A stretch of DNA of 57,355 bases from Algibacter sp. (GTDB lineage Bacteria > Bacteroidota > Bacteroidia > Flavobacteriales > Flavobacteriaceae): positions 1 to 57,355 of the forward strand of contig NZ_JAQWOO010000067.1 of NCBI RefSeq assembly GCF_029245835.1, read 5' to 3'. The translations under genes and the position numbers were made by a program. The notes below the pieces were generated by a model. It was given only the letters and a program-made list of their open reading frames with translations, did not search any database and was not told the origin of the DNA. Shown piece after piece: positions 1-57,355 of this stretch; positions within the stretch are counted from its first letter, which is position 1; the number at the start of each line of letters is the position of its first letter.

Positions 1-32
1 TCTAATTTTGAAATTATCTGAGAAAACAAAGT

Positions 33-110
33 TATATTTGTCATAGGAGAAAGGTGTTTTTTGTGTTGCACCACAAAGATAACTTTGCGGAACAAATTTC
101 CCTTTCTCTT
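33..110 (+). other. Possible promoter and hairpin at the left edge
   Basis: A perfect TAnnTTTG box (TATATTTG) lies at 33-40. Shortly after it GAGAAAGG (47-54) can pair with CCTTTCTC (101-108), which is followed by TTTT, and two smaller hairpins fit inside. The layout resembles a short structured transcript or a leader, but no gene follows: only a decayed coding remnant lies downstream. It may be a leftover leader of that dead gene. Low confidence. Confidence 0.2.
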
Positions 111-151
111 TTATTAAACGTTTAGGACGCTATTGATAAAAAATCTAATAA

Positions 152-301
152 TTAGTATTAACATTAGAAATTGTTCCTGCTGCATATAAAACTGTAGAAG
201 ATCGTGTTATAGTTAAAGAAGCATCTAAGAAATTGGTTTATGTGCCAGCGGTATATGAAACAGTTTAGGTGCCTTACACTAAAAAAGAAGGAAGAAGTGA
301 C
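152..301 (+). pseudogene. Decayed fragment of an OmpA-like repeat protein
   Basis: One frame reads ...VPAAYKTVEDRVIVKEA, then KKLVYVPAVYETV, a stop codon TAG at 266-268, then VPYTKKEG in the same frame. The spaced VPAxYxTV...RVxVKxA pattern is typical of repeat regions in flavobacterial OmpA-family envelope proteins. There is no start codon, stops lie just upstream at 146-151, and the frame is interrupted, so this is a non-functional remnant rather than a gene. The family assignment rests on this short pattern only. Confidence 0.4.
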
Positions 302-329
302 TTATTATTTTTTTTGAAGTACACACAAT

Positions 330-2186
330 CTAATCAATACACTTAAGCTTATCTATAAAAAACTCTTTATAATCTATAAAATTAACTTCTTTTGAGTCTT
401 CGGTTCCTTTAAGAGTTATAGATTTTATTGGTGAATTTTTCAAGATATTCATTTGAGCACTGGTTAAAATGGATTTAAACAAAAATACGCCACATTCAAT
501 ATCCCAAGAATGATAAAAAACAATGGTTTGGTTGTTTTCTAGACTAACTTTCACACTAGATCGTTCTCTTGGAAGATATGAAGCACAACCTAAATCTCCA
601 GTGTAATTAAAAAACACATTTGTCTTTCTACCTTGCTTGTATAATTCAACTGTTAGATTTTTGCTTAGTGGATAAGCTTCTGTTCTAATTGTAGTAATAT
701 TATAAAATCTATCATATTCATTAATCTGATAATGGCAAGAATCTCTAAACTTCATGCGTTTTAGTAGTTCTAATCTTTTATTTTCCTCTGTTCTTGAAGC
801 TGTTTTAGATGTTTTACTTTCTTGAGAAAGCGAAGCATCATTTCTTAATTTTTCTAGAGCACTTCTTTCTTGCTCAATAATTCTTGCGATAGAATCATTT
901 TGTCTTCTTAACTCAACTAATTGCTTTCTTTCTTGCTCTCTAACTTTTAAAATGGAATCATATTGTCGCTTTTGAATAAAGTTCTTGTTTTCTTCTAATT
1001 TTGCTTTATTAATTGCTGTTTCTTGAAGTTTTTTGGCTTTTTCCTTTTTTTGAGCTTCGGCTTTAGCAAAAGATTCATTTCTTTTTCGTAATTTTTCTAA
1101 TACTATTTTTTCTTCAGCTTTAGCTTTTAAAATAGAATCGTTTCTTTTTGTTTCTAAAACAACTTTTGCTTGTTCTCTGGCTTTTAAAACTGAATCGTTT
1201 CTTTTCCTTAATAATTCTAATACTCTTTTGTTTTTAGCTTCAACTTGAGTAATAGAATCATTTTTCCGTTGTTCAGCTAAAATTCTATTCTTCTCTTCAA
1301 TAGCTTGATTAATAGAATCTTTTTTTCTTTGAGCAGCGAGTTGAATTTTTTGGTTCTCTTTAACTTTGGCAATAGAGTCGTTTCGTCTTTGTATTACTAA
1401 TTGTTTTTGTGCTTCAACTTGATTAATAGAATCATTTTTTCGTTGTTCAGCTAAAATTCTATTCTTGTCTTTAATAACTTGATTAATAGAATCTTTTTTT
1501 CTTTGAGCAGCGAGTTGAATTTTTTGGTTCTCTTTAGCTTTGGCAATAGAGTCGTTTCGTCTTTGTATTACTAATTGTTTTTGTGCTTCAACTTTATTAA
1601 TAGAATCTTTTTTTCGTTGTTCAGCTAAAATCTTTTTCTGCTCATTAATAACCTTAGCAATAGAATCTTGTTTTGCTTGCGCAACACGTTGTATTCTTTG
1701 TTGTTCTTTAGCTTTAACGATAGAATCATTTCGCTTTAATTCTAGTGAGCTTTTTTTTGCTTCTAATTCAATTTTTGCTATTGAATCTATTCTATTCTGT
1801 TCTATTAATTCTTTGGCTCTTTTAGCTTTATTTGAAATTTCTTCTTCTTTTTTTTCTTTTTCTTTTCGCTCTGCAATAGCAATATCTCTTTGCTTTTCTT
1901 CATGGTCAAAATATAAATCCATCATTTGTTCATTTACAAATAAGTATTGATCTTTTACAAAGCCAACGAAATCTTTATATTTTATTTTATAGGTGTAGTT
2001 GCCTAAATAACTAGTTACTATGCATTTTTGGTTTTCTTTAAATTCAGCAATAATCTCTGAGGACTTAGTCGGAGTTTCATAAAGATTACCGTCTTGAGAA
2101 AACTTTGTAGAAATACTTGCTTCTTGTGCAAATAGATTTGTGGTGAAGCTTAAAAATACTATTAATGGATAAATATGTTTAACCAT
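330..2186 (-). CDS. Secreted SH3-like/coiled-coil repeat protein
   Basis: A 618-residue protein with an N-terminal signal peptide (MVKHIYPLIVFLSF... ending in LFAQ), so it is exported. Residues about 25-90 look like a bacterial SH3-type domain (YETPTKSSEII, IKYKDFVGFV). Residues about 100-480 are a very charged helical region built from some twenty copies of an (R/K)(N/K)DSIxK motif spaced 18-20 residues apart, which predicts a long coiled coil or single alpha helix. The last 140 residues form a separate, unrecognised domain with several cysteines. The function is unknown; an envelope or periplasmic spacer role is an inference. The gene stands alone. Its repeat DNA is purine-biased on the coding strand, giving a false open frame on the other strand. 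Confidence 0.75.
   Translation of the reverse strand: MVKHIYPLIVFLSFTTNLFAQEASISTKFSQDGNLYETPTKSSEIIAEFKENQKCIVTSYLGNYTYKIKYKDFVGFVKDQYLFVNEQMMDLYFDHEEKQRDIAIAERKEKEKKEEEISNKAKRAKELIEQNRIDSIAKIELEAKKSSLELKRNDSIVKAKEQQRIQRVAQAKQDSIAKVINEQKKILAEQRKKDSINKVEAQKQLVIQRRNDSIAKAKENQKIQLAAQRKKDSINQVIKDKNRILAEQRKNDSINQVEAQKQLVIQRRNDSIAKVKENQKIQLAAQRKKDSINQAIEEKNRILAEQRKNDSITQVEAKNKRVLELLRKRNDSVLKAREQAKVVLETKRNDSILKAKAEEKIVLEKLRKRNESFAKAEAQKKEKAKKLQETAINKAKLEENKNFIQKRQYDSILKVREQERKQLVELRRQNDSIARIIEQERSALEKLRNDASLSQESKTSKTASRTEENKRLELLKRMKFRDSCHYQINEYDRFYNITTIRTEAYPLSKNLTVELYKQGRKTNVFFNYTGDLGCASYLPRERSSVKVSLENNQTIVFYHSWDIECGVFLFKSILTSAQMNILKNSPIKSITLKGTEDSKEVNFIDYKEFFIDKLKCID
1237..1640 (-). repeat. 174-bp tandem repeat inside the coiled-coil gene
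   Basis: The string gcttcaactt recurs at 1237, 1411 and 1585, exactly 174 bp apart, and the sequence between copies is nearly identical. Each unit encodes 58 residues made of three (R/K)(N/K)DSI sub-repeats of 20, 20 and 18 residues. Because 174 is a multiple of three, gain or loss of a unit would keep the reading frame. Confidence 0.85.
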
Positions 2187-2288
2187 AGGTTTTGAGATTT
2201 ATAGGGGCATTTATTTCTATTGGGTGTAAATGTACTATTAGAAATATTCAAAATGCAAAAAAAAAGCCGAAATGCTTATTTTTATCTA

Positions 2289-2441
2289 TCAATCTAATGC
2301 ATTTCTTGTTACATACCATCTCCAACCAATAATTAGCATTTGTAATTTACTAGCTTGAGCTAAATCTAATTGCTTTTTAGAATAACTTGGGAAGATTAAC
2401 TTATTAACCTTAGCTAAAATTTTGAAAACTTGCTTTTTCAC
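2289..2441 (-). CDS. Conserved 50-residue flavobacterial small protein
   Basis: A short frame starting with GTG encodes a basic 50-residue protein beginning MKKQVFKILAKVNKLIFPSY and ending IIGWRWYVTRNALD. A stop at 2451-2453 closes the frame upstream and no in-frame ATG exists, so GTG is the start. From memory, very similar proteins of this size with the same KxxLDLAxASKxQ and GWRxYVT core occur widely in Flavobacteriaceae. Some carry an automatic SsrA-binding-protein label, but I see no SmpB fold here and do not adopt that name. The role is unknown; the basic character and a Trp-rich tail suggest RNA or membrane contact, which is only inference. A hairpin lies 26 bp upstream. Confidence 0.7.
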   Translation of the reverse strand: MKKQVFKILAKVNKLIFPSYSKKQLDLAQASKLQMLIIGWRWYVTRNALD

Positions 2442-2466
2442 TTTTAAAATTTATAGTGTAAAAATA

Positions 2467-2494
2467 GTAAAACTTATTCTAGACTAAGTTTTAC
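2467..2494. promoter_or_regulatory. Perfect 10-bp inverted repeat
   Basis: GTAAAACTTA and TAAGTTTTAC pair perfectly around an 8-base loop. It sits 26 bp upstream of the GTG start of the 50-residue gene on the minus strand, so it may be an operator or a leader hairpin. On the plus strand it is followed after a few bases by TTTTTTT, so a terminator-like role is also possible, although no plus-strand gene ends here. The rest of 2495-2969 is very AT-rich with no supportable gene. Confidence 0.4.
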
Positions 2495-2969
2495 ATGGTT
2501 TTTTTAAATAATTGAAATAATAAAGAGTATTAAATCAATTGCAATTTTGGCAAGTGTTATCATATTTTAGTTTTAAAAGGTTAGTAAATAAAGTTATTTA
2601 TATCAATGTTTTTGGAAGATATATATTTACCAATATGACTACCAAGTAATTTTATTGAAATCGATGAATTTAAATACGGATTTGTAATTAAAAAGATGAA
2701 ATTAATTTCGTTTTTTCTATAAACTTCTTTACTTAAGTGATAAATTAAAATAATAAGGAGTAATAATGATTATAATTTATAACAATTATAGGCTATATTT
2801 TGAATGTCTTTTAAAACTCTAGGGTTATTTTGTTTCAAAAATGCTCTTTTTTATGATTTTCATTATTTTCCAAATTGAAAATAAAAAAAAATCTAAATAG
2901 ACTAACCTTATAAAGTTTATAGTGTCAAAAAAAATATTCACTTTTAGTTATTCACTTTTTACTTTCATT

Positions 2970-2977
2970 TATCTTCG
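2970..2977 (+). promoter_or_regulatory. Promoter -7 box of the Ca/Na antiporter gene
   Basis: TATCTTCG matches TAnnTTTG at seven of eight positions and lies 15 bp before the ATG at 2993. No convincing -33 TTTG was found. Confidence 0.4.
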
Positions 2978-2992
2978 CAAAAAAAAAAGTTT

Positions 2993-3943
2993 ATGAGTAT
3001 CCTTTGGGTTATCCTTGGTTTTGTTTTATTAGTAGTTGGTGGAGAGTTTTTGGTGCGCTCATCAGTAGCATTATCATTTAAATTTAATATATCTAAAATG
3101 GTAATTGGTATGACGGTGGTATCGTTTGCCACTTCTGCACCAGAATTACTTGTAAGTTTACAAGCTGCATTTTCAGGATCTCCGGCAATTGCTATTAACA
3201 ACGTCATAGGGTCTAATATTGCCAACATTGGATTAGTTCTTGGTATAACTGCAATGGTTGGTACAATTGCTGTAGATAAATCATTTTATAAAGTGAATTG
3301 GCCCGTTATGATGGTGTTTTCAATTTTATTATATTTTTTTTTAAAAAACGATAGTGTTTTAACTGCTATTGAGGGTGGTATTTTATTTGCTGGACTTATT
3401 GCCTTTTTAATATTTCTTATCAGAAATGCTAAAAAGGACGTTGTTGTAGAGGATGTTGATGATGCTTTATCAACAGTTTCAAACTTTAAAATAGGGTTGT
3501 GGTTATTGATTGGTGCAACATCACTTTATTTTGGAAGTGAATGGCTTGTTTTGGGAGCAAAAAATATAGCGACTTCTGTAGGGGTTAGTGAAGCAGTTAT
3601 AGGAGTATCATTAATAGCAATAGGGACTAGTGTTCCAGAATTAGCAGCATCAGTTATTGCAGCAGCAAAACAAGAAAAAGCCATTTCTTTGGGGAACTTA
3701 ATAGGTAGTAACATCTTTAATATAGCCTCTGTTTTAGGTTTAACAGCTCTTGTAAAACCTATATCTGTTACTGAACCACAAATATTATCGAGCGATATCT
3801 TTTGGATGCTTGGTTTTTCAGCAGTTTTAATACCTTTAATATTCTTGCCAAAACGTTTTCAAATTAGCAGAATTAAAGGCTTTTTTTTAGTGGTTGGTTA
3901 TGGCGTTTTTATGTTTTTGGTATTTACCCATGGGAAGCTTTAA
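2993..3943 (+). CDS. Calcium/sodium antiporter (CaCA family, YrbG-like)
   Basis: A 316-residue inner-membrane protein of about ten hydrophobic segments with the two inverted alpha-repeats that define cation/Ca2+ exchangers. Repeat 1 has SAPELLVSLQAA and NVIGSNIANIGLVLG near residues 47-82. Repeat 2 has SVPELAASVIAA and GNLIGSNIFNIASVLG near residues 210-250. The acidic residue in each PEL and the Asn/Ser of GSN line the ion site in this family. It probably exchanges Na+ for Ca2+ across the inner membrane. The length is normal for the YrbG type. It is a single gene with its own promoter. Confidence 0.93.
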   Translation: MSILWVILGFVLLVVGGEFLVRSSVALSFKFNISKMVIGMTVVSFATSAPELLVSLQAAFSGSPAIAINNVIGSNIANIGLVLGITAMVGTIAVDKSFYKVNWPVMMVFSILLYFFLKNDSVLTAIEGGILFAGLIAFLIFLIRNAKKDVVVEDVDDALSTVSNFKIGLWLLIGATSLYFGSEWLVLGAKNIATSVGVSEAVIGVSLIAIGTSVPELAASVIAAAKQEKAISLGNLIGSNIFNIASVLGLTALVKPISVTEPQILSSDIFWMLGFSAVLIPLIFLPKRFQISRIKGFFLVVGYGVFMFLVFTHGKL

Positions 3944-4080
3944 TAATTCTATTTCTCTTTAACCTTTTGTAAATTGGTAATATTCCGTATCAATTCAATT
4001 TATCAAAAAAAACAAAAACTTTCTTTCTAAAAACATAATCTTGTAAACATAATGCATTAGGGATTGTATTGGAAGCTTAT

Positions 4081-4146
4081 AGCGAGTTGAGAGTGAAAGC
4101 TTTTAGCTCTTCGACTCCACTCAGGATAATCTTCTTGCTCAACTCT
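4081..4146. repeat. Possible interspersed intergenic repeat
   Basis: In the gap between two converging genes, gagttgag (4084-4091) is inverted as ctcaactc (4138-4145). Between them lies cttcgactccactcagga, a short motif that I remember as recurring between genes in many flavobacterial genomes. Only one copy is visible here, so its repetitive nature cannot be shown from this window. It could also act as the terminator region of glnN. Confidence 0.3.
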
Positions 4147-4172
4147 TGTGGGTAGGTACCCAAATAATAATA

Positions 4173-6359
4173 TTATCTTGTAAATAATAGTTCTCTGTAC
4201 TTGGTTAGTGGCCAGATTTCATCATCTACCAAGAGCTCTAGTTTATCGCAATGATAACGAATGTCATTAAACAACGGCTTTACATGGTTACAATATGCAT
4301 GGGCTTTCTTTTCAATATCTTTAATGTTGTTTGCTGTTTTTCGGGCATCAATCATTTTGGTAACATTGGCATTTATGCCTTCTATATGGTTTGAAATATC
4401 TTCGATTAAATTGATTTGTTCTCTTGAAACGCTAGTGTATTTTTCTTCAAAAATTTCTTTTAAACCTCGAACGTTTTCAACCAAAATATTTTGATATTTA
4501 ACTGCAGTGGGTACAATATGATTACGCGCTATATCGCCTAAAACACGACTTTCTATTTGAATGTGCATGATGTAAGCTTCAACCTCGATTTCGTAACGGG
4601 CCTCAGTTTCAATTTTGCTCATCACTTTCATTTCTTCAAATAGGGCAATAGAGGCTTTGGAGACTCTTGCTTTTAAGGCTTCTGGTGTGGTTTTGTTATT
4701 GCTTAAACCACGTTTTTTTGCCTCCTTTTCCCATTCAGCACCATAACCATTACCTTCAAATAAAATAGGTTTAGAGGATTTGATGTATTCTCTTAATACA
4801 TTAAAAACGGCTTCGTCTTTCTTTAAATCTTTTTTATCTATTAAGTTGTCTACTTCTTTTTTGAAATCTTTAAGTTGTTTTGCTACTATCGTGTTTAAAA
4901 CCGTCATTGGGTTTCCGCAATTTGCTAGAGATCCTACGGCTCTGAATTCAAATTTATTACCTGTGAAAGCGAAAGGCGATGTTCTGTTCCTATCGGTATT
5001 ATCCAATAAAACATCTGGAATTTTTCCAACAACATTAAGTTTTAATTCTGTTTTTTCTTTAGGGGATAATTTTCCTTTGGTAACACCTGCCAACTCCTCT
5101 AATACTTTTGTTAATTGCTCGCCAATAAACACAGAGATAATTGCTGGAGGTGCCTCGTTTGCACCTAATCTATGGTCATTACTTGCAGATGCTATAGCTG
5201 CTCTTAAAAGTGCTTCGTGTGTATGTACGGCTTTTATCGTATTAATAAAGAAGGTTAGAAATTGCAGGTTGCTCATTGGTGTTTTTCCTGGAGCTAATAA
5301 ATTAACACCAGTATCTGTTGAAAGCGACCAATTATTATGCTTGCCAGATCCATTTACGCCTGCAAAAGGTTTTTCGTGTAATAGTACTTTAAAGTTGTGA
5401 CGGGACGCTACACGACCCATAATATCCATTAACAACGCATTATGATCTACTGCTAAGTTGGCCTCCTCGTATATAGGCGCTAATTCAAATTGATTTGGTG
5501 CTACCTCGTTATGTCTTGTTTTTACAGGAATCCCTAAAAGCAAACATTCGGTTTCTAACTCCCGCATGAAATTTAATGCTCTATTAGGAATAGACCCAAA
5601 ATAATGATCATCTAATTGTTGCCCTTTTGCGGCGGAATGCCCTAATAATGTTCGACCAGTTAAAGCGATGTCTGGACGACTTTCAGCCATGAGCTTGTCT
5701 ATTAAAAAATATTCTTGCTCCCAACCTAAAGAAGAAGTCACTTTTTTTACATTTTTATCAAAATATTTACAAATGGCAGTGGCTGCATCATCAACTGCAT
5801 GAAGTGCTCTTAAAAGCGGGGTTTTATAATCTAAAGCCTCGCCTGTATAAGCCACAAATATAGTTGGAATACAAAGTGTTGTGCCATAGATAAATGCCGG
5901 AGATGTAGGGTCCCAAGCAGTATAACCCCTAGCTTCAAACGTATTTCTAATACCACCACTTGGGAAACTAGATGCATCTGGTTCTTGTTGTACCAATTGG
6001 TCTCCTCCAAATTTTTCAACAGCTATGCCACCTCCTATAGTTTCAAAAAAAGCATCATGTTTTTCAGCAGTAGTACCTGTTAATGGTTGAAACCAATGCG
6101 TATAATGTGTAACTCCTTTAGATAGTGCCCAATCTTTCATGGAAGAAGCTACTTGATCTGCTATATTTCTATCTATTTTTTTTCCAAATTGAATGGCATT
6201 CATAACACTAACAAAAGCATCTTTTGTTAAATAATGGCGCATGGCATTTTCGTTAAATACATTTTTACCAAATAAATCTGAACGACGCTCTTTTTCTTCA
6301 ACCAAAACAGGTTTGAATTTAAGCGACTCTTTTATAGCATGAAATCTTAGTGTAGACAT
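4173..6359 (-). CDS. glnN: Glutamine synthetase type III (GSIII)
   Basis: A 728-residue cytoplasmic enzyme, the usual GSIII length, that joins ammonia to glutamate using ATP. Recognisable parts are the GSIII-specific N-terminal region (MSTLRFHAIKESLKF), the catalytic segment NGSGKHNNWSLSTDTG near residue 330, the Glu/Asn segment RLGANEAPPAIISVF, and the C-terminal catalytic motif NRTSPFAFTGNKFEFRAVGS near residue 465. The gene is divergent from a second, unrelated glutamine synthetase; the 270 bp between them holds both promoters and several repeats, which suggests nitrogen-dependent control. The ATG at 6359 lies about 40 bp below a good -7 box. Confidence 0.97.
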   Translation of the reverse strand: MSTLRFHAIKESLKFKPVLVEEKERRSDLFGKNVFNENAMRHYLTKDAFVSVMNAIQFGKKIDRNIADQVASSMKDWALSKGVTHYTHWFQPLTGTTAEKHDAFFETIGGGIAVEKFGGDQLVQQEPDASSFPSGGIRNTFEARGYTAWDPTSPAFIYGTTLCIPTIFVAYTGEALDYKTPLLRALHAVDDAATAICKYFDKNVKKVTSSLGWEQEYFLIDKLMAESRPDIALTGRTLLGHSAAKGQQLDDHYFGSIPNRALNFMRELETECLLLGIPVKTRHNEVAPNQFELAPIYEEANLAVDHNALLMDIMGRVASRHNFKVLLHEKPFAGVNGSGKHNNWSLSTDTGVNLLAPGKTPMSNLQFLTFFINTIKAVHTHEALLRAAIASASNDHRLGANEAPPAIISVFIGEQLTKVLEELAGVTKGKLSPKEKTELKLNVVGKIPDVLLDNTDRNRTSPFAFTGNKFEFRAVGSLANCGNPMTVLNTIVAKQLKDFKKEVDNLIDKKDLKKDEAVFNVLREYIKSSKPILFEGNGYGAEWEKEAKKRGLSNNKTTPEALKARVSKASIALFEEMKVMSKIETEARYEIEVEAYIMHIQIESRVLGDIARNHIVPTAVKYQNILVENVRGLKEIFEEKYTSVSREQINLIEDISNHIEGINANVTKMIDARKTANNIKDIEKKAHAYCNHVKPLFNDIRYHCDKLELLVDDEIWPLTKYRELLFTR

Positions 6360-6398
6360 TCTTATATTTTTTAAAACATTTGATTCTTATATTATTAG

Positions 6399-6406
6399 CA
6401 AAAATA
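6399..6406 (-). promoter_or_regulatory. Promoter -7 box of glnN
   Basis: Read on the minus strand this is TATTTTTG, a perfect TAnnTTTG box, 40 bp from the glnN start. The inverted repeat AGGTTT-N7-AAACCT at 6410-6428 covers the position expected for the -33 element, so a repressor or activator binding there could control this promoter. Confidence 0.55.
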
Positions 6407-6409
6407 ACT

Positions 6410-6505
6410 AGGTTTAATAATAAAACCTTAAAACTGAAAAAATCTTTTAAGCTTTTTTCAGTTTTTTCATAAAATAATCAACTTTTTTTAAAATAAACCT
6501 TAAAA
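6410..6505. promoter_or_regulatory. Repeat-rich glnN/GSII control region
   Basis: Three structures are packed together. AGGTTT (6410-6415) is inverted as AAACCT (6423-6428). A perfect 13-bp inverted repeat follows: AAAACTGAAAAAA at 6430-6442 and TTTTTTCAGTTTT at 6453-6465. The 11-mer AAACCTTAAAA occurs as a direct repeat at 6423-6433 and 6495-6505, on either side of the hairpin. The region lies between the two divergent promoters, so these are candidate binding sites for a nitrogen regulator. The regulator is not identified. Confidence 0.45.
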
Positions 6506-6582
6506 AAATAGGGTATAAATAAAAATAACACACACATTTGTGAAAACACCCCCTATAAATTCAAAGTAAAAGCATAAAAATC

Positions 6583-6590
6583 TATATTTG
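6583..6590 (+). promoter_or_regulatory. Promoter -7 box of the GSII gene
   Basis: TATATTTG is a perfect match to the Bacteroidota -7 consensus, 39 bp before the ATG at 6630. No clear -33 TTTG lies at 17-23 bp, which fits an activated promoter. Confidence 0.6.
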
Positions 6591-6629
6591 TGATATTATT
6601 ATCAATATTACATTAATAAAATATTCACT

Positions 6630-7652
6630 ATGGCAAAAATTAAATTAGAATACCTTTGGTTAGATGGGTACTTCCCAACTCAAAACTTAAGAAGTAAAAC
6701 TAAGGTAGAAGAGCACGAAGACTTTAAAGGAACGTTAGAAGAATTAGGAAACTGGTCTTTTGATGGATCTTCAACTAGACAAGCTGAAGGTGGATCTTCA
6801 GACTGTTTACTAGTACCTGTTGCAATTTACCCAGATCCAGACAGAATCAATGGTTATTTAGTAATGACTGAAGTTATGAATGCAGATGGAACTCCACACG
6901 TGTCTAACGGTAGAGCTACAATTGATGATGATGATAATGATTTCTGGTTTGGTTTCGAGCAAGAGTATTTCATTATGGATACTAAAACACAATTACCACT
7001 AGGATTCCCTGTAGGTGGATATCCTGCACCACAAGGTATGTATTACTGTTCTGTAGGTGGAAAAAATACACACGGTAGAGATTTAGTTGAAGAGCATGCA
7101 GATTTATGTATTGATGCTGGTTTAAACTTTGAGGGTATTAATCAAGAAGTTGCTTCTGGACAATGGGAATTCCAATTGTTTGCAAAAGGGGCTAAAAAAG
7201 CTGGTGACGAAATTTGGATTGCTAGATATTTACTAGACCGTTTAACAGAAAAGTATGGATACTATATTGATTACCACCCAAAACCATTAGGTAAAGATAT
7301 GGATTGGAATGGTTCAGGTATGCACGCTAATTTCTCAAACACAACTTTAAGAACTTGTGGAGATAAAGAAGTTTACGCAAAAATTTGTGAAGCTTTCCGT
7401 CCTGTTGTAAAAGAACACATTGCTGTTTATGGGGAGTTTAACGACCAACGTTTAACAGGTTTACATGAAACAGCTGCTATTACAGATTTTTCTTGGGGAG
7501 TTTCAGATAGAGGTGCATCTATTCGTATTCCAATTATTGCAGTAGAGAAAGGTTGGAAAGGCTGGTTAGAAGATAGAAGACCTGCTTCTAATGGAGATCC
7601 ATACAAAATTGCAGGAAGAATTATAAAAACTGTAAAATCTGCTAAAATATAA
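6630..7652 (+). CDS. Glutamine synthetase, eukaryotic-like type II
   Basis: A 340-residue cytoplasmic glutamine synthetase of the short GSII class, well below the roughly 470 residues of GSI. The N-terminal beta-grasp part contains LEELGNWSFDGSSTRQA, where Asp-Gly-Ser-Ser is typical of the class. The catalytic domain has FWFGFEQEYFI (metal-binding Glu), GINQEVASGQWEFQ, NGSGMHANFS and the C-terminal DRGASIRIP arginine motif. It makes glutamine from glutamate, ammonia and ATP, as does the divergent GSIII. The gene has its own promoter and a strong terminator, so it is monocistronic. It is close in form to plant and animal enzymes, so an ancient transfer is possible; GSII genes are nevertheless usual in this bacterial group. 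Confidence 0.95.
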   Translation: MAKIKLEYLWLDGYFPTQNLRSKTKVEEHEDFKGTLEELGNWSFDGSSTRQAEGGSSDCLLVPVAIYPDPDRINGYLVMTEVMNADGTPHVSNGRATIDDDDNDFWFGFEQEYFIMDTKTQLPLGFPVGGYPAPQGMYYCSVGGKNTHGRDLVEEHADLCIDAGLNFEGINQEVASGQWEFQLFAKGAKKAGDEIWIARYLLDRLTEKYGYYIDYHPKPLGKDMDWNGSGMHANFSNTTLRTCGDKEVYAKICEAFRPVVKEHIAVYGEFNDQRLTGLHETAAITDFSWGVSDRGASIRIPIIAVEKGWKGWLEDRRPASNGDPYKIAGRIIKTVKSAKI

Positions 7653-7686
7653 TTAGTTTATATTCAGTTTTGTTCATAAAAAAAAT

Positions 7687-7713
7687 CGCCAACATTAATT
7701 GTTGGCGTTTTTT
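7687..7713 (+). terminator. Rho-independent terminator of the GSII gene
   Basis: CGCCAACA and TGTTGGCG form a perfect 8-bp stem with a 5-base loop, followed by six T. A run of A precedes the stem, so it could also act on the minus strand. Confidence 0.85.
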
Positions 7714-7752
7714 ATGGAATAATAATTTTTGGTAGACACATTCAATACAAAC

Positions 7753-7786
7753 AAAAAACCACCTTATTTTCACAAGATGGTTTTTT
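7753..7786 (-). terminator. Terminator of the YceI-like gene
   Basis: AAAAAACCA pairs with TGGTTTTTT, extended by CTT/AAG with one mismatch. Read on the minus strand the stem ends in a run of T. It lies 27 bp past the stop codon of the YceI-like gene. Confidence 0.65.
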
Positions 7787-7812
7787 AATAAAATTATTTT
7801 TATTAATTAAAA

Positions 7813-8466
7813 TTAAGACTTTACAGCCGTAACCATAACTTTCAATTCCATATCATCATTAATAAATTTATCACCTAAATTATCAAAAATAGATTTAGAA
7901 CCATATTTTACGTTCCATTTAGTTCTGTCTATAGAAAACGTTTCACTAGTAAGTGTAATAACGCCATTTTCATTGCTTACAGTTACAGGAAATGTTACAT
8001 TATTCTTAGCATCTTTAAGAGATAAATTGCCAGAAAGCATCATTTTACCTTCAACTTCCGCTAAGCCAGTAATGGTAAAACCAGCACTTGGGTGTTTTTC
8101 AACATCAAAAAAGTCTTGATTTGTTAAATGCGCTTTAAGTTTTGCATTTCCTTTATCATCTGCAGGAATATCTGTAACAACTATGGATGTCATATCAATG
8201 ATGAAAGACCCACCAACAATTTTTCCGTCAGTAACATCTAATACACCGCGCTCAATACTAATAGTACCGTTATGAGATCCTGTAGGTTTAAAACCTTTCC
8301 ATTCAATAATTGAAGCTTCATTGTTTACGTTGTAAATTTCAGAGTTAACAGTTTTTTCAACTGCTTCAGCCGCAGTAGTTGTAGCTTCTTTTGCTTTGTC
8401 TTTGCATCCAGTAATAGAAATAATTAAAGCAGTGATAAATAAGATTTTTAAAAAATTCTTTTTCAT
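7813..8466 (-). CDS. YceI-family lipoprotein
   Basis: A 217-residue protein with a lipoprotein signal: MKKNFLKILF, hydrophobic core, then the lipobox ISITGC, so the cysteine is probably lipidated and the protein sits in the cell envelope. The remainder is a YceI beta-barrel (lipocalin-like) domain: VNNEASIIEWKGFKPTGSHNG, GKIVGGSFIIDMTSI, and KHPSAGFTITG. YceI proteins bind long isoprenoid lipids; the ligand here is unknown. A longer frame could begin at 8490, but the perfect -7 box at 8492-8499 would put transcription start below it, so the ATG at 8466 is preferred. Confidence 0.9.
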   Translation of the reverse strand: MKKNFLKILFITALIISITGCKDKAKEATTTAAEAVEKTVNSEIYNVNNEASIIEWKGFKPTGSHNGTISIERGVLDVTDGKIVGGSFIIDMTSIVVTDIPADDKGNAKLKAHLTNQDFFDVEKHPSAGFTITGLAEVEGKMMLSGNLSLKDAKNNVTFPVTVSNENGVITLTSETFSIDRTKWNVKYGSKSIFDNLGDKFINDDMELKVMVTAVKS

Positions 8467-8491
8467 TTTAAAATATTTTAGTGTTATCATA

Positions 8492-8499
8492 CAAAATTA
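8492..8499 (-). promoter_or_regulatory. Promoter -7 box of the YceI-like gene
   Basis: On the minus strand this reads TAATTTTG, a perfect TAnnTTTG box, 25 bp upstream of the lipoprotein start at 8466. It decides the start choice for that gene. Confidence 0.6.
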
Positions 8500-8561
8500 G
8501 GTATTCATCATCAGAAAAAAAATTAAAATTATTTTAATGACATTATGACATTTTTATAATA

Positions 8562-8580
8562 TTGGCAGTACTTTTGCCAA
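8562..8580 (+). promoter_or_regulatory. grpE promoter overlapped by a palindrome
   Basis: The perfect -7 box TACTTTTG (8569-8576) lies within an inverted repeat TTGGCA-N7-TGCCAA (8562-8567 and 8574/8575-8580). A protein bound to the palindrome would cover the promoter, as expected for a heat-shock repressor. It does not match the CIRCE element (TTAGCACTC-N9-GAGTGCTAA). The start codon of grpE is 38 bp further on. Confidence 0.5.
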
Positions 8581-8614
8581 CTTAAATTTAAGATTGAAAA
8601 AATTTGAATTTACC

Positions 8615-9163
8615 ATGAGTAAAAAAAATAAAAGCGATATAGAAAACGATCAAGTTGAATCTGCTCAAGCAGAAACAGTTGAAGTTGAAGAGCAAGTAGT
8701 GGAGGAGCTAACAAAGGAAGAAAAACTTGAAGGAGAATTAAAGCAAGAAAAAGATAAGTTTTTGCGTTTGTTTGCAGAGTTTGAAAATTATAAAAGGCGC
8801 ACAGCAAAAGAGCGTATTGAATTGTTTTCAACAGCTAGTGAGGATGTTATGAAAACATTGTTGCCAGTTTTAGATGATTTTGAACGTGCATTAACGCATA
8901 TTGAAGATGATAAAGAAGCTGAAGAGTTACGTAAAGGTGTTCTGTTAATTTATCAAAAATTAGTAAAAACTTTAGAGCAAAAAGGCTTAAAGCTTATAGA
9001 GGTTAATAAAGGTGATACATTTAACGCTGATAACCACGAAGCTATTACACAAATACCGGCACCAACTGATGACTTGAAAGGTAAAATTATCGATATCGTT
9101 GAAAAAGGATACCTTTTAGGAGAAAAAGTAATTCGTTTTCCAAAAGTTGTTATAGGGCAATAA
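8615..9163 (+). CDS. grpE: Nucleotide exchange factor GrpE
   Basis: A 182-residue cytoplasmic protein that releases ADP from DnaK. The acidic, disordered N-terminus and the helix EGELKQEKDKFLRLFAEFEN lead into the GrpE core: YKRRTAKERIELF, LLPVLDDFERAL, and the C-terminal beta domain with FNADNHEAITQIP and VIRFPKVVIGQ. ATG at 8615 (MSKKNKSD) is preferred over a TTG seven codons earlier because it matches the normal GrpE beginning. dnaJ follows after 50 bp, forming a chaperone operon; dnaK itself is not nearby. Confidence 0.95.
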   Translation: MSKKNKSDIENDQVESAQAETVEVEEQVVEELTKEEKLEGELKQEKDKFLRLFAEFENYKRRTAKERIELFSTASEDVMKTLLPVLDDFERALTHIEDDKEAEELRKGVLLIYQKLVKTLEQKGLKLIEVNKGDTFNADNHEAITQIPAPTDDLKGKIIDIVEKGYLLGEKVIRFPKVVIGQ

Positions 9164-9213
9164 TAATATAAATTAAAAAGTCCTTTTTGATAGAGAGGAT
9201 TTAGAATAGGAAT

Positions 9214-10338
9214 ATGGCTAAAAGAGATTATTACGAAATATTAGGTATCAATAAAAGCGCAAGTACCGCTGAAATAAAAAAAGCTTACAGAAAAAAGGCT
9301 ATTGAATTTCACCCTGATAAAAACCCTGATGATAAAGACGCAGAAGCTAAATTTAAAGAAGCTGCTGAAGCTTATGAAATATTAAGCGACGACAATAAAA
9401 AAGCACGTTACGACCAGTATGGGCACCAAGCCTTTGAGAATGGCGGCGGTGGTTTTGGCGGCGGCGGTATGAATATGGATGACATATTCAGTCAGTTTGG
9501 AGATATCTTTGGCGGAGGCGGAGGCTTTGGCGGCGGTTTCTCTGGTTTTGGCGGTGGTGGAGGCCAGCGTCGTGTTAAGGGAAGTAATCTCCGTATTCGA
9601 GTAAAACTGACTTTAGAAGAAATTGCAATAGGTGTTGAAAAGAAAGTAAAAGTAAAACGTAAAGTTCAAGCACCAGGTACTACTTATAAAACCTGTTCTA
9701 CATGTAATGGAGCAGGGCAAGTAACCCGAATAGCAAATACTATTTTAGGCAGAATGCAAACCTCGGCACCTTGTAATGTATGTGGCGGTGCAGGACAAAC
9801 TATTGATAAAAAACCAAGTGATGCAGACGCACAAGGTTTAAAAGTTACTGAAGAAACTGTATCTATAAAAATACCTGCAGGTGTTGTTGATGGCATGCAG
9901 CTTAAGGTTTCTGGTAAAGGTAACGAAGCTCCTGGAAATGGAATTTCTGGAGATTTAATTGTTGTTATTGAAGAAGAAACTCACGATAAATTACAGCGTG
10001 AAGGTGATAATTTACATTACGATTTATATGTAAGTTTTCCCGATGCTGTTTTAGGAACTTCAAAAGAAATTGATACGGTTACAGGAAAAGTACGTATAAA
10101 GGTTGAATCTGGTGTGCAATCTGGTAAAATTTTACGCTTACGCGGAAAAGGAATCCCAAGCATAAATGGTTACGGTAAGGGAGATTTGTTAGTACATGTA
10201 AATGTGTGGACTCCAAAAACACTAAATAAACAGCAAAAAGACTTTTTTGAAGCTATGCAAGAGGATGAACATTTTGTTCCAAAACCCGAAAGTTCTGATA
10301 AATCTTTCTTTGAAAAAGTAAAAGATATGTTTTCCTAA
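9214..10338 (+). CDS. dnaJ: Chaperone DnaJ (Hsp40) with a reduced zinc domain
   Basis: A 374-residue co-chaperone that delivers substrates to DnaK and triggers its ATPase. The J domain covers residues 1-70 with HPD at 33-35. A long Gly/Phe region at 75-118 follows, then the cysteine-rich domain and two beta-sandwich substrate domains, ending in a short C-terminal helix. Only two zinc motifs are present, CSTCNGAG (161-168) and CNVCGGAG (187-194). The classical enzyme has four, and here PSDADAQG stands where the others would be. One zinc ion could still be bound by the four cysteines. Flavobacterial DnaJ proteins often look like this, from memory. Confidence 0.95.
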
Positions 10339-10374
10339 AGAAACAATCTTTTAGTTAATTGTAATATTATATGA

Positions 10375-10401
10375 AAATCCGCTTTTTAAGCGGATTTTTT
10401 T
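10375..10401 (+). terminator. Terminator of the grpE-dnaJ operon
   Basis: AAATCCGCTT and AAGCGGATTT form a 10-bp stem around a 3-base loop and run into T residues, 37 bp after the dnaJ stop codon. Confidence 0.85.
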
Positions 10402-10454
10402 ATCTAAAAAAAGAAGAAAATTAATAGTTTTGCTATTAGTATTGAAAAAAAAAC

Positions 10455-10462
10455 TATATTTG
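10455..10462 (+). promoter_or_regulatory. Promoter of a possible small RNA
   Basis: TATATTTG is a perfect -7 box and TTTTG at 10428-10432 lies 22 bp upstream, within the 17-23 bp spacing of Bacteroidota promoters. No protein-coding frame begins for more than 250 bp, and a terminator-like hairpin follows within 90 bp. Confidence 0.5.
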
Positions 10463-10465
10463 AAT

Positions 10466-10552
10466 ATCACTAATTTATTTTAGTGATAATTTTTCTTTTT
10501 CATAGCAATTTTTTTCCCATCCTTAATTTTATTAAGGGTGGGTTTTGTTTTT
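10466..10552 (+). ncRNA. Putative small RNA with two hairpins
   Basis: Downstream of a good promoter, TATCACTAA (10465-10473) pairs with TTAGTGATA (10480-10488). After a T-rich linker containing CTTTTTCATAGC, the segment CCCATCCTTAAT (10516-10527) pairs with ATTAAGGGTGGG (10531-10542), one mismatch, and is followed by TTTTGTTTTTT. This is the layout of an approximately 85-nt independently transcribed RNA with an intrinsic terminator. The first repeat starts at or just before the expected transcription start, so it could instead be an operator. It might belong to the Flavo-1 RNA family, but I could not check the consensus. The remaining gap to 10726 holds nothing clear. Confidence 0.45.
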
Positions 10553-10726
10553 TAGTGGAACTCTAATTTGATAAGTATGAAATATCAAATTAAGTTAGAC
10601 GTTTGAACTAATCCATAATTTTTCACAGCATCTATTATTTAAATCATAATTATTACCAAAAGCGTTAAGTGTCAAGACTAAACATTTAATATATTTACGT
10701 TATTACTAGTCAATAAAAAAATCAGT

Positions 10727-11653
10727 ATGAATAACTTACTTGAAGTTAATAATGTTTCTAAATATTTTGGAGATTTTAAAGCTTTAAATGATGTATCGAT
10801 TAGCATTCCAAGAGGAAGTATTTTCGGACTCCTAGGGCCTAACGGTGCAGGAAAAACAACGCTTATACGTGTTATCAACCAAATAACTATGCCAGATTCA
10901 GGTTCGGTAATTTTAGATGGAGAGCCTCTTAGTCAAAAGCATATTATGGATATTGGTTATTTACCAGAAGAACGTGGTTTATATAAATCCATGAAAGTAG
11001 GCGAACAAGCTATATACTTAGCGCAATTAAAAGGGTTAAGTAAGGCAGAAGCGAAAAAACGATTAAAATATTGGTTTGAACGTTTAGAGATTGGAGATTG
11101 GTGGGATAAAAAAATTCAAGAACTTTCAAAAGGTATGGCACAAAAAATACAATTTGTAGTTACGGTGCTCCATGAACCAAAGTTGTTGATTTTTGACGAA
11201 CCCTTTTCGGGCTTCGATCCAATAAATGCTAACTTAATTAAAGATGAAATTTTACGACTACGCGAAAACGGAGCTACAGTTATTTTTTCTACTCATAGAA
11301 TGGAATCTGTTGAGGAGTTATGTGATGATATTGCTTTGATACATAAATCAAATAAAATATTAGATGGTAATTTGGTAGATGTCAAGCGTCAATATAAAAT
11401 CAATACTTATGAAGTTGGTATAAGAGCTAAAAATCAAATGCTCTTAGAACAGGAATTGTCTGAAAAATTTAATGTTTCTAAGGCTAATTTTAAAACTTTA
11501 GAAGATGAACTTAAACTAAATATTAAGCTCCAACAAAATGGAAAACCAAATGATTTATTGAGTTATCTAACCCAAAAAGGTGAAGTGTCTCATTTTGTAG
11601 AGCTTATACCAAGTGTAAACGATATTTTTATTCAAGCTGTTAATAATAATTGA
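10727..11653 (+). CDS. ABC transporter ATP-binding protein (NatA-like)
   Basis: A 308-residue ATPase. Walker A is GPNGAGKTT at 37-45, the signature LSKGMAQ at 133-139, Walker B LLIFDEP at 153-159, and the H-loop STHRMES near 189. The region after about 215 matches the DUF4162 tail often found on this group. It starts a close-packed unit and lies 3 bp before its permease, so the two make an ABC-2 exporter. Related pairs move sodium, antibiotics or polymers; the substrate here is unknown. A weak -7 box (TATATTTA, 10690-10697) lies upstream. Confidence 0.92.
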   Translation: MNNLLEVNNVSKYFGDFKALNDVSISIPRGSIFGLLGPNGAGKTTLIRVINQITMPDSGSVILDGEPLSQKHIMDIGYLPEERGLYKSMKVGEQAIYLAQLKGLSKAEAKKRLKYWFERLEIGDWWDKKIQELSKGMAQKIQFVVTVLHEPKLLIFDEPFSGFDPINANLIKDEILRLRENGATVIFSTHRMESVEELCDDIALIHKSNKILDGNLVDVKRQYKINTYEVGIRAKNQMLLEQELSEKFNVSKANFKTLEDELKLNIKLQQNGKPNDLLSYLTQKGEVSHFVELIPSVNDIFIQAVNNN

Positions 11654-11656
11654 TTT

Positions 11657-12970
11657 ATGAACCATTTACCGCTTATTATAAAACGAGAATATTTAACTAA
11701 GGTTAAAAATAAATCGTTTATTATCATGACTTTTTTGAGTCCTTTAATATTTATGTCACTAATTGCTGTTGTTGCTTATTTAACACAATTAAACAAAAAT
11801 AAAATTAGAGTCGTATCTATTCTAGATGAATCTGGATTGGTAAGTAATGTTTTTAAAAATTCTGAGAACACGTCTTATAATATTCTAGAAGGTATGTCTC
11901 TTGATGATGCAAAAGCACTGGTCCAAGAATCAGAGGGCTACGGATTATTATATGTTAATGCTATTTCAGAAGAAAAACTTACCTCGGAAAACTTGACATT
12001 TTATTCAGAAGAATCACCATCATTAACTTTAATTTCAAATTTAGAAGGTAAAATTCAATCAGAATTAACATTACAAAATAGAATTAAAGAAGGTATAGAT
12101 ATTGATAAATTAAAGGCTACAAAAGTAAACATTGAAATTAATCAGGAGAGTTTTGAAGGTGAAAAAACATCAAAAGTAGATAGTGTTGTAAAACTTATTT
12201 TTGGTGGTGCAGCAGGGTATTTACTGTTCATGTTCATTATTATATATGGAAACATGATTATGCGAAGTGTTATTGAAGAAAAAACCAGTAGAATTATAGA
12301 AGTTATAATTTCTTCAGTAAAACCAGTGCAATTAATGCTTGGAAAAATTATTGGAACATCGTTGGCTGGAATAACACAATTTGTAATTTGGGTTATTTTA
12401 GGAGGTGTTTTAATGACTGTGGCTTCACTAATTCTAGGCATAGACATGTCGGAAATGCAAACGCCACAACAACAAATCATGGAGCAGGCTATGGAAAACC
12501 CAGAAGTAAATGTTCAACTTCAAAATAGTATTACAGCTTTTTATAACTTACCATTAGCTAATTTAGTTGTAGCATTTCTTTTGTTCTTTATTGGCGGTTA
12601 CTTATTGTACAGCTCATTATATGCAGCCATTGGAGCAGCTGTTGATAATGAAACCGATACACAGCAGTTTATGCTGCCTATAATTATGCCACTGGTTTTA
12701 GCCGTTTATATTGGTATATTTACAGTTATTGAAGACCCCCACGGAACGGTTTCAACGGTGTTTTCGTTTATACCCTTAACATCACCCGTGGTTATGCTCA
12801 TGCGAATTCCTTTTGGTGTCCCAATTTGGCAACAAGTATTATCTTTATTAATATTGGTAGGGTCATTTATGTTTACAGTTTGGTTTGCAGCAAAAATATA
12901 TCGCGTTGGAATTTTAATGTATGGCAAGAAACCGAGCTATAAAGAGTTGATTAAATGGATTAAATATTAA
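11657..12970 (+). CDS. ABC-2 type permease (NatB/YhaP-like)
   Basis: A 437-residue membrane protein. One transmembrane helix near residues 22-43 is followed by a large external domain (about 45-175) and then five or six further helices, including FIIIYGNMIMRSVIEEKTSRIIEV cut by the conserved EEKTSRIIE cytoplasmic motif. This is the ABC2_membrane_3 layout. It forms the channel for the ATPase encoded 3 bp upstream. The next gene starts 1 bp after the stop, so translation is probably coupled. The substrate is not evident. Confidence 0.9.
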   Translation: MNHLPLIIKREYLTKVKNKSFIIMTFLSPLIFMSLIAVVAYLTQLNKNKIRVVSILDESGLVSNVFKNSENTSYNILEGMSLDDAKALVQESEGYGLLYVNAISEEKLTSENLTFYSEESPSLTLISNLEGKIQSELTLQNRIKEGIDIDKLKATKVNIEINQESFEGEKTSKVDSVVKLIFGGAAGYLLFMFIIIYGNMIMRSVIEEKTSRIIEVIISSVKPVQLMLGKIIGTSLAGITQFVIWVILGGVLMTVASLILGIDMSEMQTPQQQIMEQAMENPEVNVQLQNSITAFYNLPLANLVVAFLLFFIGGYLLYSSLYAAIGAAVDNETDTQQFMLPIIMPLVLAVYIGIFTVIEDPHGTVSTVFSFIPLTSPVVMLMRIPFGVPIWQQVLSLLILVGSFMFTVWFAAKIYRVGILMYGKKPSYKELIKWIKY

Positions 12971-12971
12971 A

Positions 12972-13901
12972 ATGCAAGACAACGTAAAAGAACATATTGA
13001 AGATCGTGTAAACAAAGTTGAGCAAGTCATAACAGACAGTTCTTTATGGGAAAAATTTCTAGAATTTCTAGAATTTAAAATCATAGATTTCACTACGGGA
13101 ACTGGAGAGAACGCTCACGATATAGTATTAAAGGTAAAGTATGCTTTATTAGTTATTTTAGTTGTACTTGCTACAACATATTTTTTAAGATGGGTAAAAC
13201 GCCTAGTAACTAAAAATATGCCAACTAGTGATAAAGCAAAATTTACTACTGTTTTTTCTTTTGCTAGATGGATTATTTATATCATTGTACTTCTTGTTGT
13301 TTTTGATTCTATAGGAATAAATGTTACAGCTGTTTTTGCAGCCTCAGCAGCACTACTTATTGGTGTTGGTTTAGCACTTCAAACGCTTTTTCAAGATATT
13401 TTATCTGGTATATTTATTTTAGTAGATCAATCTGTTCATGTTGGCGATATTATAGAAATAGAGGGTAAAGTAGGAAGAGTAGAGGAAATTAAATTAAGAA
13501 CAACAAGAGCAGTAACTATAGATAATAAGGTTTTAGTTATTCCTAACCATTTATATTTAGAAAATAGTTTGTATAACTGGACACAAAACGGCACAATAAC
13601 TAGAGAGTCAGTAAATGTTGGTGTCGCTTATGGTAGCGATGTACAATTGGTTAAAAACCTTTTAATTCAAGCGGCAAGTACACATCCAAATGTGCTTAGT
13701 GAGCCAGAGCCAATGGTACTATTTACAGATTTTGGCGATAGTTCTCTAAATTTTAAAATTATATTTACTATTAACGATAGTTTCAAAGCCCAGTTTCCTA
13801 AAAGTGATATTCGTTTTGAAATTGATAAGCTTTTTAGAGAAAACAATATAAGCATACCATTCCCTCAAAGAGATATCCATATTATTCAAAAACCACAGTA
13901 A
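12972..13901 (+). CDS. Small-conductance mechanosensitive channel (MscS family)
   Basis: A 309-residue inner-membrane protein that opens under membrane tension to release solutes. After a helical N-terminus come three transmembrane segments (about 55-145). The pore helix and MscS beta domain read ALLIGVGLALQTLFQD and VHVGDIIEIEGKVGRVEEI, with RTTRAVTIDNKVLVIPNH next. The C-terminal alpha/beta domain ends IPFPQRDIHI, a typical MscS ending. It is packed in one unit with an ABC exporter and downstream envelope genes, so osmotic or envelope homeostasis is a fair inference. Confidence 0.93.
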   Translation: MQDNVKEHIEDRVNKVEQVITDSSLWEKFLEFLEFKIIDFTTGTGENAHDIVLKVKYALLVILVVLATTYFLRWVKRLVTKNMPTSDKAKFTTVFSFARWIIYIIVLLVVFDSIGINVTAVFAASAALLIGVGLALQTLFQDILSGIFILVDQSVHVGDIIEIEGKVGRVEEIKLRTTRAVTIDNKVLVIPNHLYLENSLYNWTQNGTITRESVNVGVAYGSDVQLVKNLLIQAASTHPNVLSEPEPMVLFTDFGDSSLNFKIIFTINDSFKAQFPKSDIRFEIDKLFRENNISIPFPQRDIHIIQKPQ

Positions 13902-13920
13902 ATTTAAAATCAACCAGGGA

Positions 13921-14814
13921 ATGAATCAAAGGATAATAAAAGAAACTAGGTGTGTATTGGTGGTATGTTTCTTATTTGTTTTTCAATTTTCAATAGCGCA
14001 ACTCACAGATTTAGCACGGTTAGAGTATTCATTTATTCCTCAAAGTAATTCTGAAGATCAGTACACAAGATTAAGGGCAATTTTAAATTATCCAATAGAA
14101 GTTAAAGAAGGTAGTTATTTAATAGTTGGAGCAGAGTATAACCGTATTTTTCTTAATTTAGAAGAGAATTATCCATTTGACACATCAGTTTTAGATAGAA
14201 TTCATATCATAGATTTAAACATTGGCTATACCTTTAAATGGAATGAAAAATGGCGATTGGGAGCAAAGTTTAACCCAAGAATTGCCTCTACACTTAATAA
14301 ATCTTTAAATGCAGATGATTTTTTTATGAATGGAGGCGTCTTTTTAATAAATGATAGAACTAAAGACGACAATTTAAAACGGCCCTACCGTTTAATTTTA
14401 GGGCTAACATATAATGCTACTACAGGGATACCATTTCCGTTACCCTTCATAAGTTATTATAGAAAAATTAATGAAGACTGGAGTTTTAATGCGGGTGTAC
14501 CAAAATCTAATTTAAAATATACATTTAATAAAGAAAATATCGTGCAGGCATTTGTTGGGCTAGACGGTTACTTAGCTCATCTACAAGATACTGTTGAAAT
14601 AAATGGACAAAATATAGATCATATTTCATTATCTGTAGCTGTTGGTGGACTTGGGTACGAATATTGCTTTACAAAACATTTAGTAGCTTATATGTATACA
14701 GGCTATACATTTAGACTAAACAATGTATTACGTAACAAAAATAGAGATGAAGTTTTTAAATTGAATGATGTTAACGCATTTTATTTAAGAACCGGACTTA
14801 AATTTAAAATATAA
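13921..14814 (+). CDS. DUF6268-like outer-membrane barrel protein
   Basis: A 297-residue exported protein. Residues 1-27 form a signal peptide (VLVVCFLFVFQFSIAQ, cleavage after AQ). The rest alternates short aromatic-rich beta strands (GYTFKWNEKWRLGAKF, YRLILGLTYNATTG, VAYMYTGYTFRLNNV) and ends in a strand finishing KFKI, as in small outer-membrane barrels. The LxxLARLEYSFIPQS beginning recalls DUF6268 proteins. It lies 19 bp after the channel gene and 2 bp before a response regulator, in the same apparent operon. The function is unknown. Confidence 0.65.
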   Translation: MNQRIIKETRCVLVVCFLFVFQFSIAQLTDLARLEYSFIPQSNSEDQYTRLRAILNYPIEVKEGSYLIVGAEYNRIFLNLEENYPFDTSVLDRIHIIDLNIGYTFKWNEKWRLGAKFNPRIASTLNKSLNADDFFMNGGVFLINDRTKDDNLKRPYRLILGLTYNATTGIPFPLPFISYYRKINEDWSFNAGVPKSNLKYTFNKENIVQAFVGLDGYLAHLQDTVEINGQNIDHISLSVAVGGLGYEYCFTKHLVAYMYTGYTFRLNNVLRNKNRDEVFKLNDVNAFYLRTGLKFKI

Positions 14815-14816
14815 AT

Positions 14817-15980
14817 ATGTCAAAAATATTAGTAATAGAAGATGAAGCGGCGATTAGACGTGTGCTTGTTAAGATTCTTTCCGAAGAAAATGAAGCTTAT
14901 AAAGTAGATGAAGCAGAAGATGGTTTATCAGGTATTGAAAAGATAAAAAATGAAGATTTCGATTTAATACTTTGCGATATTAAAATGCCAAAAATGGATG
15001 GTGTTGAAGTTTTAGAAGCTGTTAAAAAAATAAAACCCGAAATTCCAATAGTCATGATTTCTGGTCATGGTGATTTGGATACAGCTGTGAATACGATGCG
15101 ATTAGGAGCTTTTGATTATATCTCAAAACCACCTGATTTAAACCGTTTACTAAATACCGTTAGAAATGCTTTAGATAGAAAAGAATTGGTTGTAGAAAAC
15201 AAAATTCTAAAAAAGAAGGTTAGTAAAAAATATGAAATGATTGGTAATAGTGATGCTATTTCACAAATCAAAGATATTATTGATAAAGTGGCTCCAACTG
15301 ACGCACGTGTGTTAATTACAGGTCCAAATGGGACAGGTAAAGAATTAGTAGCACATTGGTTACACCAAAAGAGCGATCGTGCTCAAGGTAATTTAATTGA
15401 AGTGAATTGTGCTGCCATACCTAGTGAGCTTATTGAAAGCGAATTATTTGGTCATGTAAAAGGCGCTTTTACAAGTGCTAATAAAGATAGGGCAGGGAAA
15501 TTTGAAGCCGCCAATGGAGGTACTATTTTTCTGGATGAAATAGGAGATATGAGTCTTTCAGCTCAAGCTAAAGTGTTACGTGCCTTACAAGAAAGTAAAG
15601 TGCAACGTGTTGGTAGTGATAAGGATATTAAAGTAGATGTTCGCGTTGTTGCAGCAACAAACAAAAATTTAAAAAAGGAAATTGAAGAGGGCAGATTCCG
15701 TGAAGATTTATATCACCGGTTAGCGGTAATTTTAATTAAAGTTCCTGCTCTGAATGATAGACGAGAGGATATTCCATTATTGGTAAATCATTTCTCTAAT
15801 AAAATAGCAAGCGAACAAGGAACGGTTAAAAAAGCATTTTCAGAAAAAGCAATAAAGCTGCTTCAAGAATATGATTGGACAGGAAATATTAGAGAACTTC
15901 GTAATGTTATTGAACGATTAATTATCTTAGGAGGCAGCGAAGTAAGCGAGCAAGATGTAAAACTATTTGCGTCAAAGTAA
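14817..15980 (+). CDS. Sigma-54-dependent response regulator lacking an HTH domain
   Basis: A 387-residue NtrC-type activator. The receiver domain spans 1-120, with phospho-acceptor Asp54 in LCDIKMP and Lys104 in YISKP. The AAA+ domain spans about 138-360: Walker A GPNGTGKE 169-176, the sigma-54 contact loop GAFTSA at 216-221, Walker B TIFLDEIGD near 236-244, and arginine-finger segment FREDLYHRLAV. The protein stops soon after NIRELRNVIERL, so the usual Fis-type DNA-binding helix-turn-helix is missing. The stop is clean and the next gene starts 18 bp on, so this is not an evident frameshift. No histidine kinase is adjacent. Confidence 0.92.
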   Translation: MSKILVIEDEAAIRRVLVKILSEENEAYKVDEAEDGLSGIEKIKNEDFDLILCDIKMPKMDGVEVLEAVKKIKPEIPIVMISGHGDLDTAVNTMRLGAFDYISKPPDLNRLLNTVRNALDRKELVVENKILKKKVSKKYEMIGNSDAISQIKDIIDKVAPTDARVLITGPNGTGKELVAHWLHQKSDRAQGNLIEVNCAAIPSELIESELFGHVKGAFTSANKDRAGKFEAANGGTIFLDEIGDMSLSAQAKVLRALQESKVQRVGSDKDIKVDVRVVAATNKNLKKEIEEGRFREDLYHRLAVILIKVPALNDRREDIPLLVNHFSNKIASEQGTVKKAFSEKAIKLLQEYDWTGNIRELRNVIERLIILGGSEVSEQDVKLFASK

Positions 15981-15998
15981 TTTTTTAAACCATTAAAA

Positions 15999-16856
15999 AT
16001 GCAATTAGATCAGTACAAAGTAACAGCAAACATATCCCTTACAAAATCACAAACTAAAGTAGTCATTGATGATGCAGAAAAAGAACTTAAAAAAGTCAGA
16101 AAACAACTAGGCAAACTTCAAGATACTTTATATGCACATGGTAAATATTCGGTTTTAATTTGCCTGCAGGGTATGGATACTGCTGGGAAAGACAGTCTAA
16201 TTCGCGAAGTATTTAAAGATTTTAATGCCAGAGGAGTTGTAGTTCATAGTTTTAAAGTGCCTACAGAACTGGAATTAAAACACGATTATTTATGGCGACA
16301 TTACATTGCTCTTCCGGCACGCGGAAAGTTTGGCGTTTTTAATAGAACCCACTACGAAAATGTGTTGGTAACGCGCGTGCATCCAGGTTATATTATGAGT
16401 GAAAATATTCCGGGAGTTAATGCGGTAGACGATATTAACGAGTCCTTTTGGAACCAACGTTTTGAGCAAATAAACAACTTTGAAAAACATATTGCAGAAA
16501 ACGGAACTATCATTTTTAAATTCTTTTTAAACCTATCTAAAGAAGAACAAAAAAACAGATTGCTACGCCGCTTACGAAAGCAAGAAAAAAATTGGAAATT
16601 CTCACCCGGCGATTTAAAAGAGCGTAAACTTTGGGATAAATACCAAACCTGTTACGAAGACGCCATTAACAGAACATCAAAACCTCACGCGCCTTGGTAT
16701 ACCATACCTGCTGATGATAAACCGTCTGCGAGATATCTAGTGGCAAAAATCATGTTCGATACAATAAGCGCTTATACCGATATAAAAGAACCAGAGTTGG
16801 ATGACGATATTAAAGCCAATATCGAATTATATAAACAAGAACTAAATAACGAATAA
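15999..16856 (+). CDS. PPK2-family polyphosphate kinase
   Basis: A 285-residue cytoplasmic P-loop kinase that transfers phosphate between polyphosphate and nucleotides. It has Walker A GMDTAGKDS (58-66), the PPK2 lid and Walker B segments GVVVHSFKVPTELELKHDYL, HYIALPARGKFGVFNRTHYE, and RLLRRLRKQEKNWKFSPGD, all diagnostic of the family. The short single-domain form and AGKDS loop suggest class I or III; the preferred nucleotide cannot be decided here. It is the last gene of a six-gene unit, 18 bp after the response regulator. Confidence 0.93.
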   Translation: MQLDQYKVTANISLTKSQTKVVIDDAEKELKKVRKQLGKLQDTLYAHGKYSVLICLQGMDTAGKDSLIREVFKDFNARGVVVHSFKVPTELELKHDYLWRHYIALPARGKFGVFNRTHYENVLVTRVHPGYIMSENIPGVNAVDDINESFWNQRFEQINNFEKHIAENGTIIFKFFLNLSKEEQKNRLLRRLRKQEKNWKFSPGDLKERKLWDKYQTCYEDAINRTSKPHAPWYTIPADDKPSARYLVAKIMFDTISAYTDIKEPELDDDIKANIELYKQELNNE

Positions 16857-16860
16857 TTTT

Positions 16861-17009
16861 TGGGCGTTTTAACACGCTTTTCGCTATATCTTTCTGCGAA
16901 GCAGTCCTAACTTACTTCAGGATAGCACCATAAATTAACTTTAGGTTTTAAAAGAAAGCCACTAGTTTAAATCTTCGCAAAAAGGATGCCGCTGCAATCG
17001 TTAACGCAC
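16861..17009. repeat. Interspersed-repeat candidate with inverted ends
   Basis: This 149-bp block between two genes begins TGGGCGTTTTAACACGC, continues CGCTATATCTTTCTGCGAAG, and ends CTTCGCAAAAAGGATGCCGC and ATCGTTAACGC. Its ends pair imperfectly (GCGTT/AACGC; CTTTCTGCGAAG against CTTCGCAAAAAGG). From memory, blocks of the form GGGCGTT...CGCTATATCTTT...AAAGGATGCCGCT...TAACGC are abundant between genes in Flavobacteriaceae. Its G+C-rich ends differ from the surroundings. Only one copy lies in this window. A partial -7 box (TATCTTTA, 17071-17078) for the next gene lies just after it. Confidence 0.6.
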
Positions 17010-17093
17010 TTCCCTCATGGTATTAACACAAATTTAAAAGTCTGTTTAGTGTTCAACTTTTAATAAATACTATCTTTAAGCATAAAAAAATCT

Positions 17094-18506
17094 ATGAAAA
17101 TTTTAAAATCAATTCTACTTTTCTTTTTAGTTATAGCCGTGTCAAGCATTAATGCACAAACCGATCAAGAGATCGTGAAAACCATCTATAAACAATCCTT
17201 AACCAACGGACAAAGTTATAATTGGTTAAATCATTTATCCAATCAAATAGGGAGCAGGTTGTCTGGATCTTTAGGAGCAGAAAGAGCAGTAGCATATACT
17301 AAAGAAGAACTTGAAAAACTTGGACTAGATAAAGTTTGGTTGCAAACCGTAATGGTCCCTAAATGGGTTCGTGGTGCAAAAGAATTTGCGTTTATCGAAA
17401 CCACACCAGGAAAAACAACTAACGTCAATATTTGTGCATTAGGGGGTTCAGTAGCTACAGCGGCATTGGGTTTAAAAGCAGAAGTTGTTGAGGTTAAAAA
17501 CTTTGAAGAACTCGAAGCACTTGGTCCAGAAAATATTGAAGGTAAAATAGTATTCTATAACCGCCCGATGCAAGTCGATTTAATTAATACATTTGAGGCT
17601 TACGGAGGTTGTGTGAATCAACGTTACCAAGGTGCCGTAGAAGCCATAAAATTTGGTGCCGTTGGTGTTATTGTACGTTCTATGAATTTAAGAATGGACG
17701 ATTTACCACATACAGGAAGCATGACTTACGATGATTTACCAGTTGATAAACGTATTCCTTCTGCAGCCATTAGTACTAATGATGCTGAGTTGTTAAGTAC
17801 GATGTTAAAGTTAGATAAGTCTATTAAGTTTTACTTTAAGCAAAATTGTAAGCAACTTAAAGATGTACAATCTTATAATGTTATTGGAGAAATCACAGGA
17901 AGTGAATATCCAAATGAATATATGATTGTTGGCGGTCATTTAGATTCTTGGGATTTAGGTGATGGCTCTCACGATGATGGTGCAGGTGTTGTGCAATCTA
18001 TGGATGTTTTAAGGCTATTAAAAGAGTCAGGTATTAAACCAAAACGAAGCATCAGAGTGGTGTTATTTATGAATGAAGAAAACGGATTACGCGGTGGAAG
18101 AAAGTATGCTGAGGTAGCCAAACAAAAAGGAGAAAACCATGTATTTGCTCTAGAAAGTGATTCAGGTGGGTTTACTCCTCGTGGTTTTAGTTTCGATTGT
18201 AACGATGCTGCATTTAATCAAGTATTAAGTTGGCAACCACTATTTAAACCCTATCTTATTCACTATTTTGAAAAGGGGGGAAGTGGAGCCGATGTTGGTC
18301 CGCTTAAAACAGACTCCAATGTTTTAGCAGGTTTACGTCCAGATTCTCAACGTTATTTTGATCATCATCATGCTAGTAATGATACGTTTGATGCCATTAA
18401 CAAACGTGAGTTAGAATTAGGAGCTGCAACCATGACCGCTTTAGTGTATTTGTTTGATAAATATGGTGTAAATCCAATTTCGAATAAAACTCCAATAAAA
18501 AACTAA
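17094..18506 (+). CDS. Secreted M28-family metallopeptidase
   Basis: A 470-residue exported zinc peptidase resembling plasma glutamate carboxypeptidase. The signal peptide is MKILKSILLFFLVIAVSSIN, cleaved after AQ. A PA (protease-associated) insert covers about 130-235. The co-catalytic zinc residues are visible in GGHLDSWDLGDGSHDDGAG near 280-300, in MNEENGLRGG (the Glu pair), in ESDSGG, and in the final His of FDHHHASNDTFD. It probably removes amino acids from peptides outside the cytoplasm. A DinB-like gene begins 18 bp later and is likely co-transcribed. Confidence 0.93.
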   Translation: MKILKSILLFFLVIAVSSINAQTDQEIVKTIYKQSLTNGQSYNWLNHLSNQIGSRLSGSLGAERAVAYTKEELEKLGLDKVWLQTVMVPKWVRGAKEFAFIETTPGKTTNVNICALGGSVATAALGLKAEVVEVKNFEELEALGPENIEGKIVFYNRPMQVDLINTFEAYGGCVNQRYQGAVEAIKFGAVGVIVRSMNLRMDDLPHTGSMTYDDLPVDKRIPSAAISTNDAELLSTMLKLDKSIKFYFKQNCKQLKDVQSYNVIGEITGSEYPNEYMIVGGHLDSWDLGDGSHDDGAGVVQSMDVLRLLKESGIKPKRSIRVVLFMNEENGLRGGRKYAEVAKQKGENHVFALESDSGGFTPRGFSFDCNDAAFNQVLSWQPLFKPYLIHYFEKGGSGADVGPLKTDSNVLAGLRPDSQRYFDHHHASNDTFDAINKRELELGAATMTALVYLFDKYGVNPISNKTPIKN

Positions 18507-18524
18507 ATATCTTATCATTTAAAT

Positions 18525-19079
18525 ATGAAGAAATTAACTTAAATATTAGCTTTAATTTTAACAACAGTCATGATGGCGCAAAATGAAGATAAATTACCAT
18601 ATTACGAAATTCCTGATTATCCAGAAGCCTATACTTCAACTACTGTAGCTGCAAGAATGATTGATGGTTTAGGGTTTCGGTATTTTTGGGCAACAGAAGG
18701 ATTAAAACCAGAAGATTTGAGTTATAAAGCAAGCGCGTCTGGTAGGTCTTCAGCTGAAACAATAGAGCATCTTTACGGTCTTTCAAAATTCATTCGTAAT
18801 AATATTTTAGATAGTGATAAAGATGAAAATAAAGAAACGCTTAGTTTTAAGGAAAAACGTAAGCGTACGTTACTTAATTTCAAAATAGTTTCAGACGTAT
18901 TAAAAGACACTCAAAAACCTTTTAAACTTGAAGCATCAGAAGTTCCCTTTTGGAATATTATTAACGGACCAATAGCTGATGCGATTTGGCATTGCGGACA
19001 AGTGGTTATGTTAAGACGTGCTTCAGGTAATCCCTTCAATTCAAATGTAAGTGTGTTTAGTGGGAAATTGAAAAAATGA
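18525..19079 (+). pseudogene. Exported DinB-family protein with an in-frame stop in its signal peptide
   Basis: Reading from ATG 18525 gives MKKLT, a TAA stop at 18540-18542, then ILALILTTVMMAQNEDKLPYY in the same frame. With Lys (AAA) in place of TAA this would be a normal signal peptide ending in MMAQ, so a single-base change has cut it. The remaining 169 residues from ATG 18570 form an intact DinB-like four-helix bundle: EHLYGLSKFIRNNI, FWNIINGPIADAIWHCGQV, including the His of the DinB metal site in the last motif and in EHLYG. A protein restarted at 18570 would lack export. It may be a recent pseudogene, a re-targeted protein or a sequencing error. Confidence 0.75.
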
Positions 19080-19090
19080 TGTACTTTAAA

Positions 19091-20389
19091 TTATACTTTC
19101 TTCTTTTTTAAAACTCTAAGAAATAAGAAAATCAAACTTAAAATCGCAATAATAATACCTGTAACAATTGCTTCTTTTGCTGAAAGATTAGATAAAAAAT
19201 AAATAATAATTCCAATAGATAAAATAGGTACTACAAATCCTCCAGGGATTTTAAATCCATCATTTTCCTTATGAGATCTACGTAACTTAATTACGGATAA
19301 TGCTACTCCCAAATAAAGCATTAACATAGCACTACTTGCAATAATTGCTAATTGTTCGAAACTACCTGAAATTGCTAGCGTAAAACCAATTGTAGCATAA
19401 ATTATAATCGCTAAATATGGGGTTGCAAAAGTTTTATGAATTTTAGATAATGGTTTTATAGGAATTACACCATCTCTTGAAAGTGCGTAAACTATTCTTG
19501 GGCTATTTAAAATGGTACCGCTCATATATCCAAACATAGAAATAACAGCTCCTATAATTAAAAGTGTATATCCAAAAGACCCCATAACTACTTTGGCGGT
19601 TTCAGCAAGTGGAGCCGCTTTAAAATTAGGTAAGTTACTGCCCAATACACCTTGAGATACGGATTGTATTAAAACATATACAACTACAACAACGGTTATA
19701 CTAATTAAAATGGCTCTAGGAATGGTACGTTTAGGGTTAATAACTTCACCCCCAACAATAATACCCGTCTCACAACCTTGAAAAGCAAAAAATAAAATAA
19801 GCGATGTTTGTCCAAGGGTTTTAATACTTGGCATATTGTCAAAATATAAATTACTTAATGATACATCTTTAAAACCAATAAGTATAAGCAGAAGTAATGG
19901 TATTAGTTTTATTAACGTGTTAAATTTCACTAATCCAATACCTTGTTTTAATCCAATAACATTGATATAAACCAATCCGTAAAAAAGAATAAATAAAAAT
20001 ATAAAACGGGGCCAACCCTCTGCAAATATGGGGTAAGCAGATGCTATAACATTTACTAAAGCATTTGATACTGCAGCATCAGCAAATAAATTACTTCCAA
20101 TAGCAAAAAAACCAGCAATAAACCCTGCGTAGTCTCCAAAAGCTGTTTCAATATAAGTATAAGGGCCACCAGTAGTAGTGACTTTGCTTCCAGCTTCAGC
20201 AAAACATAGCATTATCATAGCCATTAATAATCCGCAAAACAAGTATGCCAATATACTTGATGCACCCATATAACTAGCTACAATAGCTGGAAGTACAAAA
20301 ATCCCAGACCCTATAATAATGTTGATAATGTTAGCCGATAAACCTAATACACCAACACGTCTTTTTAACCCTTCTTCTTTTTGATTCAT
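19091..20389 (-). CDS. Amino acid permease (APC superfamily)
   Basis: A 432-residue inner-membrane transporter with about 12 hydrophobic segments. Residues 10-40 (VGVLGLSANIINIIIGSGIF) hold the broken first helix with the GSGIF substrate loop of APC carriers. Other family features are FAEAGSKVTTTGGPYTYIETAFG, FFAFQGCETGIIVGGEVINPKRTIPRAI and YALSRDGVIP. It imports amino acids or exchanges them; the specific substrate is not readable. It is followed in the same direction by nothing close, and its gene lies 19 bp below the DUF1624 gene, so these two may be co-transcribed. Confidence 0.92.
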   Translation of the reverse strand: MNQKEEGLKRRVGVLGLSANIINIIIGSGIFVLPAIVASYMGASSILAYLFCGLLMAMIMLCFAEAGSKVTTTGGPYTYIETAFGDYAGFIAGFFAIGSNLFADAAVSNALVNVIASAYPIFAEGWPRFIFLFILFYGLVYINVIGLKQGIGLVKFNTLIKLIPLLLLILIGFKDVSLSNLYFDNMPSIKTLGQTSLILFFAFQGCETGIIVGGEVINPKRTIPRAILISITVVVVVYVLIQSVSQGVLGSNLPNFKAAPLAETAKVVMGSFGYTLLIIGAVISMFGYMSGTILNSPRIVYALSRDGVIPIKPLSKIHKTFATPYLAIIIYATIGFTLAISGSFEQLAIIASSAMLMLYLGVALSVIKLRRSHKENDGFKIPGGFVVPILSIGIIIYFLSNLSAKEAIVTGIIIAILSLIFLFLRVLKKKKV

Positions 20390-20408
20390 TGAATAAATTG
20401 ATAGTTAT

Positions 20409-21590
20409 CTATAAATAACTCAGCCACCACTTGTCTTTATTATTTGCTTTATAAATCATATACTTTCTGCACGGGAAGTAGAGTAGTGAAATAATACCTA
20501 CCCAAACTGCATAAACTACAAAAAGCGAATAACCGTAATTAATTAGTCTTCCACTACTAAAAACATCTTTAGTTAAAATCATGTCTTGCCAATTTCCTCC
20601 AAAAATAGCCATACCTATCATTGCGAAAACATGTATAACTAGGATATGTAAGAAATAATAAAAAAAAGGAACACGACCAAAAATTAAAAAGAAGTCAGTT
20701 ACTTTATTTTTAATGTTTTCAAAAACATATAAGAATAATAAAGAGGGACCAATGGTAACCAAAATATAAGCTAAAGAGGGCGGATATTTTGATACTTTAA
20801 AGAAAGACAGTATTGTTTTTGTGTTAGTATCTTGAACTGTCCATGGCACTAAATCTCCATAAATATTTATGCTTCTTAAAATAAAAAATAAAAGTATTGC
20901 TCCAATCCCTAAATGTAGTAACCACTTTTTTCTAATACCAGAGTCAAACCCCTTTTGATATAGATAGCCTAAGGAATAGCCTAATGTCATAAGTCCAATC
21001 CATGGTAGTATTGGGTAAAATATACCAATATCAAAATTATTACTAACAGTTACAATATTTGCTTGATGCAATATATACCAGATAATAGACTGAAAACTAT
21101 TGCCTTGCATAACAATACCATCTAATAGATTATGACCAGCTACAATAATAACACCAATTATTAAAAGGGTTTTTCGTGATAAATAAATCAAGAATGATAA
21201 CGACACCATACTTAAACCGATAGCCCAAATTACTTGCAGTATAATTCTACTAAATGTAATGTCGAACTTCCATAACAAATTATTCAAGGTTATTTCTAGA
21301 AGTATAAGCCAAAAACCACGGGTTATTAAAAATTTGAAAAGTTTGGGTTTTGTTCTTTTTGTACCGTACAAAAATGCTGACGTTCCAGCAAGAAAAACAA
21401 ATACAGGCGCACAATAATGCGTTATAAAACGTGTAAAAAATAAAAAAGGGGTGGTGGTTTCTAAATTTGTTGGATCAGAAAAAAAAGACCCATAATGAAA
21501 ATAATCTCTAACATGGTCTAAAGCCATAAGTACCATAGCAACACCTCTTAAAATGTCAATGGATTCAATACGGTTGGTTTTAATTTCCAT
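20409..21590 (-). CDS. DUF1624/HGSNAT-like multi-pass acyltransferase
   Basis: A 393-residue membrane protein with about ten hydrophobic helices. The N-terminal motif RIESIDILRGVAMVLMALDH with nearby Asp and His is the hallmark of the DUF1624 family, related to heparan-alpha-glucosaminide N-acetyltransferase. Such proteins move acyl groups across membranes; the acceptor here is unknown. HYCAPVFVFLAGTSAF and the C-terminal FYYFLHILVIHVFA also fit. The start ATG at 21590 gives a full family beginning. Upstream, 21591-21826 is AT-rich and no clear promoter box was found. Confidence 0.85.
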   Translation of the reverse strand: MEIKTNRIESIDILRGVAMVLMALDHVRDYFHYGSFFSDPTNLETTTPFLFFTRFITHYCAPVFVFLAGTSAFLYGTKRTKPKLFKFLITRGFWLILLEITLNNLLWKFDITFSRIILQVIWAIGLSMVSLSFLIYLSRKTLLIIGVIIVAGHNLLDGIVMQGNSFQSIIWYILHQANIVTVSNNFDIGIFYPILPWIGLMTLGYSLGYLYQKGFDSGIRKKWLLHLGIGAILLFFILRSINIYGDLVPWTVQDTNTKTILSFFKVSKYPPSLAYILVTIGPSLLFLYVFENIKNKVTDFFLIFGRVPFFYYFLHILVIHVFAMIGMAIFGGNWQDMILTKDVFSSGRLINYGYSLFVVYAVWVGIISLLYFPCRKYMIYKANNKDKWWLSYL

Positions 21591-21826
21591 AAACCTTTAA
21601 ATGTTTTTAAAATAAAAAACGTAACGATTTTTAAAAGTAGATAAAGCATCATGTTATACCAAATAATTTATGTTATATAATAGTTGCTATAAAGGCTTTT
21701 TATCTAATAACAATTAATGTATTAGAATTGAATAACATAACAACTAATAAATATGCGCTTACATCTATTATTAGTCTCAGTTGACCTGAGATTTTATATT
21801 TTCATAAATTACTAAATCTTATACCA

Positions 21827-22915
21827 ATGAAAATGAAATTACTTTTATTATTTGTATTTACTTTTGTTTTTAGCTTTTCAGAAGCACAAACACCTATTCA
21901 GAATTATAATAGTAATCCGTTATCTAATTACTACGTTGTGTCAACACCTTCTGCAATAGACCAAAGTCCAACTGGCGCTAATGCAATATGGACATTCAGT
22001 TCATTTTCAACAACAGGAACTACAACAGAAGATACTTACGCAGTACCTACATCAGGAGAATTAATTGAATATCCAAATACAACATCTGTACAAACTACAA
22101 CATCTACTCCTTTAGTTGGTGGTACAAATAAAGTTTTTACAGAAAATATTGCTGGTTTAGTGTCACTTACTGGTATTGAGCGTGAGGGGCTTAGTTTAAA
22201 TTATGATGGTGATAATACTAGGAATATAGGCGAGCCAGTTAACCCAATTCCACCCAACGATGATAATGGTAATGCTGTAATTGGTATATTCCCATTAGCT
22301 TTTGGAAGTACCAATTCTGATGATGTTTCTGGAAGTTTTGATTTTTTTAGCCCTGAATTTGGCAACTTATCGGGTACGTTTGAAGGATTAATAACTACTA
22401 CTGTAGATGCTTATGGAACTTTAAACACCAATGATCTTGGAAATGGCTCAGGTTCATATAGCGGTCAAGTAACCAGACTTAAAATTGAACAGAATATAAT
22501 TTTTAATGTACTAAACGCTAGTGCAAGTCAATTATCATATTACTATTATGACGATATCACGGGGAATATTTTTCTTAGATATACCGAGTTGGTTATATCT
22601 ACAACGGGAACTTTGTTTGATCCTATTGAGGAAGTACTTATTGAGCGTTTGGATACAAATTCTTTAGATATTAATAAAAATAATTTAAATGCTTTAAGTG
22701 TTTTTCCGAATCCAGTTAAAAATCATTTAAATATTAATTTAAAACAAAAAGCTAGAATAAAATCTATTAAGGTTTATGATATTTCAGGAAGACAGGTAAT
22801 GAAAACAAAAACCAACACCACGCTTGTTGATGTTAGTGCATTAAAATCTGGACTATATATAATCAATGTTGCAACAGAGAAAGGGGCTTTATCGCATAGA
22901 TTTACTAAAGACTAA
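21827..22915 (+). CDS. Secreted protein with T9SS type A sorting domain
   Basis: A 362-residue protein. The signal peptide is MKMKLLLLFVFTFVFSFSEA, ending near AQ; ATG codons 1 and 3 are both possible starts. The middle part (about 25-275) is Ser/Thr/Asn-rich beta-type sequence with no family I recognise. The last 75 residues form the T9SS type A signal: ALSVFPNPVKNHLNINL, IKSIKVYDISGRQVM, LVDVSALKSGLYIINV and a basic end. It is therefore probably secreted across the outer membrane by the type IX system and perhaps attached to the surface. The gene stands alone between diverging and converging neighbours. Confidence 0.9.
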   Translation: MKMKLLLLFVFTFVFSFSEAQTPIQNYNSNPLSNYYVVSTPSAIDQSPTGANAIWTFSSFSTTGTTTEDTYAVPTSGELIEYPNTTSVQTTTSTPLVGGTNKVFTENIAGLVSLTGIEREGLSLNYDGDNTRNIGEPVNPIPPNDDNGNAVIGIFPLAFGSTNSDDVSGSFDFFSPEFGNLSGTFEGLITTTVDAYGTLNTNDLGNGSGSYSGQVTRLKIEQNIIFNVLNASASQLSYYYYDDITGNIFLRYTELVISTTGTLFDPIEEVLIERLDTNSLDINKNNLNALSVFPNPVKNHLNINLKQKARIKSIKVYDISGRQVMKTKTNTTLVDVSALKSGLYIINVATEKGALSHRFTKD

Positions 22916-22981
22916 TTTTTTTTTAATTAACCGATTGTAATACTTTTTAAGGTAAAGTATATTTTACGAAATAAAATATTA

Positions 22982-23938
22982 TTAAACCAGAGCACTTTGT
23001 TTCTCTGGTTTTTTTGTTTTTAATCCAAGTTTTTGTTGCTGTTTTATAGTAAGTGTGCTACCATCATGACTCCAACCTGGTGCACCAAAAGCATACATGA
23101 ATTTATGGTACCAGTTTTTGGATTTTTTCATATCGTTCCAGATATCTCTATATTCATGAGTTAAGATAACTAAAGGATTATAAGAATTTGGTGGGTGGGA
23201 TACACCATATTTTATATCAATAGTTTCATCTAGCTCTTTCCAAGTGCCAAACATTTTATCAAAAATATTTAAGAAACCACCATGATTTTTGTCCATGTAT
23301 TCAAGGTTTTGTGCGTGGTGTACTTGATGCATGGTGTGCGTATTCATAAACTTTTCTATGAAACCCATTTTAGGAATGTACACAGAGTGTAATTGAAATT
23401 GCCATAGGGCTTCTATACCTAAACAAACCACTAGCATTTCTGGAGGAAACCCAATAGCAGGAATCCACATATAGAAAAAAGGTTTGTAAAAAATGGTAAA
23501 CCAACCATTTCTAACAGCGGTACCTAAATTAAAATTATCAGAAGAGTGGTGTACAATATGTGCCGCCCATAAAAAACGTACATTATGGTTTTGTCTGTGG
23601 AACCAATAATAGCTAAAATCATCAGCTAATTGACAAAGTATCCAAACATACCAAGCGTAACCAAAAGATTTCCATCCCATTATGTTTGTTCGAATACCAT
23701 CAATTTCTGGGTTGAATATTTCATAAGTAATACTAAAAACTAATATAAATGCTATTGTTTTTGCAACAGGCGCTAATACAGCCGAACCAATTCCCATTGT
23801 AAGACTTGCGGTTAAATCTTTCCAATTATATAGTTTTTTACTTTTTTCATCTTTGCGATGTTTACTATATGATAATTCGAGTAAAATTAATCCAAGAAAA
23901 CATGGAACACCGTAAACGAGGGGGTTAGTAAAATTCAT
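22982..23938 (-). CDS. Sterol desaturase/fatty acid hydroxylase family protein
   Basis: A 318-residue membrane di-iron oxygenase. It has four or five hydrophobic segments and the three histidine clusters that bind iron: HRQNH near 115-119, HIVHHSS near 128-134, and MNTHTMHQVHH near 200-210. The family hydroxylates or desaturates lipids such as sterols, fatty acids or carotenoids; the substrate cannot be told. Since the organism is bacterial, a fatty acid, ornithine lipid or carotenoid substrate is more likely than a sterol. The gene is monocistronic, between lysA and a converging gene. Confidence 0.88.
   Translation of the reverse strand: MNFTNPLVYGVPCFLGLILLELSYSKHRKDEKSKKLYNWKDLTASLTMGIGSAVLAPVAKTIAFILVFSITYEIFNPEIDGIRTNIMGWKSFGYAWYVWILCQLADDFSYYWFHRQNHNVRFLWAAHIVHHSSDNFNLGTAVRNGWFTIFYKPFFYMWIPAIGFPPEMLVVCLGIEALWQFQLHSVYIPKMGFIEKFMNTHTMHQVHHAQNLEYMDKNHGGFLNIFDKMFGTWKELDETIDIKYGVSHPPNSYNPLVILTHEYRDIWNDMKKSKNWYHKFMYAFGAPGWSHDGSTLTIKQQQKLGLKTKKPEKQSALV
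22984..23015 (+). terminator. Terminator overlapping the end of the converging gene
   Basis: AAACCAGAG (22984-22992) pairs with CTCTGGTTT (23003-23011) and more T follow. It ends transcription of the T9SS type A gene, but it lies inside the last codons (KKPEKQSALV) of the opposing desaturase gene. Confidence 0.7.
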
Positions 23939-24005
23939 TAATTATTGAGTTTTTCCAAAAATAGGACGATTTTATTATTAAACTTAAATAACGTGCATTT
24001 ATTTC

Positions 24006-24044
24006 AAAAAAAAGCCTCTTTAAAACAAGTTTGTTTAAAGAGGC
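24006..24044 (-). terminator. Terminator of lysA
   Basis: GCCTCTTTAAA (24014-24024) and TTTAAAGAGGC (24034-24044) form an 11-bp stem. On the minus strand it is followed by eight T, 21 bp past the lysA stop. Confidence 0.85.
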
Positions 24045-24065
24045 GTATGATTTTGTCAACAAATA

Positions 24066-25304
24066 TTATGATTTAGCTAATACGGGTTGTTTTTCCGAAT
24101 TAAAATCAACTTCAATTTGATTGTTTAAAATATCTTCAAAAGTTTCGCGCTTCCTAATTAAATGTGCTTTGTTGTTATACCACAATACTTCAGCAGGTCT
24201 AAATCTAGAATTGTAATTGCTAGCCATAGAGAAACAATATGCTCCAGCATTTTTGAAGCATAAAATATCACCTTCATTAATTTCATTGATACGTCTATTA
24301 TTTCCAAAAGTATCGGTTTCACATATATAACCAACAACGGTATAAAATCGTTCTCTACCTTCTGGGTTAGATATATTAACTATATCATGATGCGAGCCGT
24401 AAAGCATTGGACGTATTAAATGGTTAAATCCAGAATCAACTTGAGCAAAAACCGTTGAGGTAGTCTGTTTTACCGCATTTACTTGAGTTAAAAAACTACC
24501 AGATTCACTTACTAAAAACTTGCCAGGTTCAAAAGCTAAGGTTAAATCCTTGCCATAATCTTTACAAAATTCGTTAAATCTTTTTGATAGTTTTTTACCT
24601 AATTCTTCAATATTAGTTTCAATATCACCTTGTTTGTAAGGTACTTTAAAACCTGAACCAAAATCTATAAAATCTAAATTTTTGAATTGTTTAGCAGTAT
24701 CAAATAAAATTTCACTCGCATATAAGAACACTTCAATATCTAAAATATCACTACCAGTATGCATATGAATACCGTTAATAGTCATTTTAGTATTTTCCAC
24801 AATCCTTAATATATGTGGTATTTGATGAATTGAAATGCCAAATTTAGAATCTATATGACCTACTGAAATATTGGCATTCCCACCAGCCATAACATGGGGG
24901 TTTATTCGAATACAAACAGGCACTTTTGGATGTTTTGTACCAAACTGTTCCAAAATGGATAAATTATCAATATTAATTTTAACACCTAATTTTGCGGCTT
25001 CTTCTATTTCACTTAACGATACACCATTTGGTGTAAAAATAATTTGTTCTGGAGAAAAACCTGCTGCTAACCCTAGTTGTACTTCTTGAATTGAAACAGT
25101 ATCAATACCAGATCCAAGTGATTTAAAAAGTTTTAGGATAGAAATATTAGATAACGCCTTAACAGCATAATTAAGTTTTAATTTCTTAACATCTTTAAAG
25201 GCATTAGTAAGTCTTTTGTACTGGCTTTCAATTTTGCTAGCATCATATACATAAACGGGACTTCCAAATTCTTTTGCTATTTTTAGCAACTGATTATCTA
25301 ACAT
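24066..25304 (-). CDS. lysA: Diaminopimelate decarboxylase
   Basis: A 412-residue PLP enzyme that decarboxylates meso-diaminopimelate to lysine, the last step of the pathway to which dapD in this window also belongs. The PLP lysine is Lys49 in LNYAVKAL. Other motifs are INPHVMAGGN, HMHTGSDI, the phosphate-binding DFGSGFKVPY, FEPGKFLVSESG and the C-terminal CETDTFG and GAYCFSMASNYNSRFRP, which hold the partner-subunit cysteine and tyrosine. A TTG-started frame begins seven codons earlier, but that TTG lies in the -7 box TATCTTTG, so ATG 25304 is the start. Confidence 0.95.
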   Translation of the reverse strand: MLDNQLLKIAKEFGSPVYVYDASKIESQYKRLTNAFKDVKKLKLNYAVKALSNISILKLFKSLGSGIDTVSIQEVQLGLAAGFSPEQIIFTPNGVSLSEIEEAAKLGVKINIDNLSILEQFGTKHPKVPVCIRINPHVMAGGNANISVGHIDSKFGISIHQIPHILRIVENTKMTINGIHMHTGSDILDIEVFLYASEILFDTAKQFKNLDFIDFGSGFKVPYKQGDIETNIEELGKKLSKRFNEFCKDYGKDLTLAFEPGKFLVSESGSFLTQVNAVKQTTSTVFAQVDSGFNHLIRPMLYGSHHDIVNISNPEGRERFYTVVGYICETDTFGNNRRINEINEGDILCFKNAGAYCFSMASNYNSRFRPAEVLWYNNKAHLIRKRETFEDILNNQIEVDFNSEKQPVLAKS

Positions 25305-25322
25305 GGTTTTTCTAATTTTTGT

Positions 25323-25330
25323 CAAAGATA
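25323..25330 (-). promoter_or_regulatory. Promoter -7 box of lysA
   Basis: On the minus strand this is TATCTTTG, a perfect consensus, 18 bp upstream of ATG 25304. The expected leader is only about a dozen bases. Confidence 0.65.
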
Positions 25331-25470
25331 TTTCTTTGCTTCAATAAAAAAATAAAAAACTAAAAAATAAATTAAATTAAACATTTTGTTAATTATTTAA
25401 CAAATATATGAAGTGAATAATTTATCAAAGTTTTCACATTTAATTATTAGGGTAAGTAAAGGCTATTATT

Positions 25471-25478
25471 TACATTTG
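25471..25478 (+). promoter_or_regulatory. Promoter -7 box of sucC
   Basis: TACATTTG is a perfect TAnnTTTG match, 25 bp before the ATG at 25504. No -33 TTTG is obvious. Confidence 0.6.
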
Positions 25479-25503
25479 TGAATCTTAAAAAAGAACCGAT
25501 ATT

Positions 25504-26694
25504 ATGAATTTACACGAATACCAAGGTAAAGAAATATTAAACAGTTTCGGCGTACGTATCCAACGCGGTATAGTAGCTCAAAATGCTCAAGAAGCAGTTG
25601 CTGCAGCAAAACAATTGACAAACGAAACAGGAACGAGTTGGCACGTTATAAAAGCCCAAGTTCATGCAGGAGGAAGAGGTAAAGGCGGTGGCGTTAAACT
25701 TGCTAAAAACCTAAAAGAAGTTGAAGAGATTTCAGGACAAATTATAGGTATGGATTTGATTACACCTCAAACTTCTGCTGAAGGTAAGCGCGTACATCAA
25801 GTTTTAGTTGCTGAAGATGTTTATTACCCTGGTGATAGCGAAACAAATGAGTTTTATATGTCTGTTTTATTAAATAGAGGTACAGGACGTAATATGATAA
25901 TGTATTCAACCGAAGGCGGAATGGATATTGAAACTGTTGCAGAAGAAACTCCTGATTTAATCTTTACAGAAGAAATTGATCCTGCTGTTGGTTTATTGCC
26001 ATTTCAAGCAAGGCGTATCGCTTTTAACTTAGGGTTATCTGGATTAGCGTTTAAAGAAATGACAAAATTTGTTACAGCACTTTATACTGCTTATGTAAAA
26101 TCTGACTCATCGTTATTTGAAATAAATCCCGTTTTAAAAACTAGTGATGATAAGATTATGGCTGTTGATGCTAAAGTGACTATAGATGATAATGCTTTAT
26201 TTAGACATAAAAATTATGTTGATTTACGTGATGTGCGTGAGGAAAGCGCTATTGAAGTTGAAGCTGGAGAACTTGGTTTAAACTATGTTGATCTTGACGG
26301 AAACGTTGGTTGTATGGTGAATGGAGCAGGTTTAGCTATGGCAACCATGGATTTAATTAAACAAGCAGGAGGAGAGCCAGCAAACTTTTTAGATGTTGGA
26401 GGTACTGCTGATGCGGCACGTGTAGAAGCTGCATTTAAGATTATTTTAAAAGATCCAGCGGTTAAAGCTATTCTTATAAATATTTTTGGAGGTATTGTTC
26501 GTTGTGATCGTGTTGCGCAAGGTGTTATTGATGCGTATAAAAATATGGGAACTATAAACGTACCAATTATTGTACGTTTACAAGGAACTAATGCAGATAT
26601 AGCTAAAGAGTTGATTGATAATTCAGGATTAGACGTAATGAGTGCTACTGAATTTCAAGAAGCTGCGGATAAAGTACAGCAAGTATTATCGTAA
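25504..26694 (+). CDS. sucC: ADP-forming succinyl-CoA synthetase, beta subunit
   Basis: A 396-residue cytoplasmic TCA-cycle enzyme subunit that makes ATP or GTP from succinyl-CoA. The N-terminus MNLHEYQGKEILNSFGV and VKAQVHAGGRGKGGGVKLAK belong to the ATP-grasp nucleotide domain. FEINPVLKT and VDAKVTIDDNALFRH hold metal ligands, GCMVNGAGLAMATMDL and FLDVGGTADAARVEAAF lie in the CoA-ligase domain, and FGGIVRCDRVAQGVI forms the subunit interface. The alpha-subunit gene sucD is not adjacent. The gene is bounded by its own promoter and a terminator. Confidence 0.97.
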   Translation: MNLHEYQGKEILNSFGVRIQRGIVAQNAQEAVAAAKQLTNETGTSWHVIKAQVHAGGRGKGGGVKLAKNLKEVEEISGQIIGMDLITPQTSAEGKRVHQVLVAEDVYYPGDSETNEFYMSVLLNRGTGRNMIMYSTEGGMDIETVAEETPDLIFTEEIDPAVGLLPFQARRIAFNLGLSGLAFKEMTKFVTALYTAYVKSDSSLFEINPVLKTSDDKIMAVDAKVTIDDNALFRHKNYVDLRDVREESAIEVEAGELGLNYVDLDGNVGCMVNGAGLAMATMDLIKQAGGEPANFLDVGGTADAARVEAAFKIILKDPAVKAILINIFGGIVRCDRVAQGVIDAYKNMGTINVPIIVRLQGTNADIAKELIDNSGLDVMSATEFQEAADKVQQVLS

Positions 26695-26733
26695 TGTAAT
26701 TTGTAATGCTTAACTTGTTTAAGCTTCTGATAT

Positions 26734-26771
26734 AAAAAAAGAGCAACTTTATTAATCGTTGCTCTTTTTTT
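26734..26771. terminator. Bidirectional terminator between sucC and the DUF1456 gene
   Basis: AAAAAAAGAGCAAC pairs with GTTGCTCTTTTTTT around a 10-base loop, giving T runs on both strands. The last codons and stop of the minus-strand DUF1456 gene lie within it. Confidence 0.8.
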
Positions 26772-27009
26772 GTGTTTTTTGTCCCTTTTTTGGCATGGGT
26801 CCTCTAAGGTGAATCACAAGTCCGTTTAAAAAGTTACGTAAAATTTGGTCGCCACATTCCATATACTTAGGATGGTCTTCTTTTCTAAAAAAAGCTCCAA
26901 GTTCACTTTTTGAAATTCTAAAATCTACGAGCTCTAAAATCTTTACTATTTCATCATCACGAAGCTTTAGAGCTACTCTTAATTTTTTTAAAATATCGTT
27001 ATTCGTCAT
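26752..27009 (-). CDS. DUF1456 family protein (single-domain YehS-like)
   Basis: An 85-residue basic protein: MTNNDILKKLRVALKLRDDE, followed by DFRISKSELGAFFRKEDHPK, which is the DUF1456 motif. E. coli YehS carries this unit twice in about 156 residues; here there is a single copy followed by a Lys-rich tail (PMPKKGQKTQKK). A nucleic-acid link is possible from the basic tail, but the function of the family is unknown. The gene is monocistronic and its 3' end is shared with the sucC terminator. Confidence 0.85.
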   Translation of the reverse strand: MTNNDILKKLRVALKLRDDEIVKILELVDFRISKSELGAFFRKEDHPKYMECGDQILRNFLNGLVIHLRGPMPKKGQKTQKKSND

Positions 27010-27391
27010 TGTTTTTTTTTTAAAGGTTTAAAGGTACATGTATTTCATCGATTTTTAATTTTGAAGTAATCAAAACTAACGTTTAACCTTTTTCTGTAAA
27101 GGTACTTTAAATGTTGGTTTTAAGAATAAGTTTTTTTTATTAAAAATACCAACTCAATTACCTGATTAATAGTGTTTTATTAGGGTTTTGTTCAGCTTGG
27201 ATCATGAGGTGATAAATGATAAGATGCAAATATTTTGGTTCAACAAAAGTGGATTATTGATGAAATTGATAAAAAGCACGATTAAATACCTGCTGTTTTT
27301 CGATAAGATGCCTTATATCTACGATTATTAAATGACTCTTCTATGTAACTTTATGATGTAATTATTTTATCCCTAAAGAAAACCCTTGATA
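27010..27391. other. AT-rich gap between the DUF1456 and TerB-like genes
   Basis: The gap separates two divergent genes. It contains one 35-codon frame (27224-27331, MQIFWFNKSGLLMK...) with no known relatives and no promoter, which I do not call. No tRNA, strong hairpin or perfect TAnnTTTG box was seen close to either start. Promoters for both genes must lie here. Confidence 0.35.
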
Positions 27392-27805
27392 ATGGTAAAT
27401 AGAGTAGAAAAATTAAGCCTTTTGTCAGAAATGATTGCTTTTGCTAAATATGATAAGGATATTATGCGTATCGAGTATAATTTCTTACTTGGTGTTGCAA
27501 AGCAATTAGATATTTCTCGTGAAGACTTTGAGTATTTGTTAGAAAACCCTGTGACATACACGCATTTAAAATCACATAGTGAGCGTATTGTTCAGTTTCA
27601 TAGATTGGTTTTATTAATGAATATAGAGCAAGAGCATAATGAAGATAACAACTCAGCTGGAGTTATAAAGTTATATAATTTTGGATTGAGAATGGGACTT
27701 AGTCATGAGTCTATTACCAAGGTACTATATTTAATGGAAAGTTTTCCAAATAAAATTGTACCGCCAGATGTTTTAATAGATATTTTTAAAACACAATACA
27801 ATTAA
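27392..27805 (+). CDS. TerB-like family protein
   Basis: A 137-residue soluble, all-helical protein: LSLLSEMIAFAKYDKDIMR, EYNFLLGVAKQLDISREDFE, HRLVLLMNIEQ and a C-terminus PPDVLIDIFKTQYN. The order of two helical hairpins and this ending match the TerB-like group found across Flavobacteriaceae, although the paired acidic residues of classical tellurite-resistance TerB are weak here. A tellurite role should not be assumed. ATG at 27392 is preferred to the TTG two codons upstream. The gene is alone, converging on uvrB. Confidence 0.65.
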   Translation: MVNRVEKLSLLSEMIAFAKYDKDIMRIEYNFLLGVAKQLDISREDFEYLLENPVTYTHLKSHSERIVQFHRLVLLMNIEQEHNEDNNSAGVIKLYNFGLRMGLSHESITKVLYLMESFPNKIVPPDVLIDIFKTQYN

Positions 27806-27880
27806 AATTCATTTCATTTAGATTGTTCTAGAAGAATACAAATATTAGTGTTGATTATAATTTACGAGTAGTAAATTACT

Positions 27881-27913
27881 GAAAAGCTAAAAGTTTATAC
27901 TTTTAGCTTTTCT
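27881..27913. terminator. Perfect 13-bp hairpin across the uvrB stop codon
   Basis: GAAAAGCTAAAAG and CTTTTAGCTTTTC pair perfectly around a 6-base loop that contains the uvrB stop codon. It may terminate either the TerB-like gene or uvrB; the T runs are short. Coordinates may be off by one base. Confidence 0.5.
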
Positions 27914-29898
27914 AATTTATTCTGGTAACTTTTAATATCGTCACGTAGTTTTGCTGCTACAATAAAGTCCAGTGCTTTTGCAGCTTGTTCCATAAGTTTT
28001 CTTTTTTCACGTATTTTCTTTTCTAGTTCGGGTTTACTCAAGTACTCATTTTCTGGTTCAGCAGCTTTTAAGGCTTCTAATTCATAACTGTATGTACTCA
28101 CCGAATTTTTTGATAAAACATTATTCAAGCTTTTATTTAATGCTTTAGGAATAAGATTGTGCTTTGTATTATATGCAATTTGTTTTTCCCGCCTGTATTG
28201 AGTTTCATCAATAGTTTTTTGCATGCTTTTTGTAATTTTATCAGCATACATTATAGCTTTACCGTTTAGGTTTCTAGCAGCTCTGCCAACCGTTTGAGTT
28301 AAGGAACGTGTGGATCGTAAAAAACCTTCTTTATCAGCATCTAAAATAGCTACAAGAGATACTTCAGGTAAATCTAAACCTTCACGAAGTAAATTTACAC
28401 CAACCAAAACATCAAAAAGACCTTTACGCAAATCTTGCATAATCTCTACACGCTCTAAAGTATCTACATCACTATGAATATAACGACAACGAATTTGAAT
28501 TCTGTCTAAATATTTAGTCAATTCTTCAGCCATACGTTTTGTAAGTGTAGTTACCAAAGTACGCTCATCTTTTTCAACACGAACTTGTATTTCTTCAATT
28601 AAATCATCAATTTGGTTTAAACTTGGGCGCACTTCAATAATGGGATCTAATAATCCAGTAGGACGAATAACTTGTTCAACATATACACCGTCTGTTTTTT
28701 GCAACTCGTAATCTGCAGGTGTAGCACTTACATAGATAACTTGATTCTGAATGGCTTCAAACTCTTCAAACTTTAATGGGCGATTGTCCATCGCAGCAGG
28801 TAACCTAAAACCATAATCTACCAGGTTTTCTTTCCTACTTCGGTCTCCTCCGTACATGGCATGTACTTGTGAAATAGTGACGTGGCTTTCATCTACTACC
28901 ATTAAATAATCATCAGGAAAATAATCTAATAAACAGAATGGTCGTGTTCCTGGAAGTCGACGGTCTAAATAGCGTGAGTAGTTTTCAATACCAGAACAAT
29001 AGCCTAATTCTCGAATCATCTCTAAATCAAACTCCGTGCGTTCTTTTAGTCTTTTTGCTTCTAGATGTTTTCCAATGTCTTTGAAATAGTCATGTTGTTT
29101 TACCAAGTCATCTTGAATATCTTTAATAGCAGATTGTAACACGTCTGGAGAGGTTACAAACATATTTGCAGGATAGATTGTAAGTTGGTCGTATTTTTCA
29201 ATAACCTGATTTGTTTGAATATTAAAAGATTCCATGTCCTCAATTTCATCACCAAAAAAGTGAATTCTAAAAGCATCATCAGCATAACTTGGAAAAATAT
29301 CAACGGTATCGCCCTTTATTCTGAAGTTTCCGTGTTTAAAATCTGCTTCTGTTCTTGAGTATAAACTCTGAACTAACTGATGTAATAATTTGGTTCTTGA
29401 AATAACTTGGTCTCTCTGTAAACTAATAACATTTTTTTGAAACTCAATGGGATTTCCAATACCATAGATACAAGAAACAGATGCAATTACGAGTACATCA
29501 CGTCGACCAGATAGGAGGGATGACGTGGCGCTCAATCGCATTTTTTCTATTTCTTCATTTATAGATAAATCTTTTTCTATATAAACACCAGAAACAGGAA
29601 TATAGGCTTCAGGTTGGTAGTAATCATAATAGGATACAAAATACTCAACAGCATTGTTAGGAAAAAATTGTTTGAATTCAGAATATAATTGAGCAGCTAA
29701 AGTTTTGTTGTGTGCTAAAACTAATGTTGGTTTCTGAACTTCTTGAATAACATTGGCTATAGTAAAGGTTTTTCCAGAACCTGTTACACCAAGCAAAGTT
29801 TGATATTTTTCATTTGAAGAGAGCCCCTCAGCTAATTTTTTTATGGCTTGTGGTTGATCTCCTGTTGGATTGAATTCGGATTCAATTTTAAACTTCAT
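27895..29898 (-). CDS. uvrB: Excinuclease ABC subunit B
   Basis: A 667-residue DNA-repair helicase that verifies damage and recruits UvrC. Walker A is LLGVTGSGKTFT near residue 40. The damage-probing beta-hairpin YYDYYQPEAYIP is near 90-105, Walker B/helicase motif VVDESH near 335, and helicase motifs NLLREGLDLPEVSLV and QTVGRAARN follow. The C-terminal UVR domain (KPELEKKIREKRKLM, AAKALDFIVAAKLRDDI) contacts UvrC. The length is normal. No uvrA or uvrC is adjacent. Confidence 0.98.
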   Translation of the reverse strand: MKFKIESEFNPTGDQPQAIKKLAEGLSSNEKYQTLLGVTGSGKTFTIANVIQEVQKPTLVLAHNKTLAAQLYSEFKQFFPNNAVEYFVSYYDYYQPEAYIPVSGVYIEKDLSINEEIEKMRLSATSSLLSGRRDVLVIASVSCIYGIGNPIEFQKNVISLQRDQVISRTKLLHQLVQSLYSRTEADFKHGNFRIKGDTVDIFPSYADDAFRIHFFGDEIEDMESFNIQTNQVIEKYDQLTIYPANMFVTSPDVLQSAIKDIQDDLVKQHDYFKDIGKHLEAKRLKERTEFDLEMIRELGYCSGIENYSRYLDRRLPGTRPFCLLDYFPDDYLMVVDESHVTISQVHAMYGGDRSRKENLVDYGFRLPAAMDNRPLKFEEFEAIQNQVIYVSATPADYELQKTDGVYVEQVIRPTGLLDPIIEVRPSLNQIDDLIEEIQVRVEKDERTLVTTLTKRMAEELTKYLDRIQIRCRYIHSDVDTLERVEIMQDLRKGLFDVLVGVNLLREGLDLPEVSLVAILDADKEGFLRSTRSLTQTVGRAARNLNGKAIMYADKITKSMQKTIDETQYRREKQIAYNTKHNLIPKALNKSLNNVLSKNSVSTYSYELEALKAAEPENEYLSKPELEKKIREKRKLMEQAAKALDFIVAAKLRDDIKSYQNKLEKLKV

Positions 29899-29985
29899 AT
29901 GCCTTTAAGTGCCTAAAGTAATTTAAGTGTCTAAATTACTTAAAGTAGATTGGAATTTGGAATTTTAGTATTATAAATTTATGTT

Positions 29986-32900
29986 TTAACGTTTAAGAGT
30001 AAAGTGACCTGAGAATTGTCTGCCATCTTCCAAAGAAACCCTAAACCAATAATCATCGGTTGGTAATATATTGCCGTTAAAGGTTCCGTCCCATCCATTT
30101 GATTGCGCTAATAATTGCTTTATTAATTTACCATAACGGTCATAAATTAAAATGGTAGTATTAGGCTGAACTGTTTCATTAACGCCATTAATTCTCCATA
30201 AATCGTTTATTCCATCGCCGTTAGGTGTAAAGTATTTTGGATATCCAATAACAGAGATGTCTAAGGTAGATACACCACAAATATTATCTTTTACATAAAT
30301 GGTATAAAAACCAGGTCTTATATTGTTAAAAACCGGTTCTATTTGATAGTTAATAAAAGTAGAGTTTTCTTCTTGAAGCGCGAACTCATAACTGCCCATA
30401 CCTAAATTAGTTGTGTCAATAGTTACAGAATTATTATCAGATAGATCTATGATGGTAACATCTTCTTGTATTATGGTTGCTCGTTCTGAAGCATCAACAA
30501 ATATTGTTTCGGTTCTAGAGCAATTTGTACCATCTGTTTTGGTTAAGGTGATGGAATACGTACCTGGTATGGATACAGAAATAATTCTATCGTTTGATAC
30601 AAATTGATTTGTAGTCACGCCATCCAAACTAGTCCAAAGCCATTCGTAATTAAAAGTCTCAGCAGTATTAGCCTCGAAAGGTTCTAATTCTATTGAAAAG
30701 GTAGGATCTGATGAACAAACAAGTCTTGGCGTTTCAACTGTAAAATCGGGTAAAGGGTTTACAACCAAATTAATAACTGTTGTAGCCACACATATTCGAT
30801 TGATTGGATTTTCAACTTTAATATTAATGACTTGATTCTGAGAGGTTAGAGGGTTTGGTAAACTGGTTTGGTTAATTAATATACTGCCGTCTTCGGCTAT
30901 ATAATCATAATAAATTTCCATACCAATTTGAGTTCCTAAGATGGTACTACTAAATGTTGAGGTATCAAAGGGATAAAATCCATCATCATCAATATCTCCA
31001 GCATCTCCATCACAAACAATTTGATTTGGAATTGGATTTACAATAGGTTGTTCGTCAATAATAAATTCTAAAGTAGTTTCATCATAACATGCGCCATTAG
31101 GGGCTTGTGTATTGTTATTTGTTACACGAATAGTTATGGTTTGATTTTCGGTTAAAAAAGTAGGTTGTATTGGGCTTACAACAAGTGTACCATCGTTATA
31201 TAATAAAGGTGCTCCGTTGGAATCAAAATAAGTAATAGTGACATTCAAAGGATTTTGTCCATTTAAAATGTTTGTTTCTAATTGAGACACATCAAAAGGA
31301 AAGCTTAAAACAGTATCTGTGGTATCAAAATCGCATACCCTTGCAATTGTTACAGGATTTGCTGTTGGTAAAGCTTCAACATTTAAAAGATTAGGAAACT
31401 CTTCAAGACCTAAACAATCGTTTCCTTGATCGCTTTTTACTCTCACCCAAATACTTTGAATATTTGGTGAATTTGTGTTTTCGTGACTTGAAATGTCTAA
31501 TATTTCGTTCGTTTCTAATTCTGCATCATTTTGACTTTCATAAAAATGAACACTCACATTAAAAGTAGGAAATACATTTGTACTAATATCGTTTCTAATA
31601 TCTGTCATATCGAAAACAGAAACACCATCTCTATTATCTAAACCGTCATCACATTCAAACTTTGGGGTTGGTGTATATGAGGCTAAAGCGGCACTGCTTG
31701 GATTTACATCCAATATAATTGGTACAACTCTAAAACAAGTATTTGGATTTTCAATACGAATCCAAACGGTTTCAGGAGTAAAGCCTAATGCATCTTGATA
31801 AGTCTCTGGATTTATAATGGGATTAGTTGCATTTTCTGCTTCAGGTTGAGTTTCATAGTAAGTAAATACCAGTCCTTGGGCTATAAAGTTTGCATTTATT
31901 TCTTCCTTAATATTATCAAGCGTTAAGTTGAAAAATGCTTGTCCGTCATTAGAATCGTCATCACACTGCGCATATCTGTTTGGGTTATTCACTTGAGGTA
32001 ATTCTAAAACTTCTATTTCAAAAGAAGTATCTGTAAAACAATTTGTAAATAGATTATTAGTTACTCTAACGTAAATTGTTTGTAAGCTAGAAACGGTATT
32101 ATTAAATGTGGTTGGCGTTATTATTTGGTTTACGTAGCTAGCATCTGTGAAATAGGTTATTGTAAAATCTGTAGCCAACTGGCCATTAAGTATTTCAGCT
32201 TCTTTTTGTGTTAAATCTAAGGTTTTAAAACCATCGGTATCATTACCAACAGAATTATCATCACATTCTTGAAGTCTTGTCATTGTTGCAGAATCGGTAG
32301 GGAAAGCAGATTCAAATACTTCAATATTAAAGTTTGAAGTAGCAAAACAAGAGGGATTGTTGTCGTTTTCAACTCTTACATAAATAGTAGTATTGCCACT
32401 TTCAAAAGGACTTGTTATAGCATCAATATTTCCATCGGCATCCAATTGAGATTCATGATATGTTATTGTCATTCCAGAAACAGTAGTAATAGAATTATTT
32501 TGTGTTGTAAGATCGAAAGGCATGGTGCCATTATTATCGTCATCGCATAAACGCATAACAGGAGCAGTATTTGCAACAGGCAATTCATCAACTTTTAAAT
32601 CTATTTCATCTGAATAAATGCCACAACTATTTCCTGCTCTATCTAACTTAACCCTATACAGGTATCCACTGTAACTTATTGGTGTCATACTGATGGTTAA
32701 AACAGCTGTTTGTGTTCCAGAATACGTTGCGTTGTCTGTTAGGGTTGTCCAATTTACACCATCTGTACTTAATTCCCACTGGTATGTTTCTGTTTCAGGA
32801 GAAACCACGCTAATACTTACCGTCGATAACTCACAAGCTATAGTATTTTCGGGTTGTGTAGTAATACTAATTGGAGCAGTTGTTAGATAATCTATATTAG

Positions 32901-35721
32901 GTAACGTATAGCCATCAGTAGCATTGTTTACCAATCCGTTTGTATTTACAGTAGGGGGTGCACCTCCAAGAAAATCGTCTTGATTTACATCAGAAAAGCC
33001 TGCTTCAATAACATCGCTACATTCGTCACCATCACTATCAGTATCTAAATATGTAAAAAGGGTATCATTGTCTAAATCATTTAAAATATACCCTATTTCA
33101 TTACTATCAGGAGAAGTTTCCGCAGCATCTGACCAACCATTTATGCCATAATTTGGACCATCTACAACACCATTTAAATCGGTATCTGATAAGGTTCCTA
33201 ATTGTCCTGTTTCAATCAAATCAAATATACCGTCATTATCACTATCTAAGTCATAAAAATCTAAAACGGTATCGTTATCTGTATCTATTGGTAAAGTTGA
33301 AATATTAAAAACATCATCTAAACCATTTAAATCGGCGTCAATTCCCGAAAGTGTAACTAATGCTCCCTGGTTTTCAATACTATCAGGAATACCATCATTA
33401 TCACTATCTAAATCAAATGCATCTTGAATGCCATCTAAATCATTGTCATTTTTGAAACATGTTAAGGATATATTTGCTGTAAAACTTGAAGCTGTAGTTA
33501 TGTTTTCTAGTTTGTGAATAAACGAAAAGCCATCAATTTGATTTGCGAAAAACTTATATGGCGTGGTTCCTGTTGGTGTTGGGTTGATTTTGAAACGTAT
33601 TTCGGATCCTGAAATTATGGTAATTCCGGTTTCAAAAATACCATCGAAGTTAGAGTCGATTAGCAAGCGATCATCTGGATCAACAAGCGTAATATTTTTA
33701 TTTACTGGCGAAATTCTAGCTATAAAAAACTCACCATCAACAGAAGTGTGGATTATTGAGGTGTCTTCTGAAAGTTTAAAGTTTATAGGTTCTGTTAAGG
33801 AAATAGAATAATTATTTTCAGAATTTATTCCGGAAGATACATTACTTGAGAAATTTCCAGTACTCGTTCCTGTAAATGAATTGATATTCCCAGAACTGTT
33901 GGATTGCGTATACGTACTACTTGGTATAGTGGAATTGATAGAGCCATCTTGAAAAATTAGTTGGGGTGTATTGATGTTAGCAATATCAATTACAACATCT
34001 CCTCTAGATTCGGTACAGTTTAAAATACCATCATTATCATTATCAATATCTATGTTATCTATAATACCATCATTATCTCTATCATCTGGACAAATACTTA
34101 TTGGAATTTCAATAGACTCTAATTCTTCGCCAGTACAGGTTATAATACCTATTAATTTATATTTTCCTGGTTGCGAAGGAGTGATAATTGAAGTGGCTAT
34201 CATTAAATCAATAAAACCAGATCCAGAACCATCATCAAAAAGCCATTTAAAACTATCAAAACTTTGCGCATTTGCAGCTTCTAGCGTAATGTTTGGTATG
34301 CAGTTTCCTAATGTTGCAAATTGTGCATCAAAATTAATTTCTGGGTTAGAAGGGAAGCCTGAATAGAAACTACCAGAAGTTGCTGCTCCATTGTAGTTAA
34401 AGTAGGCACAATATAATTCATCATCACTTTGAACAGATATATTCCCGTTAAGCCCTTTTATTTTATATGTTATATAGTCAGGTTTTCCAGTAACTGGACT
34501 TGGCGCAACGGTAATAGGATTGTTATTAATAGTGACTGTGGCTCCAACTTTAGTAACAATTGAAATACCACCTTGGTAATTAATACTACCAATGTTATTT
34601 ATATTTGCAATATTGTCAAGATTTCCTCGCGTTTCACAGCTTAAAGGCGGTACAAAAAACATACCTTGATTAGCTTCATTTGGCGTGCCGTTATTTCCTA
34701 AGCCTCCAACACCTTGATAGGCAAAAACAGGTTCGGAAGTTTCTACATACATGTTGCCATTAGCACTATATTCGTTACCCTCAATAACATAATATTCGCC
34801 TGCATTAATAGTGGTAATTGGTGGGTTTCCATTAATACTAATGGTTGTATTATCAGAATGTGCAATAATTAAAGCATTTTCCCATGCATCATTTCCGTCG
34901 CCTTTTACAAAAATGTATTCTGTTCCAACTTTTGATAGGTCTACTATTTGGTCTATACCATAATCTCTTCCGCCACCAGAACCAAAACTACCATTTGTAG
35001 AGCCACAATTAACAACAATTGGTTTGGTAGAGTTTACTAGGCAACCAATTAAACCATCTTGATTCATTACAGCATCAGCACTATTAATTGCTACGGTGTA
35101 ACTTTCTCCTTCGTTTAATATTACAGGAATTGGAGTTGGTCCTGTATAGTTTTTTATAATTAATCCAGTTGGCAAATTACTAAAGTTAACTTGAGTATTA
35201 TCTTCAGTAGCCATTACTGAAACAAAGCTTAAGTAATTGCTAGAAGGACTTTCGTTTGTGTAACTACCTACTCTAAATGTAGTTCCCAAAGCAGAAATAC
35301 CTTTACTTACCAAGGCACCAGCCTGTGCGCCGTTGCCTGCATTCATTCTTACCGAAACATATATTGGTGCTTCGGCTTCTATAATATAGCCCTTATCATT
35401 TGTAATTACACTTGTTTGGTCTGAAGGAATAAATAATTGTCCATTACCTACGCCTATTGCTATTTGTTGAGGTATGGTATTTGATACAGTACCTGTAATG
35501 TAGCTTGTAGCAGGTTGACCTACTGGAATTATTGTATATGGTATATTACTATTGTTTGGAGTAGAAAGATAAATATATTGATCTTCCGGATTAGCATTTC
35601 CAAAAGCAGCACTTGTTAAGGGTGGGATATAATGTTTTTTACTTAATTGAGAATAGCCTTTAAAACTTAAAAGTATTAAGAGAATAAATGAAAAACATTT
35701 TAAATGATAATTTTTAAGCAT
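29986..35721 (-). CDS. Giant T9SS type B surface protein with IgGFc-binding-like head
   Basis: About 1911 residues from ATG 35721, chosen because MLKNYHLKCFSFILLILLSF...YSQ is a clear signal peptide; an upstream ATG at 35787 would add 22 residues. The head (about 25-480) resembles the IgGFc-binding N-terminal domain (APIYVSVRM, FVPPLSCETRG). A PKD/Ig-like unit follows, then thrombospondin type 3-like calcium motifs (DRDNDGIIDNIDIDNDNDG, DLDSDNDGIPD) to about 920. After an Ig-like domain come six CDDDxxDG repeats of about 90 residues and a PKD unit. The last 85 residues are the type B sorting domain (YFTPNGDGINDLWRI, YDRYGKLIKQL). It is presumably surface-exposed; an adhesin role is inferred. 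Confidence 0.85.
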   Translation of the reverse strand: MLKNYHLKCFSFILLILLSFKGYSQLSKKHYIPPLTSAAFGNANPEDQYIYLSTPNNSNIPYTIIPVGQPATSYITGTVSNTIPQQIAIGVGNGQLFIPSDQTSVITNDKGYIIEAEAPIYVSVRMNAGNGAQAGALVSKGISALGTTFRVGSYTNESPSSNYLSFVSVMATEDNTQVNFSNLPTGLIIKNYTGPTPIPVILNEGESYTVAINSADAVMNQDGLIGCLVNSTKPIVVNCGSTNGSFGSGGGRDYGIDQIVDLSKVGTEYIFVKGDGNDAWENALIIAHSDNTTISINGNPPITTINAGEYYVIEGNEYSANGNMYVETSEPVFAYQGVGGLGNNGTPNEANQGMFFVPPLSCETRGNLDNIANINNIGSINYQGGISIVTKVGATVTINNNPITVAPSPVTGKPDYITYKIKGLNGNISVQSDDELYCAYFNYNGAATSGSFYSGFPSNPEINFDAQFATLGNCIPNITLEAANAQSFDSFKWLFDDGSGSGFIDLMIATSIITPSQPGKYKLIGIITCTGEELESIEIPISICPDDRDNDGIIDNIDIDNDNDGILNCTESRGDVVIDIANINTPQLIFQDGSINSTIPSSTYTQSNSSGNINSFTGTSTGNFSSNVSSGINSENNYSISLTEPINFKLSEDTSIIHTSVDGEFFIARISPVNKNITLVDPDDRLLIDSNFDGIFETGITIISGSEIRFKINPTPTGTTPYKFFANQIDGFSFIHKLENITTASSFTANISLTCFKNDNDLDGIQDAFDLDSDNDGIPDSIENQGALVTLSGIDADLNGLDDVFNISTLPIDTDNDTVLDFYDLDSDNDGIFDLIETGQLGTLSDTDLNGVVDGPNYGINGWSDAAETSPDSNEIGYILNDLDNDTLFTYLDTDSDGDECSDVIEAGFSDVNQDDFLGGAPPTVNTNGLVNNATDGYTLPNIDYLTTAPISITTQPENTIACELSTVSISVVSPETETYQWELSTDGVNWTTLTDNATYSGTQTAVLTISMTPISYSGYLYRVKLDRAGNSCGIYSDEIDLKVDELPVANTAPVMRLCDDDNNGTMPFDLTTQNNSITTVSGMTITYHESQLDADGNIDAITSPFESGNTTIYVRVENDNNPSCFATSNFNIEVFESAFPTDSATMTRLQECDDNSVGNDTDGFKTLDLTQKEAEILNGQLATDFTITYFTDASYVNQIITPTTFNNTVSSLQTIYVRVTNNLFTNCFTDTSFEIEVLELPQVNNPNRYAQCDDDSNDGQAFFNLTLDNIKEEINANFIAQGLVFTYYETQPEAENATNPIINPETYQDALGFTPETVWIRIENPNTCFRVVPIILDVNPSSAALASYTPTPKFECDDGLDNRDGVSVFDMTDIRNDISTNVFPTFNVSVHFYESQNDAELETNEILDISSHENTNSPNIQSIWVRVKSDQGNDCLGLEEFPNLLNVEALPTANPVTIARVCDFDTTDTVLSFPFDVSQLETNILNGQNPLNVTITYFDSNGAPLLYNDGTLVVSPIQPTFLTENQTITIRVTNNNTQAPNGACYDETTLEFIIDEQPIVNPIPNQIVCDGDAGDIDDDGFYPFDTSTFSSTILGTQIGMEIYYDYIAEDGSILINQTSLPNPLTSQNQVINIKVENPINRICVATTVINLVVNPLPDFTVETPRLVCSSDPTFSIELEPFEANTAETFNYEWLWTSLDGVTTNQFVSNDRIISVSIPGTYSITLTKTDGTNCSRTETIFVDASERATIIQEDVTIIDLSDNNSVTIDTTNLGMGSYEFALQEENSTFINYQIEPVFNNIRPGFYTIYVKDNICGVSTLDISVIGYPKYFTPNGDGINDLWRINGVNETVQPNTTILIYDRYGKLIKQLLAQSNGWDGTFNGNILPTDDYWFRVSLEDGRQFSGHFTLKR

Positions 35722-35856
35722 TTCCAAAATATAAGTGCTAATTAAAAACGAAACACTAAAATATACTATTTTAGTATTATAAGACATATAAAACCTTTCA
35801 AGGTTTAATTTTGAAGGTTAAAATGCTAAATAATTATTTAATATTGAAAGAAAAAA

Positions 35857-38800
35857 TTATCGTTTTAAAGCAAAATGTCCTCTAATGTTAAAAGACTCTC
35901 CATCTTGAATAATATCAGCAGAAAACCAATAATCATCTGAAGGCATATTTTGTCCATTGTAAGTCCCATCCCATCCTTCAGAATAATAGGGAAGTGTTTT
36001 AATTAATTTACCATGCCTGTTATAAATATAGACTATAGTTCCGGGTAGTTGATTGGCTCCAACAATATGCCATGTGTCATAGGCATTATCATTATTTGGT
36101 GTTAAAAATTTTGGTATATCAAAAATGAAAACAGGTTTCTGAACGTCTAAACAACCATTTAAATCTCTTACAGTAACAATATGAGAACCAAAAGAAACAT
36201 CTTCAAAAATATTAGAATTATTTGGAGTGTTTTCAACACCATCTAAAAGAAAAATATAATCACCAATTCTAGAATTGTCAATTTCGACTGTTATACGATT
36301 TGGATCTGCAAAATTAACAGTTGGAGTAAAATTAATTACAGCTTCATCAGACGGAATAACTTCAAAATTGTGGGTGTACGAACAATCGTTTCCTATAACG
36401 TTTGGTCTTGTTACTGTAACAGAATAGCTGCCCACGTTTATAGGAGCAACAATAATTTGACTTGTAGTTTCGCCTGTAGACCATAAATATTGATCTCCAG
36501 CTACGCCTGTATCAGCGACTATTAAAACAGGGTCGCCGTTACATATTGGAATAGTTTGTGCTATTGGGATAATTGGTAATGGATGTACACGAATATTAAA
36601 TTGTGTTGTACTATAACATCCAGTACTGTTATTTTCGAGTCTAACAAATATGATGTCTCCATCAATAGCTGAATAGATATTTGGTAAAGCATCTACTTTA
36701 TTTTCAGCATTACCTAAATTTTCATAAAACGTTATAGAATAATCAGAAGCATTTAATCCTCCTAAAATGGTATTGTTGTTATCTGTTAAATTGAAAATTT
36801 GTTCGCCATCATAATCATCATCACAATCTACAAAACCTGGTGGCGTGTTAGCAACAGGATTTTCATTTATCTGCAAAATAAAAGACGTTATAATCGGGCA
36901 GCCTGTTACTGCATCTGAAACTCTGACAAAAATTTCGTGGTTACTAGTTGTGTAATTAAATATATTATTTAAAGGAGCTAGATTATTATCGGCATTATTT
37001 TGACTGTCATGATATGAAATATTTACCAATGAAGTATCATCAACAACCATCTCGTTAACTTGAGATAAATCGTATGTATTTGTATCATTATCACAAATAG
37101 TAATTATAGGTATTGTATTTATTTGTGGCGGTAAATTAACAATAAGTTCAAGTGGTGAAACAGTATAGCACATTGTTATAGTATTAACAATTTTAATATA
37201 TATTGTTTTGGCTACCGAGTTAAAATTGGCTGGATTAATAATTTCGTTTGAATTATCTAAGCCGTCGCTACTATTAATATCTGTTTCATTTTCAAAATAG
37301 TTTATTTCAAGATTACTTTTTACACGGTCTAAAACTTCAAAATCTGGAGTTATAGTATCTAGATTATAAAAAGTTAAATCAAAAGAAGCTTCACCATTAG
37401 ATGTTGGTGCGCATGCTGTTAAAGATGGTGCGCCCACAAAAACATCTGGAGCTGCAACAATGTTTATTCCAATTTCTTCAACAACAAAACAAAAGGATGC
37501 AGAACTTTCAATTCTTATATAAATACTCTGAGGGTTTCTAATATTGGTATAATTTGCAGGTAATGGTTCTGTTGCGCTTTCAGCAAGCTCAGGTGTTTCA
37601 TGAAATGAAATAGTTAAAACATCAGGAGAAGTTGCTTGAATTTCATCAGCTTTTGCTTGTAAATTAAACGCGCTAACACCATCATTACTGGCATCATCAC
37701 AAACTAGAAAATCTATTATAGTATCATAAATTGGATCTGGTGCTACTTGAATATTTATAGAACCTATACTAAAACATGTAGCATCTGTAATATTTTCTAC
37801 TCTTATATATATAATTTTTGAGTCTGAATTATATGGATCATTCTTAGGAATGGCATTTGCTAAATTTCCACTAATAGCATCAGTCTCATCTTCAAAATAA
37901 TAGACTTCTTTACCGGTTTGTCCATTTAATATTTCAACATCAGTTTCTGCTAATATAAAATCAGCAAAACTATCTCCATCATCTTCACAAACTTGGAATA
38001 TGATACCTGTAGGAATAATGGGTAACGTATTTATTATGGCTTCAAATGAAACTACAGAATAACATCCTGTACCACTTACCGCATCTTCAATTCTTATAAA
38101 AATAGTTTGTGTATTTGTATTATAGGCATTTCTATCTGAAACAGGAATAGCATTAGCAGTAACATTATTATTAGCATCATCAAAAGATGTAAAAACATCA
38201 ATAGTAAAACCTGTTCTGCTAGGTAATGCTTCATCTATCTTATCTTCAAGGTTAATTATTGAAAAGCCATCTTGATCATTATCACAAATAATTTCGTCTG
38301 TTGGCTGTATGGCTGTTGGAGCAACAAGCACTTCAATTTGAAAAGGGTTAACGGTTGAACATCCAGAATCTATATTTACAATACGCGCATACAGCGTTTC
38401 AACAGGATTGGAATTATTATAGAATGGCGGCAGTTGATTGTTTTCATTATTAGTGTCAGCATCCGCTTGTGTTTCAAAATAAGTAACCGTAAAATCAGTA
38501 TTACTTCTTGTAACAATATCGGTTACAGATCCGGGTTCAATGGATTGTAAATCTATACTTGCTATACCATCGTCATCATCATCACAATAGGGTATAGTTA
38601 CATTATCGAATAGTAAGATTGGGTTCACCAATAAAGTAATTTCAGAATTTTCAACACAACCACCATCTTCTATTGTTATGTATAAAACTTTTGGGCTTAA
38701 AGCTGCAAATGGTGTTGTTTTATCTATAGCAATGCCATTGTCTCTATCGTCTTCAGACTCGAAAAAGTTAACTGTTATTGAGTTAGGTAAATCATTAGCA

Positions 38801-40806
38801 ATAAAATTCTCTAGCGTGTTTAAATCAAAATCTAAAGTATCGGTATTATCATCGTTAGTATCGCAAAGAGCAAAATCTCCTACATCAGTGCCAGTAAGTA
38901 ATAAATTGGTATGGATTTCAAAAGGGACTATGGTCGCACAACCTGTAGTGTCATCTTCAATTCTTAAGTAAATAGTAGCCGAACCAGGTTCTAATACGGC
39001 ATTGGTATATTGGTAATTAGTTTCATCTGCTATAGGGCTAACATTCATTTCAGCTTGATCAAAAGTAGCATGAAAGGTCGTTGAAACTCCGGTTAATCCG
39101 TTTAAAATATTAGCAATAACTTCTGTTAAATCAAAAGTGGCTTCACCGTCTAAGTCTCTATCACAAGCATCAATATATTGGGTGTCTCTATTAGCAACGG
39201 GGCTTAGTGTAACCACAATATCTAATGTCGTATTTGTTACGCATCCAGTATTGGTATCTACAATTCTAACATAAACCTGATCATTAGGGGTATTTGTATT
39301 TATATAAGGGGATGGTATTGGGTTATTTCCTGAACTAGCATCTAAAGGGTTGTAATGATAAGAAACCAATAAATTTGTTTGTCCGGAAGTAATTTCATCA
39401 TCTTTTTGGGTTAAATCAATAATGGCATAACCATCAGGAGTATCATCACCATCACAGACCTCCAAAGGAGTAGGGGCTAAGATATTAGGAAGCGGGTTTA
39501 CAATAAGGTTAAAAGTTGTATATGAAAAGCAATTGCTATCTAAATCTTGAACTCTTACAAAAATAGGTTGCGGGTTTACTGTATTTGGGATAGGCGTGGT
39601 TATAGCACCAATATTTAATCTTGCATCATTATCAGAATAATGATAACTTAATGTATAATTGGTAAACGGTGAATTATTAGATATTTCGATATCCTTAGTT
39701 GTTAAGTCAAACACCTCGGTTTCATCACCGCTAGAATCATCGCACAATGCGTAATCAGTAATTGGATCCATGGGTTCTTCGGTATTTAAAACCACAACAA
39801 TTTCATCGGTTTCTACACAAGAGGTTCCATTAACAGGAACAGCAACTTCAACCAGATATGTGCCGTCTTGAACTGCATTATATGTAGCATTAATAGCGCC
39901 TGTAATTAAAGTGCCGTTTCTATACCAAGCATACGAGGCAAGAGGGTTTTGTAAATCCGCATTTAAAGTTCTAGAACTATCACAAGTGATAATGTCTTCT
40001 CCTAAGTCTAAAATTCTAAAACTATCACCTTCAATAAATACTGCTGAATCAAAGGTGCCATCGGTTTGATCTGCAATAACTAATTTAATACGATAAGTAA
40101 CATTTGGGAGAATAGAACCAAAAGCCGTTAAAACGGTTGTTCTACCATTATAGTTTGTATCACCGAGCGTATAACCAGCAAAATATTCTTCGTTTTGGGG
40201 CTCACAATTAATTGTATTTGCATTAACATTATGAATGGTACTTGTATTTACAGGTGTTGAGGTTCCTGGAATTAGTGCGATATTTTGGTAAGGATCTGCG
40301 GTACCAGCTTCTTTAATAAGAAAGGCAAAACCATCAGAAAACTGACAAGGGTTAATACCAAAGTACTCTTCTGATGCTAACAGATAATTAAATTGAAATT
40401 GATTTGAAATGGATACAAAATCAAATTCAATTGATGTGGCGTTAACTGTATTGGTAATGCCTAATGCTGTTTCTAAATCTGGATCAGTAACCCAAGTTGT
40501 TGAGCCTTCGCTAAGAGTAGGTGTTATTTGTGAGTTTCCTCCAGACGCCGAAGCTCCTGTAGAAAGCATAATTCCATTCTCAAAAGGAAAATTTGAACCT
40601 GCTCTTTCAAAATAGGCATAACTCGATAAACCACTCGAAATACCATTTACAGACGAACTAATATTGCTAATATCTACACAGCCATTAACTAAGTTATCTT
40701 GCACTAAAGATTGTAAACTAACAGAGTCATCAACCGAAATTTGTTGAGAAAACACAAAATTTCCACTAAAGCAAAGTATAAATAAGATGAGGTATATAAG
40801 TCTCAT
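35857..40806 (-). CDS. Giant T9SS type B surface protein with choice-of-anchor L head
   Basis: A 1649-residue protein with signal peptide MRLIYLILFILCFSGNFVFS. Residues about 25-255 match a choice-of-anchor L domain (NGIMLSTGA, FDFVSISNQFQFNYLLASEE, GFAFLIKE). An Ig-like unit with YAWYRNGTLITGA follows. From about 345 to 1370 there are eleven copies of a 90-100 residue unit that opens CDDDxDGxxxFDLT and ends IYVRVENxxTGC..., interspersed with acidic clusters. A PKD-like unit (YLWSTGETTSQI) and the type B sorting domain (KFLTPNNDNAYDTWHIVGAN, YNRHGKLIKTL, GHFALKR) close the protein. It shares repeats and tail with its two neighbours and is probably a paralogous surface adhesin. Confidence 0.87.
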   Translation of the reverse strand: MRLIYLILFILCFSGNFVFSQQISVDDSVSLQSLVQDNLVNGCVDISNISSSVNGISSGLSSYAYFERAGSNFPFENGIMLSTGASASGGNSQITPTLSEGSTTWVTDPDLETALGITNTVNATSIEFDFVSISNQFQFNYLLASEEYFGINPCQFSDGFAFLIKEAGTADPYQNIALIPGTSTPVNTSTIHNVNANTINCEPQNEEYFAGYTLGDTNYNGRTTVLTAFGSILPNVTYRIKLVIADQTDGTFDSAVFIEGDSFRILDLGEDIITCDSSRTLNADLQNPLASYAWYRNGTLITGAINATYNAVQDGTYLVEVAVPVNGTSCVETDEIVVVLNTEEPMDPITDYALCDDSSGDETEVFDLTTKDIEISNNSPFTNYTLSYHYSDNDARLNIGAITTPIPNTVNPQPIFVRVQDLDSNCFSYTTFNLIVNPLPNILAPTPLEVCDGDDTPDGYAIIDLTQKDDEITSGQTNLLVSYHYNPLDASSGNNPIPSPYINTNTPNDQVYVRIVDTNTGCVTNTTLDIVVTLSPVANRDTQYIDACDRDLDGEATFDLTEVIANILNGLTGVSTTFHATFDQAEMNVSPIADETNYQYTNAVLEPGSATIYLRIEDDTTGCATIVPFEIHTNLLLTGTDVGDFALCDTNDDNTDTLDFDLNTLENFIANDLPNSITVNFFESEDDRDNGIAIDKTTPFAALSPKVLYITIEDGGCVENSEITLLVNPILLFDNVTIPYCDDDDDGIASIDLQSIEPGSVTDIVTRSNTDFTVTYFETQADADTNNENNQLPPFYNNSNPVETLYARIVNIDSGCSTVNPFQIEVLVAPTAIQPTDEIICDNDQDGFSIINLEDKIDEALPSRTGFTIDVFTSFDDANNNVTANAIPVSDRNAYNTNTQTIFIRIEDAVSGTGCYSVVSFEAIINTLPIIPTGIIFQVCEDDGDSFADFILAETDVEILNGQTGKEVYYFEDETDAISGNLANAIPKNDPYNSDSKIIYIRVENITDATCFSIGSINIQVAPDPIYDTIIDFLVCDDASNDGVSAFNLQAKADEIQATSPDVLTISFHETPELAESATEPLPANYTNIRNPQSIYIRIESSASFCFVVEEIGINIVAAPDVFVGAPSLTACAPTSNGEASFDLTFYNLDTITPDFEVLDRVKSNLEINYFENETDINSSDGLDNSNEIINPANFNSVAKTIYIKIVNTITMCYTVSPLELIVNLPPQINTIPIITICDNDTNTYDLSQVNEMVVDDTSLVNISYHDSQNNADNNLAPLNNIFNYTTSNHEIFVRVSDAVTGCPIITSFILQINENPVANTPPGFVDCDDDYDGEQIFNLTDNNNTILGGLNASDYSITFYENLGNAENKVDALPNIYSAIDGDIIFVRLENNSTGCYSTTQFNIRVHPLPIIPIAQTIPICNGDPVLIVADTGVAGDQYLWSTGETTSQIIVAPINVGSYSVTVTRPNVIGNDCSYTHNFEVIPSDEAVINFTPTVNFADPNRITVEIDNSRIGDYIFLLDGVENTPNNSNIFEDVSFGSHIVTVRDLNGCLDVQKPVFIFDIPKFLTPNNDNAYDTWHIVGANQLPGTIVYIYNRHGKLIKTLPYYSEGWDGTYNGQNMPSDDYWFSADIIQDGESFNIRGHFALKR

Positions 40807-40953
40807 AACTCGTAGGTGTTTTCTAGTTCTTTTTTATTTATTAAAAATAATAATTAGTTGGGGCTAATTAAAGGCGAAAAGTAGATTTTTTTCAGATGAA
40901 ATGCAAAAAAAACAGGATAAAATGCATTTAAATTAGTTTTTTCGTATATATAG

Positions 40954-43704
40954 TTAGTTAATTAAAGCAAAATGCCCTTTAAAAACTCTTCCATCTTGTA
41001 ATTTAACAGAAAACCAATAATCATCTGTAGGTAATTTTGCTCCGTTTATGATACCACTAAAACCTTCACCTAAGGGTGATATTTGTTTTAATAATTTACC
41101 AAATCGGTTGAAAATTTGAATTTTGGTATTAGGTTGAAACATATTAGACACACCATATAATTTCCAAGTATCGTTTACCCCATCATCATTAGGCGTAAAA
41201 AATTTAGGAAATCCAATAACAGAAACAGCTTTATCAACTACACCACAATTGTTTTTTATATCTTGAACATAAACGGTGTAAATACCAGGAAATATATTTT
41301 CGAATATATTACTATCTTGATACGGCTGTAATGTGTTATTATTTTCATCAGCTAATCTGTATTGATAGATGCCTTCTCCTGTAACGAAAACGGTTATGGA
41401 ATTATTTTGCGAGAGATCCTTAACATCAAACGGAGGCATTTCAAAAGTGGCAATATTTGAAGTTTCAACAGTAACGGTTCTATCTTTAGAACAACCATTG
41501 GCATTTATAACAGTAACTTTATAGTCTCCCGGCGTATTTATATTAATTTGGTATGTGTTTTCACCTGTAGACCAGCTATAGGAGTAATCGCTAATAGAGC
41601 CATCTAAATCTCCAGCATCTATAGGTATGGTAGTAGGGAAACTATTTAAGCAGTAATATTCTACATCTTCAATAATTACATCTGGTAGTTCGAATACATT
41701 AAGAAACAATTCACTAATACCATAGCAAATATTAATATTTTCAACACGGGCATATAGTGTCTCACTGTAAGGTGTCTTATTTGTGTATGTTGTATTTAAA
41801 TTGTTTTCTTCTAAAAGGGCATCATTATAACTTTTATAATAAACAACATTTAAGCCTAAAGGGAGACCCTCTAGAATATCAGCTTCAGCATCATTTAGGT
41901 TAAAGGTGTGAAATCCATCTTCAATACCATCATCATCACAGGTGTTTAAAAATGCATTATTAGAATCTGTTAAAGTAACATCAAGAGTTAATTCAGAAAA
42001 ACTGATACAACCTGTTTCATTATTTATAACGTCTACGTAAATAATTTGTGGATTAATATTATTGGTAAAAGCGTTTCCATCAATTTCTAGTGTTCTTGCT
42101 GGATCTGTATAAAATTTAGTTAATCTGTTTCGAATACTTCCTGTTAGCGCCTCATTAGCTTGGTTGAGATTAAAAGTTGTTAAGCCATCAAATACGCCGT
42201 CTTCATCACATTGAATTAGGGTATAATCAAAAGCATCTGGGTTTGGTGTGAAGTTAACAAAAGCCTGACCTTCTAAGGGACAATCTCCACTAATTAGTTC
42301 AATAAACACTTCATAATGGCCACTTTCAAAAACTTCTAAATCAAAATCAGATTCAGCTAACGGCATGCCATCTAATGTCCAAGCATAATTAGCTCCAGGT
42401 ATATCTTCAGAAGCTAAAACGTATGAGCTACCATCACAAATTGTTAAATTAACAGAACTCTTATCGTTTTTTATAATATCAATTGTGGTATCAAAAAACG
42501 ATACTAAAAAAGGGGGGAGTCCTTGAGAGGAATTAAATGGCGATAAGTCTATGGCGTTATGTCTGTAATTACTTCCTGTTCCAACAATATTTGGGTTTTC
42601 TATAACACCAAGATAAGGTAACCCTGTATTATAAGTAGCACTTAATGCTCTGTAAATTTTTCCGTCAGGTCCTAATTGTAAAGCACCTCTATAAAGGTTT
42701 CTTGAATCTAAAACTACTTGAGAATTTTGTATGTCGGGAACCGTTAAATTAAATTGAGAAAGTGTTGAGGTATGATTTTGAGGGTTTTCAGAATTGCTTG
42801 GATTTTCAAAATCAAAAAAATCATTTGATGCATGCACATATAAAAGGTTACTATTTGGTGAAAATTCTAAACCGTACGGTGTATTGTTAGGGGCATTAAA
42901 TACTAATTTTGTAGCATTGCTTACTTCTCCAGATGCCGAATCAAAATCATAAACAAACAAGCGATCTTCGGTATTAATAATATTTTGTCTAGTACCTGCT
43001 GATGCGTTTGCTGAAGCTAATTTTTTTCCATTAGGAGATAGTTTTAAATAACCTCTATAATCGGTAATATTAATAGGAAATACAGATTTTACCGAATTAG
43101 GATTTACTCCAAGATTACTAACCTCGAAAGCGTGAAAGGTATTATGCTCTTCTAATGTTCCATTTTCTGAAGCAAATGTTAATACCCATATAGATTTTGT
43201 GAAACAATCTTTTAATACTGCTGATAATTTTTCAGAACAGTCAGGTAGTAAATTTATATTCTTATTGGTTACAGCGCCTAAACCGCCACTTAATGTCATA
43301 TCTATTTCAGAATAGTTTAATCCATAATGAATTTCATTACGATTATGGTCGTCTGCTGTAAATATGTAGTAGATATTTGGTGTATTAGGTTTTGGAACAA
43401 TGATAGCAGATTGTGAACTTGATGGATCTCCAAAAAGGACATTTCCGTTTGTCATCACATCATGATTTCTGTTCCATATGGTTATGCCATCTGTATAGAA
43501 TAACAAATCGCCATTATTATCAGAAATTGACGAGCAACCTTCAATAGTATTTAATTGACCATCATTTTTTTTAGTGATTGAATTATCATTAAGATCAAAT
43601 GCTATTGCAGCGTTATAACCAAAATACCAATTTGAGGCTTCATTTTGGCCATAAATAAATAGTCCATATAGGCTAAGAATTACGAATAATACTGTCTTTT
43701 TCAT
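40954..43704 (-). CDS. T9SS type B surface protein with a propeller-like head
   Basis: A 916-residue protein with signal peptide MKKTVLFVILSLYGLFIYG. The first 400 residues (NWYFGYNAAIAFDLNDNSI, GDLLFYTDGITIWNRNHD, LKLSPNGKKLASAN, LYRGALQLGPDGKIYRA) look like a beta-propeller domain seen on many flavobacterial secreted proteins. A PKD-like unit comes next, then two copies of the CDDDGxxDGxxTFNLN repeat (about 500-690), another PKD unit (YSWSTGENTYQI), and the type B sorting domain (FFTPNDDGVNDTWKLYGV, FNRFGKLLKQI, GHFALIN). It is first in a run of three genes on one strand, spaced 147 and 69 bp or more apart; co-expression is possible but not shown. Confidence 0.87.
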   Translation of the reverse strand: MKKTVLFVILSLYGLFIYGQNEASNWYFGYNAAIAFDLNDNSITKKNDGQLNTIEGCSSISDNNGDLLFYTDGITIWNRNHDVMTNGNVLFGDPSSSQSAIIVPKPNTPNIYYIFTADDHNRNEIHYGLNYSEIDMTLSGGLGAVTNKNINLLPDCSEKLSAVLKDCFTKSIWVLTFASENGTLEEHNTFHAFEVSNLGVNPNSVKSVFPINITDYRGYLKLSPNGKKLASANASAGTRQNIINTEDRLFVYDFDSASGEVSNATKLVFNAPNNTPYGLEFSPNSNLLYVHASNDFFDFENPSNSENPQNHTSTLSQFNLTVPDIQNSQVVLDSRNLYRGALQLGPDGKIYRALSATYNTGLPYLGVIENPNIVGTGSNYRHNAIDLSPFNSSQGLPPFLVSFFDTTIDIIKNDKSSVNLTICDGSSYVLASEDIPGANYAWTLDGMPLAESDFDLEVFESGHYEVFIELISGDCPLEGQAFVNFTPNPDAFDYTLIQCDEDGVFDGLTTFNLNQANEALTGSIRNRLTKFYTDPARTLEIDGNAFTNNINPQIIYVDVINNETGCISFSELTLDVTLTDSNNAFLNTCDDDGIEDGFHTFNLNDAEADILEGLPLGLNVVYYKSYNDALLEENNLNTTYTNKTPYSETLYARVENINICYGISELFLNVFELPDVIIEDVEYYCLNSFPTTIPIDAGDLDGSISDYSYSWSTGENTYQININTPGDYKVTVINANGCSKDRTVTVETSNIATFEMPPFDVKDLSQNNSITVFVTGEGIYQYRLADENNNTLQPYQDSNIFENIFPGIYTVYVQDIKNNCGVVDKAVSVIGFPKFFTPNDDGVNDTWKLYGVSNMFQPNTKIQIFNRFGKLLKQISPLGEGFSGIINGAKLPTDDYWFSVKLQDGRVFKGHFALIN

Positions 43705-43732
43705 TTTTCAGTAGCAATAGCAACCAAAGATA

Positions 43733-44557
43733 TCATAAATCGCGCTTTCTTAATAATCTAAACGATAAAAAGATGAATAGGGTGGTCCAACATAAAACAA
43801 TAAGAATTTCAAACCCATGCACTCCATAATCATAAGCCAATTCTGCTGTATCAGGGAATTTCGTCATAGCAATTCGTTGAAATGGTTGGTCAATCAATTT
43901 ATACATGGATTTAAGTGGGAAGAAATTTTGAATTTTTTCAGCTAAAGTTAAATCAGATTGCCATGCTATTAAACCAAATAGTATCCATTCTATAATATAT
44001 AATATAAATAGAAAGGCTAATGCAAATGCAGAACGTTTTACCAGCATACCAAAAAATAAACATAAACTAAAAAAGCCAATTAATTTTATAAAGTAGGCCA
44101 TAAGAAATTCAACGCCTCTAAATATTATAGACGCTTCATTATAGCTAGAATAGTATAAACCAATGCATAAAGAAATTAGTCCAATAAGAATGGTTGAAAT
44201 CAATGAGAAAAATACAATGGTGTAAAACTTAGAGAGTATAAATTCTTTTTTGCTTAAACCGTCAATAAGATTTTGTTTTATGGTTTTATTACTATACTCA
44301 TTACCAATCATGCTTACTACTACTATGGCAAAAAAGAATTTGAATTGTGATGAAAAAAATGTGGTTAAATGCCATATAACAGGAAAATTAAAAACGCCAA
44401 GTTCTCCCAATTCTAATGTAAAAAAACCAAAGACATTAATTTTTAAAGATGAAAGTAATATGACGAAGAATGGTAAAACAAACGATACAAATATGAGTAT
44501 TTTACTTGTTTTATTAAGTAATAGTTTTTGTAATTCTAAATTTAAAAGTCTTAACAT
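43733..44557 (-). CDS. ABC-2 type permease
   Basis: A 274-residue membrane protein with six hydrophobic segments, the single-unit ABC-2 permease plan. The motif MIGNEYSNKTIKQNLIDGLSK (helix-loop after the second membrane segment) is the typical permease signature that contacts the ATPase. The ATPase gene lies 5 bp upstream on the same strand, so the two form an exporter. The substrate is unknown; similar pairs export lipids, peptides or antibiotics. The gene lies just upstream, in transcription order, of the three surface proteins, with a 28-bp gap, but a functional link is only conjecture. Confidence 0.85.
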   Translation of the reverse strand: MLRLLNLELQKLLLNKTSKILIFVSFVLPFFVILLSSLKINVFGFFTLELGELGVFNFPVIWHLTTFFSSQFKFFFAIVVVSMIGNEYSNKTIKQNLIDGLSKKEFILSKFYTIVFFSLISTILIGLISLCIGLYYSSYNEASIIFRGVEFLMAYFIKLIGFFSLCLFFGMLVKRSAFALAFLFILYIIEWILFGLIAWQSDLTLAEKIQNFFPLKSMYKLIDQPFQRIAMTKFPDTAELAYDYGVHGFEILIVLCWTTLFIFLSFRLLRKRDL

Positions 44558-44562
44558 TCTAA

Positions 44563-45465
44563 TTAGTTTTGCTTGTTGTCAGTTAATTGTAAAAATTGTT
44601 CTTCTAGACTTTCTTTCCGTTGCACTAAATGAGTTAAAATAATGCCCTGTTCAAAAAGATATTTATTGAAATCTTCAGATTTCATGGGTTCATTTAAAAA
44701 TGCAGTCACCAAATGATTTAGAACTTTTATTTTTCCAAATGATTTATTGTTCTCTAAAATGTTAACTAACTCCGTTTCATTATTACACTTAAGTTCAAAA
44801 AAACCATGACTAGAAATCATTTCATCAACTCTGCCGGAATACAATTTTACACCTTTACGAAGCACAACCACATGAGAGCATACCTTTTCAACTTCATCAA
44901 GTAAATGAGATGCTAATAGAATAGTAGTGCCTTTAGCTGCAATTTGTTTTATTATTTTTCTAATTTGATGAATACCCTGCGGATCTAATCCATTAGTTGG
45001 TTCATCAAGAATTAATATTTCCGGATCGTTTAATAGGGCAGAAGCAATGGCCAGACGTTGTTTCATGCCTAACGAGTAGGTTTTAAATTTACTGTCTTTA
45101 CGTTCTATAAGTCCAACAATCTCTAGCTTCTCATCAATTTTACTAAAATCAACACCTTTAATCTTACAAACAAGCTTTAAATTTTGATAAGCTGTCATGT
45201 ACGGATAAAAGTTTGGGCGCTCAATAATAGCACCTACTTTTTTTAAAGCATCATGAGTTGTAGTATTCCCATCAAACCAATGAAAATCTCCTTCGGTTTT
45301 ATTAACAACATTTAAAACAATACCTAAAGTTGTTGATTTTCCACTGCCATTAGGTCCTAAAAGACCATAAACATTACCCTTTTTTATAGTAAAGGATAAA
45401 TTTTTAACTGCTGTTAAATACCCAAATTTTTTTGTAAGGTTGTTAATTGTAAGAATAGATTCCAA
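44563..45465 (-). CDS. ABC transporter ATP-binding protein
   Basis: A 300-residue ATPase with Walker A GPNGSGKST (37-45), signature YSLGMKQRLAIAS near 133, Walker B ILILDEPTNGLDP near 152-165, and H-loop LASHLLDEV near 185. The C-terminal part is variable and probably contacts the permease encoded 5 bp downstream. In sequence style it is close to bacitracin- and lantibiotic-type exporter ATPases, but that does not prove a resistance role. Promoter evidence is weak (TAGTTTG just upstream). Confidence 0.92.
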   Translation of the reverse strand: MESILTINNLTKKFGYLTAVKNLSFTIKKGNVYGLLGPNGSGKSTTLGIVLNVVNKTEGDFHWFDGNTTTHDALKKVGAIIERPNFYPYMTAYQNLKLVCKIKGVDFSKIDEKLEIVGLIERKDSKFKTYSLGMKQRLAIASALLNDPEILILDEPTNGLDPQGIHQIRKIIKQIAAKGTTILLASHLLDEVEKVCSHVVVLRKGVKLYSGRVDEMISSHGFFELKCNNETELVNILENNKSFGKIKVLNHLVTAFLNEPMKSEDFNKYLFEQGIILTHLVQRKESLEEQFLQLTDNKQN

Positions 45466-45565
45466 ACTACATATTTTTTATACTAACTGAAGATGTTAGC
45501 AATGGTTAGTTGTTTAAGTATGACGATACGCATCAATTTTTGTTACAAACTAATAATAAAAACCT

Positions 45566-45573
45566 TAAATTTG
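45566..45573 (+). promoter_or_regulatory. Promoter of the kinase-like gene
   Basis: TAAATTTG is a perfect -7 box, with TTTG at 45539-45542 as a -33 element 23 bp upstream. The ATG follows after 17 bp. Confidence 0.6.
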
Positions 45574-45590
45574 ATTAATTCCTTTTATTT

Positions 45591-46655
45591 ATGCAAGATT
45601 TAAAAATTTCAAAAAAAAAGCCGTCATTTCCAATTACACCAAAGTTACACGGTTATCTTTCAAAGTATAACAGAAATGTGAAAATCCCTATTTTTTACGA
45701 TGATTTACTACGTTTTCAAGGGTCTATAGTCGTTTATGATAAAGATGATATTGATACACTTTGGATTCGAGTTTATTATAATGAATTTGAAAGACAGGAA
45801 ATAGAATCCGCTTTAAAAAAAGTATATACTATATTTCACTCTGATGGAAATGAAAATATTTTACCCTTTTTAAATGTTGATAATATTGATTTTTGCACTT
45901 TTGGAAATTCAAAGCCCTTTAGAATAAAGATAAGAAATGTTTTAAATGATAACTCGACTTATTTCTATGTTAAAACTGCAGATGCTTCTCGCGTTTACGG
46001 ATTAGAATTAGAGCATATGTTATCTCCAAACAATTTAAATTTTTTAGTACATGAAAACACTTTAATAGAAGAGCACATAGTTGGTATTCCGGGAGATGAA
46101 TTTATTAAAAACATATTACCTAATTGTAGTAAGTCTGAAAAATCTCAAATAGCCAAAGAGTTTGTTAAATTTAATGAAAGGTGCATGATTAGACTATTAG
46201 GAGATATGCGTTCTTATAATTATGTTATTGTACCCACCCATGATTTTGATAAAGTGGTTTATAAAATAAGAGCTATAGATTTTGATCAGCAGTCTTATGA
46301 AGGTAAATTTAATATTTACAGACCACAATTTTTTAAAGAGAATTTTGAAATGGTTGAATTGGTTGCAAAAAGTATTCAAAAACTGTCCATTGATCAATAC
46401 AAAACAGAAGAGCGTTCAATATTAGTAAAACGATTGAAGAGTTCTAATATTAGATCTAAAAAACTGATTGAATGTATGATATCAGATGAGATTTCAACAA
46501 AGGAAAATATAGAAACTTTGAAAATGACCATTTTTGATTATACCCATGATATTAATTTTAAAAAGAGCAAAAATATGGGAGAGATTTTAAAGTATTCTTT
46601 AGATTTTTTAACTCGAAATTATGAAAATGTTAACTTAGCAAATATAAGGGGCTAA
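45591..46655 (+). CDS. Conserved hypothetical with possible kinase-like motifs
   Basis: A 354-residue soluble protein without signal peptide. I do not recognise a named family. Residues 200-235 contain GDMRSYNYVIVP (204-215) and RAIDFDQQSYEG (227-238). The spacing of an Asp and Asn followed by a hydrophobic-Asp-Phe-Asp resembles the catalytic loop and metal-binding loop of kinase-like phosphotransferases, as in WaaP and aminoglycoside kinases. No glycine-rich loop is obvious, so the similarity may be superficial. It has its own promoter and converges with a pRiA4b ORF-3-like gene. Confidence in the gene is high, in the kinase idea low. Confidence 0.6.
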   Translation: MQDLKISKKKPSFPITPKLHGYLSKYNRNVKIPIFYDDLLRFQGSIVVYDKDDIDTLWIRVYYNEFERQEIESALKKVYTIFHSDGNENILPFLNVDNIDFCTFGNSKPFRIKIRNVLNDNSTYFYVKTADASRVYGLELEHMLSPNNLNFLVHENTLIEEHIVGIPGDEFIKNILPNCSKSEKSQIAKEFVKFNERCMIRLLGDMRSYNYVIVPTHDFDKVVYKIRAIDFDQQSYEGKFNIYRPQFFKENFEMVELVAKSIQKLSIDQYKTEERSILVKRLKSSNIRSKKLIECMISDEISTKENIETLKMTIFDYTHDINFKKSKNMGEILKYSLDFLTRNYENVNLANIRG

Positions 46656-46661
46656 TTGTGG

Positions 46662-47174
46662 TTAATTCCAGTTTTCGTTAAAATCTAGGTCTTCGTAGTC
46701 ATCTACGTCTATTCCGTCTTCAAATTCGTTATAATCTTCGTCTTCATCAGCTTGAAACACTTTTTCTGGAGCCGTATCTGGAACTTGACCTTGAACAAAC
46801 ATGAGGTTAGGGTAATCATTACCATCTGTTTCATCAACAATTTCAGCCAATTCAACATAAAATGTCCACATGCTCATAAAGTCATAAACATATATAAGTT
46901 TGGTTTGAGCTTCATGAACAACACTATCTAAAGATGTTTCATTCATAAGTCGTGCAGAGGCATCTTCACTTAAATCAAATAATGAAATTTCTTCACCTTG
47001 CTCCCAGATATCATTACTTAAATAAAATGATGCCATTTCTGTACCATCAAACCCAAAAGATTGTGTAATAATATTATGTAAATCTTCCAGAGTATCTGTT
47101 TCACGAATTTCTAAATCGCGAAAGATATCTTCTTCTGTATCATTATCTAAAATAACTCTAAACCTATAAACCAT
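46662..47174 (-). CDS. Plasmid pRiA4b ORF-3-like family protein
   Basis: A 170-residue acidic cytoplasmic protein. The beginning MVYRFRVILDNDTEEDIFRD, the helix DTLEDLHNIITQSFGFD, and the central strand pair TKLIYVYDFMSMWTFYVEL match the pRiA4b ORF-3 (IS1096 TnpR-like) domain. The last 40 residues are mostly Asp and Glu. The family is common in chromosomes and, despite its name, gives no evidence of a mobile element here. The biochemical role is unknown. It ends 6 bp from the converging gene, so the two transcripts may overlap. Confidence 0.8.
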   Translation of the reverse strand: MVYRFRVILDNDTEEDIFRDLEIRETDTLEDLHNIITQSFGFDGTEMASFYLSNDIWEQGEEISLFDLSEDASARLMNETSLDSVVHEAQTKLIYVYDFMSMWTFYVELAEIVDETDGNDYPNLMFVQGQVPDTAPEKVFQADEDEDYNEFEDGIDVDDYEDLDFNENWN

Positions 47175-47213
47175 TAGTGATTAATTATGCTACAAAGGTA
47201 GCTTTTTTTTAAT

Positions 47214-48230
47214 TTATTTTGAAAATCGATGTAGGGTAAATGTCATAGCGCTCAATAAGAAAAATGCGCCTACTTGATGGGCTACTCCTAACCATACCGG
47301 AACTTGAAGCAATATTGTAAATACGCCGAGTAAAAACTGAATACCAACTATAATTAAAAGCGCATTTATACCTTTTGATTGATATGTTGTTAGTTTTAAT
47401 TTTTTAGATTTTATGTAGATTGATATAATGAAACCAACAACTATAAAAGCTAAAATTCTATGAACAAATTGAACACCACTTTTTCCTTCGATGAAGTTTC
47501 TATAGGTTGGAATTTGTTCTGTATAAACCGTTTCGTGCATAAATTTACCTTCGTTCATCATTGGCCAATGATTGTGAATCCATCCAGCATCTAAACCTGC
47601 TACAAAAGCCCCATAAATAATTTGAATTAGTAATACGGCGAGCCCCCAAAGTATTAAATTCTTAAAGGGCTTATGGATTTCTTTCTTATTAGGGAATATT
47701 AAATCCAGAGCCACCCAAAAGGTATAGGCAAAAGTTATAAATGCAGTAGTTAAATGTGCGGCTAACCTGTAATGGCTAACATCTGGATTATCAACTAAAC
47801 CGCTTTTAACCATATACCAGCCTAAAAAACCTTGAAAAGCGCCTAAGCACAAGAGTAATGTTGCTTTTTTTAAGGTAGGTTTTGTAAGTTGTTTTGTAAT
47901 TAAAAAGTAAATAAAAGGGAGTAAAAATACAATACCTATAAACCGACCAATAACTCTATGGAACCACTCCCAGAAATAGATATCTTTAAAGTCTTGAAGT
48001 GTAAATTGGTTGTTTAGTTTTTGGTATTCAGGGTATTTTTTATACAAATCAAAAGCGCTCTCCCATTCAACTTCATTCATAGGAGGAATGGTTCCTGAAA
48101 TTAATTTGTAATTGGAGATAGATAAACCAGAATGTGTTAGTCTGGTTATACCTCCAACAACTACCATAATAAATATTAAAAAACACCCTGTTAAAAGCCA
48201 GTAAATTACTTTTTTGTTATCCTTTTTCAT
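47214..48230 (-). CDS. ctaA: Heme A synthase (COX15/CtaA family)
   Basis: A 338-residue inner-membrane protein with eight predicted helices. It oxidises heme O to heme A for cytochrome c oxidase. [19 protein letters not shown] near residues 26-45 is the family signature, and four conserved histidines lie in [32 protein letters not shown] and VAHQVGAFF. The beginning overlaps the end of the upstream tRNA nucleotidyltransferase gene by 14 bp (48217-48230), which suggests translational coupling, although the two functions are unrelated. Confidence 0.95.
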
Positions 48231-49638
48231 TTTTTAAGCCTAATTTTTTTCCTTTTTCTAACATCAATTTATATGCGGCTTCATATTCATTTGGAATATC
48301 GCCTTCTAGAATAGCTTCTTTTATAGCCTCTTTTATAATACCTATTTCACGAGATGGTTTTAAATTAAAAGCAGTCATGATTTCTTCACCAGAGATTGGA
48401 GGTTGAAAATTTCTGATATGATCTCGTTCTTCAACTTCAATAATTTTATCTCTAACAATTTTAAAGTTATTATGGTACTTATTGAATTTTTTAGGATTCT
48501 TGGTGGTTATATCTGCTTCACATAAAGTCATTAAATCATCAACATAATCTCCAGCATCAAAAACTAAACGTCTTACTGCAGAGTCTGTAGCCATATCATC
48601 AGCCAAAACAATAGGGCGAGAGCTCATAAATACCATTTTTTGAACAAACTTCATCTTGTCATTTAATGGCATTTTTAATCTTTTAAATAGTCTGTAGACC
48701 ATTTTAGAGCCTTCAAATTCGTGCCCATGAAATGTCCAACCTACTTTTTTGCTAAATTTTTTCGTTGGTGCTTTCCCAATATCGTGCAGTAAAGCTGCCC
48801 AACGAAGCCAGAGGTTATTTGTGTTTAAGGCTATATTATCAACCACTTCAAGTGTATGGTAAAAATTATCTTTATGGCGTTGTCCTTCAATCTCATCAAT
48901 ACCTTTTAAAGCCGTTAATTCGGGAAGTATATAATCTAGTAAACCTGTTTTTTCTAATAACAAAAAACCTTTAGATGGTTTTTTACTTTCAAGAATTTTG
49001 TGTAGTTCCGTTACAATACGTTCGTTTGTAATTATCTTAATCCTGTGGCTATTGTTTGATATGGCTTCAAGAGATTTTTTTTCAATTGTAAAATCTAGTT
49101 GTGAAGCAAATCTTATGGCGCGTAACATACGTAATGGGTCGTCACTGTAAGTTATATCTGGATTTAATGGTGTTTTAATTATTTTATTCTGTAAATCTTC
49201 AATACCATTAAAAGGGTCTAGAATATCACCAAAGTTAGCTTCGCTTAAGTTTAAGGCAAGCGCGTTAATAGTAAAATCTCTACGTTTTTGGTCATCTTCC
49301 AAAGTGCCATTTTCAACAGATGGATTTCTGCTATCTTGTGTGTAAGATTCTTTTCTGGCTCCTACAAATTCAATTTCAATATCACCATACCTTAACATGG
49401 CGGTGCCGTAAGTTTTAAATACCTGGACTTTAGGTTTATTAGGAAGCTGTTTTGCAACTTGTTTTGCTAGTTTTATACCATCTCCAATAGCAACTATATC
49501 AATATCTTTAGCATCACCACGCTTCAAAATAAAATCACGTACAAATCCGCCAATAACATAACTGTCTAAACCTAGCTCTTTAGCAGATTTTGAAATAATT
49601 TTGAATAGGGGATGTTGTAATGCTTCTTTGTAGTTCAT
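48217..49638 (-). CDS. CCA tRNA nucleotidyltransferase / poly(A) polymerase family (HD)
   Basis: A 473-residue cytoplasmic enzyme. The head domain has [15 protein letters not shown] and DIDIVAIG, the metal-binding nucleotidyltransferase motif, then [13 protein letters not shown] and [17 protein letters not shown]. The tail is an HD phosphohydrolase-like domain: [30 protein letters not shown]. This two-domain form usually adds CCA to tRNA 3' ends, and the HD part is thought to process 2',3'-cyclic ends. A true poly(A) polymerase cannot be excluded from the sequence. It overlaps ctaA by 14 bp. Confidence 0.9.
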
Positions 49639-50020
49639 TGATGATATTTGAGGTTTTATGCTCTTATTATTTAAGCATTACCATAGTTAATTAACTTAAT
49701 TATTGACGATGGTTTTACATATGCTTTTTCGTTTTGCAAATTTACAACATAGTCCACACCTTTTAAAATGGCTGGAGCTATTTATTTAAATGATTTTGAG
49801 GTAGGTTAATCAATTATTTCAATAATATTAAATGTTGTTTTAAGTATTTGCTTTTCGTAATATTTTATGTGCTTTCATCTGCATATAATCACATTTATAC
49901 TTTATTTAAATGGTGTTTTTTTTATTTCAGAATTGTTACTCTCATAACAAGTTGAGAACTTTATTTACAAATTTGGTATTAGTTTTTCTTGAATGGCTCA
50001 AAACTTTGTAATATTGCTAA
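49639..50020. other. AT-rich gap before the Kdo kinase-like gene
   Basis: This divergent promoter region contains no supportable frame or RNA. The best -7 candidate for the plus-strand gene is AAACTTTG near 50000-50007, two mismatches. No repeat stands out. Confidence 0.3.
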
Positions 50021-50776
50021 ATGAAAAAGGTATTTCATAAGTCATATAAGGATTTTGAAACAGAAATTGATGGTTTTATTGAATCGTTTGGAACATCGGG
50101 TGAGTCTATAAAAGACAAAAGAAACAAACTCAAATTGTTCAACTTAAATGACGTTGTAGTTAATATCAAATCTTTTAAGGTTCCTAATTTACTGAATAAA
50201 ATTGGATATAATTTTTTTAGAAAAAGCAAGGCGCAACGCTCTTTTGAATATGCCAATAAACTCTTGGAATTAGGAATAGGTTCCCCACAACCTATCGCTT
50301 TTTACGAATTTCCATCGGTGTTTTTTTTTAAAAGTAGTTATTATGTGAGTGAACATCAAAAATATGATTTGACCTTCAGAGAGCTGTCTCATAATGCTGA
50401 TTATCCAAACCATGAAAATCTTTTAAGAGCCTTTACTAGATTTACACATGAGCTTCATGAAAAAGAGGTTTTGTTTTTAGATCATTCTCCAGGAAATACA
50501 TTAATAAGTATTACAAGTGATGGTTATGATTTTAGTTTGGTTGATTTAAACAGAATGATTTTTAAACCTTTGTCTTTTAATGAAAGAATTAAAAATTTTG
50601 AGCGTTTAACGCCTCATAAGCATATTGTAGAAATTATGAGTGATGAGTATGCTAAAATTTCTGGCAAATCTTTCGATCACGTTTTTACTCAAATGTGGAA
50701 AGCTACCCAAGAGTTTCAATATAAATTCAATAGAAAGAAACGACTTAAAAATAAACTAAAGTTCTGGAAAAATTAA
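50021..50776 (+). CDS. Kdo/WaaP-like lipopolysaccharide kinase
   Basis: A 251-residue cytoplasmic kinase-fold protein. A Lys in VVVNIKSFKVPN or FFRKSKAQRSFEYANKLLE is the likely ATP-binding lysine. The catalytic loop is FLDHSPGNT (Asp154, Asn159) and FSLVDLNRM (Asp175) replaces the DFG motif, as in WaaP/KdkA enzymes that phosphorylate sugars in the LPS core. It converges with a GT2 gene and two further surface-polymer genes, which supports an LPS or surface-glycan role. The exact sugar target is unknown. Confidence 0.8.
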   Translation: MKKVFHKSYKDFETEIDGFIESFGTSGESIKDKRNKLKLFNLNDVVVNIKSFKVPNLLNKIGYNFFRKSKAQRSFEYANKLLELGIGSPQPIAFYEFPSVFFFKSSYYVSEHQKYDLTFRELSHNADYPNHENLLRAFTRFTHELHEKEVLFLDHSPGNTLISITSDGYDFSLVDLNRMIFKPLSFNERIKNFERLTPHKHIVEIMSDEYAKISGKSFDHVFTQMWKATQEFQYKFNRKKRLKNKLKFWKN

Positions 50777-50777
50777 T

Positions 50778-51533
50778 TTAGTGTCTGTTTTTACGCAATA
50801 GCCAAAGCTTTACATAGCGCATAAAAACCACGTAACCTTGAACGTAGCCAATGGTTAAACCCACAACACCATCACGAAAACCACTTTGTAATATATAATG
50901 TTTAAAAAATCCCCAAAAGGGTTTTATAACAAAATGATAGGGTGTTAGTGTTCCTGTTTTTTTATCGTAATCTTTAGCTTGCCAAGAGGCGTAGCGATTC
51001 ATTTTCTCAATATATAGGTCAAAGGTAATATAGGTGTTATGATATAATTTACTATTTAGGTAGCCAACATCACCATTTGCAATTATTTCGGAATGCACAT
51101 GTTTGTCTTCATATTTACAAGCGTCTCTTTTAAATAATCTAATGACAGCATCATGTCTCCAGCCACTATAATTTACGCGTTCGCCCATAAAATGATTGTT
51201 ACGCCCTATCCAAAAAGCGACAATATTTTCAGGTGGATTTTTAAGAGTTTCAAGAATTTCAGTTTTTAGTTCTAGTGTTACGCGCTCGTCGGCATCAACA
51301 AGTAAAACCCATTCATGTGTTGCTTGCGGAATAGCCCAGTTTTTTTGAGATGCTGAATATTCATAAGCTCTTTTAATAACTTTGACACCTAATTCTTGTG
51401 CTTTTTCTGTGGTGCCATCGGTACTCAAACTATCAACTACTAATATTTCATCTGCAAAATCTACAGAGGCAATAACCGCTTCTATATTATGAATTTCGTT
51501 TCCTGTTGGAATGATAGCGGTTAGCTTTTGCAT
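50778..51533 (-). CDS. Family 2 glycosyltransferase
   Basis: A 251-residue cytoplasmic or membrane-associated enzyme. The GT-A fold begins LTAIIPTGNEIHNIEAVIAS, followed by EILVVDSLSTDGT and the metal-binding LLVDADERV. The segment VNYSGWRHDAVIRLFKRD, DKHVHSEI and the tail FRDGVVGLTIGYVQGY are typical of the WaaE/KdtX-like GT2 group that add the first heptose-region glucose to LPS. The sugar used here is not certain. It forms a run with two polymer-related genes (2-bp and 93-bp gaps). Confidence 0.9.
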   Translation of the reverse strand: MQKLTAIIPTGNEIHNIEAVIASVDFADEILVVDSLSTDGTTEKAQELGVKVIKRAYEYSASQKNWAIPQATHEWVLLVDADERVTLELKTEILETLKNPPENIVAFWIGRNNHFMGERVNYSGWRHDAVIRLFKRDACKYEDKHVHSEIIANGDVGYLNSKLYHNTYITFDLYIEKMNRYASWQAKDYDKKTGTLTPYHFVIKPFWGFFKHYILQSGFRDGVVGLTIGYVQGYVVFMRYVKLWLLRKNRH

Positions 51534-51535
51534 TG

Positions 51536-52612
51536 TTATGATTTTGTAATTGTAAAAGGTTTATTAAAACTTTTTAAAGTGAAATAATTTAGTTTTTTTC
51601 TGATTTTATATTTCCGTATCAAATTTAATGGTTTAGATTTTAAATGACTTTTGTCTTTATGTAAATACGAAAGAGATGCTTCTATAATGCGTTTACTTGA
51701 TTTTCCATCATTATAGGGATGTAGTTCTTTAAGATAATCATTAATAAAGTTTAATAACTCTTCAGGATAAGAAAGTGCTTTTTTAAAGGCATCCTCAATA
51801 TGGATAGCATTTTGAATATCAATAAGGTAATTATGACTAAACGTATGATTAAATGTTACAACTGGTTTTTTTTGAACTAAAAACTCTTGAATTGCCGAAG
51901 TTGTATCAGCAAATAAAATGTCAGCTTTTTGAAATAAAGGAATTAAATCAGTCGTGTTGTAATATGTAAAATAATCATTATTTAAAGTGTTCCATTTTTT
52001 AATAATATGCTTTGGGAGTTTTGGATGTAATACCATAATGAAATTTAATTTTCCTGTCTTAGATAGTCGTTCTATTTCATTAAAAACCAAATCGTTATAA
52101 GCTAAACTTAAGCGCTCAGTAAAAGTAGAAGCAATCATTACAGTTTTTGTGATTTTTTTATTTGCTATTGGAAACAACGGGTCTACTTTGCTCCATCCTG
52201 TTTCAATAACTTCAAAATATTTATGTTTTTGGGCAAGCTCTTGAAACTTTTCTGTTGTGTTAGGTCCTTGCGTACAGTATAAATCAAAAAAACCTCGCAG
52301 TCTAAAGTGTGCGAATGAATTGTTTTTAGTAGGACGCTTTTCTGCATGAAAACCATGAAAAACTTGAACTTTTAGTGCGTTAAAAAAATCTGGTACACTA
52401 TCTGTTATAGTTAAAATAATTTGTGGCGAATAATCAAAAACATCTTTGATTGTTTTTAGAATATTTTTTTTTCCTGCGATATTTGATTTACCATCGGGCT
52501 GGTCTGCAAACCATTTAACAATATACCCCATTTTTAATATTTCGGCTTCCAAAGGCATGCCAATAGGAATGGCGTAGCTATAAGAGATGTATATTAAAAA
52601 CTTGTAATTCAT
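51536..52612 (-). CDS. CDP-glycerol glycerophosphotransferase-like protein
   Basis: A 358-residue protein from ATG 52612 (MNYKFLIYISYSYAIPIGMP); a TTG-started frame reaches 52687 but adds an unlikely leader. The C-terminal half has the family hallmarks: HGFHAEKRP, GPNTTEKFQELAQKH, ETGWSKVDPLF, MVLHPKLPKH and DILFADTTSAIQEFLVQKKPV. It transfers glycerol-phosphate or a similar polyol phosphate to a surface polymer. Teichoic acids are not expected in a Gram-negative, so a capsule or O-unit modification is inferred. It starts 93 bp below the Stealth gene and ends 2 bp before the GT2 gene. Confidence 0.85.
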   Translation of the reverse strand: MNYKFLIYISYSYAIPIGMPLEAEILKMGYIVKWFADQPDGKSNIAGKKNILKTIKDVFDYSPQIILTITDSVPDFFNALKVQVFHGFHAEKRPTKNNSFAHFRLRGFFDLYCTQGPNTTEKFQELAQKHKYFEVIETGWSKVDPLFPIANKKITKTVMIASTFTERLSLAYNDLVFNEIERLSKTGKLNFIMVLHPKLPKHIIKKWNTLNNDYFTYYNTTDLIPLFQKADILFADTTSAIQEFLVQKKPVVTFNHTFSHNYLIDIQNAIHIEDAFKKALSYPEELLNFINDYLKELHPYNDGKSSKRIIEASLSYLHKDKSHLKSKPLNLIRKYKIRKKLNYFTLKSFNKPFTITKS

Positions 52613-52705
52613 TAATCTAGAGGAATTGTAATAGGTGTAATTTGCTTTAAATTTTTGTTGCGTAAATAAATAAGCTTTGTAGCTCAAAAATTAGTTTTTT
52701 CGATA

Positions 52706-53698
52706 TTAATTAAAAACCAACTGTTTATCTATCCAGTTTAAAATATACTGTAAACTACTGTCGTCGGCCATATCTAAACTTTGAAAAGTAATAAAAATTT
52801 TATTTTTATTTTTTTCGAACCATTTTAATTTCAATTTTGTTAAATAAAGTTGTTTGTAATTTCTAAAATAAGTTAATTGTGCATTCTTTCTAAAATGGAA
52901 GGTATTCTTTTTAATTTCTAAATGCTCGGATAATGAGGATATAATAAATTGATCCTTATTTCTAAATCTATGTTTTATATTCTCTTCAAGAAGGGTTGGG
53001 TTTTCTTTAAAAAAGTTATGAAGGGTCGATTTTCTTAAACAAACAGGCGTGTGAAACCGTCTTATGTATTTTTCGGTATTAGCGAGTTTAGCACTGTTTT
53101 GTTGTAATTTTTTAAAGCTATAATTTCCTTTTTTATTTGGTTTGCCCAAAAACGTTTTGATTTTATTGTAAAGTGTTCTAAATTTTTTATTCTCATTAAA
53201 CTTTTGCCATTCTCCTCTAATTATAGGTTGTCCATGAATGAAAAATTCATTTTCAGATACATTTCTCATTATAAAGGTGTCATCATTAAAAATAACAAAG
53301 TGCTCTGATAAATTGGGAATTCTAAATAACATTGAGCCAATTGAGCAGGAGTTAAAACAAGGTAAATATTCTTGAAAACCGTTAAATATGACTTTATGAT
53401 CAACGATTTCTAGATTAATATTCTGGTTTTTAGCTAATAATTGAAGTGAATCAAAAGATTCTGGAGTTTGATTATCAGTTACTAAAAATATATTCTTAAA
53501 AAATGGAGCAAATTTAATAATTGCTTTAATTGCTATATTAATTTCTCCTATAGAATTATAGCGTTTTAAGTGTTTTTCCGATGAGAAATTAATTTTAGTT
53601 TCAGAATAGGTATTAATTTTTTGTTGCCAATTTTTATCATTACCATCAACCCAAGTTATAACAGCATCAACTTGAATATTAGTTTTTGATTTGTTCAT
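52706..53698 (-). CDS. Stealth-family sugar-phosphate transferase
   Basis: A 330-residue protein. CR1 is VDAVITWVDGNDKNW at residues 10-25, CR2 lies around LFRIPNLSEHFVIFNDDTF with its double Asp, and CR3/CR4-like segments with HTPVCLRKSTL and NKDQFIISSL follow. Stealth proteins move hexose-1-phosphate units onto capsular or surface polymers in bacteria and protect them from host recognition. It is the first gene of a three-gene minus-strand run with a CDP-glycerol transferase-like gene and a GT2 gene, so the run probably builds a phosphate-containing surface glycan. Confidence 0.9.
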   Translation of the reverse strand: MNKSKTNIQVDAVITWVDGNDKNWQQKINTYSETKINFSSEKHLKRYNSIGEINIAIKAIIKFAPFFKNIFLVTDNQTPESFDSLQLLAKNQNINLEIVDHKVIFNGFQEYLPCFNSCSIGSMLFRIPNLSEHFVIFNDDTFIMRNVSENEFFIHGQPIIRGEWQKFNENKKFRTLYNKIKTFLGKPNKKGNYSFKKLQQNSAKLANTEKYIRRFHTPVCLRKSTLHNFFKENPTLLEENIKHRFRNKDQFIISSLSEHLEIKKNTFHFRKNAQLTYFRNYKQLYLTKLKLKWFEKNKNKIFITFQSLDMADDSSLQYILNWIDKQLVFN

Positions 53699-53760
53699 GT
53701 GTTTTTAGTTTAGTTTCAATATTGATAAAATATAAAATTATTTAATTTTCTAAATTTAAA

Positions 53761-53791
53761 AAAAAAAAGGGCAACTATTAAAAGTTACCCT
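53761..53791 (-). terminator. Terminator of dapD
   Basis: On the minus strand GGGTAACT pairs with AGTTGCCC (one G-T wobble) around a 6-base loop and runs into nine T. It is 29 bp past the dapD stop. Confidence 0.7.
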
Positions 53792-53819
53792 ATTTTATAG
53801 TTTCTATTCACGATTCATA

Positions 53820-54635
53820 CTAAACCGCTACACTATGTTCACGAAGGGCGTCATTTAAAGATGTTTTCTTATTTGTACTCTCTTTACGCTTACCAATAAT
53901 CAATGCACAAGGTACATTATAGCTTCCAGAAGGAAATTCTTTAGCATAACTACCAGGTATAACTACAGACCTTGCAGGAACAACACCTTTATATTGAACA
54001 GGTTCATCGCCAGTTACATCAATAATTTTTGTACTCATGGTTAAAATAACACCAGCACCTAAAACCGCCTCGGTTTCTACACGTACACCTTCTACCACTA
54101 TACAACGGCTGCCAATAAAGGCATTGTCTTCAATAATAACTGGAGCAGCTTGTAAAGGTTCTAAAACACCACCTATACCAACACCACCAGATAAATGTAC
54201 ATTTTTACCAATCTGTGCACAACTACCAACTGTTGCCCAAGTATCAACCATAGTCCCTTCATCTACATAAGCACCAATATTTACATAACTTGGCATTAAA
54301 ATAGTACCAGCAGAAATATAAGCCCCATGGCGCGCTACAGCATTAGGAACTACTCGGATTCCACGTTCAGCAAAGTTCTTTTTTAACGGGATTTTATCAT
54401 GATATTCAAAAATACCAGCCTCTAGAGTTTCCATTTTCTGAATAGGGAAATATAAAACAACTGCTTTTTTAACCCATTCGTTTACTTGCCATCCACCAGT
54501 AATTGGTTCTGCAACTCGCAATTCACCTTTATCTAATAAATCTATTACGTTTCTTATTGCTGAGGTTGTCTTTTCTTGTTTTAAAAGATCTCTATTATCC
54601 CAAGCTTTCTCTATGATTTGTTGTAGTTCAGTCAT
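53820..54635 (-). CDS. dapD: Tetrahydrodipicolinate N-succinyltransferase
   Basis: A 271-residue cytoplasmic enzyme of the diaminopimelate/lysine pathway. The N-terminal helical part (MTELQQIIEKAWDNRD) leads to a left-handed beta-helix of hexapeptide repeats, including GAYISAGTILMPSYVNIGAY, VGSCAQIGKNVHLSGGVGIG and DNAFIGSRCIVVEGV. It succinylates tetrahydrodipicolinate using succinyl-CoA. A TTG-started frame reaches 54656, but that codon lies in the -7 box TATATTTG (54654-54661), so ATG 54635 is the start. lysA of the same pathway is 29 kb away. Confidence 0.96.
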   Translation of the reverse strand: MTELQQIIEKAWDNRDLLKQEKTTSAIRNVIDLLDKGELRVAEPITGGWQVNEWVKKAVVLYFPIQKMETLEAGIFEYHDKIPLKKNFAERGIRVVPNAVARHGAYISAGTILMPSYVNIGAYVDEGTMVDTWATVGSCAQIGKNVHLSGGVGIGGVLEPLQAAPVIIEDNAFIGSRCIVVEGVRVETEAVLGAGVILTMSTKIIDVTGDEPVQYKGVVPARSVVIPGSYAKEFPSGSYNVPCALIIGKRKESTNKKTSLNDALREHSVAV

Positions 54636-54653
54636 TACTATTATGTTTTTTGG

Positions 54654-54661
54654 CAAATATA
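54654..54661 (-). promoter_or_regulatory. Promoter -7 box of dapD
   Basis: On the minus strand this is TATATTTG, a perfect consensus, 18 bp upstream of ATG 54635. It rules out the longer TTG start. Confidence 0.6.
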
Positions 54662-54931
54662 ATAGCTATCATTTAAAAAGACATTGAAATAGCCATAATA
54701 ATAACTTGAATTCTCTAAGGAATATTCAATTTATTGGTGGTTTTTAAAGGATAGAAATATGCATTTTAACCTTTCAACTGAGACTATTCATGATGAAGTG
54801 CAGGAAAACGTGTATTTAAGCGATAAAATACGCACTTTAACTATTCGTCGATAAAAATTTGTAGCTGCTCTAGTTATCGAAAATACAAGGTTATACAACT
54901 AATTTTTTGTTCATTAGATACCATCTGGATA

Positions 54932-54939
54932 TATATTTG
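54932..54939 (+). promoter_or_regulatory. Promoter of the small secreted protein gene
   Basis: TATATTTG at 54932-54939 and TTTTTTG at 54903-54909 are a perfect -7 and -33 pair, 22 bp apart, 23 bp before the ATG. The rest of the gap from 54662 holds an imperfect hairpin (GTGTATTT near 54810 and AAATACGC near 54826) and no gene. Confidence 0.6.
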
Positions 54940-54962
54940 AACCATCAAACAATAATAAACAC

Positions 54963-55271
54963 ATGAAAACAAATTTTTACATATTATTAATCTTATTACT
55001 TACTGTCTCTTTCGGAAACGCTCAAAGTTCTTCTGTAGTCGTAGAGATTGAATCTAATAAAACAATTTCTGTTTCTAACGAAGATGAAATTATTTCTGTA
55101 ACTGCAGAGGTTAATACTATTAAAAATGATTCATTATTAATTGATGCTGCTAAAGTAAATGCAACAATCGCTCGTAGTTCTAGTGATATTAGAGTTTATT
55201 TAAACCGCAAAAGAAATGTTAGCAACTTCAATTTAGTATTTCAAGAAAATTATAAAGCTACAAGAGCTTAA
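54963..55271 (+). CDS. Small secreted hypothetical protein
   Basis: A 102-residue protein with a signal peptide (MKTNFYILLILLLTVSFGNA, cleavage after AQ). The mature part of about 80 residues is beta-rich (SSSVVVEIESNKTISV, IISVTAEVNTI) and ends with a basic segment (LNRKRNVSNFNLVFQENYKA). No cysteine or known motif is present and I do not recognise the family. It has a good promoter and a terminator of its own, so it is an independent and probably well-expressed periplasmic or surface protein. Confidence 0.7.
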   Translation: MKTNFYILLILLLTVSFGNAQSSSVVVEIESNKTISVSNEDEIISVTAEVNTIKNDSLLIDAAKVNATIARSSSDIRVYLNRKRNVSNFNLVFQENYKATRA

Positions 55272-55312
55272 AAAATAATGTTCAAGTATTAATAATTAAG
55301 GTTAACTATCGA

Positions 55313-55345
55313 GAAAGGCTGTCCATTTAGGATAGCCTTTCTTGT
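55313..55345 (+). terminator. Terminator of the small secreted protein gene
   Basis: GAAAGGCTGTCC pairs with GGATAGCCTTTC (one G-T wobble) around a 5-base loop, followed by TTGTTTT. It lies 41 bp after the stop codon. Confidence 0.75.
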
Positions 55346-55442
55346 TTTACATGAGAAGTAATTTTTTTCTCAAGATTTTCCTTTAAACTGTCATTACCGA
55401 GTAATCGGTAAACTAAAAAAAAAATCTTAAAAGATTGTTTAC

Positions 55443-55450
55443 TACTTTTG
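55443..55450 (+). promoter_or_regulatory. Promoter -7 box of ruvX
   Basis: TACTTTTG is a perfect TAnnTTTG box, 14 bp before ATG 55465. It excludes a longer TTG-started frame from 55435. Confidence 0.55.
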
Positions 55451-55464
55451 CAAAAAAAGATAAT

Positions 55465-55875
55465 ATGGCAAGAATTCTAGCGATTGATTTTGGTACAAAA
55501 AGGACAGGTATAGCTGTAACCGATGAGTTGCAAATTATAGCTTCTGGTCTTACCACAGTTAATACTAAAGATTTGCTTATTTTTTTAAAAGATTATACCT
55601 CAAAAGAATCTGTTGAATTATTCCTAGTTGGGGAACCAAAGCAAATGGATAATTCTGCCTCTGAAAGTGAAGTGCATATTCTGTCTTTTATTGCTAAGCT
55701 AGAAAAAGCGCTCCCAAATATTCCTGTTAAACGTGTTGATGAACGTTTTACATCAAAAATGGCATTCCAAACCATGATTGATAGTGGCTTAAAAAAGAAT
55801 CAAAGAAAAAATAAAGCGCTTGTGGATGAAATTAGTGCAACACTTATTTTACAGAGTTATCTGTATTCAAAATAA
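55465..55875 (+). CDS. ruvX: Holliday junction resolvase-like RuvX (YqgF)
   Basis: A 136-residue RNase H-fold nuclease. It begins MARILAIDFGTKRTGIAVTD, with the first catalytic Asp in IDFG; FLVGEPKQMDNSASES and VDERFTSKMA with the second acidic pair and the final DEISATLIL follow. The family processes the 5' end of pre-16S rRNA and may resolve Holliday junctions. ATG 55465 matches the family start, whereas the extra ten codons upstream overlap the promoter. def follows 251 bp later with its own promoter. Confidence 0.94.
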   Translation: MARILAIDFGTKRTGIAVTDELQIIASGLTTVNTKDLLIFLKDYTSKESVELFLVGEPKQMDNSASESEVHILSFIAKLEKALPNIPVKRVDERFTSKMAFQTMIDSGLKKNQRKNKALVDEISATLILQSYLYSK

Positions 55876-56097
55876 GAGGCGTCTATTAAAGATTTCGTCA
55901 ATTATTTTTTTATGCCTCTTTTTCAGCATTATTTCGTTAAAATTTTGAACCGTAATAACTGCTGCTATGTTTAAAAACATTACCTCATACTGTATTAAAA
56001 CAGCCTATAAAAATTCCAATCACAAATTCTTAAATAGACTCTAAATTTCTAAAAGAATAATTTTTTGTTAAATACGATGCATAACGTATAAGTATTG

Positions 56098-56105
56098 TAT
56101 TTTTG
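56098..56105 (+). promoter_or_regulatory. Promoter -7 box of def
   Basis: TATTTTTG is a perfect -7 box, 21 bp before the ATG at 56127. The gap from 55876 also holds an AAGAGGC/GCCTCTT pair with a long loop that may end ruvX transcription. Confidence 0.55.
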
Positions 56106-56126
56106 TAAATATTAATATTACACAGA

Positions 56127-56717
56127 ATGATTTTACCAATTATAGCTTACGGAGACCCAGTTTTAAAGAAGAAAGCGAAAGAAATAGCGAAAGATTATCT
56201 TAGTTTCGATACCCTTTTAGAAAACATGTTCGAGACGATGTATAATGCTTATGGAGTTGGTCTTGCAGCCCCTCAAATTGGTTTACCTATTCGGTTATTT
56301 TTGGTTGATACAACACCTTTTTCTGAAGATGAAGGTTTAACAAAAGAAGAAGCAGAGGCTTTAAGTGGCTTTAAGCGTGTATTTATTAATGCAAAAATTA
56401 TTAAGGAAGAAGGCGATGAATGGGCTTTTAATGAAGGGTGTTTAAGTATCCCTGATGTTCGCGAAGATGTGTTTAGAAAACCAAACATTACTATGGAATA
56501 CCTTGATGAGAACTTTGAATCTCAAAAAGAATCGTTTGATGGTTTAATAGCCAGAGTCATTCAGCATGAATACGATCATATTGAGGGTGTTTTATTTACA
56601 GATAAACTTTCTAGTTTAAAAAAGCGATTAATAAAAAGTAAACTTACCAACATATCTAAAGGGAAAATAAATGTAGACTACAAAATGCGTTTTCCAGACC
56701 AAAAAAAGAGACGATAA
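56127..56717 (+). CDS. def: Peptide deformylase
   Basis: A 196-residue cytoplasmic metalloenzyme that removes the formyl group from new proteins. All three catalytic motifs are present: GVGLAAPQIG near 46-55, EGCLSIP near 112-118 with the metal-binding Cys, and VIQHEYDHIEG near 152-162 with two metal-binding His and the catalytic Glu. The C-terminus is basic. A DUF5606 gene follows about 55 bp later; this pairing is, from memory, frequent in Flavobacteriaceae. Confidence 0.96.
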   Translation: MILPIIAYGDPVLKKKAKEIAKDYLSFDTLLENMFETMYNAYGVGLAAPQIGLPIRLFLVDTTPFSEDEGLTKEEAEALSGFKRVFINAKIIKEEGDEWAFNEGCLSIPDVREDVFRKPNITMEYLDENFESQKESFDGLIARVIQHEYDHIEGVLFTDKLSSLKKRLIKSKLTNISKGKINVDYKMRFPDQKKRR

Positions 56718-56771
56718 TATTTGCAAGACATCAATAAACATTTGATATTTGCGCCTTTCAAAAAAACATTT

Positions 56772-57200
56772 ATGAGTTTAGAAAAAGTTATTTCAATTTC
56801 AGGAAAACCAGGGTTATATAAATTAATAACTCAAACACGTGGCGGTTTTGTAGCAGAATCTTTAGTAGATAATAAACGTATTTCCGTTAGTGTACAAAAC
56901 AATGTAAGTGTGTTAAGCGAAATTGCTATCTATACATTAACAGAAGAAGTGCCTTTAGTTCGAGTTTTTGAGAACATCAAAAAGAAAGAAAATGGAGCGC
57001 AAACAACAGTAAAAGCTAAAGATAGTAAAGATAAACTAGAAGAGTATTTCTTTAATGTTTTACCAGATTATGATGAAGATAGAGTATATGCAAGTGATAT
57101 CAAGAAAGTTATTCAATGGTATAATTTATTACAACAACATAATATGTTAAATAATTTAATTGATGATGAAGATGAAAAAGCATCAGATGAAGAAGAATAA
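56772..57200 (+). CDS. DUF5606 family protein
   Basis: A 142-residue acidic cytoplasmic protein starting MSLEKVISISGKPGLYKLI, with TRGGFVAESLVDNKRISV next and KDSKDKLEEYFFNVLPDYDEDRVYASDIKKV cut by a short linker; the tail is Asp/Glu-rich. This matches the DUF5606 family of Bacteroidota, whose function is unknown. An upstream TTG start at 56721 would overlap a -7-like box (GATATTTG, 56745-56752), so ATG 56772 is preferred. It lies next to def and is probably partly co-transcribed with it. Confidence 0.88.
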   Translation: MSLEKVISISGKPGLYKLITQTRGGFVAESLVDNKRISVSVQNNVSVLSEIAIYTLTEEVPLVRVFENIKKKENGAQTTVKAKDSKDKLEEYFFNVLPDYDEDRVYASDIKKVIQWYNLLQQHNMLNNLIDDEDEKASDEEE

Positions 57201-57219
57201 AGCAAACTAAATATATAAA

Positions 57220-57355
57220 GACACTATCCTAAAAAGTGTGTAAGTTCAAAATTTCAGGGTTAAATTATTTATAGTTTAATCCTGTTTTCAAATATAGCTA
57301 AAAATTGGTTGAGTATAATTCCCCAATTTCTAACAGGCATTATCCATTTTTTAGT
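57220..57355. mobile_element. End of an IS256-like insertion sequence (cut by the window)
   Basis: The terminal-repeat-like sequence GACACTATCCTAAAAAGTGT begins at 57220, just after the DUF5606 gene, and a transposase 3' end runs inward from there. Flavobacterial IS256-type elements have, from memory, ends of this type. The other end and any target duplication lie outside the window. Confidence 0.6.
57269..57355 (-). CDS. IS256-family transposase, C-terminal end (partial)
   Basis: The last 28 residues, ending in a TAA stop at 57269-57271, read TKKWIMPVRNWGIILNQFLA and then IFENRIKL. The K-W-x-MP-x-RNWG-x-x-x-NQ pattern is the usual C-terminus of IS256-family (mutator-type) transposases, which cut and join the element ends. 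The catalytic DDE part lies outside the window, so activity cannot be judged. Confidence 0.6.
   Translation of the reverse strand, partial: TKKWIMPVRNWGIILNQFLAIFENRIKL

Follow-up and report, generated by a model that had tools for sequence, protein, structure and literature searches.

For most studied T9SS type B adhesins, the shuttle gene is found next door to the adhesin gene, and grappling hook protein A (GhpA) functions in prey capture. In F. johnsoniae, nine of 12 type B proteins are paired in this way and the three orphans share one unlinked shuttle, Fjoh_1677, as determined by pull-down and secretion assay (PMC12618676). The shuttle SprF of the same organism is bonded to GldK Cys343 through its Cys-X-Cys tail (PMC12635249).

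The window, i.e., the whole stretch of 57,355 nucleotides that was analyzed from Algibacter sp., a marine-type member of the Flavobacteriaceae, carries three neighboring minus-strand genes at 40954-43704 (916 aa), 35857-40806 (1649 aa), and 29986-35787 (1933 aa, likely 1911 aa from the signal-peptide-like start at ATG 35721). Their products are acidic (pI 4.05, 4.05, and 4.27), with hydrophobic N-termini seen by eye, and by kind and layout they are, with near certainty, T9SS type B surface proteins; this kind is already known, and the site, the repeat, and the probable shared shuttle are new. We consider it somewhat probable (about 0.55) that the trio represents Sec- and T9SS-exported type B rods with exchangeable tips, which would share one unlinked shuttle encoded on contig C16 and might move on the gliding track. 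As in the orphan substrates described in PMC12618676, type B C-terminal domains (CTDs) that are alike occur here without an adjoining PorP, and a single unpaired PorP exists; in contrast to them, three of the seven orphans are located at one site, and two of the seven fall outside the CTD clade of the trio. SprB and SprF (PMC9143113 and PMC12635249) likewise combine a large repetitive type B surface protein with a shuttle bearing a Cys-X-Cys tail, as the likely shuttle does here, but the trio has no adjoining shuttle gene, contains another repeat, and measures 916-1933 aa against the 669 kDa of SprB (PMC9143113).

The propeller-type (A) protein of 916 aa consists of an all-beta propeller-like head, an Ig-like domain, two repeats (aa 491-674; 41683-42234), an Ig-like region, and a type B CTD (aa 830-915; 40960-41217; TIGR04131 E 4.1e-30, 103.8 bits). 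The 1649-aa protein (type L) starts with a choice-of-anchor L head (aa 34-263; 40018-40707; NF038133 E 8.3e-44, 149.6 bits vs a cut-off of 27), followed by an Ig-like domain, 11 repeats (aa 346-1411; 36574-39771), an Ig-like region, and a type B CTD (aa 1563-1649; 35860-36120; E 5.7e-29, 100.1 bits). In the 1911/1933-aa protein (type G), an IgGFc_binding head (aa 164-458; 34414-35298; PF17517 E 4.6e-39, 134.9 bits vs a gathering score of 25.6) is followed by a TSP3-like DxDxDG stretch (about aa 565-945; 32953-34095), six repeats (aa 1072-1680; 30748-32574), an Ig-like region, and a type B CTD (aa 1847-1933; 29989-30249; E 4.7e-35, 119.6 bits). The IgGFc_binding match was seen when the head was scanned separately and was missed by the whole-protein Pfam scan. 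The original prediction of three adjacent same-strand genes for proteins of about 1911, 1649, and 916 residues, sharing a type B sorting domain at their C-termini, agrees with the open reading frames and with the TIGR04131 scores, all three above the cut-off of 35 bits.

Regarding the different heads it proposed, the IgGFc-binding-like and choice-of-anchor L assignments hold, the thrombospondin 3-like motifs were recognized by eye (TSP3_bac E 0.19, 12.1 bits against a cut-off of 25), and the propeller is plausible. No Pfam or NCBIfam family matched the 916-aa head, for which a profile search gave a TolB match at E 0.32, and the 27 strands within residues 25-410 of its structure model are compatible with a putative seven-bladed propeller. 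PF17517 and NF038133 place the larger two heads in described domain families; the family names indicate no ligand here, and IgG binding is not implied.

The common repeat, predicted in 6, 11, and 2 copies, was recovered in exactly these numbers by a profile that was seeded with 11 hand-picked units and then iterated: all 19 trio copies scored i-E 4e-29 to 1.4e-19 in the last round, and the next candidate 0.03. Each of the 19 copies is about 95 residues long and contains two cysteines, no more and no fewer, located around positions 10 and 80. When the loci of related genomes (labeled G) are added to the window, exactly two cysteines are present in 361 of 367 copies; these paired cysteines may form a disulfide within each repeat. 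For four copies that were scanned individually, neither Pfam nor NCBIfam gave a family match of useful score. A model of repeats 1-3 of the 1649-aa protein (mean pLDDT 92.2, pTM 0.74) shows two helices among strands in each repeat. A repeat-profile match to the lysozyme chain 5i8l (E 0.0011) was dropped as chance, the stretches having i-E 7 or worse, and full-length phmmer of each trio protein against PDB chains returned nothing at E 1. Neither this site nor this repeat was named in the literature searched at the level of titles and abstract starts. Elsewhere in the window, a 618-aa gene at 330-2186 (-) matches SH3_3 weakly and contains a 174-bp tandem array (2.9 copies).

Structure comparison brings up GhpA of Aureispira sp. 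CCB-QB1 (PDB 9flp and others), which has a type B-like CTD and, by profile, Ig-like domains in common with the trio, so that the rods might catch other cells rather than serve in attachment or gliding. The profile of the 916-aa family matches GhpA at E 8.2e-37, with the CTD stretch at i-E 6.9e-9 and a weak Ig-like domain match, and GhpA fragments ranked first in Foldseek for both models (that of the 916-aa protein has mean pLDDT 83.9 and pTM 0.53). Nevertheless, the TM was 0.36 or lower, so that the modeled likeness is one of multi-domain rods; GhpA is not among the matches of the repeat profile, even with E values allowed up to 10, and it has 5898 aa against 916-1933 aa. A role in capturing cells is thus very improbable. 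The structure alignments covered 46 of the 56 A genes found and 51 of the 77 anchor-L stretches, together with the window's own.

The trio lies between an ABC-2 type permease gene (43733-44557, -; PF12679 1.4e-9), 28 bp before the 916-aa gene, and uvrB (27895-29898, -; TIGR00631 1010.7 bits), both of which were also placed as borders by their position in relatives; an ABC transporter ATPase gene (44563-45465, -; PF00005 7.2e-30) adjoins the permease. In the relatives read, the permease-uvrB interval contains 0 to 7 type B genes. The site around the permease was read in 19 genomes (the window's, G000, and 18 relatives), with the usual order of cca, ctaA, a 170-aa gene, a 354-aa gene on the opposite strand, ABC ATPase, ABC-2 permease, type B genes, and uvrB; ctaA or the 354-aa gene was not seen in a few of them. 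Cargo numbers were one (G023), two (G001, G022, and G026), three and four, and up to seven (G018); the contig of G024 stops before uvrB, and the site of G005 is split over contigs. In G033 (L067-L068), about 15 kb of other genes separate the type B cargo from uvrB.

It is conceivable that the ABC transporter is a working part of the export or modification of the trio, since permease and cargo are separated by 28 bp in the window and the ABC pair, wherever it is present in the 19-genome set, stands before the cargo. A further set of 13 genomes with a permease match, however, includes two (G016 and G030) in which the permease stands directly before uvrB with zero cargo, and G002 has cargo and no permease; the transporter is therefore a border of the site, neither required for cargo nor always accompanied by it, and its candidacy as a needed part was rejected, this being the most improbable of the explanations weighed. 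Elsewhere in the further set, one to four type B genes follow the permease in G012, G019, G021, G027, G035, and G036, with uvrB beyond the cargo within the stretch for G012, G021, and G035. In G020, nothing separates permease and uvrB and an IgGFc-type gene is found on the other side of the ABC pair; G010 also has an IgGFc-type gene of this sort, and its permease and uvrB are separated by a type B fragment of 154 aa. The cargo gene of G034 is located after uvrB, the G031 stretch contains neither cargo nor uvrB, and G025, with its permease at a contig end, is uninformative.

A mobile-element origin of the site is conceivable; no tRNA was found within the window. Promoter-like sites were no commoner there than in shuffles, and terminators were rarer than in shuffles. 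A Flavo-1 RNA was matched at 16866-17009 (-) with 42.8 bits, the gathering score being 42. At 10727-15980 (+), genes for a second ABC ATPase and ABC-2 permease precede those for an MscS-like channel, a DUF6268 protein, and a sigma-54 response regulator. Two neighboring glutamine-synthetase-like genes diverge at 4173-6359 (-) and 6630-7652 (+); one product has 728 aa and weak matches, and the other is nearest to GlnII (363.6 bits, under the cut-off of 500).

To follow the genes across relatives, genome contigs were scanned with the anchor-L head, which matched 332 relatives, and the best 80 of 332 were kept as named loci; these include Algibacter, Flaviramulus, Tamlana, Flavivirga, Wocania, Mariniflexile, Seonamhaeicola, Hyunsoonleella, Psychroserpens, Winogradskyella, and others, and having been picked by the anchor-L head and by top score they do not give the frequency of the empty site. 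Counting complete genes only, at least one complete anchor-L gene occurs in 77 of these 80 loci, and 76 of the 77 have one with 11 copies (the exception, L183, has 14), the second anchor-L genes mostly having two repeats. The X genes (about 815 aa), a type absent from the window, have four repeats in 34 of 34 cases. The A genes have two (56 genes), four (19), one (3), or six repeats (1), and the G genes have four (24), six (4), two (3), or none (1). Slippage would be unlikely anyway because the repeats within one protein are about 35% alike; a better point is that sister genes at the same site did change copy number.

In 17 anchor-L proteins with 11 repeats (those with 17, 9, 5, and 2 were left out), 185 of the 187 repeats find their best other-genome match at the same position, with a median identity of 67% compared with 35% for the best match within the protein, so that the repeats correspond by position across genera. 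The idea of a plastic, variable repeat array in the anchor-L gene is contradicted by these matches and by the 11 copies in 76 of 77 loci. The different copy numbers that had been predicted thus hold between the genes and not as plasticity within the 11-copy gene, whose steady count suggests that the length of the stalk is important. Of the six relatives listed, only G005 has a close counterpart to the first two repeats of the 1911-aa protein in the window.

The original prediction regarded the cluster as a modular family growing by duplication and head swapping. A modular T9SS type B family at a single site, growing by duplication, is borne out by two relatives: in G028, a fragment of the ABC-2 permease gene (C3:486672-486875, -; 59% identical) between two A genes marks a tandem duplication, and in G018 four anchor-L genes follow one another. 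The tree built from 77 tails unites 19 of the 21 anchor-L tails and one anchor-L gene fragment at 100/99, and the remaining two, from 2-repeat genes, are placed elsewhere; the 12 IgGFc-type tails lie on one side of a branch (69/88), and the A and X tails are intermixed and nearly identical in G033. The named loci include 34 A/X pairs from a shared locus, and in 14 of these the two tails resemble each other (up to 98%) more closely than one or both resemble the best relative with the same head at another locus; tails are at least 75% identical in 11 of 332 same-locus different-head pairs, all of them A/X. The three CTDs of the trio are 47-55% identical to one another and fall in separate groups of this tree, each common to other genera. 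These values, together with the 185 of 187 position-matched repeats, indicate an old trio; the comparison thus supports that duplication and head-tail exchange act at the site and that the window's trio is a product of old events, so that the proposed growth stands for the site (G028, G018, and the A/X tails) and not as a recent event for the trio.

A further head type, Y, with one repeat and about 590-613 aa, was seen at L069-L070 (G014), L071-L072 (G017), L083 (G018), and 20 named loci. Two Y tails group with PorP-paired CTDs, and the Y proteins may use another shuttle.

The SprA translocon is present in the window's genome (2731.9 bits), with 14 TIGR04131 hits (13 above the cut-off) and eight PorP/SprF proteins. 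Pairing, counted in the window's genome alone (97% complete, 100 contigs), left seven type B genes with an adjoining PorP, seven orphans including the trio, and one unpaired PorP at G000 C16:11814-12821; contig C88 gave no TIGR03519 match at all, and no porP/sprF gene thus adjoins the trio. L109:2996-5632 (+) encodes a longer PorP-like protein of 878 aa, matched to the PorP family in its N-terminal part, and adjoins the 481-aa type B gene under the cut-off. A further orphan with a propeller-type head and the same repeat is apparently split over C7 (L116:4502-6880) and C69 (L112:3719-5005), the ends of which share sequence. The seven orphan CTDs are 38-55% identical mutually and 20-39% identical to the paired CTDs, except for the C15b CTD (35-48%).

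In 31 of 60 genomes, counting that of the window, the unpaired PorP has a match of at least 45% identity. Six of the 30 loci of its orthologues have a type B gene next to the PorP gene, upstream on the same strand in G017, G018, G021, G034, and G036 and convergent in G013, and the other 24 loci, a few of them cut by contig ends, have no type B neighbor. In a CTD tree of 55 tails and 97 columns, with island tails of G015, G017, G018, G028, G033, and the window's genome, a clade of 29 rows contains all six PorP-linked CTDs, the trio, two more orphans of the trio's genome, and 18 island tails of relatives; its moderate support, 86/95, is below the starred level and comes from these 97 columns. 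Similarity among PorPs and among CTDs was correlated over eight labels (Pearson 0.74, permutation p 0.0012; Spearman 0.43), to which the similar pair C84a/C84b probably contributes, and for which the C15a PorP was trimmed to the first 330 of its 878 residues. It is thus likely, as far as these comparisons reach, that the trio shares one unlinked PorP/SprF-type shuttle (C16). One shuttle for every orphan is not supported, C58 and C81 lying outside the trio's clade together with the Y-type tails, and the CTD of L267 is likewise outside, although the PorP adjoining it matches the unpaired PorP best of the eight queries (128.8 bits).

Instead, the carrier of the trio might be the SprF-like PorP at C15, which is encoded next to a type B gene for 2779 aa: the CTD there is the nearest paired one to the orphans (mean 37%), its PorP is the closest to the unpaired PorP (30%) and also ends in a Cys-X-Cys tail, and crosstalk between similar CTDs is known (PMC12618676). 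The CTDs beside this PorP type, however, belong mostly to a group other than that of the trio, since 13 of 16 tails labeled SprF-like form a separate clade (93/45) in the 55-tail tree; all 16 held as one clade were not rejected (p-AU 0.087). This carrier is therefore unlikely.

Sharing of the C16 shuttle would bear on the gliding track. The unpaired PorP ends CNCPAVN, and a Cys-X-Cys C-terminus occurs in 28 of its 30 orthologues, missing in G023, which has a single-gene site, and in G034. Among the other PorPs of the window's genome, the C64 tail has Cys-X-X-Cys, and those of C84a, C84b, C19, and C16:49543 have no cysteine within the last 25 residues; these four look like the static type, and three of them have OmpA-like neighbors. 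GldK is present in the window's genome with cysteines at 39, 299, and 356 of the frame, the latter two spaced like Cys285 and Cys343. The trio would have the Cys-X-Cys and GldK-cysteine trait of a gliding-track adhesin only if the C16 PorP is its shuttle, and on this ground, movement on the track is plausible.

Static adhesins or coat proteins with the same export and shared shuttle, and with no gliding role, are also possible, though with clearly less confidence than the reading given at the outset: a tested orphan CTD of F. johnsoniae gave mostly static foci, with helical movement in 3% of cells (n = 525; PMC12618676), and two of the 30 orthologous shuttles lack Cys-X-Cys. Against a purely static role, the motif is kept in 28 of 30 orthologues and is absent from the four static-looking PorP tails of this genome.

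According to the reading of shared, possibly track-borne rods, the trio proteins would be exported by Sec and then by T9SS through the SprA translocon, each with a tip domain carried by a rod of acidic repeats, with one possibly disulfide-forming cysteine pair per repeat, and with a type B tail. As orphan substrates, they would be collected and held in the outer membrane by the common C16 PorP/SprF-type shuttle, whose Cys-X-Cys tail might attach to GldK as that of SprF does, so that part of the molecules may travel on the track. They could thereby serve as accessory adhesins with exchangeable tips, in adhesion or recognition, and the permease-uvrB interval would gather such genes by duplication, loss, and tail exchange.

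Such a conserved site with several type B genes, for which one unlinked PorP is the likely common carrier, would show shuttle sharing as in F. johnsoniae across a wide clade, and it predicts the shuttle that each substrate should bind and the substrates that should travel with the gliding track. Our results also raise the tentative possibility of a multi-tip motile adhesin system, in which one track-attached Cys-X-Cys shuttle would serve several rods with exchangeable tips and stalks of set length (11 or four repeats) encoded at a dedicated site. A link to holding particular surfaces in the sea is speculation; if such a multi-tip system exists, the shared moving track would let a gliding cell display several surface specificities.
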